A stretch of 64,000 bases of DNA from Cyanobium sp. M30B3. Lineage in GTDB: Bacteria > Cyanobacteriota > Cyanobacteriia > PCC-6307 > Cyanobiaceae. The stretch spans positions 558,001-622,000 of the forward strand of contig CP073761.1 of assembly GCA_018399015.1 (NCBI GenBank). Direction: 5' to 3'. The notes below the pieces were generated by a model. That model worked only from the letters and a program-made list of their open reading frames with translations. It searched no databases and was not told where the DNA came from. The position numbers were made by a program, and so were the translations under genes. The first letter of the stretch is position 1, and every line of letters begins with the position of its first letter. Shown here one piece after another: positions 1 to 64,000 of this stretch.

Positions 1-88
1 AGCAGGGTGGCCCGGTGGTTGTGCGCCGGGACGGGGCAGGACAGGGCCATACGGGCTGGACTGGGGAGAAGGGGAACCTTTAGCAGCC

Positions 89-229
89 TCAGGCTGCCGC
101 AGCCAGCCGCTCGCTCCAATACACAACAGCACCCAGCCGTTCGAGTTCCTGGCGGCGACGGCGGGCCCACTGCACGGGAATCCGCTCCTCAAAGCGCTCG
201 CCATGGAGATCCCAGCGCAGCAACACCAT
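89..229 (-). CDS. small basic hypothetical protein (46 aa)
   Basis: Short reading frame from ATG at 229 to TGA at 89. It encodes 46 residues with a charged, arginine-rich middle (WARRRRQELERLG) and an aromatic patch (AVVYWSERL). The amino-acid mix looks like a real short protein rather than a high-GC shadow, and short Trp/Arg-rich proteins of this kind are common in picocyanobacteria. I do not recognise a family. It points away from psbA. The rest of 1..486 holds only the psbA upstream region. Confidence 0.4.
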   Translation of the reverse strand: MVLLRWDLHGERFEERIPVQWARRRRQELERLGAVVYWSERLAAAA

Positions 230-330
230 GCCTTGAGGCCTGAAGAGGATGTCCCGAGCCTGCCGAGCGGATCAGCAGGTTGCGAGACACGGTGGGCCAA
301 CCCTGACCAGTCGCCCCTTCGACATCCCCC

Positions 331-360
331 TTCACAAACCCCGCAATGTTCTGTTACAGT
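331..360 (+). promoter_or_regulatory. possible psbA promoter
   Basis: TTCACA at 331-336 and GTTACA at 353-358 are 16 bases apart and could act as -35 and -10 elements, giving an untranslated leader of about 120 bases before psbA. GTTACA also matches one half of the cyanobacterial HLR1 box bound by RpaB at high-light genes, but I see no second half at the right spacing. Weak support. Confidence 0.3.
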
Positions 361-486
361 CAATGGCGACGGGATTCCGTCCCCGGCGGTTCCCCCCTGT
401 GGGTTCCCGTCTTACGTACCCCGGCTGAGCGGGGCTCCTGATTCGTTCAGGGGCATCCACCAAGCCACCACCCCTTTCTCGTTCTC

Positions 487-1566
487 ATGACCACCACTCT
501 CCAGCAGCGCTCCGGCGCTAACAGCTGGCAGCAGTTCTGTGAGTGGATCACCTCCACCAACAACCGCCTCTATGTGGGCTGGTTCGGTGTGCTGATGATC
601 CCCACCCTCCTGGCTGCCACCATCTGTTTCGTTGTGGCGTTCATCGCCGCTCCCCCCGTCGACATCGACGGCATCCGTGAGCCCGTGGCCGGCTCCCTGC
701 TCTACGGCAACAACATCATTTCCGGTGCTGTTGTGCCCTCTAGCAACGCCATCGGCCTGCACTTCTACCCCATCTGGGAAGCCGCCAGCCTCGACGAGTG
801 GCTGTACAACGGCGGTCCCTTCCAGCTGGTGATCTTCCACTTCCTGATCGGCATCTACGCCTACATGGGTCGTGAGTGGGAACTCTCCTACCGCCTCGGC
901 ATGCGCCCCTGGATCTGCGTCGCCTACAGCGCCCCTGTAGCCGCTGCCAGCGCCGTGTTCCTGGTATATCCCTTCGGTCAGGGTTCCTTCTCGGATGCCA
1001 TGCCCCTGGGTATCAGCGGCACCTTCAACTACATGTTGGTGTTCCAGGCTGAGCACAACATCCTGATGCACCCCTTCCACATGCTGGGCGTGGCCGGTGT
1101 GTTCGGCGGCAGCCTGTTCTCCGCCATGCACGGCTCGCTGGTGACCAGCAGCCTGGTGCGTGAGACCACCGAGAGCGAGAGCCAGAACTACGGCTACAAG
1201 TTCGGCCAAGAGGAAGAGACCTACAACATCGTGGCTGCTCACGGTTACTTCGGTCGCCTGATCTTCCAATACGCCAGCTTCAACAACAGCCGCAGCCTTC
1301 ACTTCTTCCTGGCTGCCTGGCCTGTGATTGGCATCTGGTTCACCGCCCTGGGCGTGAGCACGATGGCGTTCAACCTGAACGGCTTCAACTTCAACCAGTC
1401 GATCCTGGATTCCCAGGGTCGGGTGCTGAACACCTGGGCCGACGTGCTGAACCGCGCTGGTCTGGGTATGGAAGTGATGCACGAGCGCAACGCTCACAAC
1501 TTCCCCCTCGACCTGGCTGCTGCAGAAGCCACCCCCGTGGCTCTGACCGCCCCTGCTATCGGCTGA
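487..1566 (+). CDS. psbA: photosystem II D1 protein, E130 (D1:2-like) form
   Basis: D1 is the thylakoid reaction-centre subunit of photosystem II. With D2 it binds P680, pheophytin, QB and the Mn4CaO5 cluster. The 359-residue frame is the usual length and every key ligand is present: Y161 and D170, H198 (P680), H215 and H272 (non-haem iron), S264 in the QB pocket, and H332, E333, H337, D342 and A344 for the Mn cluster. The 15 residues after A344 are the tail removed by CtpA. Residue 130 is Glu ([10 protein letters not shown]), the form called D1:2 in Synechococcus PCC 7942, usually induced by high light; the D1:1 form has Gln. The start is ATG without a clear Shine-Dalgarno. A terminator follows at 1648. 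The neighbours are unrelated to photosynthesis, as expected for a dispersed psbA copy. Confidence 0.98.
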
Positions 1567-1599
1567 GGCCAACAGCCCAGCTGAGGCCAACAGCCCGGC
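1564..1599 (+). repeat. two tandem 18-bp units at the psbA stop
   Basis: The 18-bp unit starting with the psbA stop codon (TGAGGCCAACAGCCCAGC) is repeated directly after itself with one change (CAGC to CGGC), followed by another TGA. The result is a series of in-frame stops just after psbA. It looks like a small slippage duplication in the 3' untranslated region. Confidence 0.8.
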
Positions 1600-1647
1600 T
1601 GAAGTTCAGGACTCCAGCCTCCGGCTGGGCTCAAGACGGAATCCCGA

Positions 1648-1676
1648 AAGCCCTCGCCTCGCGGCGGGGGCTTTTT
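1648..1676 (+). terminator. rho-independent terminator of psbA
   Basis: A GC-rich inverted repeat (AGCCCTCGCC, short loop, GGCGGGGGCT) is followed at once by TTTTT. It sits 82 bases after the psbA stop, as expected for the end of a strongly expressed monocistronic psbA transcript. Confidence 0.85.
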
Positions 1677-1811
1677 GTGGTCCCCTACGGCTGCTAATGG
1701 GGAAGCCATGTCAGCCTGAGATCTGTCTCGCAGCGCGCCCGGATCGATGGGATCAGGGCACAGGCCCAGCCGAATTGGTGTATATTTACATTTGTAAAGC
1801 GCTTCTCAGGG

Positions 1812-1991
1812 ATGGGTGAGTTTTTGATCCCCGCATCCGCCGACTTTCCCCTGCAACTGGTGCTCGGGATGGTGTGTAGTGCGGCCCTTGGACTTTATGC
1901 CCTGCTCCAGCCGGGAGAGGGTGGAGACGATGATGACAATGGCTCAGGTGGTGGTGGCCTGATGCAGCCTGTTGCCATGGGCGCTGGCTGA
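1812..1991 (+). CDS. small single-span membrane protein (59 aa)
   Basis: ATG at 1812 to TGA at 1991. One hydrophobic helix (about residues 12-32, LQLVLGMVCSAALGLYALL) is followed by an acidic and glycine-rich tail (EGGDDDDNGSGGGG) and a short C-terminus. The contrast between helix and low-complexity tail argues for a real gene. Short cyanobacterial proteins with an Asp/Gly tail are common but unnamed, so I give no function. An AT-rich stretch just upstream (TATATTTACATTTG, near 1780) is a plausible promoter. Confidence 0.6.
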   Translation: MGEFLIPASADFPLQLVLGMVCSAALGLYALLQPGEGGDDDDNGSGGGGLMQPVAMGAG

Positions 1992-2123
1992 CTGCATCAG
2001 CAGCTGCCAGGGCTGGACCGACGACATGGTGCGACAGAAGGGCTGGGCTCCGGAGGTGGCCTGAGCGGGCCATGCACGTAGGCGACAGAAAGCGGCCGCC
2101 GCTCTCGCCTCAGGACGGCTGGA

Positions 2124-2420
2124 TCAGCGACGGCCGCCAGGTGCTGCATTTCCGGCCAGTCCGCTACAGGCCCTGGGGCCAGTGGATGAAGCGCGCGCCT
2201 GCAGCAGGGCCTGCACGCTGGCCACCTTGTCTTCCAGGGTCTGGTCCTTGTCGGTGCGGGTATTGATTGGTGCCCAATCGCCTTCAATTTCCGTGCCGTT
2301 GGGGTGCAGCTGGATCTTGAGGCCGGCATCGGCGAGCACCTTCTCGCAGGCGGCGATGGTGGGGGCCAGGTGCACACCCACGCCGATCGGCACCACGCAC
2401 AGATCCACGATCACCTTCAT
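2124..2420 (-). pseudogene. MTH1187-family thiamine-binding protein, internally deleted
   Basis: The first 37 or so residues (MKVIVDLCVVPIGVG..., then a GTEIEGDW block) match the start of the MTH1187/YkoF-like family of small thiamine- or HMP-binding proteins, and RTDKDQTLEDKVASV matches its conserved C-terminus. In the family about 28-30 residues lie between these blocks; here GDW and RTDKDQ are only about five residues apart, in frame. The tail after LLQ is unlike the family. The missing middle carries part of the ferredoxin-like fold, so function is doubtful. Start: ATG at 2420. The frame stays open, so a short product could still be made. Confidence 0.7.
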
Positions 2421-2450
2421 GGTCAGCCTCGGCAGATTGCCCCGATCGTG

Positions 2451-2552
2451 ATGCTGGTGGGCGTGAAGCTGCTGCTGCTCGCCGGCACCACCGCCCTGGC
2501 GATTGCCTTCGTGGTGGTGGGCGGACCCATTCGCCTGGGTGGGCTGGGCTGA
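2451..2552 (+). CDS. possible 33-aa membrane peptide
   Basis: ATG at 2451 gives a 33-residue peptide that is almost all hydrophobic (MLVGVKLLLLAGTTALAIAF, then a Val/Gly stretch). It has the size and shape of a single-helix photosystem- or cytochrome-associated subunit, but I cannot match it to a named one. It diverges from the thiamine-binding remnant 30 bases away. It may be a chance frame; the hydrophobicity is the only support. Confidence 0.3.
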   Translation: MLVGVKLLLLAGTTALAIAFVVVGGPIRLGGLG

Positions 2553-3128
2553 ACCATCCGCCTGCCACAACAAAGCCCGGAGCGCTGGCCCCGGGCATTT
2601 GTCTGCTCAGCCGTGGTTTTGTCCCAGGGGATCGGTCCCAAGGGGGTCGGGCGCAGCTGTGCGAGGTTTTTGCGTGGCTACAGCCGTGATCGTGTTCGGA
2701 TCAGGTGTTTTTCAGTTGTGGGCGGAGCTGCCGGCGCTGGCACCTGGGGCCAGGTGTCGATTGGGACGTTCCGTTGGGTCCGGGGCACCTGAGGCGATGC
2801 AATGGACGGCGACTCTGGCTACACGCCAGGAACGTCAGAGATCCGTCGAGAGTGTTGGAGCAGGGGCCGGATCGTCAGCGCGCTCCTGACTGCTGCTCAG
2901 GGGGGGTGTCTTCCGTCAATGGAGCCTCCGAATCCCGTTGCATCCACGATGGATCTGCCGGCCAGGGCCGGCAAGGGCAGCAGCGCATTCGACACCGCTC
3001 GTTACCGGCGGCAATCGGTCTTCATGAAGGGGGCTTCATGGCGGACGCCAGGATGCGGCAGCATCTCAATCAGCTGCCCCCCAGTGGCCTCCCCCCTGCC
3101 TGACAACCCGCAGCCGACTGGCCGGCGG
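2553..3128. other. no supported gene
   Basis: Several short frames overlap here but none has a recognisable motif or consistent coding character. A GCCCGG...CCGGGC inverted repeat at about 2574-2597 followed by ATTT could be a weak terminator for the small frame before it. The right end runs into the GNAT remnant. Confidence 0.5.
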
Positions 3129-3395
3129 TGTTGGGCGCTGCTGGAGCCGGTGTTTCGTGCCGGCGAAAGCTTCCCCCACAACCCAGCCATCACCCAGGAG
3201 CAGGCCCAGGTTGCGTGGGTGGAGCACAGCCAGGTGGTGATGGTGGCTGTGGATGGGACCGCCGGCATCCGCTGCTGGCAGCGCAACGGTTTCCGGGTGG
3301 TCGGCACCCTGCCGGGAGCGTTCCGCCATCGGCAGCTGGGTTATGTCGATGCGCTGGTGATGGTCCAGACCCTGGCTGCTGGGGCGAAGCCATAG
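3129..3395 (+). pseudogene. GNAT acetyltransferase remnant, middle missing
   Basis: The conceptual product keeps both ends of a small GNAT N-acetyltransferase. The N-terminal block WALLEPVFRAGESFPHNPAI is typical of the family start, and the C-terminal block WQRNGFRVVGTLPGAFRH followed by YVDALVM is the typical final strand region. Only about 20 residues separate them, where a full protein has about 90, including the acetyl-CoA-binding Q/RxxGxG/A loop. That loop is absent. The N-terminal residues before WALLEP lie in another frame. This is an internally deleted pseudogene. Confidence 0.7.
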
Positions 3396-3707
3396 AGGTG
3401 ATTCCACTGCGGCTTACACCAGGGCAAGACCTGCGCCTGGCGCTGGAGACCTGGAAGGTCGTGCCGCGGTCCCTCGCGGTGCCCACCGAAAATTGGGCTG
3501 CGGCCCGGAGGGAGCGCAGGAACCTGCGAAAGAGGCGCCCAGGGCTTGCGGGTGATCGCTCCAATCAGTTCTATTTCGGACGAAGCTGATTCGCCATCCA
3601 GCTTGCCGCCCAACCAAAGAAGATGGCCGCGCCTTTCATTATGTAAAGACTCGGAGAACATATTAGACTCTTACTTCTATTGTTCGACCCGAGCTCTCTA
3701 TTCGGCC

Positions 3708-4349
3708 ATGGCTAACACGTACGACAACGAGGTATTCGAGTATCGTACACATCGGTTGGTGGTGGGCCTGATTGCCCTCTCGCTTCCGTTGGTCGTGAGT
3801 GTGCTTTCCGGCGAACGCCTTGCCTCCATAAGCGCTTCGTATTACACAGATGCACGCGATTGGATGGTCGGATTGCTGTTTGTCGTCGGTGCGTTTCTGT
3901 TGTCCTACAACGGTCACACCACAAGGCAGTCAATCATCAGCAAGATCGCAGCCATAGCCGCTGCTGGAATTGCCGTCTTTCCGACAGGGTGCAAAACATG
4001 CGAAACGAGCTCCACCACTGTTCTCCACTTCGTGTGTGCCACGGTGCTGTTTTCCTCCCTGGCCTACTTCTGTCTAGGACCCTTCCGGGAGAAGCTCCTC
4101 GGGAAAGGAGGCAAGAAATTTCTCAGGAGGAGAATCTATCTCGCCTGTGGCCTCACGATGATTGCATGTATGGCAGGGATTGCTGCTGCAGGTCTTTTCA
4201 TTCCTGCGGAATTGATCGCCGAATTGCGGATTGTTTACTGGGGAGAAGCGATCGCCCTGTTCGCTTTCGGAATTGCGTGGTTCGTCTCCGGAAAGGCTCT
4301 CAGGATCATCGCCGACGAGGGGGAACTCCTGAAGTTATGGCAACCGTGA
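3708..4349 (+). CDS. multi-span membrane protein of unknown function (213 aa)
   Basis: The first plausible start is ATG at 3708 (MANTYDNEVFEYRTHR); the frame stays open further upstream but that part is not hydrophobic and looks non-coding. The protein has about six hydrophobic segments, starting with VGLIALSLPLVVSVLSG, with the motif SASYYTDARDWMVGLLFV between helices 1 and 2. A tyrosine-rich loop before a helix is seen in DUF998-like and related bacterial membrane proteins, but I cannot assign it firmly. Base composition is less GC-rich than the neighbours, which suggests separate acquisition. It stands alone on this strand. Confidence 0.75.
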   Translation: MANTYDNEVFEYRTHRLVVGLIALSLPLVVSVLSGERLASISASYYTDARDWMVGLLFVVGAFLLSYNGHTTRQSIISKIAAIAAAGIAVFPTGCKTCETSSTTVLHFVCATVLFSSLAYFCLGPFREKLLGKGGKKFLRRRIYLACGLTMIACMAGIAAAGLFIPAELIAELRIVYWGEAIALFAFGIAWFVSGKALRIIADEGELLKLWQP

Positions 4350-4382
4350 ACAGAAAAAGGGTCAACCATGGAAGGTGAATCG

Positions 4383-4905
4383 ATGAGCGCCGCCAGGCGA
4401 TCAAGCGCAGCTTCAACAGCCCGCCGGCCGACCACCCGCTGCGGATCCTGATCGCCACCGACGCCGCCAGCCAGGGCGTGAACCTGCAGAGCCACTGCCA
4501 CGACTTCGTGCTGCCCTGCGCCCGGAAGACACGGTGCTCGCCACGGTGGTGCGCAAGACCGACCAGATCCGCCATGGGCTGGGCTGGCTGCCACCGGTGG
4601 TGATCCGCAAGCTCAACGACCTGCTGGCCAAGGGCATCAACCCCACGGCATTGGCTTCCACCCTGGCGGAGATCGAGGGGCTGGATCAGGAGGAGACCGC
4701 CCGTTTCGCCAGGGTGCTGGATGAGCAACGCAGGCGCATCCTCAGCAGCCGCAGCCGCGTGAAGGACAACCCCGACCAGCTGCTGCTCGAACTGGGCGAC
4801 ATCGCCGATGCCGAAGCGCTGAAAGCCGTTCGCCGCCAGGTGAGCGACAACTGGCGCTACTGGGAGCGGCGGCTGGCGTCGATCGACCTCTGGCCGCAGG
4901 CCTGA
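4383..4905 (+). pseudogene. Snf2-type helicase C-terminal remnant
   Basis: The first block reads HPLRILIATDAASQGVNLQS, the helicase C-terminal domain motif of Snf2-like enzymes (ATDAASEGxNLQ). The second block, in another frame, reads EDTVLATVVRKTDQIRHGLG, which in such helicases follows the arginine-finger region. The QRxGRIDRxGQ arginine-finger motif that belongs between them is missing, and the whole N-terminal half of the gene is absent. Similar helicases are found in phage-defence operons such as DISARM-type loci, so this may be the scar of a lost defence system. The remaining tail (residues after GLG, to TGA at 4905) is open and uninterrupted. Confidence 0.7.
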
Positions 4906-4957
4906 CCTCAGGCTCCAGGCCGATCGGTCTACGCTGTACAAATGCGATGTACAAGTC

Positions 4958-5212
4958 ATGACCCAGGTGTCCGTGTCTCACCTGCGCCAGCACCTGCCCG
5001 CCTACCTGAAGCGGGTGCAGGCGGGAGAAGCCATCCAGATCACCTCCCGCGGCCGTGTGATCGCCCGGCTGGAGGCCGAACACGATCCCGCCCAGGCTGC
5101 CCGCGAGTGGCTGGAGAAGCTCAAGGGCCGCGTGACCCTGGTGGATGTGGTGTCGCCGCTGGAACCAGACCTGGCTGATGCCGCCTGGAGTGGCGATGCC
5201 GACCATCTGTGA
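4958..5212 (+). CDS. Phd/YefM-family antitoxin
   Basis: 84 residues. The N-terminal half (MTQVSVSHLRQHLPAYLKRV, then GEAIQITSRGRVIARLE) is the standard Phd/YefM DNA-binding fold, in which the antitoxin binds its own promoter. The C-terminal half, rich in Asp, Glu and Leu, should thread onto the toxin. It overlaps the next gene by 17 bases, so the two are translated together. Expression is probably self-repressed through the short region at 4906-4957. Confidence 0.88.
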   Translation: MTQVSVSHLRQHLPAYLKRVQAGEAIQITSRGRVIARLEAEHDPAQAAREWLEKLKGRVTLVDVVSPLEPDLADAAWSGDADHL

Positions 5213-5597
5213 CACCCACATCCTGTTGTTCTGGGCCCATGAGCCGGAACGGCTCTCGTCCCTGTCCCGGCAAGTGCTGGAACGCGGGCGAAGCCAGGGC
5301 GAGCTGGCCATTGCCGACATCACACTCTGGGAGCTGGCACTGCTGCACGAGCGCGGGCGACTGGTGCTGCCGGCGGACGTTGCCCCAGACCTCTACCTCA
5401 GACAACTGCTCGCAGCCTTCCGGCTGCAGGTGCTGCCCATCACCGCTGAAATTGCCCTGTTGTCGCGCAGCGTTCTGTTTCAGCATGGCGATTCAGCGGA
5501 TCGCCTGATCGGCGCCACCGCCTTGCAGCTGGGTGCGCGACTGATCACCGCCGACGCCAAGCTGCGCGCCCTGCCGGAGCTGAACACCCTCTGGTGA
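5196..5597 (+). CDS. PIN-domain ribonuclease toxin (VapC-like)
   Basis: 133 residues from ATG at 5196, inside the end of the antitoxin frame. The conserved PIN acidic residues are present: CDTHILLFW near the start, the Glu of DITLWELALL, the Asp of SADRLIGATA, and ITADAKLRAL near the end. These chelate the metal that cleaves RNA. A PIN toxin after a Phd-type antitoxin is a standard type II arrangement. Both genes look intact. Confidence 0.88.
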   Translation: MPTICDTHILLFWAHEPERLSSLSRQVLERGRSQGELAIADITLWELALLHERGRLVLPADVAPDLYLRQLLAAFRLQVLPITAEIALLSRSVLFQHGDSADRLIGATALQLGARLITADAKLRALPELNTLW

Positions 5598-5727
5598 TCG
5601 CCTTTCTCAGCGTCAACGCCGTGAGGGTCACGGGCGATGGCATCCAGCAGCCCCCCCTCCCTCCCCCTGATGGTCCCTGGCCCGCAGGAACCCCTCTACG
5701 GTGACGGCATCAGATCACGGCATCAGT

Positions 5728-5881
5728 ATGCGCACCATCGTCGATCTGCCCGCGCGGGAGCGCGATCATCCTGGCCACGGCGCGCTGCGGCGACTTCAGC
5801 CTCGCGACCCGCAACGTGCGGGATTTCCCCCTGGCATTGGGGGGTGTGGTGCATCCCTACCGGCTTGACTCCCAGCGATGA
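5728..5881 (+). pseudogene. remnant of a second antitoxin-PIN pair
   Basis: MRTIVDLPARERD at 5728 is a typical VapB-like antitoxin start. About 30 bases later another frame reads ARCGDFSLATRNVRDFPLA, then VVHPYRL, the usual C-terminus of a PIN toxin. The antitoxin C-terminus and most of the toxin are missing, so one deletion seems to have fused the two ends of a vapBC operon. Confidence 0.6.
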
Positions 5882-6363
5882 CGGACACCCTCAGCACCAC
5901 CCCCGCCCCCCTGGTGACCCGCGCGGCCCTGGAGGCTTTCACCCAGCGGCAGCGCTCGCACGACACCGTGCTGGCGATGCTGGAGACCTGCAAAGCCGAC
6001 TTTCCCCTGGATCTGCATCTGCGGCGTCCAGAGGAGATCGGCCCGCGCTATCGCTCAGATCAGCACACTCGTATCGAGAAGAAAGCCGGCACCGCTCAAG
6101 GAATCAGAAACTCCTCAGCCCAAGGGGCGTCGAACTCTGCATGGGTGTGCATCTTCCCCAGCAGTCCGCCGGGCTGCCGAGGGGCAGAGGCAGTCCGAGA
6201 GACCGACGACTGCATGGCTGCCAGCAGTGCGCCGACCTGGCAGTGCTCATCAGGGGACAGGCGCTCCAGCTGCTGCTGTCGTGACGGGCTGATGGAGGTC
6301 ATGGGGGCCTACGCCTGCACCAACATTGATCCTCGCCAGGACGAGCAGATGGGGTTGGGGTGA
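5878..6363 (+). CDS. doubtful frame, unrecognised N-terminal fragment
   Basis: ATG at 5878 opens a 161-residue frame. The first 60 residues (LVTRAALEAFTQRQRSHDTV, then CKADFPLDLHLRRPEEIGPR) look like real protein and faintly resemble the C-terminal part of nucleotidyltransferase-fold proteins. After about residue 65 the sequence becomes Cys/Ser-rich and lies antisense to the small gene at 6096-6302, so it is probably not coding. I regard this as a fragment of a lost gene. Confidence 0.25.
   Translation: MTDTLSTTPAPLVTRAALEAFTQRQRSHDTVLAMLETCKADFPLDLHLRRPEEIGPRYRSDQHTRIEKKAGTAQGIRNSSAQGASNSAWVCIFPSSPPGCRGAEAVRETDDCMAASSAPTWQCSSGDRRSSCCCRDGLMEVMGAYACTNIDPRQDEQMGLG
6096..6302 (-). CDS. small antitoxin-like protein (68 aa)
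   Basis: ATG at 6302. The N-terminus is a short amphipathic helix (QQQLERLSPDEHCQVGALLA) and the C-terminus reads MHTHAEFDAPWAEEFLIP. The pattern 'xxxDFDAPLxxF' at the end is typical of DUF2281-like and other short antitoxins that partner PIN toxins. No toxin gene follows on this strand; the adjacent toxin remnant is on the other strand. Either an orphan antitoxin or a decayed pair. Confidence 0.5.
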   Translation of the reverse strand: MTSISPSRQQQLERLSPDEHCQVGALLAAMQSSVSRTASAPRQPGGLLGKMHTHAEFDAPWAEEFLIP

Positions 6364-6697
6364 TGAGCCAGCCCGACACGCCCTTGGAGCGCTCCCGCTC
6401 ACCCAGCCCCAACTCGCGGTGATCACGGCAGCCTGCAGCCAACACCACGTTTCACGGCTCTATGTGTTTGGTTCGCTGCTGCGCCCCGATTCCTGCCCAG
6501 GTCAGAGCGACATCGACCTGCTGGTGGAGTTCCAGCCGCTCGAACCCACTAAGCCTGTGGATGCCTACTTCGGGCTCGAAGAACAGCGCGCCGACAGCCT
6601 TGGCACTCCGGTGGATCTGGTCATGGCAACCGCCAGGCGCAACCCCATCGTGCAGGCCGCCATCGACGCCACTAAGCAGTTGCTCTATGCGGCGTGA
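6326..6697 (+). CDS. MNT-type nucleotidyltransferase (MntA-like antitoxin)
   Basis: The protein carries the minimal nucleotidyltransferase signature YVFGSLLRPDSCPGQSDIDL followed by LVEF: the GS motif and the paired aspartates that bind metal and ATP. Proteins of this type (MntA) neutralise HEPN toxins (HepT) by adding AMP to them. The start is uncertain; ATG at 6326 gives 123 residues, but the conserved part begins near LTQPQLAVITAA, so an internal GTG near 6419 is possible. The next frame overlaps by 11 bases and is a truncated HepT. Confidence 0.8.
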   Translation: MILARTSRWGWGDEPARHALGALPLTQPQLAVITAACSQHHVSRLYVFGSLLRPDSCPGQSDIDLLVEFQPLEPTKPVDAYFGLEEQRADSLGTPVDLVMATARRNPIVQAAIDATKQLLYAA

Positions 6698-6839
6698 TTC
6701 CAGGGTGCTGCTCATGGCTGTCGTCGAATACGGTCGAAGGCGCATCAACCTGTTTGACACGGGACACACGCCTCCCGCAGGCAGCACCACAACGCAGCAG
6801 CTGCCCTCGGAGATCCTGCGCCGATCTGGGAGCTGGTGA
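6687..6839 (+). pseudogene. HepT-like HEPN toxin, N-terminal fragment
   Basis: ATG at 6687 overlaps the end of the MntA-like gene, as in intact mntA-hepT operons. The first 20 or so residues (MRRDSRVLLMAVVEYGRRRI) fit the start of DUF86/HepT proteins. The frame then leaves the family and stops after 50 residues; the RNase motif RNxxxH and the rest of the four-helix bundle are absent. The antitoxin is kept but the toxin is dead. Confidence 0.55.
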
Positions 6840-7035
6840 CTGACCCGGAGGAGTCCGTGATCGATGCCCAGGCGTTGGACGACCTGCGCTGAAGGTGTGG
6901 CGGCTGCCGGTGGCTGCCATCTCTCAGTCATGAGCCTGCTGAGGGCTCACCAGCCGGACAGGTGAGCATGAAAGAGGTCAGGCGCCACTATGTGTACGAT
7001 CGCCTGTATAATGTGTATTGATACTGCGGAGACCT

Positions 7036-7230
7036 GTGCGCACAAACATTGTGATTGACGACAAGCTCATGGAGGCGACGTTGAAGGCCACAGGGCTGAA
7101 GACGAAGCGTGAGGCTGTCGAGCAAGGCCTGCGCACACTGCTGCGGCTGAAGCAGCAGACGGAACTGCGCAAGCTTCGTGGCAAGTACGAGTGGGAAGGC
7201 GACTTGGACGCAATGAGGCGTGACACGTGA
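7036..7230 (+). CDS. vapB: VapB-type antitoxin, copy 1
   Basis: 64 residues from GTG at 7036, which has a good Shine-Dalgarno (GGAG, 7 bases upstream). It begins with the short beta strand of ribbon-helix-helix VapB proteins (RTNIVIDDKLMEATLKATGL) and ends with a charged tail (KYEWEGDLDAMRRDT) that binds the toxin. It forms an autoregulated operon with vapC; the stop and the toxin start overlap (GTGA). The protein is identical to copy 2 at 9075. Confidence 0.9.
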   Translation: MRTNIVIDDKLMEATLKATGLKTKREAVEQGLRTLLRLKQQTELRKLRGKYEWEGDLDAMRRDT

Positions 7231-7628
7231 TTCTGGTCGATTCCAGCGTGTGGATTGACTTCTTCCGGAACACGCCCACCGCGCAGGCTGAGTGGCTTGA
7301 TGCCCACCTCGGTGACGAGGGGTTTGTCGTTGGTGATCTGATCCTTACTGAGGTGCTCCGCGGTTTCAAGGACGATCGGGGGTTCAACGAGGCGAGGCGG
7401 TTGCTCGGGCGGCTCGAGCACGTGACGCTTTGCGGCAAAGACCTGGCGGTGGAGGCTGCGCGGAACTTTCGGCGGCTTCGTTCATGCGGCGCTACGGTTC
7501 GAGGAACGATTGACGTGGTGATTGCGACCCGTTGCCTGGTTGATGGCTTCAGGCTTCTGCACAGCGACCGAGACTTCGATCCGTTAGTGGAGCAACTCGG
7601 ACTTCGGACCATCGATTGCGGCGCCTAA
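7227..7628 (+). CDS. vapC: VapC PIN-domain ribonuclease toxin, copy 1
   Basis: 133 residues, GTG start overlapping the vapB stop. PIN active-site acids are present: D5 (MILVDSSVW), E42 (LILTEVLRGF), D96 (GTIDVVIAT) and the SDRDFD motif near residues 113-118. The family cleaves tRNA or rRNA once VapB is degraded. Copy 2 differs at four positions, including SDRDF to SNRDF, next to the last conserved acid. Confidence 0.92.
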   Translation: MILVDSSVWIDFFRNTPTAQAEWLDAHLGDEGFVVGDLILTEVLRGFKDDRGFNEARRLLGRLEHVTLCGKDLAVEAARNFRRLRSCGATVRGTIDVVIATRCLVDGFRLLHSDRDFDPLVEQLGLRTIDCGA

Positions 7629-7754
7629 GGCCAGCGGATGCGAGAGGCGCGGCTGCGGCCACGTCACGACGAGCACTGATGATTGGTGCCCTGGCGCACG
7701 CAGCATGCGATTGCAGCATGCTATAATTAAGGTGCGAATTAATTTCTATTAAAC

Positions 7755-8165
7755 ATGGACAGCCCGAAAAGCCGGAACCGAGATTCCATCACTGGGAAGC
7801 AAGTGATCAAGGGCACTTGGAAGGCTACGGGGAGATCATTCTTTTTTAGATTTGACGGCAAGCGCTTTGGGATTTTTTTCGCGGGGGGGGAGGAACCAAG
7901 CAGGGGCTCAAAATGGGCCAGGTCCTTCCTTTTGGATGATGCCAACGGTAATGGCAAGTTTGATCGCAACGATACTGCCGTCGCGGCCAAGTTAAAAGTA
8001 GACTTCAGTAACCCAGTCATTGATGCCAAAAGGAACATCGCGGGTCCGGCCCTGCTCAACTCCCGCAACGGAAGCCTGAGAATGTTTTATGGCGATGATC
8101 TGTTGGCCAAGGGTCGCTTCACAGGCGAAGTGTTTGACAATATCATTACTGAATTGATGGCCTGA
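7755..8165 (+). CDS. EF-hand-like hypothetical protein, copy 1 (136 aa)
   Basis: No signal peptide. The N-terminus is basic and polar (SPKSRNRDSITGKQVIKGTW). The middle contains DDANGNGKFDRND, a calcium-binding loop of the EF-hand/dockerin type (Asp, Asn and Gly at the expected spacing). The rest is beta-rich with phenylalanines (FFFRFDGKRFG). I know no named family. Copy 2 at 9792 differs in the loop around residue 45-50 and near residue 85, with frame kept, so selection on the protein seems to act. ATG is preceded by an AT-rich stretch that may be its promoter. Confidence 0.7.
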   Translation: MDSPKSRNRDSITGKQVIKGTWKATGRSFFFRFDGKRFGIFFAGGEEPSRGSKWARSFLLDDANGNGKFDRNDTAVAAKLKVDFSNPVIDAKRNIAGPALLNSRNGSLRMFYGDDLLAKGRFTGEVFDNIITELMA

Positions 8166-8521
8166 TTCCCTTTGGTCCACAGTCGGCAAGGATCAACGCA
8201 GCGAACTCGCCGAGGGCCTTACGCCATCTCGATGCCAAAGCTCTCATCCGTGCAGAAGAACACCTCGTAGTTGATGGGGCTTCCAGCGGCAGGGGGCATG
8301 ATCGGCTCAGTAGGCACTGCGCTGGTAACGGCGGCAGACCAAAGGACGCTGCAAACAGACCTGGCGCCACATGGCTTGACGCAAGCATTGGGCGTGTGCT
8401 TCTGAGAATCGCCTGGGAAAGTCTGTGGCGTGATCAGAAATCGAGTCATCAAAAGATGTCTTTGAATTGGATCATGCAATTTGTGAAAACAGCATGGGCC
8501 GATGGGGCAAGCTCGCATCAA
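8166..8521. other. intergenic part of unit 1, no supported gene
   Basis: The minus strand has a frame (8219-8521) whose counterpart in unit 2 stays open across an insertion of about 50 bases, ending in both copies with FFCTDESFGIEMA. The start differs between copies and no signal peptide or motif is visible. I leave it as unexplained conserved sequence rather than a gene. Confidence 0.4.
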
Positions 8522-8905
8522 TTACCTTGCGGTAAAACCAACAGTTGCATAACCCCTTGGCAAGGCAACCTCAACGATGTAGTCCCCTGTTTCAGGGAGT
8601 CTGGCTCCGTCGCCAGCCCTGCAACCTGAAGAGCATGAGTTCTCAAGCTGGCTTGGAGTGATTAGCCGCCAATTCAAGACGTCTTTCCCAGTCACCCAGA
8701 ACATTTGGCCACGCCCCAGATTGAGAACAAATCTTTTCATTCCACCTGATGAGCCAGACCAGCTGCCAGAGTCAGATCCAGAGGCAAAGCCAATGCGAAT
8801 CTGGGCCTTCGATGGAGATGGCACTACGATTGCGAGCAACGTGATTGCCAGCAAAACACTTTCAATTGGATGTTGGCGGAATCTACACATCAGCGACTTG
8901 GGCAT
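8522..8905 (-). CDS. small secreted protein, copy 1 (127 aa)
   Basis: ATG at 8905. A signal peptide is clear: positively charged start, hydrophobic core (SVLLAITLLAIVV) and a cleavage site after PSPSKA. The mature part is about 92 residues, beta-rich, with the patterns RIGFASGSDSGSWSG, FVLNLGRGQ and TGDYIVEVALPRGY, and two cysteines near residues 91-96. The same layout occurs in copy 2 and in a more distant relative at 25151. The pattern 'F..G..S...SG, A/GxGQ, GDYxIxV' recalls periplasmic lysozyme-inhibitor-like beta-barrels, but I would not assert that. Confidence 0.75.
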   Translation of the reverse strand: MPKSLMCRFRQHPIESVLLAITLLAIVVPSPSKAQIRIGFASGSDSGSWSGSSGGMKRFVLNLGRGQMFWVTGKDVLNWRLITPSQLENSCSSGCRAGDGARLPETGDYIVEVALPRGYATVGFTAR

Positions 8906-9074
8906 GCGAGAAGAGGTCGTTGCTACAATTCTAAAAAGCCTCTAGCGGCTCAAGCTTATAGCGGAGCTGCTGCCGAGTTAAATGTAACATCTCAGCTGGC
9001 AACTGCGTAGAGTTGCGAGGTACGATGATCGCAAAGTCATAGGTGAAGAAGTCAAAAGCGATTTAGAGCGCACT

Positions 9075-9269
9075 GTGCGCACAAACATTGTGATTGACGA
9101 CAAGCTCATGGAGGCGACGTTGAAGGCCACAGGGCTGAAGACGAAGCGTGAGGCTGTCGAGCAAGGCCTGCGCACACTGCTGCGGCTGAAGCAGCAGACG
9201 GAACTGCGCAAGCTTCGTGGCAAGTACGAGTGGGAAGGCGACTTGGACGCAATGAGGCGTGACACGTGA
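9075..9269 (+). CDS. vapB: VapB-type antitoxin, copy 2
   Basis: GTG at 9075; the 64-residue protein is identical to copy 1. Only the upstream region differs: here the gene follows the end of unit 1 (AGCGATTTAGAGCGCACT), so it has lost the promoter and GGAG Shine-Dalgarno seen at 7020-7035. Its expression therefore probably depends on whatever lies at the end of unit 1. Confidence 0.9.
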   Translation: MRTNIVIDDKLMEATLKATGLKTKREAVEQGLRTLLRLKQQTELRKLRGKYEWEGDLDAMRRDT

Positions 9270-9667
9270 TTCTGGTCGATTCCAGCGTGTGGATTGACTT
9301 CTTCCGGAACACGCCCACCGCGCAGGCTGAGTGGCTTGATGCCCACCTCGGTGACGAGGGGTTTGTCGTTGGTGATCTGATCCTTGCTGAGGTGCTCCGC
9401 GGTTTCAAGGACGATCGGGGGTTCAACGAGGCGAGGCGGTTGCTCGGGCGGCTCGAGCACGTGACGCTTTGCGGCAAAGACTTGGCGGTGGAGGCTGCGC
9501 GGAACTTTCGGCGGCTTCGTTCATGCGGCGCTACGGTTCGAGGAACGATTGACGTGGTGATTGCGACCCGTTGCCTGGTTGATGGCTTCAGGCTTCTGCA
9601 CAGCAACCGAGACTTCGATCCGTTTGTGGAGCACCTCGGACTTCGGACCATCGATTGCGGCGCCTAA
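9266..9667 (+). CDS. vapC: VapC PIN-domain ribonuclease toxin, copy 2
   Basis: 133 residues, overlapping vapB copy 2 by four bases. D5, E42 and D96 are kept. Four substitutions separate it from copy 1: T41A, D114N, L120F and Q123H. D114N lies in the SxRDFD motif that carries the fourth acidic position of many PIN toxins, so activity or specificity may differ. Cross-neutralisation by the identical VapB is likely. Confidence 0.9.
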   Translation: MILVDSSVWIDFFRNTPTAQAEWLDAHLGDEGFVVGDLILAEVLRGFKDDRGFNEARRLLGRLEHVTLCGKDLAVEAARNFRRLRSCGATVRGTIDVVIATRCLVDGFRLLHSNRDFDPFVEHLGLRTIDCGA

Positions 9668-9791
9668 AGCCGACGGATGCGAGAGGCGCGGCTGCGGTCA
9701 CGTCATGAGCACTGATGATTGGTGCCATGGCGCACGCAGCATGCGATTGCAGCATGCTATAACTAGAGTAGCGAATTAATTTCTATTAAAC

Positions 9792-10205
9792 ATGGACAGC
9801 CCGAAAAGCCGGAACCGAGATTCCATCACTGGGAAGCAAGTGATCAAGGGCACTTGGAAGGATACGGGGAGATCATTCCTTTTTAGATTTGACGGCAAGC
9901 GCTTTGGGAATTTTTTCGATGGGGACTTTCTGGAACCAAGCAGGGGCTCAAAATGGGCTAGGACCTTCCTTTTCGATGATGCCAACGGGAATGGCAAGTT
10001 TGATCGCAACGATACCGTTGCGGCCAAATTAAAAGTAGACTTGGGTAACTCATACCTTGATGCCACTAGGCTCGGCTCGGGTGAACGGGCCCTGCTCAAC
10101 TCCCGCAACGGAAGCCTGAGAATATTTTATGGCGATGATCTGTTGGCCAAGGGTCGCTTCACAGGCGAAGTGTTTGACAATATCATTACTGAATTGATGG
10201 CCTGA
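9792..10205 (+). CDS. EF-hand-like hypothetical protein, copy 2 (137 aa)
   Basis: Paralogue of the gene at 7755 with the same start and the same calcium-loop motif (DDANGNGKFDRND). Compared with copy 1 it has FFDGDFLEPS in place of FFAGGEEPS and GNSYLDATRLGSGERA in place of SNPVIDAKRNIAGPA, all in frame. These two patches hold most of the differences. The region after the gene contains the 50-base insertion. Confidence 0.7.
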   Translation: MDSPKSRNRDSITGKQVIKGTWKDTGRSFLFRFDGKRFGNFFDGDFLEPSRGSKWARTFLFDDANGNGKFDRNDTVAAKLKVDLGNSYLDATRLGSGERALLNSRNGSLRIFYGDDLLAKGRFTGEVFDNIITELMA

Positions 10206-10609
10206 TTCCCTTTGGTCCACACTCGGAAAGGATCAACGCAGCGAACTCGTCGAGGGCCTTGCGCCATCTCGATGCCAAAGCTCTCATCCGTGCAGAAGAA
10301 CACCGCGTAGTTGATGGGGTCTCCAGCTCGGCATGCCTTATTTGGCAGCCATGGGGGCCCTTGGCCGCCGCCAGCAGCAAGGGGCTTGATTGGCTCAGTA
10401 GGCACTGCGCCGGTAGCGGCGGAAGACCAAAGGACGCTGGAAATCAACCTGGCACCACATGGCTTGACGCAAGCATTGGGCGTGTGCTTCTGAGAATCGC
10501 CTGGGAAAGTCTGTGGCGTGATCAGAAATCGAGTCATCAAAAGATGTCTTTGAATTGGATCATGCAATTAGCGAAAACAGCATAGGCCAATTGGGCAAGC
10601 ACGCATCAA
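10206..10609. other. intergenic part of unit 2, no supported gene
   Basis: Equivalent to 8166-8521 with an insertion of about 50 bases near 10328-10380 (contains GGCAGCCATGGGGGCCC). An open minus-strand frame covers most of it but lacks any recognisable motif. Confidence 0.4.
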
Positions 10610-10993
10610 TTACCTTGCGGTAAAACCAACAGTTGCATAACCCCTTGGCAAGGCAACCTCAACGATGTAGTCCCCTGTTTCAGGGAGTCTGGCTCCGCCG
10701 CCAGCCCTGCAACCTGAAGAGCATGAGTTCTCAAGCCTGCTTGGAGTGATTAGCCGCCAATTCAAGACGTCTTTCCCAGTCACCCAGAACATTTGGCCAC
10801 GCCCCAGATTGAGAACAAATCTTTTCATTCCACCTGATGAGCCAGACCAGCTGCCAGAGTCAGATCCAGAGGCAAATCCAATGCGAATCTGGGCCTTCGA
10901 TGGAGATGGCACTACGATTGCGAGCAACGTGATTGCCAGCAAAACACTTTCAATTGGATGTTGGCGGAATCTGCACATCAGCGACTTGGGCAT
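10610..10993 (-). CDS. small secreted protein, copy 2 (127 aa)
   Basis: Same length and signal peptide as copy 1 at 8522. The two differ by only two residues, one being GDGARL versus GGGARL next to the cysteine pair, so this gene is as well conserved as vapBC. It is convergent with the EF-hand-like gene. The region behind its start (10994-11161) is the shared unit end. Confidence 0.75.
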   Translation of the reverse strand: MPKSLMCRFRQHPIESVLLAITLLAIVVPSPSKAQIRIGFASGSDSGSWSGSSGGMKRFVLNLGRGQMFWVTGKDVLNWRLITPSRLENSCSSGCRAGGGARLPETGDYIVEVALPRGYATVGFTAR

Positions 10994-11466
10994 GAGAGAA
11001 GAGGTCGTTGCTACAATTCTAAAAAGCCTCTAGCGGCTCAAGCTTATAGCGGAGCTGCTGCCGAGGTAAATGTAGTATCTCGGCTGGCAACTGCGTAGAG
11101 TTGCGAGGTACGATGATCGCAAAGTCATAGGTGAAGAAGTCAAAAGCGATTTAGAGCGCACGGCGTAGCGTCTGCGTGCCGACATCAATCGGGTGAGGGC
11201 AATCTCTCCTGCCAGCAGAACTGCCAGCGGCGGCTGCAGGTCTTTCCCGCATCCTGTGGCCAGGGCCGCGCTGCAGACATCATGGAGAAGGCAATCAACA
11301 CCGGTCAACCGGTGCAGTAGCGGGGCTGGCAAGGGCAGTGGTCAGCACCACGACCGACGACCACCCCGATGAGGGCCGAGTGGTTTGCCGATCGCTTCCG
11401 CTTCTGCTCAGGCTAGCCGCAGCAGCAACCAGGGCACAGCGATCCTGGATGAGCAGGCCCCCCTGG

Positions 11467-11629
11467 GCCGCGATCACCGCCGACACCGATCGGCGCCTCT
11501 GCCGGTTTCTGGGCCTCAGTCCCGGCTTATTGGCTGCGGGCCCAGGCCGCCCGCGACACCGAGCTGGCCAGCGCTGAACTGGCAGACGCGCTGGAGCAGA
11601 TCCAGCCCCTGGTGGCTGCTCAGACGTAA
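11467..11629 (+). pseudogene. HigA-type antitoxin C-terminal remnant, frameshifted
   Basis: AITADTDRRLCRFLGLSPG is followed, one base out of frame, by YWLRAQAARDTELASAELAD and then LEQIQPLV, ending in TAA at 11629. Together these match the end of HigA/XRE antitoxins (ITADTALRLxRFFGxSxxFWLxLQxxYDxE). The frame breaks at an extra T in GGCTTATTGG near 11530. The helix-turn-helix N-terminus is absent, and no HigB toxin is visible. Confidence 0.6.
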
Positions 11630-11850
11630 CGGCCGGAGAAGCGCAGCAGGTCGCTGCCGCTCACCGGGTAGCCCAGCTCCTGGGCCAGCAGCGACACCTC
11701 ATCGGCGGTGATCGCCTCGCTCACCTGGCGGCGCAGGGCCGGGTCGGCCTGCACATGGGCCAGGAACTGCTCCAGAGCGGATGGGCCCCTGGCGGCGGCA
11801 ATTACCGCCTTCAAGGTAGGTGGGCTGTCCTGCTGGAGAGGGGTCGCCAC
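11620..11850 (-). CDS. Nif11-domain protein (76 aa)
   Basis: The core (LEQFLAHVQADPALRRQVSE, then ADEVSLLAQELGYPVSGSDL) is the Nif11 domain, which occurs alone in cyanobacteria and also as the leader of ribosomally made peptides such as prochlorosins. Here the protein ends nine residues after the domain (LLRFSGRYV) with no double-glycine site and no Cys-rich core, so it is not an obvious bacteriocin precursor. No lanthionine synthetase is visible nearby. It converges on the HigA remnant. Confidence 0.8.
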   Translation of the reverse strand: MATPLQQDSPPTLKAVIAAARGPSALEQFLAHVQADPALRRQVSEAITADEVSLLAQELGYPVSGSDLLRFSGRYV

Positions 11851-12247
11851 CGGAGCAGTCGGTAGGCGTTGGGCGAAACATCAGCACGTCTGCGGCGCCT
11901 GATTGCTGCTGCTGCTGCGCAGCGCCGGAACGATCAGCCCTCCTGAAGGATGGAGTTTTCCCCGGCTGTCAGCACTTTCCCACCGAAACGGGAGGGTTTT
12001 CCCCAGGTTTCGCGGGCAAGACCCAGCGCGTCGCCGCTGATCTGGGCCGGTGGATGGGGAAAACGGCTGTCCCCTTGACGCCCCCTGCCCAGCGATCCGC
12101 CCCGGGGCAGGGACGCTTGCAGGAGTGGGGCAAAAGGGCGCCAGTCCTGCAGTCTCGCCAGGAGACCGGTCGTTCCCGGAGTGGTTCTGCTGCTTTGACG
12201 GAACCCCGCTGGCCGTGGATTGATGGGGAGGCCAACGCGAGCCGTGC
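11851..12247. other. no supported gene
   Basis: Open frames on both strands are proline/arginine-rich and lack motifs. Nothing recognisable beyond a likely promoter region for the gene at 12248. Confidence 0.5.
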
Positions 12248-12499
12248 ATGAGCCAGATCCCCGACCATCTCCCGGCCCACGTGAGCGTCGTCAACGAGTT
12301 CCCGGAGGACCTGTACCAGGCGATGGGGGAGTTCATCAGCAGCCGTCCCAACTGGGATCAGTACCGCCTGCTGCAGGCGGCGGTGGCCGGCTTCCTGTTT
12401 CAGCACGGCTGCAGCGACCGGGCCGTGAGCCGCCACTACCTCGACGGCCTGTTCCAGCGCGATGGCGGCGCCGGTTCAGCGCCGATCGCCCGCATCTGA
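12248..12499 (+). CDS. DUF2811-family protein (83 aa)
   Basis: Small soluble protein found mainly in cyanobacteria. The diagnostic stretch is NEFPEDLYQAMGEFISSRPN followed by WDQYRLLQAAVAGFLFQHGC and SDRAVSRHYLDGLF, which matches the family closely. Function is unknown; the fold looks helical and resembles small DNA-binding or antitoxin proteins. ATG at 12248; full length for the family. Confidence 0.85.
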   Translation: MSQIPDHLPAHVSVVNEFPEDLYQAMGEFISSRPNWDQYRLLQAAVAGFLFQHGCSDRAVSRHYLDGLFQRDGGAGSAPIARI

Positions 12500-12673
12500 G
12501 GCAGCTGGCGAGGTGGTGATCTCGATTGCCGGCCTGGCGTTGATCCATCCCTGGGACCTCCCTGCCCTGAGCTCGCCACGTGGCCCCGAAAGCCAGGCAT
12601 CCCGATCGCGGCGGTGCACACCACGCGACGCACCTGGCGAATGGGGCGCGGGATCTGATGCTGGGAAGCAGCC

Positions 12674-12985
12674 TCAATGGAAGAGCACGGCCGCCGTCAG
12701 CGCCTGGGGAGAGCCGCTGACGGCGGTGATCTCCAGCCAAAGCCCGTGTTCTGCTGGGATCTCTGGGGCCTGAAAGCTGTCGGTTGCATGCCCGGTGGTG
12801 GTGCTGTCAGCGGTGATCGGATCCGTCGTGACTGCCGTGCCAGCAGCGGGGGACATCGGCGCCATGGCGCAGTGAGAAAAGAGGCTGGGGTTGCTGTTGC
12901 CGCTGAGCATCACATCCACCCGGCTGATGATCAGTTGCTGGGGCGGAACTGGACAGCCGAGCAATGCCAACTGCAATTGGGCCAT
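12674..12985 (-). CDS. hypothetical protein (103 aa)
   Basis: ATG at 12985. Beta-rich and hydrophobic, with SRVDVMLSGNSNPSLFSH in the middle and HGLWLEITAVSGSPQALTAA near the end. The composition resembles phage structural or tail-associated proteins, but no family is recognised. The 174 bases between it and the DUF2811 gene (12500-12673) hold nothing I can name. Confidence 0.45.
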   Translation of the reverse strand: MAQLQLALLGCPVPPQQLIISRVDVMLSGNSNPSLFSHCAMAPMSPAAGTAVTTDPITADSTTTGHATDSFQAPEIPAEHGLWLEITAVSGSPQALTAAVLFH

Positions 12986-13160
12986 GGGCCCATTTGCAGC
13001 CCTTAAAAATGATCTACTAAACATTCTCCAAAAACGACCCGTCAGGGGGCGTCTCGTTGAGCCATGTTGAGATGGCCGGAGACATTTCAGATCCAGGAGG
13101 AGGCCACCAGTTCCCCGCTCTTGCAAGGGATCTGAGGGCCTGGACTGGTGTTTGTGAGAA

Positions 13161-13206
13161 AGCCGGTGACTGGATTTGAACCTGCGACCTACTGATTACG
13201 AATCGG
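13161..13206 (-). tRNA. 3' half of tRNA-Thr(CGU)
   Basis: Read on the minus strand this is GATTCGTAATCAG (anticodon loop TTCGTAA, anticodon CGT), variable region, T arm with GGTTCAAATCC, and acceptor end CACCGGC. Upstream of the anticodon loop the sequence no longer pairs: the 5' side of the anticodon stem, the D arm and the 5' acceptor strand (GCCGGTG) are missing, and the T stem has one mismatch. It cannot be a working tRNA. The 3' half of a tRNA gene is exactly what integrases leave at an attachment site. Confidence 0.65.
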
Positions 13207-13881
13207 GGGCCAGCTCTTTATTTGCAGTGCGTTTCGCGAGTGTCTCTACTTTCCTGGATACTATTTAGTAGATTGTGATTCTCATTTGAGAATTTGCCCC
13301 TCAATCCTGGCTGTTTTCAAGGGGTATGCGCACCGAGTGTTTTCGCCTCTGAGCCCGCTGATTCTGGGAGGTTTGAACTGCGGTAGAAGTCGAGAGCTGT
13401 TGGCTCCGGTCGGCGGCGGCCGTCCTGAACTTGCCACGGCTGCGCCGTGGCTGACGTCAGACAGCCGCCGCCGCCCTCCGCCGCCCTTCTGGCAGGGGGA
13501 TGGAGGGCAAAAGGGCACGCCCGCGGCTGCGGTGCCGCCGCTGCCCCAGGCCAGGGGCGATGGGTTGGAGTGCTGGAGGTCGGTCGAGGGCCTCGCGCGG
13601 CTGCGCGGCCGGTGATTGAAGAAGATTGAGCGTGTTCAAGTTGCTGCGCTTGATGGTGATGGATGCGAGGCGGTCCTTGATGGCTCTGATTTCCGCAGAG
13701 CCATTGCAGCACAGCCGATCCGCCTGCCTGTTAGTGCATCTGTACTGATAGAATAAGGGCTGCGCCAAAGGCCACGAGCCCATCGCCGGCGGCAACCTCA
13801 TCCCCTGGTCTCGCCATCACCACCGCGTAGTTGAGAGTGGTTCTGATGCCCCGATCAGTTGTCCTTTCTGCAACTGAATCC
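13207..13881. other. no supported gene
   Basis: About 670 bases between the tRNA scar and the SLOG gene. The first part (13207-13330) is AT-richer than the surroundings, with TTTAGTAGATT-like sequence also seen near 13010, and may belong to the integration scar. The rest is GC-rich without a convincing frame. Confidence 0.5.
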
Positions 13882-14385
13882 ATGGCTCTTTGTATTCCAT
13901 CGAGGCCGGAGATCGCTCCGGCTCGCTCCCTGGTGATTGCGGCCGGGGGCGGTCGTGATCTGGCCTGGCCCCATCAGCGCATTGCCGCTGAGCTGCTCGC
14001 CCGCAGCGGCGGCCGGCTGGTGCATCTGCTGCTCCACGGCGGTGCCCGTGGTGCGGATGCCGCCATCGCCCGCGCCGCCGATCAGCTGGGCTGGTGCTCC
14101 CTGGTGATGCCGGCCCAGTGGCAGCAGCACGGCCGTGCCGCCGGGCCGATCCGCAACCGGGAGCTGCTCCAGCAGGCCATCGCCCGCGCAGAAGCCCACA
14201 CCTCCCTCACCTGCCTGGCCTCGGTGCTGGTGGTGGCGTTCCCCGGAGGCCCCGGCACCGCCTCGTTGGTCCAGCAGGCCCGCCGCATGGCTTTTCGCTC
14301 GCCGGTGCCAATCGCCGTGGTGGAGGTCAGCCCATCGGCCGGGCTGTGGGCCGTACCCCCGGCAGAGCTTCCTCCCGGTGCCTGA
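13882..14385 (+). CDS. SLOG/DUF2493-like (YpsA-related) protein
   Basis: ATG at 13882 is preferred over ATG at 13831 or 13846 because homology-like sequence starts at SLVIAAGGGRDLAW. The Rossmann-type core shows the family signatures: LLHGGARGADAAIARAADQL, GRAAGPIRNRELLQ and VVAFPGGPGTASLVQQARR. These sites form a nucleotide-binding pocket. DUF2493/cpYpsA proteins occur in phages and plasmids next to DNA-modification or recombination genes and are thought to bind or process a nucleotide-like ligand. It is followed by the Gp157 and Rad52 genes on the same strand. Confidence 0.8.
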   Translation: MALCIPSRPEIAPARSLVIAAGGGRDLAWPHQRIAAELLARSGGRLVHLLLHGGARGADAAIARAADQLGWCSLVMPAQWQQHGRAAGPIRNRELLQQAIARAEAHTSLTCLASVLVVAFPGGPGTASLVQQARRMAFRSPVPIAVVEVSPSAGLWAVPPAELPPGA

Positions 14386-14442
14386 GGCCCAGGGCCCCGG
14401 TCCCCATTCGTCTTTCCCGTCTTCCTTCACCCCCTCACAGCT

Positions 14443-15090
14443 ATGGCTGTCCTGACTCCCATCCCCACAGATCCAGCCCTGTCACCTGCTCCAGCTGCCC
14501 CGGTGCCTGATCACCCCGGCGGCTCGGGCCCTTCCTGCTCCCTCCAGCGCTCCAGTTCTCTCTGGCAGCTGGGCATCGAAGCCCAGGAGCTCACCACCGT
14601 CATCGGCCAGCTGGCCCAGCAGCTGGCAGCCGACGACGACGACACCCGCGCCCAGGCCCTCGCCGAGCTCGAGGCCGCCCTATTGGCAGAGGAAGGCAAC
14701 AAGCAGGCCCTCGCCGCCAAAGCCGATGCCACCTGTTGGGTGATCGAGCACCTGCGCGGCCAGGGCGCCTACCGCCAGCAGCAGGCCAAGCGCCTCACTG
14801 CCCTGGCCACTGCTGACTACAACCGCGCCGATGCCCTGGAGACCTCGCTCGTGCTGGTGCTCACCCGCCTGCAGCCCAAGGCCACCCGCTTCAGCTTCGC
14901 CAACCACGAACTCACCTCACGCAAGTCCCAGGCCATCGAGATCGACGACGAGGAGGCCCTCGATCCCCAGTGGCTCGCCGTCACCACCACCACCAAGCCC
15001 GACAAGACCGCCATCAAGGAAGCGCTCAAGGCCGGCCAGCAGATCCCCGGCGCCCAGCTCCTCTCCCGCCGCACCTGGCGCATCACCTGA
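14443..15090 (+). CDS. Siphovirus Gp157-like protein (215 aa)
   Basis: A Pro-rich N-terminus of about 40 residues precedes a long helix-rich region typical of the Gp157 family: a coiled segment (LAELEAALLAEEGNKQALAA, then IEHLRGQGAYRQQQAKRLTA) and a small C-terminal beta part (FSFANHELTSRKSQAIEIDD). Gp157 proteins come from phages and are linked to phage replication or resistance. Here it lies in the order SLOG, Gp157, Rad52, a common early-gene order in temperate phages. Confidence 0.85.
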   Translation: MAVLTPIPTDPALSPAPAAPVPDHPGGSGPSCSLQRSSSLWQLGIEAQELTTVIGQLAQQLAADDDDTRAQALAELEAALLAEEGNKQALAAKADATCWVIEHLRGQGAYRQQQAKRLTALATADYNRADALETSLVLVLTRLQPKATRFSFANHELTSRKSQAIEIDDEEALDPQWLAVTTTTKPDKTAIKEALKAGQQIPGAQLLSRRTWRIT

Positions 15091-15171
15091 GCGGGGGGGC
15101 AGAGCCCCCTCGATACGGGTCTGCTGCAGGAGCGGGCCAACACAGCCACCGATCACCCCATCACCAAAGCC

Positions 15172-15411
15172 ATGGATCTCTCCAGCTACGCCAGCGCCAC
15201 CGCCACAACCACACCCACCACCCCTCGGCCCAAGGGGCACATCTGGTCCACCCGTCTGGGCAGCTGGGTGGTGCCGATCCTCCGCAAGAACAGCCGCCGG
15301 CCCTCCCCCGATCACATCTTCTGCAGCGAGCCGCCCTGCTGGCTGTTGATCGAACCCCTGGATTCAGAAGCCACTGCGCTGCCAGGCGCACCTCACGGTG
15401 CGGCCAGCTGA
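15172..15411 (+). CDS. hypothetical protein of the Gp157-Rad52 module (79 aa)
   Basis: ATG at 15172 opens a 79-residue frame (GHIWSTRLGSWVVPILRKNS, then HIFCSEPPCWLLIEPLD). It lies between the Gp157 and Rad52 genes on the same strand and has an aromatic, non-repetitive core. I do not recognise it. The small size and position suggest a phage early gene. Confidence 0.5.
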   Translation: MDLSSYASATATTTPTTPRPKGHIWSTRLGSWVVPILRKNSRRPSPDHIFCSEPPCWLLIEPLDSEATALPGAPHGAAS

Positions 15412-15472
15412 GCCGCTCTCTCCCAGTCCCCGCCATCACCCCACATCTCTGCCACCCCATCCCCTTGCCGCC

Positions 15473-16348
15473 ATGACCTGCACCTTCTCCGCCGAGCAGA
15501 TCACTGCCCTCTCCGCCCCGCTGGATCGCGCCAAGGTGCGCCAGCGGCGCCAAGGCCGCAGCCAGGTGAGCTACCTGGAGGGCTGGCAGGTGATTGCAGA
15601 AGCCAATCGGATCTTTGGCTTTGACGGCTGGCAGCGTGAAACCATCGCCCTGCGCTGTGTCCACCAAGCCGAGCGGCTGATCGGAGAAGAGCAGCGCCCC
15701 GGCTGGGGAATCACCTACACCGCCCGGGTGCGCATCAGCGTCAGCGCCAGCACCGCCGGCCAGCCGGCGCTGATCCGCGAGGGCTGCGGCGCCGGCCACG
15801 GCATCGACATCGACCTGGGCCAGGCCCATGAATCCGCCCTCAAAGAGGCCGAAACCGACGCTATGAAGCGGGCCTTGATGACCTTCGGGAATGCGTTCGG
15901 CTTGGCGCTCTACGACAAACAGCAGCGCGAGGTCACAGGCGCGGCCCCTGGTGGGGGAGATCGCTCCAGCACCGGCCAGGTCAGCCGGCCCAGGTCCACA
16001 CCGCTGAGGGTGGTCCCTCCAGCCCCAGCTCCTGCAACAGCCAGGTCCCAGGGAATCGAGCACCAGGCCCAGGCCGTGGCGACATCGAAAACTGAGCCAC
16101 CCTCAGCGCTGCCAACTGCGGCAGCCCAGCCGCAAGCAGACGATCCCGGCCTGGCGCCCCTCGATCAGGCCACCATCCGCCAGCTGCACGCCGCCATCCG
16201 CGGCCTGCCCGCGCCCGTGCTGGAGGGGTTCAGCAAGGCGTTCCGCAAGCGCTTCCAGGTGCCGGCCGAGGTCCCCTCGATCGCCGATCGCATCTGCCAG
16301 CGGCGGCACCACGACTGGATCGAGACATTCATGGTGTCCCACCGATAG
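15473..16348 (+). CDS. Rad52/Rad22-family single-strand annealing protein
   Basis: 291 residues from ATG at 15473; the open frame before it is not conserved. The N-terminal 165 residues are the Rad52 annealing domain: SYLEGWQVIAEANRIFGFDG, YTARVRISVS, REGCGAGHGIDIDLGQAHES and EAETDAMKRALMTFGNAFGL. The last motif is the signature of the family. A Pro/Ala-rich linker follows, and a C-terminal helical stretch (IRQLHAAIRGLPAPVLEGFS...) may bind a partner. Phage Rad52-like proteins anneal homologous single strands for recombination and repair. No exonuclease or single-strand-binding protein is visible beside it. Confidence 0.88.
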   Translation: MTCTFSAEQITALSAPLDRAKVRQRRQGRSQVSYLEGWQVIAEANRIFGFDGWQRETIALRCVHQAERLIGEEQRPGWGITYTARVRISVSASTAGQPALIREGCGAGHGIDIDLGQAHESALKEAETDAMKRALMTFGNAFGLALYDKQQREVTGAAPGGGDRSSTGQVSRPRSTPLRVVPPAPAPATARSQGIEHQAQAVATSKTEPPSALPTAAAQPQADDPGLAPLDQATIRQLHAAIRGLPAPVLEGFSKAFRKRFQVPAEVPSIADRICQRRHHDWIETFMVSHR

Positions 16349-16393
16349 GTGCGCTCAGCAGAACAGCACCGATAGGTGCGCGCAGCAAGGCAG
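16340..16393 (+). repeat. two tandem 27-bp units with an inverted repeat
   Basis: CACCGATAGGTGCGC begins two adjacent 27-bp units and CACC begins a third partial one. Each unit contains CACC-GATA-GGTG, a short inverted repeat. The first unit overlaps the stop codon of the Rad52 gene (CAC CGA TAG). The position upstream of brnT could make it an operator, but this is speculation. Confidence 0.6.
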
Positions 16394-16461
16394 CACCAAG
16401 AGCAGTCAACGCTCAAAAAGGTGGCAGAACAGTGCTAAAAAGGTATAGATTAAGGGTCGAA

Positions 16462-16725
16462 ATGGAGTTTGCGTTCGACCCCGCCAAAAGCGCCGCCAAC
16501 CTGCGAAAGCACGGCATCGATTTTTTGGCAGCCCAGGCTCTCTGGCGGGACCCATCCCTGCTGGAGATTCCAGCCCGGACCAGCGATGAGCAGAGGTTTC
16601 TGGTGATCGCCCGTCTCCAGGGCAAGCACTGGTCCGCCGTCATCACCTACCGGCAGCAGGTCATCCGTCTGATCTCCGTGCGCCGATCCCGTCTAGAAGA
16701 GGTGCAGCTCTATGAACAGCTCTGA
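16462..16725 (+). CDS. brnT: BrnT-family ribonuclease toxin
   Basis: 87 residues from ATG at 16462 (MEFAFDPAKSAANLRKHGID). The opening 'FxxDxxKxxxNxxKHGI' and the later RFLVIARLQGKHWSAV and RLISVRRSRLEE match BrnT, a RelE-fold toxin that cleaves RNA. The stop lies inside the next gene by 14 bases, the usual brnT-brnA overlap. Toxin-first order is normal for this family. Confidence 0.9.
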   Translation: MEFAFDPAKSAANLRKHGIDFLAAQALWRDPSLLEIPARTSDEQRFLVIARLQGKHWSAVITYRQQVIRLISVRRSRLEEVQLYEQL

Positions 16726-16966
16726 GTTCGATCAACGCTTTGACCACGGGGAGTCTGTGCTTGAGGCCCTGGATCTGTCCGCAGCGCGGCGCCCACGGCT
16801 CGAGCAGAAGCGCGTCAATGTCGACTTTCCCCTTTGGATGGTGGAGCAACTCGATCAGGAGGCCTCACGGCTGGGGGTAACCCGGCAGTCGATCATCAAG
16901 GTATGGCTCGCTGAGCGGCTCGAGCACCGCGCCGATGCCAGCGAAAGCAGGCTCACAGCCCCGTGA
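16712..16966 (+). CDS. brnA: BrnA-family antitoxin
   Basis: 84 residues. The C-terminal half (VNVDFPLWMVEQLDQEASRL, then GVTRQSIIKVWLAERLE) is the ribbon-helix-helix DNA-binding domain of BrnA; the N-terminus contacts BrnT. BrnA represses its own operon. It overlaps brnT and both appear intact. Confidence 0.88.
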   Translation: MNSSEFDQRFDHGESVLEALDLSAARRPRLEQKRVNVDFPLWMVEQLDQEASRLGVTRQSIIKVWLAERLEHRADASESRLTAP

Positions 16967-17068
16967 GTGATGCAGCTACTGCACTCCAAAAGGCCTGATC
17001 CCACATCACTGCCGCCAGTTGCTCGGCCGTCAGCCTCAACCGGACGCTCCTTTCTTCTCACCGCAGCC

Positions 17069-17350
17069 ATGCGCCATTCCCTCGGCCGCGTCGTCGCCAC
17101 CGCCGCTGTCGCGGCCTCCGTCCCAGAGGCGGTGATCATCGGCCTGTTCGATCGCCATGCGTCTGGCGACTGGGGCGATCTCGATGGCGAGGACAAGGCC
17201 GCCAACGATGCTGACCACAGCCATGCGGAAGGTCGGCTGTTCTCCAGCTACAAAACCGAAGAGCACGGCAAAATCTGGGTGATCACGGAAGACCTGCGCG
17301 GCGAGGGCGTTGGTCCCACCACCACCGTGCTGTTCCCAGACGAGTACTGA
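17069..17350 (+). CDS. plasmid/phage-type hypothetical protein (93 aa)
   Basis: ATG at 17069 (MRHSLGRVVATAAVAASVPE). The core HASGDWGDLDGEDKAANDAD and the end KIWVITEDLRGEGVGPTTTV plus LFPDEY match a widespread small protein of integrative elements and plasmids (pattern 'GDWGD..xEDxxAND...WVITEADRSATTxLLPDEY'), whose function is unknown. It is another marker of mobile DNA. Confidence 0.8.
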   Translation: MRHSLGRVVATAAVAASVPEAVIIGLFDRHASGDWGDLDGEDKAANDADHSHAEGRLFSSYKTEEHGKIWVITEDLRGEGVGPTTTVLFPDEY

Positions 17351-17511
17351 GCATGAACAAGGATTCCCTGCGCTGGAGCGCGCGCACGCTCAGTCGGGAT
17401 AACCGGATGGAGCGCCGCTGTCCTGCTGGAGGGCCCGATCAATCAGCTCCGGGGCCAGTTCGTCGATGCTGCGGCCGGAGGCCTCGGGATGGGCTGGAAA
17501 ACCGATGACCA

Positions 17512-18843
17512 CAGGCAGTTCGTTAGATGAGACTCATGTCGCCGCCTTGATGGCGATTTGCCGGATGGAGGTTGTCCAGACCTAGCCTAGATGTTTGTGT
17601 GCTAGTTACAGGCAAGGGTCCTTTCCAGTGAAGTCTAAATAGTCATCCCGTATGCTTGATTAAGTAAGTTGAATGCTTCTGTTCTACCAGCCCTCGCCTC
17701 CTTGGCAATTAGTTGGTAGAGCTCCTTAAGTCGGTCATCCACCTGATGGCTCTCCTTTTGGAGCTGCGCTAGTCGAATTACAGAGTTGTTTCCCGTTCTT
17801 TCCTCGCTTTGCTGATCCCATATGCGTTTCTGTCTAAGGTACATACGTTCCCACTCGGCTGCAAGCTCTAGGCCGTCATGTACTACTTCTTCCTCAATAG
17901 GACCTTCGTAGTTAATTTGTTTGCAATTATCTGACTGATCGTTGATCAATGAATTGGTTATCCTCTCTAGATCTGCACGATAGCGATTAAATTGGGATCT
18001 ATCGAGTTCTTCTTTGCGACGTATCTGATCGCTGATGCCGCTTAGTGAATTCAACTGAATGTCGGACTCCCTAAAGTTCTTCTGGTCTTGTGCCTTGGCG
18101 AGTAGCTCTATCGCAGTCAGCGCATAATCTTCTCCGCTAGAAGCATGGCGCAAGAGGTTGTTATAAAGCTGGTCATGCTGCGCCAATAGATGGTCAAACT
18201 CCCTGCCAAGCATTGCGCTACGTATTGGTGACTCCTCTAGAGATAACTGTCGATTGAGATGGTCCATCTCCTCTTGAAGAGTCTCAATTTTGGCAGCTGC
18301 TTCAAGGCCATCTTGCTTAAAGCTGCTTGGAATGCATGTTCTAGGCTGAATCCGGTCTTGTATTCTCAAGACATCTTCAGGCTCAAGCACGAAGTACTCA
18401 GTCCCAGGTAGCCTATAGCACTGAAAAAGAGAATGAAGTTCGGTTTCAAGTACTTTTGGGTTTGGAACATTAGCTTTGGCCAGAATATATCGCGGCCTAA
18501 GCTCTTTCATCCTGCGCTCAAGATTTTCTGTGACTCCAATCTTGTAAAGGTCATTGCCTTGGTCAGCTTCAATGAAATAGATCCAGCCGGAGGGTGCTTC
18601 AAGCTCGGGCCTCAACCTACCGTTGGCTCTCCATTTTGCCCGTGCCTTGCGAGCCACTAGATCGCTAGGCCGGAGTCTGCGCGGGCGTGGCAATTTATCC
18701 ATGATCTATCAATCAGAAGAGCATCTCCAGAGCAAGTGCGGGCAATGCGCGAATTGGGCAGTAGTAGTGGCTACGCAAGTGTAGAGAGTCTACGCGTACC
18801 TAAGGATGGTCTGGTCAACCGATGTCATCAGGCAGTTCGTTAG
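17512..18843. mobile_element. low-GC island between 15-bp direct repeats
   Basis: CAGGCAGTTCGTTAG occurs at 17512-17526 and again at 18829-18843 as a perfect direct repeat. The 1.3 kb between them is clearly lower in GC than both sides and contains one gene, a T5orf172/GIY-YIG protein. Outside the repeats, the minus-strand frame reads GLLPANELP on the right copy and NELPVVIGFPAHPEA on the left, so the two flanks could once have been one continuous sequence. There is no transposase or integrase inside. Confidence 0.55.
17635..18702 (-). CDS. T5orf172/Mug113 (GIY-YIG-type) protein with coiled coil, 355 aa
   Basis: ATG at 18702. After a basic N-terminus, residues 38-110 form the T5orf172/Mug113 domain, a GIY-YIG nuclease-like fold: SGWIYFIEADQGNDLYKIGV, ENLERRMKELRPRYILAKAN, LETELHSLFQCYRLPGTEYF. 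The rest (about residues 125-350) is polar and strongly helical, with several coiled-coil stretches (KIETLQEEMDHLNRQLSLEE). T5orf172 proteins are frequent in phages and mobile elements. Base composition is low-GC against the neighbours, so recent arrival is likely. It is the only gene in the direct-repeat island. Confidence 0.85.
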   Translation of the reverse strand: MDKLPRPRRLRPSDLVARKARAKWRANGRLRPELEAPSGWIYFIEADQGNDLYKIGVTENLERRMKELRPRYILAKANVPNPKVLETELHSLFQCYRLPGTEYFVLEPEDVLRIQDRIQPRTCIPSSFKQDGLEAAAKIETLQEEMDHLNRQLSLEESPIRSAMLGREFDHLLAQHDQLYNNLLRHASSGEDYALTAIELLAKAQDQKNFRESDIQLNSLSGISDQIRRKEELDRSQFNRYRADLERITNSLINDQSDNCKQINYEGPIEEEVVHDGLELAAEWERMYLRQKRIWDQQSEERTGNNSVIRLAQLQKESHQVDDRLKELYQLIAKEARAGRTEAFNLLNQAYGMTI

Positions 18844-19019
18844 CAGGCAGCAGACCCGAAGTGAGGGAAGAGGAGGTGCCGGCAGGGCACTGGCGACCAC
18901 CCCACCCGGGGTGCCCCGGCGCCCGCAGCGCGCAAGGGCTGAACGCGAGTCGCTGCGCGACCCCTGCGCGCTGCCGATCACACCGGGGCGTCACGGCGGT
19001 GTCGTTCGCCAGCACAGCC

Positions 19020-19265
19020 ATGGCCGCCACTCCCCTGTCCTTCTCCCTTCAGCCCGCTCGCCCAGCTGCAGAGCGGCACTGCCCGGTCCGCATCATCTCG
19101 GTGCATCTGCTGGATGCCGCGGGCCAGCTGCTGCGGGTGCTGTTCCTCGATCGCGAGGGGCATATCACCGCCCAGCCGCACTTCGTGCCCAGGGCAGAAG
19201 CCCTGATCCTGGCGGCCAATCAGCAGCGGGTGCTCGGCGCCCAGGGGCGGGTGCACGTGCTCTGA
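19020..19265 (+). CDS. small hypothetical protein (81 aa)
   Basis: ATG at 19020. After a short Ala/Pro-rich N-terminus the sequence CPVRIISVHLLDAAGQLLRV, then FLDREGHITAQPHFVPRAEA, has alternating hydrophobic residues that suggest two beta hairpins and one helix. Not recognised. The preceding 200 bases (18844-19019) carry only GC-rich frames with no support. Confidence 0.55.
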   Translation: MAATPLSFSLQPARPAAERHCPVRIISVHLLDAAGQLLRVLFLDREGHITAQPHFVPRAEALILAANQQRVLGAQGRVHVL

Positions 19266-19394
19266 GCAGCGCTCCCTGAGGTGCTGCAGGCCCGGCGGCC
19301 GCCGCCGGGCTTCTCCCCTGAACTGGTGGTGCAGCCCGCTTGCCGTCAGTGATGCAGATCCTTCATCAATACAGGCATGGTGCAGAGTCGAGCC

Positions 19395-20054
19395 ATGCCT
19401 CGTCCTGGTCACGTCCCCAGAGCCCTGCTTGCTGCTCTGGCCCTGATACCCATCGTGCTGACTCCGTCCTGGGCTGCTCCCGGACCTGAAGCCACCGTGC
19501 TCTCCATCGGCGATGGCGACACCATCCGCGTGCGGATGAACGGGAAGCCGATCACCGTGCGCCTGGCCTGCATCGACGCACCGGAGACGGCCCAGCGTCC
19601 CTACGGCCAGAACGCCAGGCAGTACTTGCAGCAGCGCCTGCCAGTCGGCAGCGCGGTGCGATTGGACGAGAAGACCACCGATCGCTACGGCCGGCTGGTG
19701 GCCGAAGTGTTCAGCGGCATCAACATCAACCTGGCGATGGTGGAAGACGGCCAGGCCTTTGCCTACCGCCAGTACCTGGGCGATTGCAACGCCAGGGAGT
19801 ATCTCGACGCCGAGTACCGGGCCAGCCGGCGCCGCTATGGGGTCTGGCAGGTGGAGGGCGGCATCACCCGGCCGTGGGAGTTCCGCAAAAGCCGCCGCGC
19901 TGCTGTGATCCCCGATGGCACAACCCCTGACGGCCGCCGCTACAGCTGCAAGGAGATCGGCTCCTATGCCCGTGCCCAGGAGTTGTTGCGCCAGGGGCAC
20001 ACCTATCTCGACAGCAACCGAGACGGGGAGGCCTGCGAATCGCTGCGGCGCTGA
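19395..20054 (+). CDS. secreted thermonuclease-family nuclease with Excalibur tail
   Basis: ATG at 19395 gives a good signal peptide (basic start, ALLAALALIPIVL, cleavage after PSWA); ATG at 19377 would add six residues. Residues 30-145 are the staphylococcal-nuclease domain: SIGDGDTIRVRMNG, VRLACIDAPETAQRPYGQNA (active-site Arg and Asp) and TTDRYGRLVAEVF (active-site Glu/Arg region). The C-terminus (YSCKEIGSYARAQELLRQGH, then DSNRDGEACESL) is an Excalibur-type calcium-binding motif. It probably degrades extracellular DNA and RNA with Ca2+. Confidence 0.92.
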   Translation: MPRPGHVPRALLAALALIPIVLTPSWAAPGPEATVLSIGDGDTIRVRMNGKPITVRLACIDAPETAQRPYGQNARQYLQQRLPVGSAVRLDEKTTDRYGRLVAEVFSGININLAMVEDGQAFAYRQYLGDCNAREYLDAEYRASRRRYGVWQVEGGITRPWEFRKSRRAAVIPDGTTPDGRRYSCKEIGSYARAQELLRQGHTYLDSNRDGEACESLRR

Positions 20055-20204
20055 ACTGCTCAAGCAGGGCGCGATTCACGAGCCACAGCTACCGCATCGG
20101 GTGATCACGGACAAGTCGGGAAGATCACCACAGAGGCCGAGAGTGGAAGCACGTCTCTGCAGCGACATATTCCTTATGCTTGAGAGAACATCAACGAACA
20201 AGCC

Positions 20205-20585
20205 ATGCTCACCGGATCAGACCTGCTCGCCAAAGTCAAGGAGCTCGGCGATGCCTCCAAATCCGAACTGGTGCGTGCCTCCGGCTACGTGAGCACCAAG
20301 AAGGACGGCAGCGAGCGGCTGAACTTCACAGCCTTCTATGAAGCCCTGCTGGAAGCCAAGGGTCTCAACCTGGGCAGTGACACCAGCAGCCGTGGCAAGG
20401 GTGGCCGCAAGCTCAGTTACGTGACCACGGTGCAGGGCAATGGCAACCTGCTGGTGGGTAAGGCGTATACCGCCATGCTCGACCTGCAGCCCGGCGACGA
20501 GTTCGAGATCAAGCTGGGCCGCAAACAGATCAAGCTGTTGCCGGCCGGCGCTGGGGAAGACGACGAAACTGCAGCTGCTGCATGA
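20205..20585 (+). CDS. cyAbrB-type transcription regulator, copy 1
   Basis: 126 residues beginning MLTGSDLLAKVKELGDASKS. The C-terminal half has the AbrB-like swapped-hairpin pattern (VGKAYTAMLDLQPGDEFEIK, LGRKQIKLLP), and the N-terminal half (LVRASGYVSTKKDGSERLNF, TAFYEALLEAKG) is specific to cyanobacterial cyAbrB proteins. These regulate carbon/nitrogen and other genes, with DNA-binding through the C-terminal region. The paralogue at 23825 is very similar, and the two flank a divergent gene pair. Confidence 0.92.
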   Translation: MLTGSDLLAKVKELGDASKSELVRASGYVSTKKDGSERLNFTAFYEALLEAKGLNLGSDTSSRGKGGRKLSYVTTVQGNGNLLVGKAYTAMLDLQPGDEFEIKLGRKQIKLLPAGAGEDDETAAAA

Positions 20586-20663
20586 TCCTTTGTTGCGCTG
20601 GCCTGCACGTCCCGTCAGGCCAGCTGCAGCGTTGAGAGAGGGCGTCAACGCCCTGGGCGCCCA

Positions 20664-21392
20664 TCAGAGCCCCATCTGACAGCCAGCAGCCAGCCGCTGG
20701 CGCAGCAGCGCCACCAGGTCGGTGACCGCCTCCTCTGCCGCCCGCTGCGGCCTGATCCAGAGCTCCAGCTCCTCCGCCAGGGGTTCCGGCGGGGGCAGGG
20801 CCACCACCCCGGAGCCGCGCCAGGGGGCGTGATCGAGGAGGGAGCCGGCGGCAGGCAGCAGCAGACGCCCCTGGCCCAGGCCTTTGATCAGGGCCTCCGC
20901 TGTCCCCTGCGGCTCCAGCTCCAGCTCCAGCCAGTCCAGCTGCGCCAGCGCCGCTGCCAGTCGCTCCGAGCCAGATGCGGGCAGGAGAAAGCGGGGCAGC
21001 CCGGGCGTCTGGACGCCGCGGCCAGCCAGCTGATCGCGGTGCGCCAGCAGCAGCAGGGGCCGGCTGCCAAGGGCAATCCGCCGCCAGCTGCCAGCCAGTA
21101 GCGGCGCCAGCTCGTGCTCCCTGGCGCCAGCAGCGCCTGGCCCAGCATCACCGTGGACACTGGTCCGCAGCCCAGCGGCCAGCAGCAGCCCAGCGCCGCC
21201 GCCCGCTTCCAGCTCCTGCTCCTGGCATTGCCACAGGTCTGGCCCCAGCGGCAGGCGACAGCCCGCAGGGAGCAGGTCGGCCTGCAGGGGTCCGCAGCCA
21301 ATGCGCAGGGGCGGTTCACCGCCGGTCGTTGGATGGTTGATGGCGCAAACCAGCCCTGGTGCTGGAGTCGGGATCGAAATCCTGCAGCGCAT
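20664..21392 (-). CDS. hypothetical protein (about 242 aa)
   Basis: The start is uncertain; ATG at 21392 is used, but the frame is open further and overlaps the next gene's start. The protein is Leu/Ala-rich and globular in outline, with LEAGGGAGLLLAAGLRTSVH, RPLLLLAHRDQLAGRG and a C-terminal GSGVVALPPPEPLAEELELW. The last block resembles substrate-binding domains of LysR-type regulators, but no helix-turn-helix is visible. It diverges from the kinase-WYL-like gene at 21507. Some of this frame may be high-GC open space, so confidence is moderate. Confidence 0.5.
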   Translation of the reverse strand: MRCRISIPTPAPGLVCAINHPTTGGEPPLRIGCGPLQADLLPAGCRLPLGPDLWQCQEQELEAGGGAGLLLAAGLRTSVHGDAGPGAAGAREHELAPLLAGSWRRIALGSRPLLLLAHRDQLAGRGVQTPGLPRFLLPASGSERLAAALAQLDWLELELEPQGTAEALIKGLGQGRLLLPAAGSLLDHAPWRGSGVVALPPPEPLAEELELWIRPQRAAEEAVTDLVALLRQRLAAGCQMGL

Positions 21393-21506
21393 TGCATCGA
21401 ATACGCAGCCTTCAACTGACAGCGACGGAAAATCCACCCAGGGCCAGGGCAGGGCTGACATTCGCTGCGGCGCTGCAAACACTGCAGAAGGTTTGCTGCC
21501 ACTGCA

Positions 21507-23690
21507 GTGCGCTGCCACCTCATGATCGGCGCGGCGTCCAGTGGTCGCACCACTGCCGCCCGGTTTGTTGCCGACGCGATCCAACGCCGCGATGGGCTCG
21601 TGCCCATCTACATCTCCAGCAGCGAGATCCGCTGGGAGCTGTACGGCTCACGCCGGGTCGATAGTCCCTGGGCTGCGATTGAGGCACGCATCCGTGAGCG
21701 GCTGTGGGCTGCGCTGCAGGCCGGACAGCCGGTGGTGCTTGATGCCACCTACACCAGACGCCAGTACCGGCTGGCGATCACCCAGGCCCTCGATCTGCCC
21801 CTGCCTGTGGAGTGGGTGGGCTGGTGGCTCGATACCCCCAGAAACCTCTGCCTGCAGTGGAACCGCCAGCGGCAGCACCCCATCGCTGAATCGGTGATCG
21901 AAGAGCACTGCGCCCAGCTGCTGCAGGCCACCGGTGCACCGCAACGGCGGGAGGGGTTTGCGGCGGTGGTGCGGCTGGAAACGCGCCACTGGAGCGACCT
22001 GGGGGCCTTCATCCACAGCGAGTACGGCCAGCTGGAGGCCCGTATCCAGGCCGGTGCCCTGCGCGAGGGGGGCTACGCGTTGCACGGCTACTCCAGGCTG
22101 CTGGATCTCGAGCGGCTCCTCTACCTCATCGCGCTGCAAAGTCGCTATCCCCAACTGACAGCGACGGGGGCCGCCCGCGATCCAGAGCTGCTCCAGCTGC
22201 TCTCACCCCTGCCCGCCGGCGGCACCGCCCAGCTGGCAGCAGCCCTGCTGGAGGCGCTGCATGGCCGCTGCTACGGCGATCCCCTGGCGGTGGCGGCCGA
22301 TCTGGAGTGGCTGGATCAGCAGGGCTTCTCCAGCCGATCGAGCCACCACTGCGCAGAAGGCAGCGCGCCATTGCCGCCGGTGCAGCCGCCCCCCTGGCCA
22401 GCGGCGCTTCCCCGGCCATTGGGCGGACTGCCGGCCCTGGCGGAGCGGCAGCGCTTCTCGCGCACCTTCTCGCTGCTGCGGCACCTGATCCACCACCCCG
22501 GCGACCGGCAGCCGGGCATGCGGATCGATGAACACCTGGCCGCCACGCTCAACCGCCAGTACCCGGAGGCCGAGCCGTGGCGGCCGAGGGAGGTGCATGA
22601 GCTGATCACCACCACCCTCACGCCCTATGGCTTCCGGCTGCCGGGCTGCAGCGGCAAGCAGGGCTACACCCTGGGGCTGGCGCTGCTCAGCCGCCAGCAG
22701 CTGCTGGAGGTGCACCGGCTGCTGGAGCGGCAGAGCCGCCATCACGGTGATCCGGGGGCTGAGGGGCTGAGCAGGGAACTGGCCGCCCGGCTGAGCAGCT
22801 GCGGGATCGCGTTGCCCCGTCCCCAGAGCAGCGGCAAGGGGCAGGGCCAACGCCGGGCGCTGCACAGCCAGCTGGAGCAGGCCATCGCCGCCCACCAGCG
22901 GTTGCAACTCAGCCGCTTTGACCTCGATCCCGGCCAGGCGGTAGAGCTGTGCGGCTGGCCCCTGCAGCTGCTGCACCAGCGGGAGCGCTGGTGGTTGCTG
23001 CTGGAGCACGACCACATCGGCCACACCTGCGGCCTGCTGGCCGCCATCCCGATTGCCCAGCTGCGCTGGCAGGGGATCCGCGACAGCCGCGGCCGGGATC
23101 CTCTGCGCCACGGCCAGGCGCTGCGCTGGGCTGAACGGCTGCGCCAGCTCTGCGCCGGCCTGGAGCTGGGCCCCGACCAGCAGGCCCAGCAGGCACTGCT
23201 CCAGGCCAGGGCGGCGGAACGTAAGGCCCTGCTGCAGACCGTGAAGCTGCGCTGCACGGCAGCGGTGATGGCCGAGATCCAGCAGGAGCTGGGACGCTTC
23301 CATCCCGGCTGCGTGCGGTTGGCCCCGCCCCTGCCGGGGGATCCCTGGTGGCCATCCACCAGCCCCAGCTGCTGCCTGCGGGCTGAGCTGGATGCCAGCC
23401 ACCCCTACCCCATGGAGCTGGATCTACCGCCTTGGGTGATCACTGGCGCGCAGGACCTGCAGCGCTGGTTGTTCTCCTGGGGAGCAGGGCTGAGCATTGA
23501 GGCGCCGGCGGCATTGCAGGGGGAGCGGTTGCGCTGGCTGGCGGCCCAGCAGCCGGCCAAGGTTGAACAGTTCCGCGCGCAGGTTCAATTCAACGCGCTG
23601 GTGAGAGATCCACCCGCGAAGCAAAGCAAACGCCAGCGGATTCGCAAACGCATCGGCCCATCTGCGTCCAACCGCGGCAGATCGCAGTGA
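21507..23690 (+). CDS. P-loop kinase-like protein with C-terminal WYL-like region, degenerate Walker A (727 aa)
   Basis: The N-terminal 150 residues are a P-loop kinase-type fold (like polynucleotide kinase): MIGAASSGRTTAARFVADA, then VVLDATYTRRQYRLAITQAL and EWVGWWLDTPRNLCLQWNRQ. The Walker A is GAASSGRT, with Arg for the invariant Lys, so ATP binding may be lost. A long helical middle follows. Near residues 470-515 CGWPLQLLHQRERWWLLLEH resembles a WYL domain, where 'WYL' would be WWL. WYL proteins bind ligands or nucleic acid and often regulate defence genes. The paralogue at 59557 has an intact Walker A. It lies about 3.4 kb before the CRISPR-Cas locus. ATG at 21522 is an alternative start. 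Confidence 0.8.
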   Translation: MRCHLMIGAASSGRTTAARFVADAIQRRDGLVPIYISSSEIRWELYGSRRVDSPWAAIEARIRERLWAALQAGQPVVLDATYTRRQYRLAITQALDLPLPVEWVGWWLDTPRNLCLQWNRQRQHPIAESVIEEHCAQLLQATGAPQRREGFAAVVRLETRHWSDLGAFIHSEYGQLEARIQAGALREGGYALHGYSRLLDLERLLYLIALQSRYPQLTATGAARDPELLQLLSPLPAGGTAQLAAALLEALHGRCYGDPLAVAADLEWLDQQGFSSRSSHHCAEGSAPLPPVQPPPWPAALPRPLGGLPALAERQRFSRTFSLLRHLIHHPGDRQPGMRIDEHLAATLNRQYPEAEPWRPREVHELITTTLTPYGFRLPGCSGKQGYTLGLALLSRQQLLEVHRLLERQSRHHGDPGAEGLSRELAARLSSCGIALPRPQSSGKGQGQRRALHSQLEQAIAAHQRLQLSRFDLDPGQAVELCGWPLQLLHQRERWWLLLEHDHIGHTCGLLAAIPIAQLRWQGIRDSRGRDPLRHGQALRWAERLRQLCAGLELGPDQQAQQALLQARAAERKALLQTVKLRCTAAVMAEIQQELGRFHPGCVRLAPPLPGDPWWPSTSPSCCLRAELDASHPYPMELDLPPWVITGAQDLQRWLFSWGAGLSIEAPAALQGERLRWLAAQQPAKVEQFRAQVQFNALVRDPPAKQSKRQRIRKRIGPSASNRGRSQ

Positions 23691-23824
23691 GCCGCTGGAG
23701 GGGTGTAGTCGCCTGCAGCATCCTGCTGCGGCAACAGCCGTTCTGCCTGTCTGATCCATGTGCATTGGACGAGCAGATTGAGCGGCTATTGCATAGGATG
23801 GAATGAATCAATGCTTCTCCTTCC

Positions 23825-24202
23825 ATGCTCACCGGATCCGATCTGCTCGCCAAGGTCAAGGAGCTCGGCGATGCCTCCAAGTCCGAACTGGTGCGCCAGT
23901 GCGGCTACGTGAGCACCAAAAAGGACGGCAGCGAGCGCCTCAACTTCACCGCCTTCTATGAAGCGCTGCTGGAGGCCAAGGGGATGTCCCTGGGTGAAGG
24001 CGGCAAGGACCGCGGCAAGGCCGGCCGCGGGCTGAGCTACATGGCCAAGGTGCACTTCAACGGCAACCTGATGGTCGGCAAGGCCTACACCGACCAGCTG
24101 GGGCTCAAACCCGGCGATGAGTTCGAGATCAAACTCGGCCGCAAGCAGATCCAGCTGCTGCCGCTGGGTTCCACAGAAGAGGAGGAGGCTGCGGCCGCGT
24201 GA
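23825..24202 (+). CDS. cyAbrB-type transcription regulator, copy 2
   Basis: 125 residues, near-identical to the protein at 20205 in the first 50 residues and in the AbrB-like end (VGKAYTDQLGLKPGDEFEIK). Differences cluster in the linker (KGMSLGEGGKDRGKAGRGLS). Same orientation as copy 1. A strong hairpin at 24314 ends the transcript. Confidence 0.92.
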   Translation: MLTGSDLLAKVKELGDASKSELVRQCGYVSTKKDGSERLNFTAFYEALLEAKGMSLGEGGKDRGKAGRGLSYMAKVHFNGNLMVGKAYTDQLGLKPGDEFEIKLGRKQIQLLPLGSTEEEEAAAA

Positions 24203-24313
24203 TCGTTTGTTGCGCACAGCTGCGCTTCCCGTACACCCAGCTGCACCTTGGAGCCAGGCGTCAGCGCCCTCGACGCCCATCAGAGCCCCGTCTGGCAGTT
24301 CGCGGCGGCTCCG

Positions 24314-24342
24314 GAGAACCCCCGCCCGCAGCGGGGGTTCTC
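24314..24342 (+). terminator. strong hairpin after cyAbrB copy 2
   Basis: A perfect 12-bp stem (GAGAACCCCCGC / GCGGGGGTTCTC) with a five-base loop (CCGCA). There is no T tract right after it, but the stem is very stable and sits between converging genes, so it may work as a terminator in both directions. Confidence 0.6.
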
Positions 24343-24407
24343 TGTTGGCAGGGCCCAGGGAAATCCAGGAGCGGGCTGGTTCAGCTGGGGAGCTCGCAGA
24401 GAAGGCG

Positions 24408-24620
24408 TCAGGTAGCCCAGTTGCCATCGCCGGTGGCCACATCCACCCCGATCAGCTGGGCTGGATGGTGGGCATCGGCCAGGGGCTCCACCCAGGCAAT
24501 CGCATCAGCAATCGCCTCATCGAGGCTGCCGTACTGGCCATCAAGCTGGCGGTGTGGTTCACAGCCGCTGTCGATCAGGCGGTAGCGGGTGAGCACGGCC
24601 TGACTGCTGAAACGCTGCAT
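24408..24620 (-). CDS. small hypothetical protein (70 aa)
   Basis: ATG at 24620 (MQRFSSQAVLTRYRLIDSGC). Soluble and mixed alpha/beta in outline: YGSLDEAIADAIAWVEPLAD, then PAQLIGVDVATGDGNW. The 'sLDEAIADAxxWv' pattern recurs in short cyanobacterial proteins without a named function. The frame extends to 24701 but the added residues look non-coding. Confidence 0.6.
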   Translation of the reverse strand: MQRFSSQAVLTRYRLIDSGCEPHRQLDGQYGSLDEAIADAIAWVEPLADAHHPAQLIGVDVATGDGNWAT

Positions 24621-24729
24621 CGTCCTTCCTTCTGGGAGAACACCCTCGGCGGTTCGGCGGGATGGGTCTGTAGCAGCGTGAACATTGCAATCAGTCTTCA
24701 CGGGGGTGGTGCCAGGCAGCGATCACTGA

Positions 24730-24924
24730 TCAGCTGAGCCCCACGTACACCGGCTGGAACCACTGCATCCGCCGGTTCTGACGCTTCTCGCCATGCAGCA
24801 CGGTGTGCCAATGGCCCCGGCGCCAGTGGGGTCGGCGCGAGGCGCTGCTGCTGGCACCAGCCGTGGTCCCTTCTGATGGGGCCCTGGGGGTGCGATCGAG
24901 CCGGAAGTCCTTGCCAATCCACAC
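24730..24924 (-). pseudogene. C-terminal remnant of a mobile-element protein
   Basis: The end reads RPHWRRGHWHTVLHGEKRQN then RRMQWFQPVYVGLS, a C-terminal signature of a hypothetical protein common on cyanobacterial and other plasmids and phages (pattern 'PHWRRGHWH...GxxRxxRRxxWFxPVxVN'). VWIGKDFRLDRT before it belongs to the same protein. The N-terminal part seems to lie in other frames further right (QQIGERQPTVKDLSHPAW), so the gene is frameshifted. Confidence 0.55.
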
Positions 24925-25150
24925 CGGGCCCTGGGGCGTGACGGCGCCGGGGTCGTCCGCACTGCCAGGCCGGGTGGCTCAGATCTTTCACGGTGGGCTG
25001 GCGCTCGCCGATCTGCTGGAATCTTAAAAGGAATGATCCTGCTGGCAGCAACAGCATCACACCACCAAGCAAAGTTCTGCATCAGAAGAAACGCGCTGAC
25101 CACAACTCAGCGGAATCTATAGTTATCTCGTTGCATCGCGCTCTCTTCCC

Positions 25151-25516
25151 ATGAGCAAGCCAGCAATGGCCACACGAATATTTGCCATCACCTCACTTGT
25201 AACGGCACTGGCAATGCCGACGATGGCCGCCACCAGGATTCGATTCGCCCAAGGCAGCTACTGCGGCTCCTACTCTGGAAACTTTTCGGGTGGCAGGGAG
25301 TTTGTTCTAGGTCTGGCGCGCGGCCAGACATTGACCACGCAGAACACCGGCAGCGGCAATCAGTACAGCATTGTGGTCAACGGACCCACCGGGCGTATCA
25401 ACGCAAGAAAGACTTCGAACTCGTCGCTTTCATTCAGCATACCCACTACGGGTGACTACTACATCTACATGCGCTCCACCTCACCGTATAACTCCGTGGA
25501 ATTCTGTGCTTATTGA
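25151..25516 (+). CDS. small secreted protein, third family member (121 aa)
   Basis: ATG at 25151. Signal peptide: MSKPAMATRIFAITSLVTAL, cleavage after TMAA. The mature part (TRIRFAQGSYCGSYSGNFSG, FVLGLARGQTLT, TGDYYIYMRS, SVEFCAY) matches the layout of the two duplicated proteins at 8522 and 10610, so they form one family, although identity is low. Cysteines are placed differently here (residues near 38 and the penultimate turn), so a disulphide could link the ends of the domain. Confidence 0.7.
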   Translation: MSKPAMATRIFAITSLVTALAMPTMAATRIRFAQGSYCGSYSGNFSGGREFVLGLARGQTLTTQNTGSGNQYSIVVNGPTGRINARKTSNSSLSFSIPTTGDYYIYMRSTSPYNSVEFCAY

Positions 25517-25630
25517 CCCAGAATCACGGAGCTTCAACAACAATCCCATTGCCTGTCTGCATCGCCGCGGAAGCACAACGCGAATTCAGCAACTACGGCG
25601 GGATAGATTGAGTGAATCCGACGGCACTGC

Positions 25631-25819
25631 ATGAATGATCGGCAACTGGGAGAGCGGCTTGCGGATGCCATCGGCCCGGCCAGCCAGGTGGCCCCGGGGC
25701 AGGTTGTCGCAGTACTGCTCGATCTGATCGGCTCCGATCTGAGCCTGCTGGCACCCTTGAAGGATCTGGTGAGTCGCCCCGGCTTCAAGTCGCTGACAGG
25801 CCAGCGGAATGGCGGGTGA
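25631..25819 (+). CDS. short frame, probably a truncated hypothetical protein (62 aa)
   Basis: MNDRQLGERLADAIGPASQV then APGQVVAVLLDLIGSDLSLL and LKDLVSRPGFKSL look like the N-terminal half of a helical protein of cyanobacterial mobile DNA. It stops soon after, at the convergent gene, so the C-terminus may be lost. Confidence 0.45.
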   Translation: MNDRQLGERLADAIGPASQVAPGQVVAVLLDLIGSDLSLLAPLKDLVSRPGFKSLTGQRNGG

Positions 25820-26345
25820 GGTAGCTGGTGCCATCGAGGGTCAGGCCCACGCAGCTGATGCCGTTGATTCGCTGGGCCTCAGCCGGCAACCAGTCGGCCA
25901 TCGCCCGCAGGTCGGCCACGATCACCACCGGGATCGGCACCCCGTCTTCTGTGAACAGGGCGCCATCGGGGAGCATCAGCCGGAAGCAGGGCAGCACCTG
26001 CGGCAGCTCGTCGTCCAGGCGGGGGGACGGTGTACGGCGGAAGGCTTCCGCCAGCTCTGGCGCCAGGAAGCGGGGCGGGGCCTCCAGGAGCCGCGCCCAG
26101 CGGCAGGTGGTGGCGGCCCAGAAGCCGATTGGATCGGCCAGCTCGCTCATCACATCCGCGCCGGCCTCGATCAGGGCGGCGTAGGCCAGGTGATTGGCCC
26201 AGTGCTGAAAACCCCGCGGCGAGCGGTAGCGGTGCTGCTCCTGCTGGATGTAAGGGTCCTGGCGGCGCAGTTCGGTGATCACCGTGCCGATCGGCGGCAG
26301 CTCCGCCTGGCTGGCGCGGATCGATTCAGGCGTCAGCCGGCTCAT
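25785..26345 (-). CDS. conserved-looking hypothetical protein (186 aa)
   Basis: ATG at 26345. Soluble, helix-rich N-terminus (DPYIQQEQHRYRSPRGFQHW, then ANHLAYAALIEAGADVMSEL) and a C-terminal half with VVIVADLRAMADWLPAEAQR. Sequence complexity and codon use are those of a real gene. Family not recognised. It abuts the IS481 remnant on the same strand. Confidence 0.6.
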   Translation of the reverse strand: MSRLTPESIRASQAELPPIGTVITELRRQDPYIQQEQHRYRSPRGFQHWANHLAYAALIEAGADVMSELADPIGFWAATTCRWARLLEAPPRFLAPELAEAFRRTPSPRLDDELPQVLPCFRLMLPDGALFTEDGVPIPVVIVADLRAMADWLPAEAQRINGISCVGLTLDGTSYLTRHSAGLSAT

Positions 26346-26906
26346 CAGCGTGAATCAGCAGTGCCGGTTGCAGATCCTCGCCATCCTCGCTGGATGGCGG
26401 ATGCTGGGACCATCACCCAAGGAGAGCCACCGCCGTGCCCGGATTCCACATCACCACTGCCCACCCGCTCGAAACGGATCAGCTGTTTGGTGTCGACGTG
26501 GATCATGTCGCCGGGGCGCTCCCACTGGTAGCGCTGCACTGGCTTCCTGGGCTCCAGATTCCTGAGCCGGCCAAGCCCCAGGGCGTTCATCACCCTCCCG
26601 ACAGTGGCGAGGGGCGCCTTCAGTGCCTTGGCGATTCGGCGGAGCGTGCAGCGCTGGGCGGTGATCCACGGCCTGCTGCAGTTGCTGCGGATCGAGCGTC
26701 CGCCGCTGGCTACGGCTAACACTCCGGCGATCCGCCAGAGAGGCTGGACCACCTGAGCGGTAACGAGCCAGGCAGCGGGAGGCGCAGCGCAGGCTGATGC
26801 CGTTCTCTGCGGCCAGCTCCTTCAGGCTGCGGCCGTGCTCCAGATGCTGGGTCACGAGCCTCATGCGGCCTCTCTGGGTCAGACGGGCATTCGGGTGGCT
26901 ATGCAT
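26345..26906 (-). pseudogene. IS481-family transposase, frameshifted and truncated
   Basis: The N-terminal frame (HSHPNARLTQRGRMRLVTQH, GRSLKELAAENGISLRCASR, CLARYRSGGPASLADRRS) is the helix-turn-helix region of IS481 transposases. It then continues in another frame with IAKALKAPLATVGRVMNALG, RLRNLEPRKPVQRYQWERPG and DMIHVDTKQLIRFERVG, which holds the first catalytic Asp of the DDE domain. The gene ends soon after, so the remaining D and E are lost. Terminal inverted repeats are not evident. It marks the left edge of the CRISPR-Cas locus. Confidence 0.8.
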
Positions 26907-27066
26907 GGGGGCGTGAGGTCGAGATTGGTGGGTCGCACGTCAACCCGTAGCGGCCTCAAGCCCCCTTGTCATTGGAGCCGGTAAACTCGTCTCTATGACC
27001 ACCTGATCCGTGTCCACGGATACAAGGGAAGCCCATAGATCAGCCTTGAAGCGGAGAGGCGAACTG

Positions 27067-28569
27067 ATGACCTTCTCTCTTCTGACTGAGCCCTGGTTGC
27101 CCCTGCTCGCCACCACGGGCCAGCACCAGCAGGCCTCCTTACGCGATGCACTACTCAAACCGGGCCGCTGGGCCGGGCTTGACGCAGTACATCCCCTGCA
27201 GTGCCTAGCGATCTACCGCCTGCTCCTGGCCATCTGCCACCGGGCGATCGGCCCAGGCACCTTTGACGACCGGCTGGAGCTCCTCGATACCTGGCCGGCA
27301 AATCGGATCGATGCCTATCTGCAGCAATGGGCTGACCGCTTCGATCTGTTCGGCAGCGATCGGCCCTTCATGCAGCACCCGATCGCCCCCCGGGCCGGGA
27401 AGAAGGAGCCCGGCTCTAAGGAACCAGCCTCGCTGGCCAGCCTGCAGATTGAGCGCTCCAGCGGCAACAACCGCACCCTCTGGGACCGCAGCCTGGACTC
27501 CACTCCACTGCGACTCACCCCTGCTGGGCAGGCCATCACCTTGATCACTGCACAGCAGTTCTCAGGCAGCGGAACTGTCCAGGGCTTCAGAACCAGCGGC
27601 AGCTACGGGCTCGCCAGCAACCTTCAGCTGGTGATGCCCGTAGGCGCTGACCTCCAGCAGACCCTTGCGCTCAACCTGGTCCTCCAGAGCGAGGAGGAGC
27701 ACAAGCTCGATCTCCCCTGTTGGGAACGGGAGCTCCTGAGTGAGAAGGAGCTGCGCGGCAACCCAGTACGTGTCCCTGCCGGTCCTGCAGACCGTTACAC
27801 CTATGGCGTGCGCACCTTCTTACTGAGGGAGGACGGCCTAGTTCACATCGCAGAAGGCGAGATCCCTGGGGCATCCCCAGTGGTGGATCCGATGTCGGCC
27901 GTGGTGCAGGGATCTAAGGGGCCGATGTCCTTGATGCTGCGCACTGATCGGACATTGTGGCGGGATGCCACCGCCCTGCTCGGCGGCGACTGCTCCGACC
28001 CCCCTGCAGTGCTCAAGCACGCCGCTGAGCTGATGAGGTGGGTAGATCATTACGAGCCTCTCGAACTCCTTGCCGGAGGGCTGGTAGTAGACAAAGGTAA
28101 GGGTGTTGTCTGGCGCCTGGAGCAGCGCCACCTGGCCCCCGCTCTGGTGGGCAATTCCGAAGCGCAGGCCGTGGTCGAAACCCTGGTTGAGCACGCCAGC
28201 GTCACCTCAAAGGCCTTGTTCGGCGCCACCTCATCTCTCTGCCGCCATTGGCTGGATCAGGGCAGTGTCGCGGGAGCGGATCCCAAGGTTGTGGCGGGCC
28301 TGCGCAGCAGCCTCAAGGCCGATGCCCTGTTCTGGGGATCATTGGAGACTGAGTTCTGGGGTGCCTTGCACGCCCTGGGCGATGGCGCCACGGGCGATGC
28401 CGTACTGGAGGGCTGGCGTCAGACGCTCCGCCTCACAGTGCGGATGGTCTGGGACCACTGCTGCCGCCAGATCGGCGACGACGGCCGGGCGCTGCGGGCC
28501 CAGGGCAAAGCCAGCCACGCTCTCGGGAGTGTGATGGCCGGGTTGGCTACGCCGGAGACAGTGGCGTAA
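27067..28569 (+). CDS. cas8e: Cas8e (CasA/Cse1), Cascade large subunit
   Basis: Cas8e recognises the PAM in target DNA and recruits Cas3 in type I-E systems. 500 residues from ATG at 27067 (MTFSLLTEPWLPLLATTGQH), the usual family length. Family hallmarks: 'WLPL' start, ALLKPGRWAGLDAVHPLQCL, RPFMQHPIAP, ITAQQFSGSGTVQGFRTSGS and a C-terminal four-helix bundle (RQTLRLTVRMVWDHCCRQIG). It is the first gene of the operon; the 126 bases before it, after the IS481 remnant, must hold the promoter. A CRISPR-repeat-like element starts five bases after its stop. Confidence 0.95.
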   Translation: MTFSLLTEPWLPLLATTGQHQQASLRDALLKPGRWAGLDAVHPLQCLAIYRLLLAICHRAIGPGTFDDRLELLDTWPANRIDAYLQQWADRFDLFGSDRPFMQHPIAPRAGKKEPGSKEPASLASLQIERSSGNNRTLWDRSLDSTPLRLTPAGQAITLITAQQFSGSGTVQGFRTSGSYGLASNLQLVMPVGADLQQTLALNLVLQSEEEHKLDLPCWERELLSEKELRGNPVRVPAGPADRYTYGVRTFLLREDGLVHIAEGEIPGASPVVDPMSAVVQGSKGPMSLMLRTDRTLWRDATALLGGDCSDPPAVLKHAAELMRWVDHYEPLELLAGGLVVDKGKGVVWRLEQRHLAPALVGNSEAQAVVETLVEHASVTSKALFGATSSLCRHWLDQGSVAGADPKVVAGLRSSLKADALFWGSLETEFWGALHALGDGATGDAVLEGWRQTLRLTVRMVWDHCCRQIGDDGRALRAQGKASHALGSVMAGLATPETVA

Positions 28570-28573
28570 AGAT

Positions 28574-28602
28574 GAACGCCCCACACGAGTGGGGATGGGC
28601 CC
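28574..28602 (+). repeat. orphan CRISPR-repeat-like element between cas8e and cse2
   Basis: 29 bases that match the array repeat at 23 positions, in the same orientation. The two stem arms CCCCAC and GTGGGG are identical to the array; only the loop (ACGA instead of GCGT) and bases 2-4 differ, plus the last base. The segment after the stem, ATGGGCC, equals the array's 5' handle in seven of eight bases. There is no second repeat one unit away. See the findings. Confidence 0.85.
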
Positions 28603-28734
28603 CACCTATAGATCCTGCGCGGCTGCACGCTTCCGCATCTGCACCCACCCCACAACGGTGGAGATTCCACTGCCGCTCTTTTGCTACTACCCTCCAAAGG
28701 TCGAAAAGCGCCTGTCCGATAGCCGCTCCCTCCG

Positions 28735-29232
28735 ATGGATTCCTCCTCCTTCTTTTCGGCCCTGGAGCGCAAGGCCAGCACCGATTCCAGTGTTGTAGCC
28801 ACGCTCCGGCGCTGCATGACCGCTGATCGGCCAGAGCTTCATGCACCGGCCTTTCCCTTAGTCGAACCGCTGCTGCGCGGTGAGCCTGCCTACACCAGGC
28901 CCATGGCCTACCTCGCTGCCGGTTGCTGGGCCTCTGCCGTTCGGCAAGGTCGGGGCAAACCTGTGGCTTTGCCTGAGGCGCTGCGCCAGCTGGCCAAGTC
29001 AGCTCAGGGGACTGAGCGCCGCTTCGTGCAACTTCTCGATTCAGACGCCGACGAACTTGCCTGGCGTCTGCGCCAGATCATCCAGCTGGTCGCAAGCCAA
29101 GGCGTCACTCTCGACTGGCCGGCCCTGCTCGATGACCTTCAGCGCTGGGGATCGCCATATCGCAGCGTCCAGACCCGCTGGGGCCGCATCTTCTGGGGTT
29201 CAGCCACTGACCAAGACACCTCAGCCACCTGA
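28735..29232 (+). CDS. cse2: Cse2 (CasB, Cas11e), Cascade small subunit
   Basis: 165 residues, helical, as expected for the small subunit that lines the inside of Cascade and holds the displaced DNA strand. Recognisable parts: PLVEPLLRGEPAYTRPMAYL, AAGCWASAVRQG, ERRFVQLLDSDADELAWRLR and WGRIFWG at the end. It starts 165 bases after cas8e, an unusually large gap that contains the orphan repeat. The next gene follows after 26 bases. Confidence 0.92.
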   Translation: MDSSSFFSALERKASTDSSVVATLRRCMTADRPELHAPAFPLVEPLLRGEPAYTRPMAYLAAGCWASAVRQGRGKPVALPEALRQLAKSAQGTERRFVQLLDSDADELAWRLRQIIQLVASQGVTLDWPALLDDLQRWGSPYRSVQTRWGRIFWGSATDQDTSAT

Positions 29233-29258
29233 CCAAGCCCCTCGACCGAGACCTTCCC

Positions 29259-30361
29259 GTGACCACCTACATCGACATCAACATTCTCCAGAACGTCGCC
29301 CCTGGTTGCCTCAACCGGGACGACGTTGGAGCCCCAAGACTGCGATGTTCGGTGGTACACGCCGCGCCCGCATCTCCTCTCAGTGCCTCAAGCGCGCCCA
29401 GCGCAAGGCCTTCGCTCAGATGGGCTTGCTTGACGAGGAAGAGCTGGGCACCCGCACCAACCGCATCGTCTCCCACATCGAAACAGCCCTCGCAGAACGG
29501 GGACTGGAGGACACCAGAGAAGCCATCACAGCTGCCCTCAACCTCGCAGGTCTGAAGGTCAAAGAGAAGAAGGCCAAAGCCGACGGTTCCGACGGTGGCG
29601 TTCAGACCGAGTACCTGCTTTTCCTCGGCAATACCGCCATCTCTGAGCTGATCGAGGTGATCGCCGAGCACCACGAAGCTTTGGCCTCAGGCAAAGCACC
29701 GGCAAGTGTGAAGAAGGCCGTGCAGGGCTGCATCGGCGCCAACTCCGTTGATGTGGCGATGTTCGGCCGCATGATTGCCGACGACAAGGAGCTGAGCACC
29801 GACGCCGCCATTCAAGTGGCGCACTCCCTCTCCACCCATGCTGTGCAGCGGGAATCGGACTTCTTCACTGCCGTGGATGACCTGGCACCCGCCGATGAAG
29901 CCGTTTCGGGAATGCTCAGTTCGGTGGAGTTCAACTCCGCCTGCCACTACCGCTTCGCCAGCATCAACTTCGACCTGCTGGAGGCCAATCTGAACGGTGA
30001 TCGTGAGCTGGCCCTCAAGGGCGTCCGCGCCTACATCCGCGCCGCGGTGATGGCGATCCCCACTGGGAAACAAAACACCTTCGCTGCCCACAATCTGCCC
30101 GAGTTCGTGGCGATCGGCGTCCACAACTCCCAGCCCATCTCCCTGGCCAACGCTTTCCAGCGCTCTGTCGGGGCTGGCGAGCTCCGGGACGGCCTGGTGC
30201 ACGCAAGCGTCCAGCGCCTTGAGGAGCATGCCGGCACCCTCTGTTCGGCCTATGGGCTGGAAATTGGTCTGCGGGCACTTGACCTCACCGGCGCCTGGAC
30301 TGGCGAAAGCGCGGCGAATCTCGACGCCCTGGTGGAGAGCGTGATCGCGGAGCTGGGCTGA
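29259..30361 (+). pseudogene. cas7e: Cas7e (CasC/Cse4), Cascade backbone, one-base frameshift
   Basis: Cas7e polymerises along the crRNA to form the Cascade backbone. GTG at 29259 starts TTYIDINILQNVAPGCLNRD then DVGAP, the normal Cas7e N-terminus. The expected continuation KTAMFGGTRRARISSQCLKR is in the -1 frame, starting at AAG 29336. Restoring one C in the run at 29332-29335 (four C to five) joins both parts into a normal 367-residue Cas7e ending at 30361. All downstream sequence is well conserved (CHYRFASINFDLL, GKQNTFAAHN). So the gene is broken only at this point: a recent mutation, a sequencing error or, less likely, recoding. It overlaps cas5e by one base. Confidence 0.9.
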
Positions 30362-31008
30362 TGGCCACGCTCCTTATCCCTTTGGTCGGCCCCCTGCAGA
30401 GCTGGGGCCTTGATTCGAGGTTTGACCTACGTCTCACCGCCCAGGAACCATCGTTCTCTGGAGTGCTCGGGCTGGTCTGCGCTGCCCTTGGCAGGGACCG
30501 CTCCGAGCCCGTCAATGACCTCGCCTCACTGAACTTCGGAGTCCGCGCCGATGCGGAGGGAGACCTGCTGCGGGATTACCACACCGTCCAGGACTGCATT
30601 ACAGCCTCCGGCTCGACGGGCGGAACCGCCGTTACCACCCGCTGGTATCTGGCGGATGCCGCCTTCACCGCCGCTCTGGAGGGTCCGGAGGATCTGCTGG
30701 CTCGGATCCACACCGCCCTGCGCAACCCCGTCTGGGGCCTAGCACTGGGGCGGAAGGCATGCCTCCCAACAGTGCCGATGGCGGCCGGTGGGTTGGTTGA
30801 GGCTGGGCTGAAGGATGCCCTGGTCGCCGCCCCCCTGCTGGCAGGAGCCCCTGGTGATCGCCGCATCGTCGTCACCGACCCCATCGGCCCTCAATCAAGG
30901 CCGGATGTCCCCGTAGCTCCGTTCGCGGAACGCCGGTTCGGGATGCGACGGGTTAGGACCAGCAGCGTGGCGGTGGGCCTTGAGACTTCGGTTGCCCTTG
31001 GTACGTGA
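30361..31008 (+). CDS. cas5e: Cas5e (CasD), caps the crRNA 5' handle
   Basis: 215 residues from ATG at 30361 (MATLLIPLVGPLQSWGLDSR). 'PLQSWG' is the Cas5 signature. Further family sequence: DYHTVQDCITASGSTGGTAV, YLADAAFTAALEG and WGLALGRKACLPTVPM. Cas5e binds the 5' handle of the crRNA beside Cas7e and Cas8e. One-base overlap with cas7e suggests coupled translation. 89 bases separate it from cas6e. Confidence 0.95.
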   Translation: MATLLIPLVGPLQSWGLDSRFDLRLTAQEPSFSGVLGLVCAALGRDRSEPVNDLASLNFGVRADAEGDLLRDYHTVQDCITASGSTGGTAVTTRWYLADAAFTAALEGPEDLLARIHTALRNPVWGLALGRKACLPTVPMAAGGLVEAGLKDALVAAPLLAGAPGDRRIVVTDPIGPQSRPDVPVAPFAERRFGMRRVRTSSVAVGLETSVALGT

Positions 31009-31027
31009 GATCCCTGTTTTTACGATG

Positions 31028-31057
31028 TCTTGCCCCCTCAAAGATGGGGATGCTTTT
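31028..31057 (+). repeat. weak repeat-like hairpin between cas5e and cas6e
   Basis: TTGCCCC, an eight-base loop region, then TGGGGATG, then CTTTT. The outer blocks TTGCCCC and TGGGGATG are identical to the array repeat and in the same orientation; the central bases differ and are one longer. The following T run means it could equally be a transcription terminator or attenuator. Confidence 0.4.
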
Positions 31058-31097
31058 GGTAGAGCGTCATTTTGACGAGACCTAACCAGTCCCCTCC

Positions 31098-31703
31098 ATG
31101 TACCTCTCTCGTTTGACGTTCAACCTGGCCTCTGCTGCGGTCCGCCGGGATCTGAGCGATGCCTATGAAACCCATCGCACTCTCACACGTCTGGTGAGTG
31201 AGGGCCCTGAGGCTCAGCCCAGAAAGTTTCTCTGGCGCCAGGAGCGGGCCGACTCAGGGGAGGCACCGATCTTGCTGATGCAGTCGGAGGTCAAACCGCA
31301 GTTCGAAAACCTCCCCGATGGCTATGTGCTCGATGCCACCACCAAGGAGTGGAACCCCGTTGTTCCAGAAGGGATGCTGCTCACCTTCCGAGTCAGGGCC
31401 AATCCCTGCGTGAAGCGGAATGGGAAACGCGTGGCGCTGCGCCGCCTGGAGGAGCAGCTGGTCTGGATGCAGCGCCAGGCCACTGTGAACCTGGGCCTGG
31501 AGCTGGTGCAGTGCGGCGTCACCGGCACCGGGGAGATCCGCTCTACCCGCCGCGCCGGAAGCCAGATCGTGGCCACCGCTGCCCAGTTCGAGGGTGTCGC
31601 TCGCGCCGCTGACCCCGAGCGCCTCGCCGCCGGTATCCGCATGGGCATCGGTCACACCCGCCTGCTGGGCCTGGGCCTGGTCTCCATCGCGCGCGTGCGC
31701 TGA
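31098..31703 (+). CDS. cas6e: Cas6e (CasE), crRNA-processing endoribonuclease
   Basis: 201 residues from ATG at 31098. It cuts each repeat at the 3' base of its hairpin and stays bound to the crRNA. Y23 and H26, the positions used for catalysis in characterised Cas6e enzymes, are both present (DAYETHRTL). The C-terminal glycine-rich loop IRMGIGHTRLLGLGLVSIAR is typical. It is the intact one of two cas6e genes here; the second (36651) is broken. Its stop overlaps the cas3 start (TGATG). Confidence 0.95.
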   Translation: MYLSRLTFNLASAAVRRDLSDAYETHRTLTRLVSEGPEAQPRKFLWRQERADSGEAPILLMQSEVKPQFENLPDGYVLDATTKEWNPVVPEGMLLTFRVRANPCVKRNGKRVALRRLEEQLVWMQRQATVNLGLELVQCGVTGTGEIRSTRRAGSQIVATAAQFEGVARAADPERLAAGIRMGIGHTRLLGLGLVSIARVR

Positions 31704-34168
31704 TGGCCCTGACCAGCTCGGTCCTGTGGGCGAAAAGTTCCGATCGCTGCGCCGGTGCATCGGGTGATGGCTATCCGCTGCCCCAGCACCTTCTGGACGT
31801 GGCGGCGGTGGCGATGGAGCTGCAGGCCGCTGTGCCCTGCCCTGGTGGCATGGATCGGGCGTGGGCCTCGGCCTTGGCCGGCTGCCACGATCTGGGGAAA
31901 GCCAGCCCCGGCTTCCAGCGCTTGCTCGGGCGGGCGGCGGTGCCCGGCTTTGACATGCCGATCGGCCCTGACCGGCATGACGCCATGACGGTGCCGATCC
32001 TCAGTGCCCGGCTGCAGGGCCTGGGCCTGGGCCGGATCTCGGCCAAGGCCTTTGCCGATGCAGTCGGTGCTCACCACGGCAGCGTCGTGGCCAGCACGGA
32101 GGTGATGAAGGCCGGCAGCTGGGCTACACGCTGCAGCCCGGCTTGGCGCAACGCCCACGATGAGCTGTTCCAGATCCTGCTCACCAGCACCGGTGCCGCA
32201 GGCCTGCCCCCGGATCTCGATCCAGCCCAGCTCCGCTGGCTGATGGGCCTCACCACCGTCGCGGACTGGATCGGATCCAGCGATGCCCTCTGCCGGGCCG
32301 ATCGCCTGGGGGAGGCCTTCGAGCCGCAGGACTGGTTCGAACACGGCCGCATCCTGGCCCGGGCGGCCCTGATCGGCATCGGCCTGGCCGGTGGTGGTCT
32401 GCAATCCGTGCCCAGCGGGCGCAGTGCCCTGGCCCTGGCCCTGGACGGCTGGGCACCCCGTCCCCTCCAGCTGTGCGTCGCCGACGTGCTCGATGACTTC
32501 GGCGATGAGCCAGGCCTGATCGTCATCGAAGCCCCCATGGGGGAAGGGAAAACCGAGGCGGGCTTGGGTTGCGGCGTGCCCCTGGGCTCCGGCTGCGGCC
32601 GTGGCCGCGGCATCTACATGGCGATGCCCACCCAGGCCACCAGCAACGCCCTCTACGGACGCGTCGCCCGCTTCCTTGATCGAGCCAGCGCCGGCCGCAG
32701 CGAGTTGGCCCTGGCCCACGGTGCCGGTGGGCCCTGGGCTGCGCAGGCCAAGCTGCGGGAGATCGGCCTAGGCACGCCAGACTCCTCCGTGCAGGCCGCC
32801 TGGTGGTTCAAGGGATCCAAGCGGGCACTGCTTGCCAGCAACGGCATCGGCACCGTGGATCAGGCCCTGATCGGCGTACTCAATGCCCGGCACAGCTTCG
32901 TCCGCCTGTTCGGGCTGGCCGGGCGGACAGTGATCTTCGACGAGCTCCATGCCTACGACTCCTACACGGGAGGCCTGATCGAGAGGTTGGCTAACTGGCT
33001 CCAGGGCCTGGGCTGCCGTGTGGTGCTGATGAGCGCCACGCTGCCGGCGGCGCGCCGGGATTCAATTCTTCAGGCCTGGGCCGGCGACGTGCCGGTGCCG
33101 GCCGCTGCCTATCCTCGCGTCACCTGGGCCCGGCCCGGGGCCGTGCAGGCCGTGGCCTTCCCCGCCGCCCGCCAGCAACAACTGGTGGTGGAGGGCATCG
33201 ACGCCGATAACGTGGCGGCCCGGGCGGTGGCCATGGCCAAGCAGGGCGCCCGGGTGCTGCTTGTGGTGAATAAGGTGCGCCGTGCTCAAGAGCTGTATGG
33301 CCTCACCGCCGGCAGCGTGCCCTCCACGCTTTTCCACGCCCGCTTCCCAATGGACGAGCGGCTGGAGATCGAGCGGCGGGTGCTTCAGCAGTTCGGCCCG
33401 GGCGGCTCCTGCACCGGCGGCCACGTGCTGGTGGCCACGCAGGTGGCAGAGCAGTCCCTCGACATCGACATGGACGTGCTCATCACCGACATGGCACCGG
33501 TGGATCTGGTGATGCAGCGCGCCGGCCGCATCCACCGCCACGATCGGGCCAGGCCCGCGGGTTTCGAGCAGCCCCTGGTGCTGGTGGCTGGCCTGGATGA
33601 GGTGTTGCCCCCGCTGGCCCTGACTTCGTTCATCTACGACCGCTGGTTGGTGCTGCGTTCCACCGCCTGGCTCCAGGCCCATCCCCAGCTTCAGTTCCCG
33701 GGCGACATCGACCTGGCGGTGCAGGAGGTCTATGGATCGGAGGCGGTGGCTGCAGGGCCAGAGCTGATTGATGCCATCGAGGCCGCCTGGCCTGACCATC
33801 AGGCGGAGGAAAAGGAGATGGTGGAGCTTGCTCGCCAGGCAGCCAGTGAGGCCGCGGCGCCCATGGACGACGAGATCGCCGATGGCGGTGCCCAGTTCGG
33901 GACGCGCCTGGGCCAGGACAGTCAGAGCATCGTGCCGGTAACGGCCGAGCAATTGGCTGCGCTGGAAGAGCACGGCCCGTTCCTGGCCGGCCACTACCTG
34001 CGCATCACCCACCGAGGTCTGATGCGCCACGCCAGGGCCCAGCCTTGGCCTCCGGGCTGGCGCGATCAGTCAGGCCTGCGTCACCACCGGCCCCTGCTGG
34101 TGGTGGACGGGGCCGTGACCTGCTTCGACGCCCGGTTGGACCCCGAACTAGGGCTGGTAATAACATGA
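31703..34168 (+). CDS. cas3: Cas3 HD nuclease-helicase
   Basis: 821 residues. The N-terminal HD nuclease has CHDLGKASPGFQ near residue 60 and GAHHGS. The helicase part has Walker A APMGEGKTEA (near residue 277), the DELH box IFDELHAYD (near 411), MSATLP (near 443) and QRAGRIHRH (near 604). Cas3 is recruited by Cascade to nick, unwind and degrade target DNA. All motifs are intact. Its position after cas6e and directly before the array, instead of upstream of cas8e, is unusual for type I-E. It overlaps cas6e by one base. Confidence 0.95.
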   Translation: MALTSSVLWAKSSDRCAGASGDGYPLPQHLLDVAAVAMELQAAVPCPGGMDRAWASALAGCHDLGKASPGFQRLLGRAAVPGFDMPIGPDRHDAMTVPILSARLQGLGLGRISAKAFADAVGAHHGSVVASTEVMKAGSWATRCSPAWRNAHDELFQILLTSTGAAGLPPDLDPAQLRWLMGLTTVADWIGSSDALCRADRLGEAFEPQDWFEHGRILARAALIGIGLAGGGLQSVPSGRSALALALDGWAPRPLQLCVADVLDDFGDEPGLIVIEAPMGEGKTEAGLGCGVPLGSGCGRGRGIYMAMPTQATSNALYGRVARFLDRASAGRSELALAHGAGGPWAAQAKLREIGLGTPDSSVQAAWWFKGSKRALLASNGIGTVDQALIGVLNARHSFVRLFGLAGRTVIFDELHAYDSYTGGLIERLANWLQGLGCRVVLMSATLPAARRDSILQAWAGDVPVPAAAYPRVTWARPGAVQAVAFPAARQQQLVVEGIDADNVAARAVAMAKQGARVLLVVNKVRRAQELYGLTAGSVPSTLFHARFPMDERLEIERRVLQQFGPGGSCTGGHVLVATQVAEQSLDIDMDVLITDMAPVDLVMQRAGRIHRHDRARPAGFEQPLVLVAGLDEVLPPLALTSFIYDRWLVLRSTAWLQAHPQLQFPGDIDLAVQEVYGSEAVAAGPELIDAIEAAWPDHQAEEKEMVELARQAASEAAAPMDDEIADGGAQFGTRLGQDSQSIVPVTAEQLAALEEHGPFLAGHYLRITHRGLMRHARAQPWPPGWRDQSGLRHHRPLLVVDGAVTCFDARLDPELGLVIT

Positions 34169-34226
34169 GGCCTGGCTTGGATACTTCCGGGCTGTCTGCA
34201 ACTTGAAAACCCAGTGTTTCCGCAGT

Positions 34227-36363
34227 GTTTGCCCCACGCGTGTGGGGATGGGCCGGATGTGGAGTTCCATGGCCCGATGGGTTTGGGGTTTGCCCCACGC
34301 GTGTGGGGATGGGCCGTTCGTTGGCACGAAGCCCTCGACCATCGCTGCGTTTGCCCCACGCGTGTGGGGATGGGCCGGTCAAGCTGCTCACCGCCGCAAC
34401 CTTCGACGCCGTTTGCCCCACGCGTGTGGGGATGGGCCGGGCCTGAAGGTGGCCCTGTATGTGACGAGGGTCGTTTGCCCCACGCGTGTGGGGATGGGCC
34501 GGCGGTGGAGCGGTTCGACCCGACCAAGGGTTAGTTTGCCCCACGCGTGTGGGGATGGGCCGTAATAGGTGAACTTGTTTTGAGGCGACAGATCCGTTTG
34601 CCCCACGCGTGTGGGGATGGGCCGTGGTTTGTGGATGTCTGGGATGTACTGGTGCCGTTTGCCCCACGCGTGTGGGGATGGGCCGAACTCCCGCGGGAAC
34701 TTGTGGACGCGGCGGGCCAGTTTGCCCCACGCGTGTGGGGATGGGCCGGTGAGGGCGTGTTCTATGACATTGAAGCCGAGCGTTTGCCCCACGCGTGTGG
34801 GGATGGGCCGGAAGTCTGCGGCACTGCAGAGATCACCAGCTACGTTTGCCCCACGCGTGTGGGGATGGGCCGAACTACACCCTGCTGGAGCTGGCCAGGC
34901 AGTACGTTTGCCCCACGCGTGTGGGGATGGGCCGTACCATCCCAGCAATTGCCGCCCGGATGGTAGCGTTTGCCCCACGCGTGTGGGGATGGGCCGACGA
35001 TCGGCAGTGCATCGGAGTGGAGTGCACCGCGTTTGCCCCACGCGTGTGGGGATGGGCCTCTTGAGTCATCGGTTCACTCCTCTAACAGTGGAGTTTGCCC
35101 CACGCGTGTGGGGATGGGCCTGATGCCACTGAACGCACGCTGACGTTCCCGGCCGTTTGCCCCACGCGTGTGGGGATGGGCCGGGTGTGACCAGATCTGC
35201 GGTAAGGCAGAGGTGGTTTGCCCCACGCGTGTGGGGATGGGCCGAGCGTCTCAGCCATCGCCCCGACCATGCCGGACGTTTGCCCCACGCGTGTGGGGAT
35301 GGGCCGAAGCGGGTCGCTTAGCTGCTGACCCCGAGCACGTTTGCCCCACGCGTGTGGGAATGGGCCGCGATGGTCTACCACCTGCGCCCGCACCGGGCCG
35401 TTTGCCCCACGCGTGTGGGGATGGGCCGGCACCGACGAATGGCACGCATTGCGGCGTGGTCGTTTGCCCCACGCGTGTGGGGATGGGCCGATTGACGGGC
35501 TTTGCCACGTAGAAGGTGCCACGTTTGCCCCACGCGTGTGGGGATGGGCCGCCTTCATCAATGCAGCCCGCCAAGCAAAGGCAGTTTGCCCCACGCGTGT
35601 GGGGATGGGCCGGCCGCTGCCTGGGGCTACCAGGAGGCCATGGCGTTTGCCCCACGCGTGTGGGGATGGGCCGCCCGCTCAGATCTAAGCAATCGAGCAT
35701 TTCCGCGTTTGCCCCACGCGTGTGGGGATGGGCCGTGCTGCCGATCCTGCGAGCTTCGGTCTTGCAACGTTTGCCCCACGCGTGTGGGGATGGGCCGGGA
35801 AGGGCCGAAGTACGCAAATGAATGCGGTGACGTTTGCCCCACGCGTGTGGGGATGGGCCGGCATAGATTGAGCGGGTCGCCGTCGATGGGAGCGTTTGCC
35901 CCACGCGTGTGGGGATGGGCCGGATCCCGTTCACGGAGCGGAACATCTACCGGATGCGTTTGCCCCACGCGTGTGGGGATGGGCCGTTCGTCAGCCCCAA
36001 GCCTGCATCGCTCCCGGCGGCCGTTTGCCCCACGCGTGTGGGGATGGGCCGAACGCAAACGCGGCGGGGCTGCTTTGCGGATTGGTTTGCCCCACGCGTG
36101 TGGGGATGGGCCGGCAGCATGCACTGCTGGGTCTTGCGCAAGCTGCGTTTGCCCCACGCGTGTGGGGATGGGCCGCTGAGGCCACCTTTCCCTTGCCGGC
36201 AGGAAAAGCGTTTGCCCCACGCGTGTGGGGATGGGCCGGTGTGGACGATCGGCTGGGGCAGCACCCGAATCGTTTGCCCCACGCGTGTGGGGATGGGCCG
36301 TCGTTCCTCGAGCCGCTGGCGTTCTGGGCCGGCCGTTTGCCCCACGCGTGTGGGGATGGGCCG
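34227..36363 (+). CRISPR. type I-E CRISPR array, 35 repeats and 34 spacers
   Basis: 35 copies of a 29-bp repeat (starts GTTTGCCCCACGCG, ends GGGGATGGGCCG) at 61-65-bp spacing, with spacers of 32-36 bases. The repeat folds as CCCCAC-GCGT-GTGGGG and its 3' part ATGGGCCG is the expected crRNA 5' handle, so transcription is left to right, the same as the cas genes. Nearly all repeats are perfect; the one at 35339 has GGGAATGG in place of GGGGATGG, and those at 35031 and 35093 end in T instead of G. Only 58 bases lie between the cas3 stop and the first repeat, so the leader is short or the array is read from the cas operon. I saw no duplicate spacers by eye. Confidence 0.98.
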
Positions 36364-36650
36364 CGAAAAAGCTGTCTACCGGCGGTGCCGCCAGGCAGCG
36401 GAACCATCGTTGAACTGTCAGGACGCGTTGCTGAAGCCCCGTCCTTGATCGAGAGCGTGAAGCACTACCGGCTGGTGTAGGAGGCCCCGTAGGGTTCTCA
36501 GTCCAGTCAGGATCAACCCCTGGCGCCCTTTGCCATCCGCCGCTTCGAAATGCACCGGGTTCGCTCGCTTTCGATCGAGGTTCCCGCAGCCACAGCGGCC
36601 AGCCAGTCCCTCACGGGGTTTTCTGCAACCCCAGCTCGAGAGCCCACGCC
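36364..36650. other. array trailer, no gene
   Basis: 287 bases between the last repeat and the second cas6e. No further repeat or degenerate repeat is visible. A block around 36480-36530 (GGAGGCCCCGTAGGG, CAGTCCAGTCAGG) has short inverted stretches but no T tract. Confidence 0.5.
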
Positions 36651-37320
36651 ATGACCCTGTTGCTCAACCGCCTCACCCTCAACCTTGGTCACCGCGATGT
36701 GCGCCGTGACCTGGGCAATGCCTACGACATGCACCGCACCCTGGCCCGGGCTTTTGCCAGCGGGCCTGATGACACTGTTCAACCATTCCTGTGGCGCCTT
36801 GAGACCACTCGCGAGGCGGAGCCGCCCAAGCTGCTGGTGCAATCCCAGGGGGAACCCCGATGGGAGCAGCTGCCAGCGGGATATCTGCAGGCCCATGCCC
36901 AGGCCCAGCGGAGCTGGCCCCTGAGGCCGACTTTGCCAAAGGGAAGTCCGTGGCCTTCCGGGTGCGCGCCAACCCGACGGTGAATCGCGTGCCCCAAGCC
37001 ACCAGTGGGGAACACCCCCCAGTGGGAGAAGACGGGGGCAACGGAAACGGCTGGGTCTTTGGCGGGAGGAGGAGCAACTGGAGCGGCTGCAGCGGCAGGC
37101 CGAGGGGCTCGGCCTGTGCGCAGTGGCGGCGACCATTAGCCATGTCGTGCGGCTGCGCCTCCCGCGCGGGGGGGCCGTGATGTCGGTCGCCACCGCTCAA
37201 TTCGATGGACAGGCGGTCATCGCCGATCCGGATGCCCTGGCCGCAGGAGTGCGCTCCGGTAACCGCCACGCCCGCATGTTGGGGCTGGGGCTGGTGTCTA
37301 TGGCGCCGCTGAGGGCGTAA
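36651..37320 (+). pseudogene. cas6e: second cas6e, frameshifted
   Basis: ATG at 36651. The N-terminus (LLLNRLTLNLGHRDVRRDLG, then NAYDMHRTLARAF) is Cas6e and keeps the Tyr/His pair; the end (GVRSGNRHARMLGLGLVSMA) is the Cas6e glycine-rich loop. Between them the reading frame changes at least twice: near 36890-36950 (ADFAKGKSVAFRVRANPTVN is in another frame) and again before SHVVRLRLPRGG. The stop at 37320 overlaps the cas1 ATG, as in an intact cas6e-cas1 junction. It is a divergent paralogue, not a copy, of the intact cas6e. Confidence 0.88.
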
Positions 37321-38246
37321 TGGCGACGGCAAACCTGCGGGCCCTGGCTCGCTACAGCGACAGCCTGAGTCAGGTTTATCTTGAGCACGCTGTCATCGAG
37401 CAGGAAGGACATTCGATTGCAGCATTCACACCACAAGGTCGCATCACGTTGCCTGCGGCCAATCTGAGCAGCGTGATCCTCGGCCCTGGCACGCGCATCA
37501 CCCACGCAGCCATCAAGGTGCTGGCCGACTGTGGCGCTCTGGTCGTCTGGACTGGTGCCGAGGGACTGGCTTTCTATGCCTGCGGCCAATCAAAGACCCG
37601 CCTCAGCAACGGTATCGAGCATCAGGCCCGCCATTGGGCCGATCCAGACCTGCACCTCTTGGTCGTGAGGCGCATGTACCAGGCCCGATTCAACGAACCC
37701 CTTCCAGCCCATCTCACCCTTGAACAGATTCGCGGCAAGGAAGGTGTTCGTGTGCGAGATACCTATCAACGGCTAGCCAAGGAGTTTGGGGTGCTCTGGA
37801 CTGGACGCCACTATGACCGCAGGAGCTGGGAGGAAGCAGATCCAATCAATCGGGCGCTTTCGGCGGCAAATGCTGCTCTGTACGCCATCGTGCTGGCTGG
37901 CCTGCACTCGCTTGGCTACAGCCCAGCCCTCGGATTCATTCACACCGGCAAGCAACTTTCGTTTGTTTACGATGTGGCTGATCTTGTCAAGACAACCACC
38001 AGTATCCCGGCTGCCTTCGAGGCGGCAGCTAATGGCAGCGAGAAGGTCGAGTCGAGGGCAAGGCGGATCCTGCGGGATCGTTGCTGCCATGAACGACTCC
38101 AGGATCAGCTGACCAAGCTGGTGCCAGCCTTATTCCAGGTCACTGATGCAGATGCAGAAGGATCAGTGGTTGATGCCGTGGGTTCGCTCTGGGATCCCAG
38201 CGGATTTGTTCCAGGAGGCATCCAACATGGACGTGATGATTCTTGA
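37320..38246 (+). CDS. cas1: Cas1 integrase, type I-E
   Basis: 308 residues, the usual I-E length. Cas1 with Cas2 inserts new spacers at the leader end. Metal ligands are present: the Glu of IRGKEGVRVRDTY, the His of LGFIHTGKQ and the Asp of FVYDVADL. ATG at 37320 overlaps the end of the broken cas6e. Intact adaptation genes beside a broken cas6e and a frameshifted cas7e are notable. Confidence 0.96.
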   Translation: MATANLRALARYSDSLSQVYLEHAVIEQEGHSIAAFTPQGRITLPAANLSSVILGPGTRITHAAIKVLADCGALVVWTGAEGLAFYACGQSKTRLSNGIEHQARHWADPDLHLLVVRRMYQARFNEPLPAHLTLEQIRGKEGVRVRDTYQRLAKEFGVLWTGRHYDRRSWEEADPINRALSAANAALYAIVLAGLHSLGYSPALGFIHTGKQLSFVYDVADLVKTTTSIPAAFEAAANGSEKVESRARRILRDRCCHERLQDQLTKLVPALFQVTDADAEGSVVDAVGSLWDPSGFVPGGIQHGRDDS

Positions 38247-38589
38247 GTCCGTCCCCACGGTCCTTCGCGGTGAACTTACCCGCTGGCTGACGCCTGTTGG
38301 TGGGGGTGTCCTTGTAGGGCGGGTCTCGGCCATGGTGCGCGATCAGCTGTGGAGCCTGGCCCTCAGCAAGGCGGGTGGGGGCCGTGTGATCCAGATCTGG
38401 CGCTGCCCCGGTGAACCTGGGTACGCCATGCGCGTGCATGGCCTCCAAGATGCCGAGCTGTTGGACCTGGAGGGGCTTCCGATGATCGCGATCAAGGACG
38501 CCGCCTGGCGTGAGGCGATGACTCGGTTTACAGACCGCGAGTGCGGCACCAAGCTTGAGACAAGTTCAGGAGACTTGGGCCCCTCCTGA
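38227..38589 (+). CDS. cas2: Cas2 (I-E type)
   Basis: 120 residues from ATG at 38227, overlapping cas1 by 20 bases. It begins MDVMILESVPTVLRGELTRW and contains VGGGVLVGRVSAMVRDQLWS, both typical of Cas2e (CasE-associated 'LRGxLTRWLxExxxGVfVG'). The C-terminus after the ferredoxin-like fold (about residue 85 onward) is extended. Cas2 is the structural partner of Cas1. Confidence 0.93.
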   Translation: MDVMILESVPTVLRGELTRWLTPVGGGVLVGRVSAMVRDQLWSLALSKAGGGRVIQIWRCPGEPGYAMRVHGLQDAELLDLEGLPMIAIKDAAWREAMTRFTDRECGTKLETSSGDLGPS

Positions 38590-38616
38590 TGACCAAGGCC
38601 CCAGTGTTGATCAAGT

Positions 38617-38645
38617 GTTCTCCTTGCACACCCGGGGATGGCCCG
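38617..38645 (+). repeat. orphan I-E-like repeat after cas2, different spelling
   Basis: A single 29-base element starting GTTCTCC and ending CGGGGATGGCCCG, 28 bases after the cas2 stop. The ends and the GGGGATGG block agree with the array repeat, but the left part does not (about 18 of 29 positions). It is closer to the GTxCTCCCCGCGCACGCGGGGATGxxCC type of I-E repeats known from other bacteria. Its stem is damaged. There is no second unit. Confidence 0.55.
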
Positions 38646-38861
38646 TTGGCCGAATAGCACCCGGCGCTGATCTGTGACAGCCCTGCGCCAGCAGCTCGCA
38701 GGTGGGGGCTGAGGCCCTCCTCCCCGCTTGTGACAAGCGGGGCTCGCTGTGGGCCGCATCGGGCAGTGCAGCCCCCGTGCCGCTGGCTCATGCAGCTTCA
38801 TCGCCTGGCCAGGGTCGACACACCGGCAACGCAGTGCGTGTGCAGGCGCAGGAAGCTGCGC

Positions 38862-39353
38862 TCAGGGCTGTTCGGCACGGTCCAAGCGGATGCGCTCGCG
38901 CAGGTGGCTGTGCAGAAGCTGGATCCGTTCCTGCTCGCTGTCCTCCCGGCGATGCAGTAGCCACAGCGACTGCTGCAGCAGCTCCGGTGCCGGCACCGCC
39001 TGCAGTGCGGCCTGCCGCCATCCCGGCGCCTCCACCGGCGACAGGTGAGCAGGCAGGAGTACGGGCTTCTCCTGAAGGTGCTAGAGCCAGCTGCTGCACT
39101 CGGTGTCAGCACACTCCTGCAGCGGCAGTAGGCCCAGCTGCCTGAACAGCCGCCAGAGCAGGGGCTGCACGGCAGCGGGCGGCAGCAACAGCTGCCAACG
39201 CGTCTGACTGGAACGATGCGCGATCGGCCGCTGACACTCCCATGGCCGTCGGCCAAGGGGTTGACGCGGAGCATGCGGGAGAGTCGCGTGTCCTTGACAC
39301 CGCACCGCTTGGAGGAGGCGTCCTGCGCTGCGCCCACCATGGCCCTCGCTCAC
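38862..39353 (-). pseudogene. frameshifted hypothetical gene
   Basis: Two minus-strand frames look like parts of one protein. The right part ends RWQLLLPPAAVQPLLWRLFR, QLGLLPLQECADTECSSWL; the left part reads HLSPVEAPGWRQAALQAVPA, then PELLQQSLWLLHRREDSEQE and HSHLRERIRLDRAEQP before TGA at 38862. Both are rich in Leu, Gln and Arg with helical periodicity. No family recognised. The 216 bases before it, after the orphan repeat, hold nothing. Confidence 0.35.
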
Positions 39354-39566
39354 GGCTACACCGCCCGTCGCCTTCAGTTCTCCGCCAGCAGCGATGGCCT
39401 GCTGATCTGGCTCAGTGAGGAGTGCTGGTGTCGGGGGCTAATCCGGCTCGCCGGGCTTCTCGTAGGCGCAGCCTTCTCCGAAGGAGTTGATCTGCTCACG
39501 GAGCGTCAGGCTGAGCAGCCCGAGCCAATCCTGGATCCCGAGCTGGAGGCCCTGCTGCCCTTCTGA
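39339..39566 (+). CDS. small hypothetical protein (75 aa)
   Basis: ATG at 39339 (MALAHGYTARRLQFSASSDG). A helical middle (CRGLIRLAGLLVGAAFSEGV) and an acidic end (EPILDPELEALLPF). Not recognised. The C-terminal Asp/Glu/Leu stretch resembles short regulatory or antitoxin proteins, without more support. Confidence 0.5.
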   Translation: MALAHGYTARRLQFSASSDGLLIWLSEECWCRGLIRLAGLLVGAAFSEGVDLLTERQAEQPEPILDPELEALLPF

Positions 39567-39827
39567 GGGCTGGGGGCTGCGGCCCCCTTTCATCGGACTT
39601 CAGCGGGGTCCTGCAAGACCATCGCGAACCTGCGCATCGACGCATCTGGCACAGCCGATCGCTCTGGCGTCCGAGGACGTGTATCGCCACCGGACCGGCG
39701 CACACCCACCGCATCCCTCGGCCAGTCCTCACACCGCGTCAAGGATCGGGCCATGCGCCCCCAGGGGGGCGTCCTTGCCACAGCGCTGCGGCCGGCCGGT
39801 GGGGGTGGGGTTCTCCGCCGTCCCCAG

Positions 39828-40457
39828 ATGGCTTCCCTCTCATCCCCCTCCCGCCGCAAGCAGCAGGCCAGGCCGCTCAGCCGTTCTGCACTCCGTGCCC
39901 GCGATGCCCTGGTGCTGGAGCACCTGCCTTTGGCCGATGGCATTGCCTCTGCCACCGCCAAGCGCCTGTTCCCCCTGGTGGAGCGGGAGGATCTGATCCA
40001 GGTGGCCCGCGAGACCCTGGTCCGCTCCGCTCCCCGCTGCCGGGCCGGCGAGCCGGCCGAGCCCTATCTGCGCCGCTGCATCACCGGAGCCCTGCAGCAC
40101 CACCTGCGCGATCGGGTGCGGCTGGTGCGCGTGCCGCGCCGGCTGCATGAGCAGGGCCAGTGCCCGCTGGGGCACCTCAGCCTCGATGCCACAGCAGAAG
40201 GCGAGCCCTCGATGCTCGATCAGCTGGCATCACCAGAGGCCGAATCCCCTTTGAGCGAGGCCGTCGATGGCCTGGCGCTGGAGCAGCTGGTGGAGCAGCT
40301 GCCGGCAGCCCAGGCCACGGCCCTGCGGCTCACCGTCCTCGAGGGCCTCTCGCTCCGGCAGGCCGCCTCAAAGCTGGAGATCAGCTGCATGTCGGTGCAG
40401 CGGGCCCAGAAGAAAGCTCTGGCGGCCCTGCGGCAGCGGCTGGCGGGTGGGGGCTGA
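39828..40457 (+). CDS. sigma-70-family RNA polymerase sigma factor (209 aa)
   Basis: ATG at 39828. Region 2-like sequence: ALVLEHLPLADGIASATAKR, then FPLVEREDLIQVARETLVRS and YLRRCITGALQHHLRDRVRL, typical of short sigma factors related to the SigF/FliA group. Region 4: LEQLVEQLPAAQATALRLTV, EGLSLRQAASKLEISCMSVQ, RAQKKALAALRQRL, with a clear helix-turn-helix. Region 1 is absent and region 3 is short. It may transcribe the operon starting at 42202, but no promoter is identifiable by eye. Confidence 0.88.
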   Translation: MASLSSPSRRKQQARPLSRSALRARDALVLEHLPLADGIASATAKRLFPLVEREDLIQVARETLVRSAPRCRAGEPAEPYLRRCITGALQHHLRDRVRLVRVPRRLHEQGQCPLGHLSLDATAEGEPSMLDQLASPEAESPLSEAVDGLALEQLVEQLPAAQATALRLTVLEGLSLRQAASKLEISCMSVQRAQKKALAALRQRLAGGG

Positions 40458-40485
40458 GGCCCCTCTCGCCGGCCGCCTGCACGCC

Positions 40486-40923
40486 TCAGTCCATGTCCAC
40501 GTGCTCCAGCAGCAGCCGGCAACGCATCAGGCGATCGGCATCGATGGCCCAGGCCACAATCTGGCTGTGGTCGGCGTTCGCGTCGTCGCGGAGGTCCTTC
40601 ACCACGTCGTCGTGACATTCCTCGTGGTGGCGAATGATCGCCAGGGCGATCTGACGGTCCTCGCCTGCGGAGGTATCCAGAGAGGACATCAGCTCCAGCA
40701 CCTGCTTCACCTTCGGGCTGTCGGGCTTGACGGGCTTTTCAGGCCGGGGAGCCGAACGCTGCTGCATGGCCAGCAGGGCGTTGGCCGTCTCCGGCACGCC
40801 GCTGCCCAGCTCCTGCGCCGTCTCCATCTCGGGGTGGGAGATCTCGCCTGGATCGAGCGGAGTGCCGCCGCGGAAGCGGTAGCGGCCGTTGAGGTTCGGC
40901 GATGAATCCTGGGGTGAGCTCAT
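40486..40923 (-). CDS. small acidic hypothetical protein (145 aa), paralogue of 42202
   Basis: ATG at 40923 (MSSPQDSSPNLNGRYRFRGG). The last 60 residues are helical and acidic: DRQIALAIIRHHEECHDDVV, then DANADHSQIVAWAIDADRLM and RLLLEHVDMD. The same pattern occurs in the protein at 42202 (DRELAVKIISKLADYHSDVI ... WAADLARLQTAIKLLEEVEL), so they are distant paralogues on either side of the macro-like gene. Function unknown. 56 bases separate it from the gene upstream on this strand, so the two probably form an operon. Confidence 0.65.
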   Translation of the reverse strand: MSSPQDSSPNLNGRYRFRGGTPLDPGEISHPEMETAQELGSGVPETANALLAMQQRSAPRPEKPVKPDSPKVKQVLELMSSLDTSAGEDRQIALAIIRHHEECHDDVVKDLRDDANADHSQIVAWAIDADRLMRCRLLLEHVDMD

Positions 40924-40979
40924 GGGACGTTCGGTGGCTTGGCCAGAGCATCTGTCCAATCCATCCCCGGGCGCCTGGA

Positions 40980-42071
40980 TCACGTGCGATTGACGTGGAC
41001 CCGCCGGCGCACAACCGGGTTGCCCAGTGTCCAGGGGTAGTCCTCCAGCACGCGCTGCAGGGCCATCAACATCGCGCTCACATCCACCGCTGTCACCGAG
41101 CGCCGCTGCCCGGGGGGGCTGGGGTGTCCCATCCAGTTGCCAAAGACCCGCACCTGGTGCAGGCAGCTGCCGATCCAGGGATTGAGGCCGTCGCGGCTGA
41201 GTGCCTGGATGCCCTCATAGAGGGTGCCCTGGGTCCAGCCCAGCCGCTGGCGCACCAGTTGTTCCACCAGCCGGCGGCCATGAAAGCCCAGCGCCACGGC
41301 CGTGGTCTCCATGCCGCTCAGCAGATGCTCCAGCTCGGCCAGGTCACTGCCGGCCTCAAGCTGGGGATGGATCCGCTGAAAGCCCGCCAGGGTCTGCAGC
41401 AGGCCAGCGGGCAGCAGGCCTGGATCCTGCAGGGGCAGCAGCTGCCGTTCGCTGGGGAACCGTCCCAGCTCCGCGTCGATCTCGGCAGCGAGCCGATCAA
41501 GCGCCTGCAGCTGCCGGTCAAACACGATCAGCCGCTCCAGGTCGGGCACGTGGCGAAAGCCATCGCGGCAGCGCTCCAGCAGATCGGGGAACAGGCGCGC
41601 CGGGGCAATCCCCTGGTTGCCGGCGCTCAGCAGGGGCACCGCCACCACCGGGCAGTGGATGCCCTGCAGGGGCAACAGGGCGAGCAGGGAAAAGAGCTGG
41701 CGGAACACGGGCCAGCTCTGGTCGGCATCCGGCTGCTGCACCGGGCTCTCGATCACCGCCAGGCGGCGAAAGCGGGTGCTGCTGCCTGCTGGCCACTGGC
41801 GCGGCAGGTTGAGATCAGCCAGGGCTGGGGTGATCCAGGCACCCACAGCCGTTCCACTCAGGTCCAGCTGGCGGGGCAGCCGGCCCAGCTCGAGGCCGCA
41901 GGCCGTCAGCAGCCGTTCCACCAGGGTGCCGGGCACCGCCTCGTAGTTGCCGGCGTAGGCCGACACCACCAGCAGATCGGGTTGCAGACCAAGGGCGAAC
42001 AGCTCGCCGTGGCGCAGCTCCACGCTGCGCTCGGCAGCGCCGGGATCCACATCAAAGGCATTGAGCAGCAT
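40980..42071 (-). CDS. macro-like plus DUF4145/HEPN-like protein (363 aa)
   Basis: ATG at 42071. The N-terminal 220 residues fit a macro-domain-like fold: VELRHGELFALGLQPDLLVV SAYAG, then a long segment ending HCPVVAVPLLSAGNQGI, which resembles the macro motif 'xIxxPxLGtGxxGx'. Residues 260-355 (ALGFHGRRLVEQLVRQRLGW, SCLHQVRVFGNWMGH, DVSAMLMALQRVLEDYPW) resemble DUF4145, a HEPN-like helical domain that ends many conflict-system proteins. Macro domains bind ADP-ribose or other nucleotides. I infer a sensor or effector role. It diverges from the membrane-protein operon at 42202. Confidence 0.6.
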   Translation of the reverse strand: MLLNAFDVDPGAAERSVELRHGELFALGLQPDLLVVSAYAGNYEAVPGTLVERLLTACGLELGRLPRQLDLSGTAVGAWITPALADLNLPRQWPAGSSTRFRRLAVIESPVQQPDADQSWPVFRQLFSLLALLPLQGIHCPVVAVPLLSAGNQGIAPARLFPDLLERCRDGFRHVPDLERLIVFDRQLQALDRLAAEIDAELGRFPSERQLLPLQDPGLLPAGLLQTLAGFQRIHPQLEAGSDLAELEHLLSGMETTAVALGFHGRRLVEQLVRQRLGWTQGTLYEGIQALSRDGLNPWIGSCLHQVRVFGNWMGHPSPPGQRRSVTAVDVSAMLMALQRVLEDYPWTLGNPVVRRRVHVNRT

Positions 42072-42201
42072 CGGTGCCGGCGCGGGCCGCGGTCCCTATC
42101 CTCAGGCCCGGCGGGTCGCGATAGGGACGTCCAGGCGATTGCAGGGCCGTTCGCCACCCTCTCATCCCCCCTAGATTCAGCGGCAGGACAGGTTTGGCCC
42201 C

Positions 42202-42549
42202 ATGGCGACTGACGAGACCGCCGATCCCGGCACCCACCCGGAGATGGCGGATGGCTATCAGGCCTCCGGGACCATGCCCCAGAACATCTCGGAGCTGCTC
42301 ACCCGGGCCCAGCTCGACAATGCCCGCGATGTGTTCCGGCTGATCGAGGGCCGCAGCGAACTCAATGCCTATCAGGACAGGGAACTGGCGGTGAAGATCA
42401 TCAGCAAGCTGGCCGACTACCACAGCGATGTGATCGGCAAGATGGTGGAAGAAGGCAATGCCGGTGCTGCAGCCACCTGGGCTGCCGACCTGGCGCGGCT
42501 GCAGACGGCGATCAAGCTGCTGGAAGAGGTGGAGCTCGCAGACGACTGA
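42202..42549 (+). CDS. small acidic hypothetical protein (115 aa)
   Basis: ATG at 42202. Helical: TMPQNISELLTRAQLDNARD, VFRLIEGRSELNAYQDRELA, VKIISKLADYHSDVIGKMVE. Its C-terminus resembles the protein at 40486. It is the first gene of a four-gene operon with membrane proteins (42202-45704) and could be a soluble partner. No family recognised. Confidence 0.7.
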   Translation: MATDETADPGTHPEMADGYQASGTMPQNISELLTRAQLDNARDVFRLIEGRSELNAYQDRELAVKIISKLADYHSDVIGKMVEEGNAGAAATWAADLARLQTAIKLLEEVELADD

Positions 42550-42630
42550 ACCAACCCTCCAGGAGCAGTGCTGCTGAGCAGTGCTGCTTCATCTCAACGA
42601 CCGTTCTTCCATCCCCGCGAGTCCCCATCC

Positions 42631-43929
42631 ATGCCCAGACAACGGCCGATCGGTGACATCGATCTCGACGAGCTGATCGACTGGATCAAGCGACGGCCGG
42701 AACTGCGCCACCTGCGCGAGGAGGCCGATAGGGCCAAGGTGGACTACCGGCCAGGGGAAGCGACACCGCGCAAGCGGATCGGGGTGGACGACGACCGCAT
42801 CCTGCGCAGTTCAGCGACAGGGCTGGGAGGACGGATTCGCGAGATCGTCTGGGTGCCGGTGCGCAACATGCGCGGCCGCTCCTATGCCACTCCCACCAAC
42901 GATGGCACGGTGAATGCCACAGCCAAGCTGATGAGCATCTCCACGCTGTGGGATTTCTTCTGCACCCTGCCGCTGTTCAAGTTCGGCCTGGCTGGCCCGC
43001 TGGGGTTGTTGTCCTGGCCGGGCGCCGTGGTGCTGTCGTTCCTGATCCTCTGGGCCTCCAACGCCGCTGGCGAGAAGGCCACCGACCGTCACGACCCCAA
43101 CCATGCCCGCACCGCCAGCCTCAGCCTGGCGGCGTTTCTGCTGTTGAGCCTGGCCAAGACAGCCTTCTCCGGGGTGGGCATCGACCTGTTCATCGGCTCA
43201 CGGGCCGTCGCCTCCCGCTACGCAGAGCAGCTGATCGAGCAGAAGATCAGTGGTGATCGCAAAGAGCTGGCGCGGCTGGAGGAAGGTGGACCTGAGTTCA
43301 AGGCAGCGCAGGCGGAATGCACCCGGCTCAAGCAGCAGCTGGAGCAGATCGATCGCAGCAGCAATGAGAACGCCTTCCAGTCCGCCTACGTGCTGGCCTA
43401 TGGCTCGAATGCGGCCGTTGCCGCCAATGCCGGCCTCAGCGCCGAGGCCCTGATCAACAAATACGGCTCGGTGGGGCGGGTACCGGGTGCCTGCACCCAG
43501 GAGAACCTGCTGCGCGAACTCAACACAGAGCGGGCGCGGGATCTGCGCGAAGCGATCGACAGCAAGTCGCGATCCGCCCAGTCGATGCCGGCGTTGGCGT
43601 TCCTGCAGAAGGAGGAACCGGAGATCTACGCCGAGCACTTCCGCGAGGAGGGCGGGCGGCTGCAGTGGGTGAACGGCACCACCGCCGTGGCCCAGGCCAC
43701 CGATCAGTTCTGGGCCCAGCTGCTCAACGGGGAGTTCGGCCTGCTCGGGTTTGCCCTGTTCTTTCTGCTGGTTTCGCTGATCCTCACCGGCACCGCAGCG
43801 CTGCTGATCTACCAGCTGTCGCAGAATGCAGCGGTGAAGGCTTCCTACTCACCCACGGTGATGGACGAGCGTGACGGCCGCCTGCAGGCCTACCGCGAGG
43901 CGATGAAAGCCCGCAAGGAGGGGTTCTGA
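42631..43929 (+). CDS. multi-span membrane protein with a coiled-coil domain (432 aa)
   Basis: ATG at 42631 (MPRQRPIGDIDLDELIDWIK); the frame is open upstream but not hydrophobic. About 95 cytosolic residues precede a helical hairpin (LGLLSWPGAVVLSFLILWAS, and SLSLAAFLLLSLAKTAFSG). A long charged segment follows (residues 190-365) with a coiled coil (RKELARLEEGGPEFKAAQAE) and two cysteines. A final helix lies at LLGFALFFLLVSLILTGTAA, followed by a basic cytosolic tail. The layout resembles DUF4407-type membrane proteins, but this is a guess. It probably forms a complex with the other products of the operon. Confidence 0.75.
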   Translation: MPRQRPIGDIDLDELIDWIKRRPELRHLREEADRAKVDYRPGEATPRKRIGVDDDRILRSSATGLGGRIREIVWVPVRNMRGRSYATPTNDGTVNATAKLMSISTLWDFFCTLPLFKFGLAGPLGLLSWPGAVVLSFLILWASNAAGEKATDRHDPNHARTASLSLAAFLLLSLAKTAFSGVGIDLFIGSRAVASRYAEQLIEQKISGDRKELARLEEGGPEFKAAQAECTRLKQQLEQIDRSSNENAFQSAYVLAYGSNAAVAANAGLSAEALINKYGSVGRVPGACTQENLLRELNTERARDLREAIDSKSRSAQSMPALAFLQKEEPEIYAEHFREEGGRLQWVNGTTAVAQATDQFWAQLLNGEFGLLGFALFFLLVSLILTGTAALLIYQLSQNAAVKASYSPTVMDERDGRLQAYREAMKARKEGF

Positions 43930-43932
43930 TCC

Positions 43933-44358
43933 ATGGCCTGGATACCCCTGAGCAACCGTTCTGCCGAGCTGCGCAGCGCCCTGGAGCGCTGGCAGAGCCA
44001 GAGCGGCAGCACCGCTGGGCTGGAGGAGCAGTACAACCAGCAGGAATTCGGCTTGCTGAGCGACGCGCAACTGCTTGAGCGCATCACCCCTGCAGTGGCG
44101 GCGGCTGCCCCAGCCACCCAGGCCCCTCCAGCTCCGCGCCTGCGCGAGGGCGATGCCTTTGAGGTGAAGTCGCTGCGCTACCTGCGCAACAGCGCCGAAA
44201 CGGCGGAAGACCGGCGCTGGGCCGAGACCCTGCACGACAGCATGCTGCTGGAGCTCTGGCTGCAGCACGTCACCGAAACGGGTGACACCTACTACCCGCC
44301 GCTGGCTGAGGACCTGTTCCAGTCGTACCAGCTGCAGGAAGACGGCCACCACAGCTGA
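43933..44358 (+). CDS. hypothetical protein of the membrane operon (141 aa)
   Basis: ATG at 43933, three bases after the previous stop. The N-terminus is helical (RSAELRSALERWQSQSGSTA), followed by an Ala/Pro linker and a C-terminal region with EVKSLRYLRNSAETAEDRRW and LLELWLQHVTETGDTYYPPL. No membrane segment. Close spacing on both sides implies stoichiometric production with its neighbours. Not recognised. Confidence 0.7.
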   Translation: MAWIPLSNRSAELRSALERWQSQSGSTAGLEEQYNQQEFGLLSDAQLLERITPAVAAAAPATQAPPAPRLREGDAFEVKSLRYLRNSAETAEDRRWAETLHDSMLLELWLQHVTETGDTYYPPLAEDLFQSYQLQEDGHHS

Positions 44359-44360
44359 GG

Positions 44361-45704
44361 GTGTTCAGTGCCAGTGCCGGGCTGCTGATCGATCACGAGC
44401 TGGCTGCAGCGATCAGCACCGGCCATTTCCCGCTGCTCAGCGAATGGCAGGTGGAGCTGGAGCAGCACTGGCGGCCCCGCCCCGGGGCAGCGCCGCTGGT
44501 GCTGCTGGTGGCGGGGCTGGGCTGGCTGCCGGGCGCCGGGCGTGATCCGCAGCGGCCCCACTGCCGGCCCCTGCCACCGGAGCTGCAGCCGCTGCTGCTG
44601 CAGCTGGCCGAGCGCCTGGGGGCACGGTTGATCGAAACCGATGGCGGCCGGCTCACCGAAGGCGTGACGCGCGATGACCTGCTGGAGGCGCCGCTGCTGC
44701 TGGTGGCGACGCAGCGGCCGGCGGCGGAGCTGTTCAGTGGGGAGTTGCTGCGCGAGCAACCGGGCCAGCTGCTCAGCATCTGGCGCCCGCCCGGTGGCGA
44801 TGGCCGCCTGCAGCGCCAGTGGCACCGCGGTTTTGCCCCGCTGGACGCCAGCGATCTGGAGCATGACCTGCCGGCACCGCTGGCGGCCCTGCACCAGCTC
44901 GGGCAGGAGGAAAAAGCAGGCGCCGCCCGGCTGGAGCTGGTGCAGCGCCTGATGCTGCCGCTGGCCCTGCTGGCGGGGCTGGGGCTCTGGCAGTGGAGCA
45001 GCCGGGTGCTGCCGGGGCTGGTGCTGATCACTGCGGCCTGGTGGTGGCTGCACCGCCAGCCGGGGCTGCAGGAGCGCAACCGGCGCTGGTGCCGCCAGCA
45101 GCTGCTGGCGCTGCAGCGGCTCTGGGCTGATTTCGCCATCCCCGAGCGGGTGCGCGACCAGTTGCATGAGGGCCGCCGGGCCGTTGCAGGCGAGGAACCG
45201 CTGCTGCTGCAGGCACTGCAGGCCCATCGGCTCCATCTGGAACTGCAGCGGCCCGAGGGGCGGTGCTGGCAGCGGGCCGATCTGATCGATGCCCTGCAGC
45301 TGTTCGAGGGGCTGCAGCGGCAGCTGCGCCGGGGTGAGCAGCTGCGGCGCCAGCGCCAGCTGTGGTTGCGCCTGCTGGCTGGGGTGCTGGGGCTGACGGT
45401 GCTGCTGGCAGCGGCCCTGGCCAAGAGCTGGACTGATGCCCTGGTGCTGCCGACAGCGGCGCTGCTGGCCCTGTTCAACCTGCTGCGGCCGATTCCACTG
45501 CTGCTGCCCCGGCGGCGCCAGCGCGGCGTGGCCGCCCTGGAGGGCCCACTGGCAACCCTGCGCCGCGCCCAGCGCAGCGACGACCTGAGTGCGGCGGGAG
45601 GCCTGCGGCAGGAGGTGGAGCAGGCGGTGCTCAAGGCCGGCCGCGAGCTGGTTGACGTAGTGAACGACAGCCTCACGGCCGGCGGCGCGGAAGGCAGCGT
45701 GTGA
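44361..45704 (+). CDS. large membrane protein of unknown function (447 aa)
   Basis: GTG at 44361, two bases after the previous stop. Residues 1-190 are soluble, alpha/beta, with a hydrophobic core (PLVLLVAGLGWLPGAGRD) and LEAPLLLVATQRPAAEL. Two hydrophobic segments follow (LMLPLALLAGLGLWQW and LPGLVLITAAWWWLH), then a cytosolic region of about 110 residues and two more helices (LRLLAGVLGLTVLLAAALAK and LPTAALLALFNLLRPIPLLL). The last 45 residues are helical. It resembles no family I know. Last gene of the operon that faces the macro-like gene. Confidence 0.7.
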   Translation: MFSASAGLLIDHELAAAISTGHFPLLSEWQVELEQHWRPRPGAAPLVLLVAGLGWLPGAGRDPQRPHCRPLPPELQPLLLQLAERLGARLIETDGGRLTEGVTRDDLLEAPLLLVATQRPAAELFSGELLREQPGQLLSIWRPPGGDGRLQRQWHRGFAPLDASDLEHDLPAPLAALHQLGQEEKAGAARLELVQRLMLPLALLAGLGLWQWSSRVLPGLVLITAAWWWLHRQPGLQERNRRWCRQQLLALQRLWADFAIPERVRDQLHEGRRAVAGEEPLLLQALQAHRLHLELQRPEGRCWQRADLIDALQLFEGLQRQLRRGEQLRRQRQLWLRLLAGVLGLTVLLAAALAKSWTDALVLPTAALLALFNLLRPIPLLLPRRRQRGVAALEGPLATLRRAQRSDDLSAAGGLRQEVEQAVLKAGRELVDVVNDSLTAGGAEGSV

Positions 45705-45839
45705 GCTCCTGCTCAATCGAGCTAGCCAGAAATGCCAAATGAGCAGCATCCATGGCGGTTACCCCCGCCGATGCACGGCCACCCCGTGACGGCCTACCGA
45801 TGCCCACCCCGTTGACCTGCCTGGAAACGGTGGCGCACA

Positions 45840-46463
45840 TCACGGGTGATCAGGGGCTGACCCTGCGCCGCTGGCTGGCGGCGCCTCCATGGCATGGTCG
45901 CTGGCGATCTTGAGGATGCGACTGCGCAGACTTCTGTGATCCAGTGGCCAATCCAGCTCGCAGTGCAGATCTGGGTGTGCACGTTCATAGAGAGCCACGG
46001 CTGCTTCTTCGTTGTGGGCGCTGCTGTAGATCAGCCCATCAATCTGGGGGTAGGTGGCGTGGAAATGCCTGGACCAGTCCTGGCTGAGGTCGCGATCGGC
46101 TGTTGATGCCAACGCCGCCACACTTCCGGCGCGCATGGCTCCTCGGCCCCGCAGCTCGAGCAGGAGGAGGGGGCGCCTTGTCAGCAGGAACGCAAGGCGT
46201 CTGCCCTGGTCGTCGATGACGCCGGTGTCGCCGAAGCACTCCACCAGGCAGCACGACAATGTGAAGCCGGCATAGAGGATGCCGCAGTCCACACCATTGC
46301 GGTGATGGTCGAACCTCTCAAGTGGGCCGATCCACCTGAAACCCGTGGCCGTCTGCCCATGGGGCTCCGGGCGGTAGATCCTCAGCAAGCGACTGCCAGA
46401 GCCCAGTTCATGAACGATGGGCCGGGTTACGCGTCTTGGCGGGGGTGGATCAATCCTGACCAC
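45840..46463 (-). CDS. RES-domain toxin (207 aa)
   Basis: ATG at 46463. RES toxins deplete NAD+. Family parts: residues 20-55 (GSGSRLLRIYRPEPHGQTAT, FRWIGPLERFDHH) with the conserved Arg and the 'R' to 'GxxR' motif, GVDCGILYAGFTLSCCLVEC with the conserved Glu, and IDGLIYSSAHNEEAAVALY with the conserved Ser. It overlaps the antitoxin by 14 bases. The end is slightly longer than usual (after SLRSRIL). Confidence 0.85.
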   Translation of the reverse strand: MVRIDPPPPRRVTRPIVHELGSGSRLLRIYRPEPHGQTATGFRWIGPLERFDHHRNGVDCGILYAGFTLSCCLVECFGDTGVIDDQGRRLAFLLTRRPLLLLELRGRGAMRAGSVAALASTADRDLSQDWSRHFHATYPQIDGLIYSSAHNEEAAVALYERAHPDLHCELDWPLDHRSLRSRILKIASDHAMEAPPASGAGSAPDHP

Positions 46464-47064
46464 AGCCGACAGCGCGGGCCTCGGCGAGAACGCGATTCAA
46501 CTGCCCTGCGCGTAGAGCCTGGAGTGGCGTCTGACCATCCAGAAGCGGCTGAGGCCGCTGCAACCAGCGGGCTTTGCTCAGATCGGCCACGGGCAATGCG
46601 GCCAACACCTCAGGCAGGCCGGCGATCACCCCATCGGGCCCATCTGGATCGAATTGCCAGAGGGGGAATCGCCATTGGCCCTGCTCGCGGATCGCCAGCA
46701 GCGTTCCGGCCTTGAGGCGATCCAGTGGGGTCTGGCGATTGCGCAGGCCAAGCAGCCGCACCACGTCATTGGTGCCGATGCAGTGCTGCAAGAGATCACG
46801 GCGACTGGCAAAGCGTGCCTGCAGGGCCTCGAATTCGAGCTGGGCGGGATCCCCTGGTGCCTTCCCCAGCCATGTCGTAATCAGCGAATCCTCTTCCGCC
46901 TCTGGAATGCTGGATGCATCACTGGCCACCTCCAGGGCCCCAAGCAGGGCACGCTGAGCGCCAGGAGACAGCCTGGCGTGGCTCAACTGGCGGTTGAGCC
47001 GCAGCTGGAACGATGCGGTCGCGTTGGCACGCGATCGGTTCTGGCGGGGAGCTCGGGTGGCCAT
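46450..47064 (-). CDS. Xre/MbcA/ParS-type antitoxin of the RES pair (204 aa)
   Basis: ATG at 47064. The C-terminal part (RWLQRPQPLLDGQTPLQALR, then NRVLAEARAVG) is the MbcA/ParS toxin-binding domain, with 'PLLDGxTPxxALR' as its signature. An N-terminal extension of about 140 residues (LLQHCIGTNDVVRLLGLRNR, QTPLDRLKAGTLLAIREQGQ) includes the helix-turn-helix. Antitoxin-first order with overlap is standard for RES-Xre operons. It lies 254 bases from the first giant STAND gene and diverges from it. Confidence 0.85.
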   Translation of the reverse strand: MATRAPRQNRSRANATASFQLRLNRQLSHARLSPGAQRALLGALEVASDASSIPEAEEDSLITTWLGKAPGDPAQLEFEALQARFASRRDLLQHCIGTNDVVRLLGLRNRQTPLDRLKAGTLLAIREQGQWRFPLWQFDPDGPDGVIAGLPEVLAALPVADLSKARWLQRPQPLLDGQTPLQALRAGQLNRVLAEARAVGCGQD

Positions 47065-47317
47065 TGGGCGAAGGGCCGATGGAGCGACTCTACCCAGATT
47101 GCCAGAGATGTCAGAGGTTTCAGCTCGGCCATTTCATGCACCCAGCTGTCCATCCCAGCGCTGGGACCTGCAACAGCAGGTTGGGGTGAGCCGGGACGCT
47201 GGCTGTTGCCATCGCACGTGCTTCGCAGGAGGAGGAGCTGCTGAGGGCGGGCAGCCGCTTTACGGTTCAAGCACGCAACGCGCCAGCGCTGAACGATGCA
47301 CTGGCTGCATACCATCC

Positions 47318-50300
47318 ATGGCTAAGCCCACCGCTGCAGACGTCAACTCCCGCGAGATCCGGGTGTTCATCTCCAGCACCTTTCGGGACTTCATGGAGGA
47401 GCGCGATCTGCTGGTGAAGCAGGTGTTTCCATCGCTGCGCAGAAAGGCCATGTTGCGAGGGGTTGAGATCGTGGATGTGGACTTGCGTTGGGGCATCACG
47501 CGGGAGGAGAGCGAGCAGGGCAAGGTGATTGGGATCTGCCTGGGCGAAATCGAACGCTGCAGGCCGTACTTCATTGGGATGCTGGGCGAACGGTATGGTT
47601 GGACTCCGCAGCCCGGTGACTACCCGCAGGAGCTACTGGAAAGCGAGCACCTGCAATGGATCAGAGACCACCAAGGTGGAGCCAGCGTCACTGAGCTAGA
47701 GATCCTGCACGGGGTTCTCAATAACCAGGAGATGGCTAGCCGGGCTTTCTTCTACTTTCGCGATCCCGCATGGAGCAGAGCACAGAGCGATCCTGGATTT
47801 GTCAGCGACTCACCAGAAGAAGAACAGAGGCTTGCCGATCTCAAGCAGCGGATACGCAGCAGCTGTTTTCAGGTAGCGGAAGATCTGGCCGATCCTGCCG
47901 CTATTGCTGCTGCAATCGAGGCAGATCTGTTGGCGCTGATCTATGAACAGTTCCCAGATGTGGAGCAAACCTATGCACTCGAGAAGGAAGCGCGCAAGCA
48001 CGCCGACTACAGACGAGCCCGCTTAGGAGCCGGCCAGTACATCGGCGGTGAGGCCTACATCGAGCAGCTGGAGCGCTGGCTGGAGGAGGGTCAGCATCAG
48101 ATCCTGATCACCGGCGAATCAGGTGCGGGCAAGAGTGCTCTGATCGCCAACTGGATGGAACGGCACGCCCAGGATCACCCAGGCGATGTGGTGTATGCCC
48201 ACCACCTGGGCTGCACCAACGACGCCAATGCCCTGCGGCCGCTGCTGGCCCGCTTGATCGACACGGCCTCAGCACAGCTGCTGGAGGCAGAGGTGATCAG
48301 CGTGGCGTATGCGGTGCCGGAAGACTGGTGGGAACTGGTGGCCAAAGTGGCCGAAACGCTGCAGACCCTCGGCCGCTGGTGCGAGCGACAGGGACAACGC
48401 TGGATCTGGGTGCTCGATGGGCTTGACCGGCTTGGCGCAGAGGATCAACAGGCTCTGCCCTGGCTGCCACTGCACCTGCCGGCCGGTGTGCAAGTGGTGG
48501 CCAGTGCCCTGGCCTGCCTGGCGCGGGAGATCCTTTGCCAGCGGAGCTACACGTTGCTGCCGATCAAGCTCCTGGGCCAATCCGAGCAGGAGGAATTGAT
48601 CCGCAGCTACCTGGGGCGCTACACCAAACAGCTGGATGGAGGTCTGCGACAGCGAATCCTGGATCACCAACGGGCGGGCTCACCGCTGTTTCTAAGGGTG
48701 CTGCTGGAAGAGCTTCGCCAGTGCGGCCGTTACGACATGCTTGACGCACAGCTGGCGTTCTATCTGAGTTCTGAAACGGTGGATGACCTGTATGAACGAG
48801 TGCTGGAGCGGCTGGAGAACGACGGCAGCAGTGAAGCTGTCAGAAAGGTGATGACCGCCTTGTGGGCCAGCCGGGCTGGACTCACAGAGCCGGAACTGCT
48901 GGAGATCACCGATCTCAAACAGCTGCAATGGGCACCGATCGATCTCGCGATGGAGAAGGCATTCGGCCGAAATGGCAACCGGCTGGTGTTTGATCACGAC
49001 TATCTACGGACTGCTGTTGAGGACAGGTATCTGCCCACAGAAGAGCAGCAGCGGCAGGCGCACAGCAAGCTTGCGGATTGGTATCAGAACCGCGATGGCT
49101 GGGATAAGCGTGATTCAGAAGATCTGCCCTGGCAGCTGAAGGAGGCAGGGCGATTCGATGACTTGCGCGACTGGGTTTTGACGCCCTGGGTACTCGCGAG
49201 GCTGCAATGGGATCGCGGCAGCCGCGAGACCATTAATTACTGGCACTCTGTCAAAGCTGAGGCAGGCGGTGAGCTAGATGAGCTGATTGCAGCTGCCGTA
49301 GAGGAAGAGATCGAGAAGCGAAAGGACAATGCTGCAGATCAGATCTGGTTCGTTGATCAAATTGGCAATCTTCTGGATGAGGCGGGTCTGTACCGCAAGC
49401 TATTACTGAGGTTGCGAACCCTGTCGCTGGAGCTGGAGGACACAACGGAAGAGCGCGATCAGGAAGCAATGCTCAGCAGCCTGGTCTGGCTTGCAGATAC
49501 TCATAGGATTATGGGTCAGTACAACGAAGCTGAAGAGCTTTTTCTGCGCTGCCTTGAAGCCAGTGAGCGGCTACTGGGTCCCGAGCACCCATCAACCCTA
49601 AGCTCCGTCGGCAATCTGGCCGGTCTCTTACAAGATAAGGGTGAGTACGAGCAGGCAGAGACTTTCTACAAACGCTGCCTGGAAGCCAGAGAGCGCCTGC
49701 TGGGTCCCGAGCACCCATCCACCCTAAACTCCGTCGGCAATCTGGCCGGTCTCTTACAAGATAAGGGTGAGTACGAGCAGGCAGAGGCTTTCTACAAACG
49801 CTGCCTGGAAGCCAGAGAGCGGCTGCTCGGGCCCGAACACCTCTCTACCCTCGCCTCCGTTGGCGATCTGGGCACTCTCTATTGGGCGAAGGGTAACTAC
49901 GAGCAGGCAGAGGCTTTCTACAAACGCTGCCTGGAAGCCAGAAAGCGGCTGCACGGGTACGAGCACCCTTTTACCCTCGCCACCATCGGCAATCTGGGCA
50001 ATCTCTATTGGGCCAAGGGAGACTACGAGCAGGCTGAGGTTTTCTATAAACGCTGCCTGGAAGCCAGAGAGCGGCTGCTCGGGCCCGAGCACCCTGACAC
50101 CCTCACCTCCGTCGGCAATCTGGCCGGACTCTTCCAGGACAAAGGCGAGTACCAGGAGGCGGAGGCTTACTACAAACGAGATCTGGAAGCCAGAGACCGG
50201 CTGCTCGGGGCCGACCACCCCTCCACCCTCACCACCGTCGGCAATCTGGGCAACCTCTATCGGGCCAAGGGCGATTACAAGCAGGCGGAGGCCCTATTTA

Positions 50301-52045
50301 CCCGTTGCCTGGAAGCCCGTGAGCGGCTGCTGGGGCCCGAGCACCCCGACACCCTCACCACCATCGGCAATCTGGGTCTGCTGTACAGCGACAAGGGCGA
50401 TTACGAGCAGGCGGAGGCCTTCTGCAACCGTTGCATGGAGGCCAGTGAGCGGCTGCTGGGGCCCGAGCACCCTTACACCCTCACCACCATCGGCAATCTG
50501 GGCAACCTCTATCGGGCCAAGGGTGACTACGACCAGGCGGAAGCCTTCTACAAACGCGATGTGGAGGCCAGTGAGCGGCTGCTGGGTCCTGAGCACCCCT
50601 CCACCCTCACCACCATCGGTAATCTGGGTCTGCTGTACAGCGACAAGGGCGATTACGAGCAGGCGGAGGCCTTCTACAACCGTTGCATGGAGGCCCGTGA
50701 GCGGCTGCTGGGGCCCGAGCACCCCGACACCCTCATGACCGTTGGCAATCTGGGCAACCTCTATCGGGCTAAGGGCGATTACGAGCAGGCGGAGGCCTTC
50801 TACAAACGCGATCTGGAGGCCAGTGAGCGGCTGCTGGGGCCCGAGCACCCCGACACCCTCACCACCATCGGTAATCTGGGTCTGCTGTACAGCGACAAGA
50901 GCGATTACGAGCAGGCGGAGGCCTTCTGCAACCGTTGCCTGGAGGCCCGTGAGCGGCTGCTGGGTCCTGAGCACCCCTCCACCCTCACAACCGTTGGCAA
51001 TCTGGGCAACCTCTATCGGGCAAAAGGCGATTACGAGCAGGCGGAGGCCTTCTGCAACCGTTGCCTGGAAGCCCGTGAGCGGCTGCTGGGGCCCGAGCAC
51101 CCCGACACCCTCACAACCGTTGACAATCTGAGCAACCTCTATCGGGCAAAGGGCGATTACGAGCAGGCGGAGGCCTTCTGCAACCGTTGCCTGGAGGCCC
51201 GTGAGCGGCTGCTGGGTCCTGAGCACCCCTCCACCCTCACAACCGTTGGCAATCTGGGCAACCTCTATCGGGCAAAGGGCGATTACGAGCAGGCGGAGGC
51301 CTTCTGCAACCGTTGCCTGGAAGCCCGTGAGCGGCTGCTGGGGCCCGAGCACCCCGACACCCTCACCACCATCGGCAATCTGGGTCTGCTGTACAGCGAC
51401 AAGGGCGATTACGAGCAGGCGGAGGCCTTCTACAAACGCGATCTGGAGGCCCGTCAGCGGCTGCTGGGGCCCGATCACCCCGACACCCTCAGCTCCGCCT
51501 ACAACCTGGCAGAAGTGCTCTCACAGCAGGGGCGTCCTGCAGAAGCCATCCCCCTCCGCCGCCGCGAACTGGCCTGGTGCCGGGAGCAGAACGTTGAAAC
51601 TGATTCTGGCACGCTCACCTCCATCAACGGCTTGGCAATCGACCTGCGCGAAACCGGCGCGCTGGATGAAGCAGAAGCCCTATTCCGTGAGCTTCTTGTA
51701 GCCCGCCAGCAGGTGCACGAACCCAGCGATTTCGGCATAGGCAGGGCCCTGGGCGGCCTGGCCAAAACACTGGTGGAGTCAGGAAAGCTTGAGGAAGCAG
51801 TCGCATTTGCCCAGCAGGCACTGGATCACCGTCTCGTGCACGAAGGCCACGATGCCTGGTGGACGAACCGTGAGCGGCTGGATCTGGCCCACATCCTCCA
51901 CAAGCTGGGACGATCCGCAGAAGCCATCCAGCTGCTCGACGCGCTGCAAGCCAGCATCACCTCAAAAGCAGAGCTCGACGACGAGGACTCCCAACTGCTT
52001 GCCGATGCGGCGGCCCTACGTAATCAGATCGATGCGAGTCCATGA
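47318..52045 (+). CDS. giant DUF4062-STAND NTPase-TPR protein 1 (1,575 aa)
   Basis: ATG at 47318; the frame is open upstream but unlike protein. Domains: 10-180 DUF4062 (EIRVFISSTFRDFMEERDLL, GVEIVDVDLRWGIT, CRPYFIGMLGERYGW, FFYFRDPAW); about 235-500 a STAND/NACHT-type NTPase with Walker A ITGESGAGKSALIANW near 265-275 and Walker B RWIWVLDGLDRL near 362-372; a winged-helix-like and helical part to about 700; then 16 near-identical 42-residue TPR units (pattern 'TVGNLGNLYRAKGDYEQAEAFYKRCLEARERLLGPEHPSTL', split in the text by variants) from about 714, and divergent TPRs to the end. STAND NTPases of this layout act as oligomerising sensors in bacterial defence. The last four bases overlap the next gene. 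Confidence 0.92.
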   Translation: MAKPTAADVNSREIRVFISSTFRDFMEERDLLVKQVFPSLRRKAMLRGVEIVDVDLRWGITREESEQGKVIGICLGEIERCRPYFIGMLGERYGWTPQPGDYPQELLESEHLQWIRDHQGGASVTELEILHGVLNNQEMASRAFFYFRDPAWSRAQSDPGFVSDSPEEEQRLADLKQRIRSSCFQVAEDLADPAAIAAAIEADLLALIYEQFPDVEQTYALEKEARKHADYRRARLGAGQYIGGEAYIEQLERWLEEGQHQILITGESGAGKSALIANWMERHAQDHPGDVVYAHHLGCTNDANALRPLLARLIDTASAQLLEAEVISVAYAVPEDWWELVAKVAETLQTLGRWCERQGQRWIWVLDGLDRLGAEDQQALPWLPLHLPAGVQVVASALACLAREILCQRSYTLLPIKLLGQSEQEELIRSYLGRYTKQLDGGLRQRILDHQRAGSPLFLRVLLEELRQCGRYDMLDAQLAFYLSSETVDDLYERVLERLENDGSSEAVRKVMTALWASRAGLTEPELLEITDLKQLQWAPIDLAMEKAFGRNGNRLVFDHDYLRTAVEDRYLPTEEQQRQAHSKLADWYQNRDGWDKRDSEDLPWQLKEAGRFDDLRDWVLTPWVLARLQWDRGSRETINYWHSVKAEAGGELDELIAAAVEEEIEKRKDNAADQIWFVDQIGNLLDEAGLYRKLLLRLRTLSLELEDTTEERDQEAMLSSLVWLADTHRIMGQYNEAEELFLRCLEASERLLGPEHPSTLSSVGNLAGLLQDKGEYEQAETFYKRCLEARERLLGPEHPSTLNSVGNLAGLLQDKGEYEQAEAFYKRCLEARERLLGPEHLSTLASVGDLGTLYWAKGNYEQAEAFYKRCLEARKRLHGYEHPFTLATIGNLGNLYWAKGDYEQAEVFYKRCLEARERLLGPEHPDTLTSVGNLAGLFQDKGEYQEAEAYYKRDLEARDRLLGADHPSTLTTVGNLGNLYRAKGDYKQAEALFTRCLEARERLLGPEHPDTLTTIGNLGLLYSDKGDYEQAEAFCNRCMEASERLLGPEHPYTLTTIGNLGNLYRAKGDYDQAEAFYKRDVEASERLLGPEHPSTLTTIGNLGLLYSDKGDYEQAEAFYNRCMEARERLLGPEHPDTLMTVGNLGNLYRAKGDYEQAEAFYKRDLEASERLLGPEHPDTLTTIGNLGLLYSDKSDYEQAEAFCNRCLEARERLLGPEHPSTLTTVGNLGNLYRAKGDYEQAEAFCNRCLEARERLLGPEHPDTLTTVDNLSNLYRAKGDYEQAEAFCNRCLEARERLLGPEHPSTLTTVGNLGNLYRAKGDYEQAEAFCNRCLEARERLLGPEHPDTLTTIGNLGLLYSDKGDYEQAEAFYKRDLEARQRLLGPDHPDTLSSAYNLAEVLSQQGRPAEAIPLRRRELAWCREQNVETDSGTLTSINGLAIDLRETGALDEAEALFRELLVARQQVHEPSDFGIGRALGGLAKTLVESGKLEEAVAFAQQALDHRLVHEGHDAWWTNRERLDLAHILHKLGRSAEAIQLLDALQASITSKAELDDEDSQLLADAAALRNQIDASP

Positions 52046-52398
52046 AGGCCTTCAGGCTTTGGTTGCTCATGCTTGCGGTGCTGGCCAGCGCGAGCGCTCG
52101 CGCCAATCCAGTTGTCTACGCCCAGCAGCTCTGCGTGATGCTTGCCAGTGGAATCAACCAGGACAAGGCCTGGGCGTACATCGTGCAGGAGCACGGCAAG
52201 GCCGCCATGGCCAATCCACAGGCGGTGATTCCCTGGTATTCCGCCGCATCTGCCAGCTGGACGCTTGGCACAGCAATCGGCAGAGGCCAGCAGGCCCAGG
52301 AGGAGCTGGCCGCCATGAAACCCGATGTGTTCAAGGTGGCGCGCTCCACCTGTCCCCAGCACCTGAACAGCTCGCCCAGTGTTGGCGGCAAGCCGTGA
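52042..52398 (+). CDS. small secreted protein coupled to the STAND gene (118 aa)
   Basis: ATG overlaps the STAND stop by four bases (ATGA), so translation is coupled. Signal peptide: MKAFRLWLLMLAVLASASARA. Mature part about 97 residues with NPVVYAQQLCVMLASGINQD, KAWAYIVQEHGKAAMANPQA and two cysteines. Not recognised. A truncated relative follows the second STAND gene at 58728, so the pairing of the two genes is ancestral. A periplasmic partner for a cytosolic NTPase is unusual. Confidence 0.8.
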   Translation: MKAFRLWLLMLAVLASASARANPVVYAQQLCVMLASGINQDKAWAYIVQEHGKAAMANPQAVIPWYSAASASWTLGTAIGRGQQAQEELAAMKPDVFKVARSTCPQHLNSSPSVGGKP

Positions 52399-52432
52399 CC
52401 TCCCTACTGTGCAGCCCAGCGGTGACTGACGG

Positions 52433-54181
52433 ATGACCACAGGCACTCCGTCATTGCTCGCTCAGGGCCTGCTGCAGGACCCAGGTGCCGTGCCGCTGGT
52501 GATTGGCGTCACCGGCCACCGCGACCCCAGGCCCGATGTGATGGAAGTGGTGCGGAAGTCCACCGGGCAGCAGCTCAGGCAGTTGCTCACAGCCCTGCCC
52601 CACACGCCGCTGGTGATGCTCAACGGCATGGCCGCCGGCATGGACACCGAGATCGCAGAAGAGTTCCTGGCGGTGGTGGCCCAGCAGCGCGCTGAGCATC
52701 CCCCTGGCGCCGAGCCTCTGCCGCAGCACCAGCTGGTAGCGGCCTTGCCCAAAACACCCGAGCAGTTCGCCGGCGACTTCAGCGACGAGCCCTCCCTGCA
52801 GCGGATGCAGGCGTTGCTGCAGCGCTGTGATGCCGTGCTCCACCCGGGCAACTGCCAGGAGCTGCGCATCCCCGCCAGGCCGGAAGGCCAGGCAACCGCC
52901 AGCACCGACCCCACCCCCTATGCCCAGCAAGGGGTGTTTGTGGTGCGCCACTGCTACCTGTTGCTGGCCTTCTACGACGGCATCGACACCAAGCTGATGG
53001 GCGGCACACCCCAGGTGGTGGCCATGCAACGGGAGGACATCCACCCACTGTTTGTGAACGTGGCAGAAGTGGCTGCCAGCCGCGAGCCCGCAGCCCTGAT
53101 CAGCGTGGCAACTCCGCGCTGCAAGCACCCCTATCCCGAACACCAGCTCGGGGAATTTCGCTACTGGCCCATGCCTGGTGAGCGCGCGGAACACATCAGC
53201 CGGGATGCCACCATCCCGGACGAGCTGCTGCAGCTGCCGCGCCAGCTCGATGTCATCAACCAGTCAATGGCACAGGCGGATGCGGCACCCCTCGACGATC
53301 GGGAGGGGCGGCGCACCGTGCTGCATAGCGTGCTCAGCCGGGAGGCGGGGGCTCTCAAGCAGCGCCATGAGCGCTGGATTCTGCTGGTGGTGCTGTTCGG
53401 CTTTGCCCTGGTGGTGATCGCCGAGCTGCTGGAGGGAACAGCCTGGTTCGGGTTGGCGGTGCTGGTGCTGCTGGTGTCATTAGCTCTGCTGCCCCGGCTG
53501 CAGCAGGCCTCGAAGGTGCGCTTCATCGAGAAGCGGGCCTTGGTGGAGTGCATGGCTGTGCAGTACCTCTGGTCGGCGGTTGGGGTTGAGCTGGACACGG
53601 CCGATCTCTTCCACGTGCGCAACCACACCCAGCTGCGTATTGCCCGGCTGGTGCTGCGTGCAGTGAAGGTGCAGTTGCTCAGCCTCTACAGCCGAGAAGC
53701 ACGGCCGATGGAGCAGGCAGTGGCGAGTGCAAGCACCTGGGTACAGGGCCAGGTGAAGTTTTTCACCAAGCGCATCAGCGACTTCCGTCGCTCCAACCGC
53801 CGTTGCCACAACGCGGCCTGGCTGATGGGCGGCCTGGCCGCAGCGGTGGGCTTCGCGCAGCTGCTGCCGGGTGCGCCGGAGGATCTCTATGTGGCTGCCA
53901 TTGTCCTGCTGGCCGCCAGCGCCTCGGCCTATGCCTACGGCGAGCTGATCGGCTACGAGGAAACCGCCAATCGCTACGAGCGCAGCCTGGAGCAATTCAG
54001 CCGTGGCGTTCGCGCCCTGAAGATGCTGAGCAGCGGCGAGGTGGGGACGCTCGGGGCTGACCCCGGCAATCCCTGGCTGCGCCATCGCATCGTGATGGAG
54101 GCGATGGGCCGCGAAAAGATCGACGAACTCAACGACTGGATCGCCGATCAGATCCAGCGCATCTACCGCCCCGGCAGCTGA
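52433..54181 (+). CDS. SLOG-SLATT membrane effector-like protein (582 aa)
   Basis: ATG at 52433, 34 bases after the previous gene. Residues 15-235 are a SLOG/LSDAT-like nucleotide-binding domain: PLVIGVTGHRDPRPDVMEVV, LVMLNGMAAGMDTEIAEEFL and YLLLAFYDGIDTKLMGGTPQ. The rest is membrane-bound and SLATT-like: a helix pair (RWILLVVLFGFALVVIAELL, WFGLAVLVLLVSLALL) near 305-355 and a second pair (WLMGGLAAAVGFAQLL, DLYVAAIVLLAASASAYAYG) near 465-510, ending in an amphipathic region. SLATT proteins are predicted pore-forming effectors tied to SMODS and SLOG sensors. Sensor and effector are fused here. Confidence 0.85.
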   Translation: MTTGTPSLLAQGLLQDPGAVPLVIGVTGHRDPRPDVMEVVRKSTGQQLRQLLTALPHTPLVMLNGMAAGMDTEIAEEFLAVVAQQRAEHPPGAEPLPQHQLVAALPKTPEQFAGDFSDEPSLQRMQALLQRCDAVLHPGNCQELRIPARPEGQATASTDPTPYAQQGVFVVRHCYLLLAFYDGIDTKLMGGTPQVVAMQREDIHPLFVNVAEVAASREPAALISVATPRCKHPYPEHQLGEFRYWPMPGERAEHISRDATIPDELLQLPRQLDVINQSMAQADAAPLDDREGRRTVLHSVLSREAGALKQRHERWILLVVLFGFALVVIAELLEGTAWFGLAVLVLLVSLALLPRLQQASKVRFIEKRALVECMAVQYLWSAVGVELDTADLFHVRNHTQLRIARLVLRAVKVQLLSLYSREARPMEQAVASASTWVQGQVKFFTKRISDFRRSNRRCHNAAWLMGGLAAAVGFAQLLPGAPEDLYVAAIVLLAASASAYAYGELIGYEETANRYERSLEQFSRGVRALKMLSSGEVGTLGADPGNPWLRHRIVMEAMGREKIDELNDWIADQIQRIYRPGS

Positions 54182-54194
54182 AGACGCTCCCCCA

Positions 54195-54527
54195 TCACCT
54201 GGGCACACACATCCGCGCCGAATACACGTAGCCGGTAGCGCAGGATCCCGGATTGGGTGGGCTGTAGGCATTGGTGGCCCGGCCCTCCCTGGGCACGCAC
54301 ACCTTGGCCGAGTAGATGAATCCTGTCGCGCAGGACCCCGCCCGCGGCGGCACATAGGCATTGCCGCCCCCACTACTGGGCGCACACACCCCTGCCGACC
54401 AGATAAAGCCGCTGCCGCAGCTGCCGGGATTGGGCGGCACGTACTGAGCCGCCAGCGGCCCCATGGGGCTGAGCAGCAGGCCAGCCGCCAGCAGGCCGAC
54501 CGTCGGGCAAGAGATCTCCACGGTCAT
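54195..54527 (-). CDS. secreted protein with three Cys repeats (110 aa)
   Basis: ATG at 54527 (ATG at 54533 is possible). Signal peptide: VEISCPTVGLLAAGLLLSPM, cleavage after PLAA. The mature part is three near-identical units of about 29 residues: YVPPNPGSCGSGFIWSAGVC, YVPPRAGSCATGFIYSAKVC, YSPPNPGSCATGYVYSARMC, separated by short linkers. Two cysteines per unit suggest an internal disulphide. Function unknown. It converges with the SLOG-SLATT gene, 13 bases away. Confidence 0.75.
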   Translation of the reverse strand: MTVEISCPTVGLLAAGLLLSPMGPLAAQYVPPNPGSCGSGFIWSAGVCAPSSGGGNAYVPPRAGSCATGFIYSAKVCVPREGRATNAYSPPNPGSCATGYVYSARMCVPR

Positions 54528-54717
54528 CGCCAACCTCGAGGAACCCAGCTGGCCGTCATCCCAGCACAGGGCACAAGAGCCTGTAGCCCCCGTCGCAACA
54601 CAGCCGCAACAGAAAAACGTGCTTCGCAGGGAAGCGGCGCTGGTTTATGGCCAGTCCACCTACGGTTGATGGAGGCAACACGCCAGCACTGGTCTATGCG
54701 CTGGCTGCATACCGTCC

Positions 54718-57700
54718 ATGGCTGAGCCCACCGCTGCTGACGTCAACTCCCGCGAGATCCGGGTGTTCATCTCCAGCACCTTTCGGGATTTCAACGAAGA
54801 GCGGCGGTTGCTGGCAACCCAGGTGTTCCCCGAGCTGAACCGCCGGGCAAGGGAGCGGGGTGTGGAGCTGGTGGAGGTGGACCTGAGGTGGGGCGTGACC
54901 CAGGAGCAAGTGGAGGACGGCCATGCGTTGGAGATCTGCCTGAAGGAGATTGAGCGCTGCCGGCCTTACTTCATCGGCATGCTGGGCGACAGCTACGGCA
55001 GCCTGACGCCACCCGAGCGGCAGCTGCTGATGGCCGCACCGGAGCTGCTGGAAAAACGCCAGTGGCTGGCAGGCCAGCTCGGCGAGCTGAGCTATACGGA
55101 TCTGGAGATCGGCCACAGCCTGGAGCTGTTGCGTGATCAGCAGCTGGAAGGCCGGGCCTTCTTCTATTTCCGCGATCCAGCATGGAGCGACCCCAAAGCC
55201 AATGCAGGTGAGGCCGGCTGGCGCAGCGATGATCCACCCGAGCGGCAGAAGCTGGAGCTGCTGCGCAGCCGCATCCGCAGCAGCGGCCACCCACTGGTGG
55301 AGGGTCTGCAGAGCCCACAGGCGATCGCCGATCGCATCAAGGAAGACCTCTGGGCACTGATCGATCGCCAGTTCCCGGAAGGTGAGCAGCCCGATGCACT
55401 GCAGAAGGAGGAGCGCAAACACGCCGACTACCGGCGGTCTCGTACCCGTCCTGGCGAGTACGTGGGTGGTGAGGGCTATATCCAGCAGCTGGAGGGTTGG
55501 ATCGAGACGGGCCGGCAGCAGATCCTGATCACAGGCGAATCGGGATCAGGCAAGAGCGCCCTGATCGCCAACTGGATGGAGCGGCACAGCCAGAGCCATC
55601 CAGCTGATGTGATCTATCCCCACCACCTGGGCTGCACGAACGACGCCAATGCGCTGCGACCGCTTCTGGGCCGGCTGATCGATACGGCGTCCCAGCTGTT
55701 GCTGGAAGCCGAGGTGATCCGTGAGGCCTTTGCGGTGCCGGAGGACTGGTGGGAGCTGGTGGCCAAGGTGGCTGAAACCCTCCAGACCCTCGGCCGCTGG
55801 GGCCAGCAGCAGACAAAACGCTGGATCTGGGTGCTCGATGGCCTCGATCGCCTCGATCCAGACGATCAGCAGGCTTTGCCCTGGCTGCCGCTGAATCTGC
55901 CGGCAGGCGTGCAGGTAGTGGCCAGTTCCCTGGCCTGCCCCGCTAGAGAGATCCTGAATGAACAGGGGTACTCCACCCTCCCCATCGAGCCACTGGCCCA
56001 AGCAGAACAGGAGCAGCTCATCCAGCGCTATCTGCAGCGCTACACCAAGGAGCTCGATGGTGGCTTGCGCCAGCAGATCCTGAGCCACCCCCTCGCGGGC
56101 TCACCGCTGTTCCTGAAGGTGCTGCTGGAGGAGCTGCGCCAATGCGGACGGCACGACACCTTGCAGCAGCAGCTGGGCTTCTACCTCAGCTCCCAGACCG
56201 TCGACGATCTCTATGAGCGGGTGCTGGAGCGGCTCGAGAACGACGGCAGCAGTGAAGCTGTCAGGAAGGTGATGACAGCCTTGTGGGCCAGTCGAGCGGG
56301 TCTCACAGAGCCGGAACTGCTGGAGATCAAAGATCTCAAACAGCTGCAATGGGCACCGATAGATCTGGCGCTGGAGAAGGCATTCGGCCGCAACGGCAAC
56401 CGGCTGGTGTTTGACCACGACTACCTGCGCATTGCCGTACAGGACCGGTATCTGCCCACAGAAGAGCAGCAGCGGCAGGCGCACAGCGAACTGGCGGATT
56501 GGTATCAGAGCCGCGATGGCTGGGATGAGCGCGATTCAGAGGAGCTGCCCTGGCAGCTGAGGGAAGCATGGCGATTCGATGACTTGCGCGACTGGCTCTT
56601 GACGCCCTGGGTACTCGCGAGGCTGCAATGGGATCGCGGCAGCCGCGAGACCATCAATTACTGGCTCTCTGTAAAAGCTGAGGCAGGCGGTGAGCTTGAT
56701 GAGCTGATTGCAGCTGCCGTAGAGGAAGAGATCGAGAAGCGGAAGGAAAATGCTGCAGATCAGATCTGGTTCGTTGATCGAATTGGCAATCTTCTGGATG
56801 AGGCGGGGCTGTACCGCGAGCTGCTGTTGCGCCTGAGAACCCTGTCATTGGGGCTGGAGGAGGCGACAGAAGGACAAGATGAGAAATCAATGCTCACCAG
56901 CCTGGCCTGGCTGGCCGATGCTCACCGAGGCATGGGCAACTACGACGAAGCAGAAAGGCTGTATTTGCGCTGCCTGGAGGCCCGTGAGCGACTGCTGGGA
57001 ACCGAGCACCCCTCCACCCTCACCACCGTCGGCAATCTGGCCGGCCTGTTCATGGACAAGGGCGATTACCAACAGGCAGAGGCGTACTACAGGCGAGACC
57101 TGGAGGCTAGTGAGCGCCTGCTGGGTCCCGAACACCCCTCCACCCTCACCACTGTCGGCAATCTGGCCGGCCTGTTCATGGACAAGGGCGATTACCAACA
57201 GGCAGAGGCGTACTACAGGCGAGACCTGGAGGCCAGTGAGCGCCTGCTGGGTCCCGAGCACCCCTCCACCCTCGCCACTGTCGGCAATCTGGGCAATCTC
57301 TACCTGGCCAAGGGTGATTACGAGCAGGCGGAGGCTTCCTACAGCCGTTGCCTGGAGGCCCATGAGCGGCTGTTGGGTCCCGAGCACCCGTCAACCCTCA
57401 CCACCGTCGGCAATCTGGGTGTGCTCTACAGCGACAAGGGCGCTTACGAGCAGGCAGAGGCGTACTACAGGCGAGACCTGGAGGCTAGTGAGCGCCTGCT
57501 GGGTCCCGAGCACCCCGACACCCTCACCACCGCTGGCAATCTGGGCTCTCTCTACTGGGCCAAGGGTGATTACGAGCAAGCGGAGGTCTGCTACATCCGC
57601 TGCCTGGAGGCCCGTGAGCGGCTGCTGGGAACCGAGCACCCCTCCACCCTCACCACTGTCGGCAATCTGGGCAATCTCTACCGCGCCAAGGGCGATTACG

Positions 57701-58710
57701 AGCAGGCGGAGGCCTTCTACACCCGTTGCCTGGATGCCCGTGAGCGGCTGCTGGGAACCGTGCACCCCGACACCCTCAAAACTGTCGGCAATCTGGGCTT
57801 GCTTTACTGCTACAGGGGCGATTACCAGCAGGCGGAGAGGTACTACTGCCGCTGCCTGGAGGCCCAAGAGCGGCTGCTGGGTCCCGAGCACCCCGACACC
57901 CTCACCACCGCTGGCAATCTGGGCTATCTCTACTGGGCCAAGGGTGATTACGAGCAGGCGGAGGCCTTCTACACCCGTTGCCTGGATGCCCGTGAGCGGC
58001 TGCTGGGAACCGTGCACCCAGACACCCTCACCACCGCTGGCAATCTGGGCTATCTCTACTGGGCCAAGGGTGATTACGAGCAGGCGGAGGCTTTCTACAG
58101 CCGTTGCCTAGAGGCCCGTGAGCGGCTGCTGGGTTCCGAACACCCAGACACCCTCAGCACCGCCTACAACCTGGCAGAAGTGCTCTCGCAGCAAGGGCGC
58201 CCTGCAGATGCCATCCCCCTGCGCCGCCGCGAACTGGCCTGGTGCCGGGAGCAAAACGGTGACACCGATCCCGGCACGCTCACCTCCATCAACGGCCTGG
58301 CGATCGACCTGCGCGAAACCGGGGAACTGGAGGAAGCAGAAGCCCTGTTCCGCGAGCTGCTGGCAGCCCGTCAGCAGGTGCTCGAACCAAGCGATTTCGA
58401 CATCGGCAGGGCCTTGGGCGGCCTGGCCAAAACCCTGGAGGAGGCGGGCAAGCTGGAGGAAGCAGTCGCCTTCGCCCAGCAGGCCCTCGATCACCGCTTT
58501 GTGCACGAAGGTCCCGATGCGTGGTGGACGAACCAGGAGCGGCTGGATCTGGCCCGCAAGCTCCACAAGCTGGGCCGATCGGTAGAAGCTGCTGGCTTGA
58601 TTGAAACCCTGCAAGCCAGCATCATCTCTACAGCTCCGTCTGATGACGATGAACGGCAACTGCTTGCTGAAGCGGTGGATCTGCACAATCAGATCGGGGC
58701 AAGCACATAA
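54718..58710 (+). CDS. giant DUF4062-STAND NTPase-TPR protein 2 (1,330 aa)
   Basis: ATG at 54718; the first 90 bases and the sequence just upstream (CTGGCTGCATACC) are nearly identical to the first STAND gene. Domains: DUF4062 (EIRVFISSTFRDFNEERRLL, WGVTQEQVEDG) 10-180; NTPase with ITGESGSGKSALIANW near 272 and WVLDGLDRLD near 370; helical arm to about 715; ten 42-residue TPR units and divergent TPRs. The DUF4062 part differs most between the two (different loop after YFIGMLG), while the region after the NTPase is nearly identical at DNA level. It is followed by a truncated copy of the secreted partner. Confidence 0.92.
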   Translation: MAEPTAADVNSREIRVFISSTFRDFNEERRLLATQVFPELNRRARERGVELVEVDLRWGVTQEQVEDGHALEICLKEIERCRPYFIGMLGDSYGSLTPPERQLLMAAPELLEKRQWLAGQLGELSYTDLEIGHSLELLRDQQLEGRAFFYFRDPAWSDPKANAGEAGWRSDDPPERQKLELLRSRIRSSGHPLVEGLQSPQAIADRIKEDLWALIDRQFPEGEQPDALQKEERKHADYRRSRTRPGEYVGGEGYIQQLEGWIETGRQQILITGESGSGKSALIANWMERHSQSHPADVIYPHHLGCTNDANALRPLLGRLIDTASQLLLEAEVIREAFAVPEDWWELVAKVAETLQTLGRWGQQQTKRWIWVLDGLDRLDPDDQQALPWLPLNLPAGVQVVASSLACPAREILNEQGYSTLPIEPLAQAEQEQLIQRYLQRYTKELDGGLRQQILSHPLAGSPLFLKVLLEELRQCGRHDTLQQQLGFYLSSQTVDDLYERVLERLENDGSSEAVRKVMTALWASRAGLTEPELLEIKDLKQLQWAPIDLALEKAFGRNGNRLVFDHDYLRIAVQDRYLPTEEQQRQAHSELADWYQSRDGWDERDSEELPWQLREAWRFDDLRDWLLTPWVLARLQWDRGSRETINYWLSVKAEAGGELDELIAAAVEEEIEKRKENAADQIWFVDRIGNLLDEAGLYRELLLRLRTLSLGLEEATEGQDEKSMLTSLAWLADAHRGMGNYDEAERLYLRCLEARERLLGTEHPSTLTTVGNLAGLFMDKGDYQQAEAYYRRDLEASERLLGPEHPSTLTTVGNLAGLFMDKGDYQQAEAYYRRDLEASERLLGPEHPSTLATVGNLGNLYLAKGDYEQAEASYSRCLEAHERLLGPEHPSTLTTVGNLGVLYSDKGAYEQAEAYYRRDLEASERLLGPEHPDTLTTAGNLGSLYWAKGDYEQAEVCYIRCLEARERLLGTEHPSTLTTVGNLGNLYRAKGDYEQAEAFYTRCLDARERLLGTVHPDTLKTVGNLGLLYCYRGDYQQAERYYCRCLEAQERLLGPEHPDTLTTAGNLGYLYWAKGDYEQAEAFYTRCLDARERLLGTVHPDTLTTAGNLGYLYWAKGDYEQAEAFYSRCLEARERLLGSEHPDTLSTAYNLAEVLSQQGRPADAIPLRRRELAWCREQNGDTDPGTLTSINGLAIDLRETGELEEAEALFRELLAARQQVLEPSDFDIGRALGGLAKTLEEAGKLEEAVAFAQQALDHRFVHEGPDAWWTNQERLDLARKLHKLGRSVEAAGLIETLQASIISTAPSDDDERQLLAEAVDLHNQIGAST

Positions 58711-58727
58711 ATATTGCCAGCAGTTGC

Positions 58728-58913
58728 ATGCTGGAGCTTGCACACATGCTGGCCAGCGCCACTGCCAGCGCCACCCCCGTGACCTACAGCCAGCATCTCT
58801 ACATGATACTTGCCAGCGGCATCATCTCTTCAATGGTAGTGAAGTCAGCTTTAGCCATGTTCATCAGCTTCCCATTCAAAGCCATACTGCTTTCGCAAGC
58901 TGTCTTCTATTGA
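58728..58913 (+). pseudogene. truncated copy of the STAND-coupled secreted protein
   Basis: ATG at 58728, 17 bases after the second STAND gene. HMLASATASATPVTYSQHLY then MILASGI matches LASASARANPVVYAQQLC then VMLASGI of the intact protein at 52042. After this the sequence no longer resembles it and runs antisense into a GIY-YIG gene. The end of the gene has been replaced. Confidence 0.7.
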
Positions 58914-59372
58914 TTTTCTGCGCTCCAAGGTTTTTTCAAAAAACATTCTTGGAAATTTCGGCGCTTCCATGTAGATAGCTTTCATCTGTTGGAAGGCGGA
59001 GAGCCCCTTTCTCCATTTATCACCTTGCTTCTTGTTCAGAGGTGGATTCCAGACTCTAATGATCTCGGACTCATAGATTGTCGCTTCTCGAATGCTAGTC
59101 TGCAAGTATGCTATGTGAATGCCGCCATTACGCAGTATTTCAATTGCCTTGTGGTGCCCTGCTTTCCACCTTGCACTAAGAGAACCGCTCTTGCCGGTGT
59201 ATAACAAGAAGAAGGAATCAGGGTGAGAGCTGGGCTTTAGATTTACGTAAACACCCGGAGTATCGGGCAAGTTCTCGTAGTCCCAGATATCAATTCGACT
59301 CCATTGCGGTGTCAGGGAAAAGAGTTCGGGAGCCATGCTGGCCATTGTTGCATGACAATCATTAAATTCCAT
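58851..59372 (-). CDS. GIY-YIG endonuclease-like protein (173 aa)
   Basis: ATG at 59372. Residues 38-110 are a GIY-YIG domain: TPGVYVNLKPSSHPDSFFLL, YTGKSGSLSARWKAGHHKAI, REATIYESEIIRVWNPPLN, with the paired Tyr and the Glu of the active site (YESEII). The C-terminal 55 residues are basic (AIYMEAPKFPRMFFEKTLER). The gene is lower in GC than its neighbours and its end overlaps the truncated secreted-protein gene. It may have inserted there. It is alone on this strand; 59373-59556 holds only AT-richer sequence. Confidence 0.75.
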   Translation of the reverse strand: MEFNDCHATMASMAPELFSLTPQWSRIDIWDYENLPDTPGVYVNLKPSSHPDSFFLLYTGKSGSLSARWKAGHHKAIEILRNGGIHIAYLQTSIREATIYESEIIRVWNPPLNKKQGDKWRKGLSAFQQMKAIYMEAPKFPRMFFEKTLERRKSIEDSLRKQYGFEWEADEHG

Positions 59373-59556
59373 TGTCGGTAGCTAATTGTGTCATTGGTTT
59401 CTGGCGCCCCAATGACTAAGAATGCATTGAATAGTCGGAGCTTTAGGGGCGGCTGGAGTCGATGATGCAGTTATTCTGATGTGGGTCATCTCCTTCTGAC
59501 ATTGTCGGCACATGATTTCAGGTAAGCATTGAGCTGTTTCTGCAGTTGGGGAAGTC

Positions 59557-61599
59557 CTAGCTATTCTGTAATGTTATCTGCTCCCCGTAGCCGCCAAGCC
59601 AGCGCCGGAAGTCCACATCCCTCTCTGCGGTCCACACCGGCACATCCACTTCCACCGGATAGGGGTGGCTGTCGTCTGGATCCGGCTCCAGCACGTGCGG
59701 TGCCAACGGGTGGGGGACCCAGCTGTCGCTGGGCAATGGCCTGGCCAAGCGCAACTGCTCCAGCGGGAAGCGCTGCAGGCCTTCCCGCAGAAAACTGAAC
59801 ACCGCTGCTGTGCAGCGGAAGCGCACCGTCCGCATCCAGGGTTGGCGCCGCTGCGGATCGCCGCTGAGCACCGCCAGTTGGCCGTCCAGGTCGTCCCCGA
59901 AGTAGATCCCGCCGCAGATCGCCATCAACTGGGCCAGCCGCTGCGCCGCCCGCTGCCGAGCCTCCACCGGTCGGGTGAGATCAACATCCACGCGGCGCCA
60001 GCCCAGGCGATCGAGCCGTTCGGTGCGGATCAGGCCCTCGCGGCGGCCGATCGCATCGTCTTCATAGGCGAGATACCAGCCGATGTTGTGAAACACCAGC
60101 TGCAGCGGCCACACCCGCAGCTCACCCGCCGGTGAGTCGGCATGGCGGGAACTGGCTGAGAACCGTTGCAGCACCACCCGCTGGTTGGCCAGCATCGCCG
60201 CCTCAAGCTTCTCGGCCTGCAGCGGCACCGCCAGGGCATCGGGCCGCAGCAACTCCGGATGGACGATCGAGCGGTTGGCGAACACCCGCAGCGGCACCGC
60301 ATCCGGCGCAGGCAACAGCCCTGCCCAGCGCAGCCGTTCCTCCAGCTCCTCCAGCAGATCCTGGGCGGAGGGATCCGCCAGCCGCTCGGCGGCCTGCTCC
60401 ACCACCTGGTGCAGCTCCAGCAGCCGCGCCGGGGGCAACACCGCCACGCCCAGCCCGTAGCCATGGCGCACGTTGGCATGGCGAGCCCGGAAGCCATAGG
60501 GACTGAGCACCCGCTCGATGTCCTTGCGCAGCGTCGCCGTCTCCGTGGGCAGATAGGCGCCTGGGATCTCCTGCAGCTGGGCGATCAGGTGCTGCGCCAG
60601 CGGACGCCCCGGCTGGCGGTCGTACGGCACCTGCAACCAATGGCGCAGCAGCGTCATCACCCGCACAAACACCCGCCGATCTGCCAGATGGCCCCACCCC
60701 CCGCACTGCTCCAGCACCGCCGGGGATGGCGGCGGCGGGTTGATCGACTCGCGGCAGGGAGCGGCGGCCAGGAACCCCTGGCTCTGCAGCCACTCCAGGT
60801 CAGCTTCCAGTGCGTCCCCATCGCCAAAGCACTCGCCATGCAGTGCGCCGAGCAAGGCGGCAGCCCGCTCTGCCATCGAGCCCACAGGCAGCGGAGACAT
60901 GATTTCCTCCAGCTGCTGGCGGGTCTGGCTGTCGCTGGCCGTCAGGCCCGGAAAGCGGCTGAGCAATTGCAGCAGGTGCAGCAGCCGCTCAGAGTCCAGC
61001 AGCCTGGAGTAGCCATGCAGCTGCAGAGGCGCTTCCCGGCTGCGGGCGGTCGCGCTGCGCAAGTCCAGACGCTCCAGCTCGCGCGTCACAGCCTTGGCCA
61101 GATCCGGCTGATCCGCCGGGTTGATCTCCACCACCACCGAGAAGCCCTCGGCGCGTTCCGGTTGCCGGTGCCGCTGCTGCAGCGCCCCATGCAGACGTGC
61201 CACCACCGCAGCAGGCACCGGATCGGGGCGGCGCCCATTCCAGCGCTGGCAGTGATCCAGCGGGGTGCGCAGCCACCAGCCGATCCACTCCACCGGCGCC
61301 GGCAGCGGCAGGGCCTGGGTGATCGCCAGCCGCCAGGCGCGGCTGGCATGGGTGGCGTCCACGATCACCGGCCTGCCATCAGCCACGGCAGCCTGCAGCC
61401 TCTCGTGCAGCAGCTGCTCCACGGCCGGCCAGTCACCCTGCACCGCGGCATCACCGTGGAGTTCCGCCCGCAACGCATCGCTGGAGAGGAGGGTCACCTG
61501 CCCGTGCCCCCCCAGCTGATCAACCAGCAGCGCGGCCAGGGTGCTCTTGCCGCTCCCCGGCGGGCCGATCAGCAGGTGGCAGCGCAGCGGGGTGCTCAT
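59557..61599 (-). CDS. P-loop kinase-like protein with C-terminal WYL-like region (680 aa)
   Basis: ATG at 61599. Residues 8-150 are a P-loop kinase of polynucleotide-kinase type: LIGPPGSGKSTLAALLVDQL (intact Walker A), VIVDATHASRAWRLAITQAL and EWIGWWLRTPLDHCQRWNGR. A long helical middle (residues 160-455) follows. Near residues 485-540 ELRVWPLQLVFHNIGWYLAY and IRTERLDRLGWRRVD form a WYL-like domain ('GWYLAY' and 'RxxRLDRL'). The C-terminal 130 residues (RFRCTAAVFSFLREGLQRFP, DVDFRRWLGGYGEQ) are also shared with the paralogue at 21507. A kinase with a ligand-binding WYL module suggests a sensor or RNA/DNA-end processing protein. Confidence 0.85.
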   Translation of the reverse strand: MSTPLRCHLLIGPPGSGKSTLAALLVDQLGGHGQVTLLSSDALRAELHGDAAVQGDWPAVEQLLHERLQAAVADGRPVIVDATHASRAWRLAITQALPLPAPVEWIGWWLRTPLDHCQRWNGRRPDPVPAAVVARLHGALQQRHRQPERAEGFSVVVEINPADQPDLAKAVTRELERLDLRSATARSREAPLQLHGYSRLLDSERLLHLLQLLSRFPGLTASDSQTRQQLEEIMSPLPVGSMAERAAALLGALHGECFGDGDALEADLEWLQSQGFLAAAPCRESINPPPPSPAVLEQCGGWGHLADRRVFVRVMTLLRHWLQVPYDRQPGRPLAQHLIAQLQEIPGAYLPTETATLRKDIERVLSPYGFRARHANVRHGYGLGVAVLPPARLLELHQVVEQAAERLADPSAQDLLEELEERLRWAGLLPAPDAVPLRVFANRSIVHPELLRPDALAVPLQAEKLEAAMLANQRVVLQRFSASSRHADSPAGELRVWPLQLVFHNIGWYLAYEDDAIGRREGLIRTERLDRLGWRRVDVDLTRPVEARQRAAQRLAQLMAICGGIYFGDDLDGQLAVLSGDPQRRQPWMRTVRFRCTAAVFSFLREGLQRFPLEQLRLARPLPSDSWVPHPLAPHVLEPDPDDSHPYPVEVDVPVWTAERDVDFRRWLGGYGEQITLQNS

Positions 61600-61635
61600 G
61601 GCTCCAGCCTGATCGATCCTGCATCTGGACGGTCT

Positions 61636-62019
61636 TCAGGAGAAGCGGATCTCCTGCCGGCGAGGGTTGGCGCCGTATTTCTCGTACCAGGTGCGCTGGA
61701 GGCGGCTCCCGATCAGCACCCCCTTGGCATGGCAGCAGCGCAGCTCGTCGATGCACCAGCTCTCCGCCTGCTCACGGCTGTTGCAGAAGGCCCGAGGCAC
61801 CGGCCGCTGGCCGCACACGCCGGGGATGTAGCGCACAGTGAACACCGGCTCAATCGGCTGGTCCGCCCACAGCTCCCACTGCTGGCGCTGCTGCGCCGCT
61901 TCCCGCTCGGCAACGCGCTGATCGAGCTGGCGGCAGCGCTCCAGCTCTTCCGGATCGGGCTGGATCGCTGGGGCCGAGGAGAGCAGCCAACCGGCCGGGT
62001 CTGAGGCCACTTCCTCCAT
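61636..62019 (-). CDS. hypothetical protein (127 aa)
   Basis: ATG at 62019. Helical N-terminus (DPEELERCRQLDQRVAERE) and a Cys-containing C-terminal half (VFTVRYIPGVCGQRPVPRAF, CNSREQAESWCIDELRCCHA, LIGSRLQRTWYEKYGANP). Four to five cysteines could bind metal. It is 36 bases upstream of the kinase-WYL gene on the same strand, so probably in one operon. Not recognised. Confidence 0.6.
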   Translation of the reverse strand: MEEVASDPAGWLLSSAPAIQPDPEELERCRQLDQRVAEREAAQQRQQWELWADQPIEPVFTVRYIPGVCGQRPVPRAFCNSREQAESWCIDELRCCHAKGVLIGSRLQRTWYEKYGANPRRQEIRFS

Positions 62020-62126
62020 GCCAAACAGGGGACTTGCTCCGGGCCTCTCCAGTCTGAGGCCCGGCCTACGGCCGCGCCTCCGCTGGGATCGGTCCCGTCG
62101 CTGCGCCGCTCTCGGCGCCGATTCCC

Positions 62127-62615
62127 ATGGCCACTGTTGAGTCCTCTGCTCAATCCTCTGCTGAATCCTCAGCTGAATCCTCAGCTGAATCCCAGGCGCT
62201 GCTGCTCCATCAATCCACCACCGCCGGCATCACCTGGCGGGTGCTGCTGCGGCCCGAGTTGCGCAGGGCCGGAGAATCCGAGGTGGTGGAGTTCCAGAAG
62301 CTGGGGCGCAGGGGCAAGCTGCTCGATCAGGTGATCGGCTGGGGCGGCGGCAGCTGGCGTTCGGAGCCCAGCCGCAAGGTGCCGCAGTGGCTGCGCACAG
62401 AAGTTGTGGGGCTCCTGTGTGCACGCTCGGCGGTGAGAGCCGCTGAGGCTGCCGGCGGCAGTGCCGTGCGGCAGCAGCAAGGCGCAGGGGCGGTGATGGC
62501 CTTCCCCAGCTTCCTGTCGGCCGAGCTGCTGGCGGCCCATTGCCCGGGGTATTTCCAGCGCCACAGCGCCGGTGGGAGTGCTGCTGCTGCTGCTGGAGAG
62601 GTTGCAGGGGGCTGA
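62127..62615 (+). CDS. hypothetical protein with a Ser/Ala repeat start (162 aa)
   Basis: ATG at 62127. The first 20 residues are four near-identical SSAE/SSAQ units from a 12-bp tandem repeat. After that: TTAGITWRVLLRPELRRAGE, VVEFQKLGRRGKLLDQVIGW and SEPSRKVPQWLRTEVVGLLC, a basic globular region. The last 40 residues are Ala/Gly-rich. Not recognised; moderately convincing as a gene because of the middle part. Confidence 0.5.
   Translation: MATVESSAQSSAESSAESSAESQALLLHQSTTAGITWRVLLRPELRRAGESEVVEFQKLGRRGKLLDQVIGWGGGSWRSEPSRKVPQWLRTEVVGLLCARSAVRAAEAAGGSAVRQQQGAGAVMAFPSFLSAELLAAHCPGYFQRHSAGGSAAAAAGEVAGG
62142..62189 (+). repeat. four tandem 12-bp units
   Basis: TCCTCTGCTCAA, TCCTCTGCTGAA, TCCTCAGCTGAA, TCCTCAGCTGAA: a slippage-prone tract within the start of the gene at 62127. 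Gain or loss of a unit keeps the frame, so the protein start can vary in length. Confidence 0.85.
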
Positions 62616-62734
62616 GAAGCGTCTGGCGTGCAGTGGCTGGCAGTTCGCCAGCGCTGCACGCCGCTCTGGGCCACGGCCGCCCGCAGCCGTTGCATTGGGC
62701 ATCAGCAGAGCGCCATCGAGCTGGCCGGACCGGC

Positions 62735-62923
62735 TTACGCGAACACCAGGGTGGAGAGCGGCCACCAGCCGCTGCCGCCCTCGTCGTAGGCCAGCTCCAC
62801 AATCGGCTCGTCCTCGGGAATCTCGGCCGCAAGGCTCAGCACCGTCGCGCCGCTCTCTGGGCTGATCCGATCGCGCCAGCAGCGCGCTCCAATCGCTGGC
62901 AGGGGTGCCTTGGTGTCAGGCAT
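62735..62923 (-). CDS. small hypothetical protein downstream of the beta-propeller gene (62 aa)
   Basis: ATG at 62923, three bases after the stop of the gene at 62927-63976, so clearly coupled. Short beta-rich protein: ARCWRDRISPESGATVLSLA then EIPEDEPIVELAYDEGGSGW and WPLSTLVFA. It looks like a small phage-type structural or assembly protein, but no family is assigned. Confidence 0.55.
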   Translation of the reverse strand: MPDTKAPLPAIGARCWRDRISPESGATVLSLAAEIPEDEPIVELAYDEGGSGWWPLSTLVFA

Positions 62924-62926
62924 GGC

Positions 62927-63976
62927 TCACGGGCTCACCATCACCCAGTTGCCAGTCCCACTGAAGCTCACCGCCGCAAACTGCCTGTGCTGGGGTGACC
63001 AGCAGATCGATCGCCAGGCCAGATCGGCCGGCGAGTTGCGTGTGGTCCAGTTGAGGCCATCGGCGCTGCTCATGATCCGGATGCCGCTGCCGCTGCTGGC
63101 GACGGCCACAAGCAGCTGCCGCTGCGGCGACCAGCAAAGGGAAGTCCAGACGTTGTCGGATGCCGAGCTGCGGCTGCTCCAGTGGATGCCATCGCTCGAG
63201 GTCATCACCCGGTCGCCTGTGCCGCTGCTGCTCACCGCCACCAGCAAACCCAGCTCCGCCGCCCAGCAGAGCGCCGCCCAGTTGTTGGCTGCGGCAGCCG
63301 TCCGCAGTGTCCAGTTGCGGCCATCGTCTGAGGTCATCACCCGCTCGCTCTCGCCGCTGCTGCTCACCGCCACCAGCAAGCCCAGCTGCGGTGCCCAGCA
63401 GATCGATCGCCACACCAGATCGGCAGCAGCAGGGCCGGCCGTCCACTCGCTGCCATCGCTGCTGGTCATCACCCGGTTGCCTGTGCCGCTGCGGGCGACG
63501 GCGACCAGCAGGCCCAGTTCGGGCGACCAGCAGATGGAGCTCCAGTTGTTGTCCGCCGGCGTCCGGCGCAGGGTCCAGCTGCGGCCATCCGCTGAGGTCA
63601 TCACCCGCTGGCCCGTGCCGCTGCCGCTGACGGCGACAAACAGCCCCAGCTCAGCCGCCCAGCAGATCGCCAACCAGTTCCGGTCTGCCGCCACTGGTTG
63701 GCTGCTCCAGCGGATGCCATCGCTGGAGGTCATCACCCGATTGCCGCTGCCGCTGCTGGCCACAGCCGCATACAGCTGCAGCTCCGGCGACCAGCACACC
63801 GCCTCCCAGTTGTTGGCCGCCGCAGGGGGAACAGTCGACCAGAGCAATCCCGTGATGCCGAGCACCGGCGGTGTGGCCAGCTGCTCAGCCAGTGCCGCCA
63901 CCGGCAGCCGATAGCTGCCGGCCTCAGGCCCGGCAGGGCGGGTGATCGCCAGCAGGTCATCGCGGTGGAGGCTCAT
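62927..63976 (-). CDS. beta-propeller repeat protein, phage-tail-like (349 aa)
   Basis: ATG at 63976, 25 bases from the window end. After an N-terminus of about 45 residues (LHRDDLLAITRPAGPEAGSY, a common start of phage tail or fibre-associated proteins) come seven repeats of about 43 residues: 'WxSICWxPxLxLxVAVxxSG' then 'GNRVMTSSDGxxWT'. Seven blades would close a sialidase/BNR-like propeller. Such proteins bind surfaces or polymers. The coupled small gene follows. Other structural genes may lie beyond the window. Confidence 0.8.
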   Translation of the reverse strand: MSLHRDDLLAITRPAGPEAGSYRLPVAALAEQLATPPVLGITGLLWSTVPPAAANNWEAVCWSPELQLYAAVASSGSGNRVMTSSDGIRWSSQPVAADRNWLAICWAAELGLFVAVSGSGTGQRVMTSADGRSWTLRRTPADNNWSSICWSPELGLLVAVARSGTGNRVMTSSDGSEWTAGPAAADLVWRSICWAPQLGLLVAVSSSGESERVMTSDDGRNWTLRTAAAANNWAALCWAAELGLLVAVSSSGTGDRVMTSSDGIHWSSRSSASDNVWTSLCWSPQRQLLVAVASSGSGIRIMSSADGLNWTTRNSPADLAWRSICWSPQHRQFAAVSFSGTGNWVMVSP

Positions 63977-64000
63977 CAGGGCAGGGCGGGCAGGGTGCTG

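Follow-up and report, generated by a model that had tools for sequence, protein, structure and literature searches.

What is the role of a CRISPR-repeat-like element that lies outside its array, between two genes of a cas operon? This question is raised by the type I-E locus of Cyanobium sp. M30B3, which we analysed within a stretch of 64 kb (64,000 nucleotides; the whole of it is referred to as the window). NCBIfam models identified cas3, cas8e, cse2, cas7, cas5, cas6e and cas1, and cas2 was detected by tblastn only; together with an array of 29-nt repeats, these genes define the locus as type I-E. The plus strand encodes cas8e (cse1/casA; 27067-28569; TIGR02547, 162 bits), cse2 (casB; 28735-29232; TIGR02548), cas7e (casC; 29259-30361; TIGR01869 on its second part), cas5e (30361-31008; TIGR01868), cas6e (31098-31703; TIGR01907) and cas3 (31703-34168; TIGR01587 and TIGR01596), as well as the array of 35 repeats (34227-36362).

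A repeat-like element and a second repeat core in the cas8e-cse2 gap

The repeat-like element, termed psiR1 (GAACGCCCCACACGAGTGGGGATGGGCCC, 28574-28602, plus strand), starts four bases 3' of the cas8e TAA stop codon (28567-28569). It matches the array repeat GTTTGCCCCACGCGTGTGGGGATGGGCCG on the same strand at 23 of 29 positions, with mismatches at positions 2, 3, 4, 12, 15 and 29. Both arms of the stem, CCCCAC (28579-28584) and GTGGGG (28589-28594), are identical to those of the array repeat, and the handle ATGGGCCC (28595-28602) retains an intact ATGGGCC-. The runner-up among non-array matches in the 64 kb window reached only 19/29, and a score of at least 23/29 was obtained at none of 19.4 million positions in a first-order Markov simulation. 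A chance origin of the match is thereby excluded. RNA folding prediction returned the expected hairpin of 6 bp with a 4-nt loop. The original prediction of a repeat-like element with an intact Cas6e-type stem at this position is thus borne out, and cleavage of psiR1 by the Cas6e encoded downstream, the enzyme expected to cut it, is plausible; Cas6e may still cut here if the operon is expressed.

The 132 bases that follow (28603-28734) had been described as free of genes; they do hold a second repeat core (28648-28665), which the original prediction overlooked. A search of the window for the repeat core, allowing one mismatch, recovered the array, psiR1 and this second, strongly degenerate repeat, psiR2 (28643-28671, plus strand). 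Its core consists of CCCCAC (28648-28653), the loop AACG, GTGGAG (28658-28663) and AT (28664-28665), and matches at 13 of 14 core positions. Cores of this grade are expected 0.03 times per shuffled 64 kb window and arose at a rate of 5.6e-7 per position in simulation. Because psiR2 on its own is predicted to fold into a structure other than the repeat hairpin, its stem would be weak, if functional. A weak terminator-like hairpin followed by CTCTTTT (28656-28676, plus strand) overlaps psiR2; the consensus scan that identified it found four such signals, compared to a mean of 1.0 in shuffles.

Between the two repeats lies a spacer analogue, or guide, of 40 nt (CACCTATAGATCCTGCGCGGCTGCACGCTTCCGCATCTGC, 28603-28642, plus strand), which is longer than the array spacers (about 32-33 nt) and than the 35-nt spacer of the mini-CRISPRs in two relatives (L010 and L011, see below). 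With a second repeat core in the gap, psiR1 becomes one half of a two-repeat mini-CRISPR, psiR1-guide-psiR2, and both repeat analogues lie outside the array, inside the cas locus and in array orientation, as described for CreRs. Of the two outcomes originally proposed for Cas6e cleavage, this layout favours the release of a crRNA-like RNA beginning at 28595, which we consider likely, over a cut that sets the cas8e:cse2 ratio. The only Rfam match was sub-threshold and on the opposite strand (nhaA-I, 19.5 vs 37 bits) and was taken as chance. One more hairpin resembling the repeat, located between cas5 and cas6e (GCCCCCTCAAAGATGGGGATGC, 31028-31058), was rejected, since its loop is 1 nt longer and its folding no better than that of shuffles.

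Repeat-like elements between cas3 and cas8e in relatives

The cas8e lineage is rare and was detected in 7 of 400 family genomes, the window's own included. The other 12 genomes of the genus lack the locus (1/13 carry it), so that no close relative carries it, and viral contigs held no relative of the window cas8e. In five of the six family relatives, repeat-like elements were found in the cas3-cas8e gap, namely in Synechococcus sp. J7-Johnson (L008), Ca. Synechococcus spongiarum SH4 (L009) and the MAGs CAR3_bin_5 (L010), jk18x1bzbins.87 (L011) and PNGco_S_binSS4 (L013); Synechococcus sp. ATX 2A4 (L012) showed none in this gap. The same gap holds repeat-like elements in four distant cyanobacterial I-E loci (L066, L067, L073 and L081). 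L009 carries three repeat analogues instead of two. A common motif similar to AAGCTGG(A/T)CCACCAA follows the last repeat analogue in L009 (15633-15850), L010 (7820-7880) and L011 (8620-8680; all on the cas8e-sense strand).

In contrast, the search of relatives' cas8e-cse2 gaps for the same stem that had been suggested was negative: the element is absent there in the five relatives read (L009-L013) and was not found in the distant I-E loci. This bears directly on the reading in which Cas6e would cut the polycistronic mRNA at psiR1, thereby parting cas8e from cse2 and tuning their ratio. The sense orientation within the operon and the intact, array-identical stem with its expected fold would suit such a site. 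However, it is missing from this gap in all relatives examined, in which the element serves as a guide RNA gene at another site, and the reading leaves psiR2 and the guide unexplained. We therefore regard it as improbable, and mRNA cutting as the main function, as first put forward, is not upheld.

To compare guides with their surroundings, the 16 bases 3' of psiR1 in nine loci were scored against both strands of the cas3-cas8e gap, leaving positions 6 and 12 unscored and ignoring the PAM. Eight of the nine loci contain a guide site in this gap that matches at 12-14 of the 14 scored positions (shuffled-guide p below 0.001 to 0.008), with the match spanning positions 1-5, 7-11 and 13-15. AAG, the main PAM of the E. 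coli I-E system, precedes the site in seven of the eight loci, although it was not part of the score, and TAT in the remaining one. Within positions 1-15, mismatches fell on position 6 in five and on position 12 in six of the eight loci, and on any other position in at most one; as these two positions were omitted from the score, the mismatches show them to be free rather than selected. The sites downstream of the element lie 35 (L010), 36 (L011), 40 (L009) and 57 nt (L013) before the cas8e ATG, whereas each of the four distant loci has its best site upstream of psiR1. Judging from their position, the target sites are probably promoters.

A seed match beside an AAG PAM, with positions 6 and 12 left free, fits Cascade guides. 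These data provide strong comparative evidence that cyanobacterial I-E systems, ranging from the Synechococcus relatives to distant orders, harbour candidate crRNA-like autorepressors between cas3 and cas8e, and they open the RNA-guided control of CRISPR in cyanobacteria to direct tests. Autoregulation as a theme was already, and rightly, part of the original prediction. The ninth locus, J7-Johnson (L008), has no guide target in its cas3-cas8e gap, and neither cse2 nor cas5 could be matched in this genome; the system therefore looks degenerate. In its I-E locus, a single repeat-like element separates cas3 from cas8e, and an array with the degenerate terminal repeats GTTCGCCCCACACACGTGGGGATAGCCCC and GTTCGCCCCACTCATATGGGGATTGCGCT comes immediately after cas8e.

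A rearranged cas operon

While the gene order in readable relatives is cas3 - cas8e - cse2 - cas7 - cas5 - cas6e - cas1 (- cas2) - array, the order in the window is cas8e - mini-CRISPR - cse2 - cas7 - cas5 - cas6e - cas3 - array - (cas5 fragment) - second cas6e copy - cas1 - cas2, so that cas3 lies downstream of cas6e instead of upstream of cas8e. Compared to its relatives, the window operon looks like a mosaic, in which a cas8e-to-cas6e module would have come to lie in front of cas3, with the array occupying the position of the relatives' cas3-cas8e gap. In addition, the reading frame of cas7 breaks near 29335-29340, with the N-terminal 27 aa in one frame and the remainder in another, whereas relatives encode it in a single frame; Cascade may thus be inactive, or the split may be a sequencing slip.

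The stretch between the array and cas1 (36364-37314) contains a C-terminal piece of cas5, which scores 44% against the cas5 of the window itself, and a further cas6e copy that is interrupted. Over its first 98 aa, this copy resembles relatives' cas6e (53-61%) more closely than the intact cas6e does, which suggests replacement of a module. Immediately upstream of the region of the cas8e promoter, the minus strand carries transposase-like ORFs in overlapping frames (26345-26906). Elsewhere in the window, an 8-mer recurs mostly every 126 bases at 49819-51457 and 57618-58122, suggesting tandem 42-aa repeats in two large genes.

Such rearrangement is also what the main rival builds on, namely that two decaying repeats and one spacer are the remnant of an ordinary array once located between cas8e and cse2, with no regulatory past. 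The array directly after cas8e in J7-Johnson, with its degenerate terminal repeats, indicates that such a remnant could look alike, and in the window itself the visibly rearranged operon has its array between cas3 and the cas5 fragment. On the other hand, these operons often carry mini-CRISPRs in their cas gaps but seldom an array within them.

The window guide and its possible targets

In the window, no in-register target of the guide was found. The best in-register matches to the cas gaps reached 8-9 of 14 positions, which equals the array spacers (null 8-10), and no target was detected, on either strand or at the offsets searched, in the cas8e promoter, upstream of cse2, in the cas5-cas6e gap, in the array leader or upstream of cas1. 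The 63 nt 3' of psiR2 and the rest of the window likewise held no target. A match to a cas promoter at positions 1-5 and 7-11 beside a PAM, as expected of a CreR, is thus absent, and so is an adjacent toxin RNA gene whose promoter is targeted by the guide, as in CreTA. Because the in-register guide performs no better than array spacers, identification as a CreR rests on architecture and homology of position.

We did find a candidate decayed target upstream of cas8e, where AAG (27029-27031) is followed by CCCATAGATCAGCC (27029-27045 with the AAG, plus strand), which matches the guide only with a 2-nt shift. At this +2 offset, AAG|CCCATAGATC (27029-27041) agrees with the guide at 9/12. The site lies 35 nt upstream of the cas8e ATG (27067), the distance found in L010. 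A score of 9/12 with AAG at this offset was also reached by 0.9% of shuffled guides, 1.2% of random 30-mers and 1 of 32 array spacers, and as the offset was allowed only after the match had been seen, the resulting p of about 0.01 is generous. This AAG is probably the ancestral target site, now offset by 2 nt. With the guide-target match either absent or shifted by 2 nt, present activity is doubtful.

These results also weigh on the array remnant. The lack of an in-register target of the guide counts in its favour. Against it speak the match with AAG that the guide retains, at a shift, 35 nt upstream of cas8e (p of about 0.01) and the absence of any phage match of the spacer above chance: the guide gave only short matches to phages and viral contigs, none better than chance or extending into a protospacer, and the 16-nt viral matches failed to extend. 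The array spacers of the window, compared with phages for the PAM of the strain, yielded no match either. Overall, we consider an array remnant rather unlikely, behind a displaced autorepressor.

A further reading is that the element is an active CreR or CreA whose target, for example a different promoter of the host or a toxin gene (CreTA), went unrecognised here. The good preservation of psiR1, as though it were still cut, and a guide with no obvious array origin would agree with this. However, a coarse pattern search of the whole genome returned 76 matches with at most two mismatches compared to 102 for the reversed control, and hence no enrichment; the five genomic sites with one mismatch all lack AAG (preceded by GTC, CAG, CAA, CGG and CTA), no AAG-flanked match above 10/15 occurs in the 64 kb window, and cas7 is frameshifted. 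We give this reading little credence. Equally small is the chance that the element functions at its present position, where a Cas6e cut at 28594/28595 would separate cas8e from cse2 and free a guide repressing cas8e through a shifted or unrecognised target; if true, an intra-operon mini-CRISPR would couple mRNA processing to Cascade-mediated repression.

Taken together, with a probability of roughly one half, we propose that psiR1-guide-psiR2 derives from a CreR-type autorepressor that was moved when the operon was rearranged and most likely no longer acts as a repressor. The ancestral mini-CRISPR would have been transcribed together with the cas genes, its transcript cut by Cas6e and the crRNA-like guide loaded into Cascade; through a partial match of roughly 11-15 nt, the guide would then have brought Cascade to the cas promoter and repressed it. 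Two repeat analogues separated by a spacer-length gap are present in the window, and relatives' guides match a site beside AAG in the cas3-cas8e gap; cleavage, loading, promoter function of the targets and repression are what we infer from these. The lack of an in-register target, the slipped ancestral site, the frameshifted cas7 and the weak psiR2 all point to an inactive copy. As a probable relic, it illustrates how operon rearrangement may shift such an element and lead to its decay.

Comparison with known systems

CreRs, or cas-regulating RNAs, have been reported for I-B, I-E and V-A systems (PMC13131331; Liu et al. 2023 Cell Host Microbe, as cited in PMC13131331 and PMC12737573), and CRISPR-derived regulatory elements have, according to its title, been surveyed by Shmakov 2023 NAR (cited in PMC10651486). 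With CreRs and surveys already published, the window element belongs to a kind already known, but its position is unusual and it failed the target test; the cyanobacterial comparative result may or may not already appear in published surveys. The element resembles CreR as a crRNA-like RNA gene with repeat analogues inside a type I cas locus, I-E included, and the guides of relatives show a partial match to a site that lies upstream of cas8e beside AAG. Unlike CreR, the window element is located downstream rather than upstream of cas8e, and its guide has no in-register promoter target.

The solitary repeat units known as Racrs (PMC10651486) are likewise repeat mimics outside an array. In contrast to the window element, which has two repeats and belongs to a host cas operon, Racrs are encoded by viruses or plasmids and inhibit Cas proteins. 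CreA of the CreTA module (Li 2021 Science; PMC8501985; PMC9458426) shares the psiR1-psiS-psiR2 layout with degenerate repeats; the window differs in that no toxin gene creT was recognised and that psiR2, not psiR1, is the more degenerate repeat. CreA guides pair with their target at positions 1-5 and 7-11, while positions 6 and 12 take no part (PMC8501985), and the guides of the cyanobacterial relatives follow this published pairing at positions 1-5 and 7-11.
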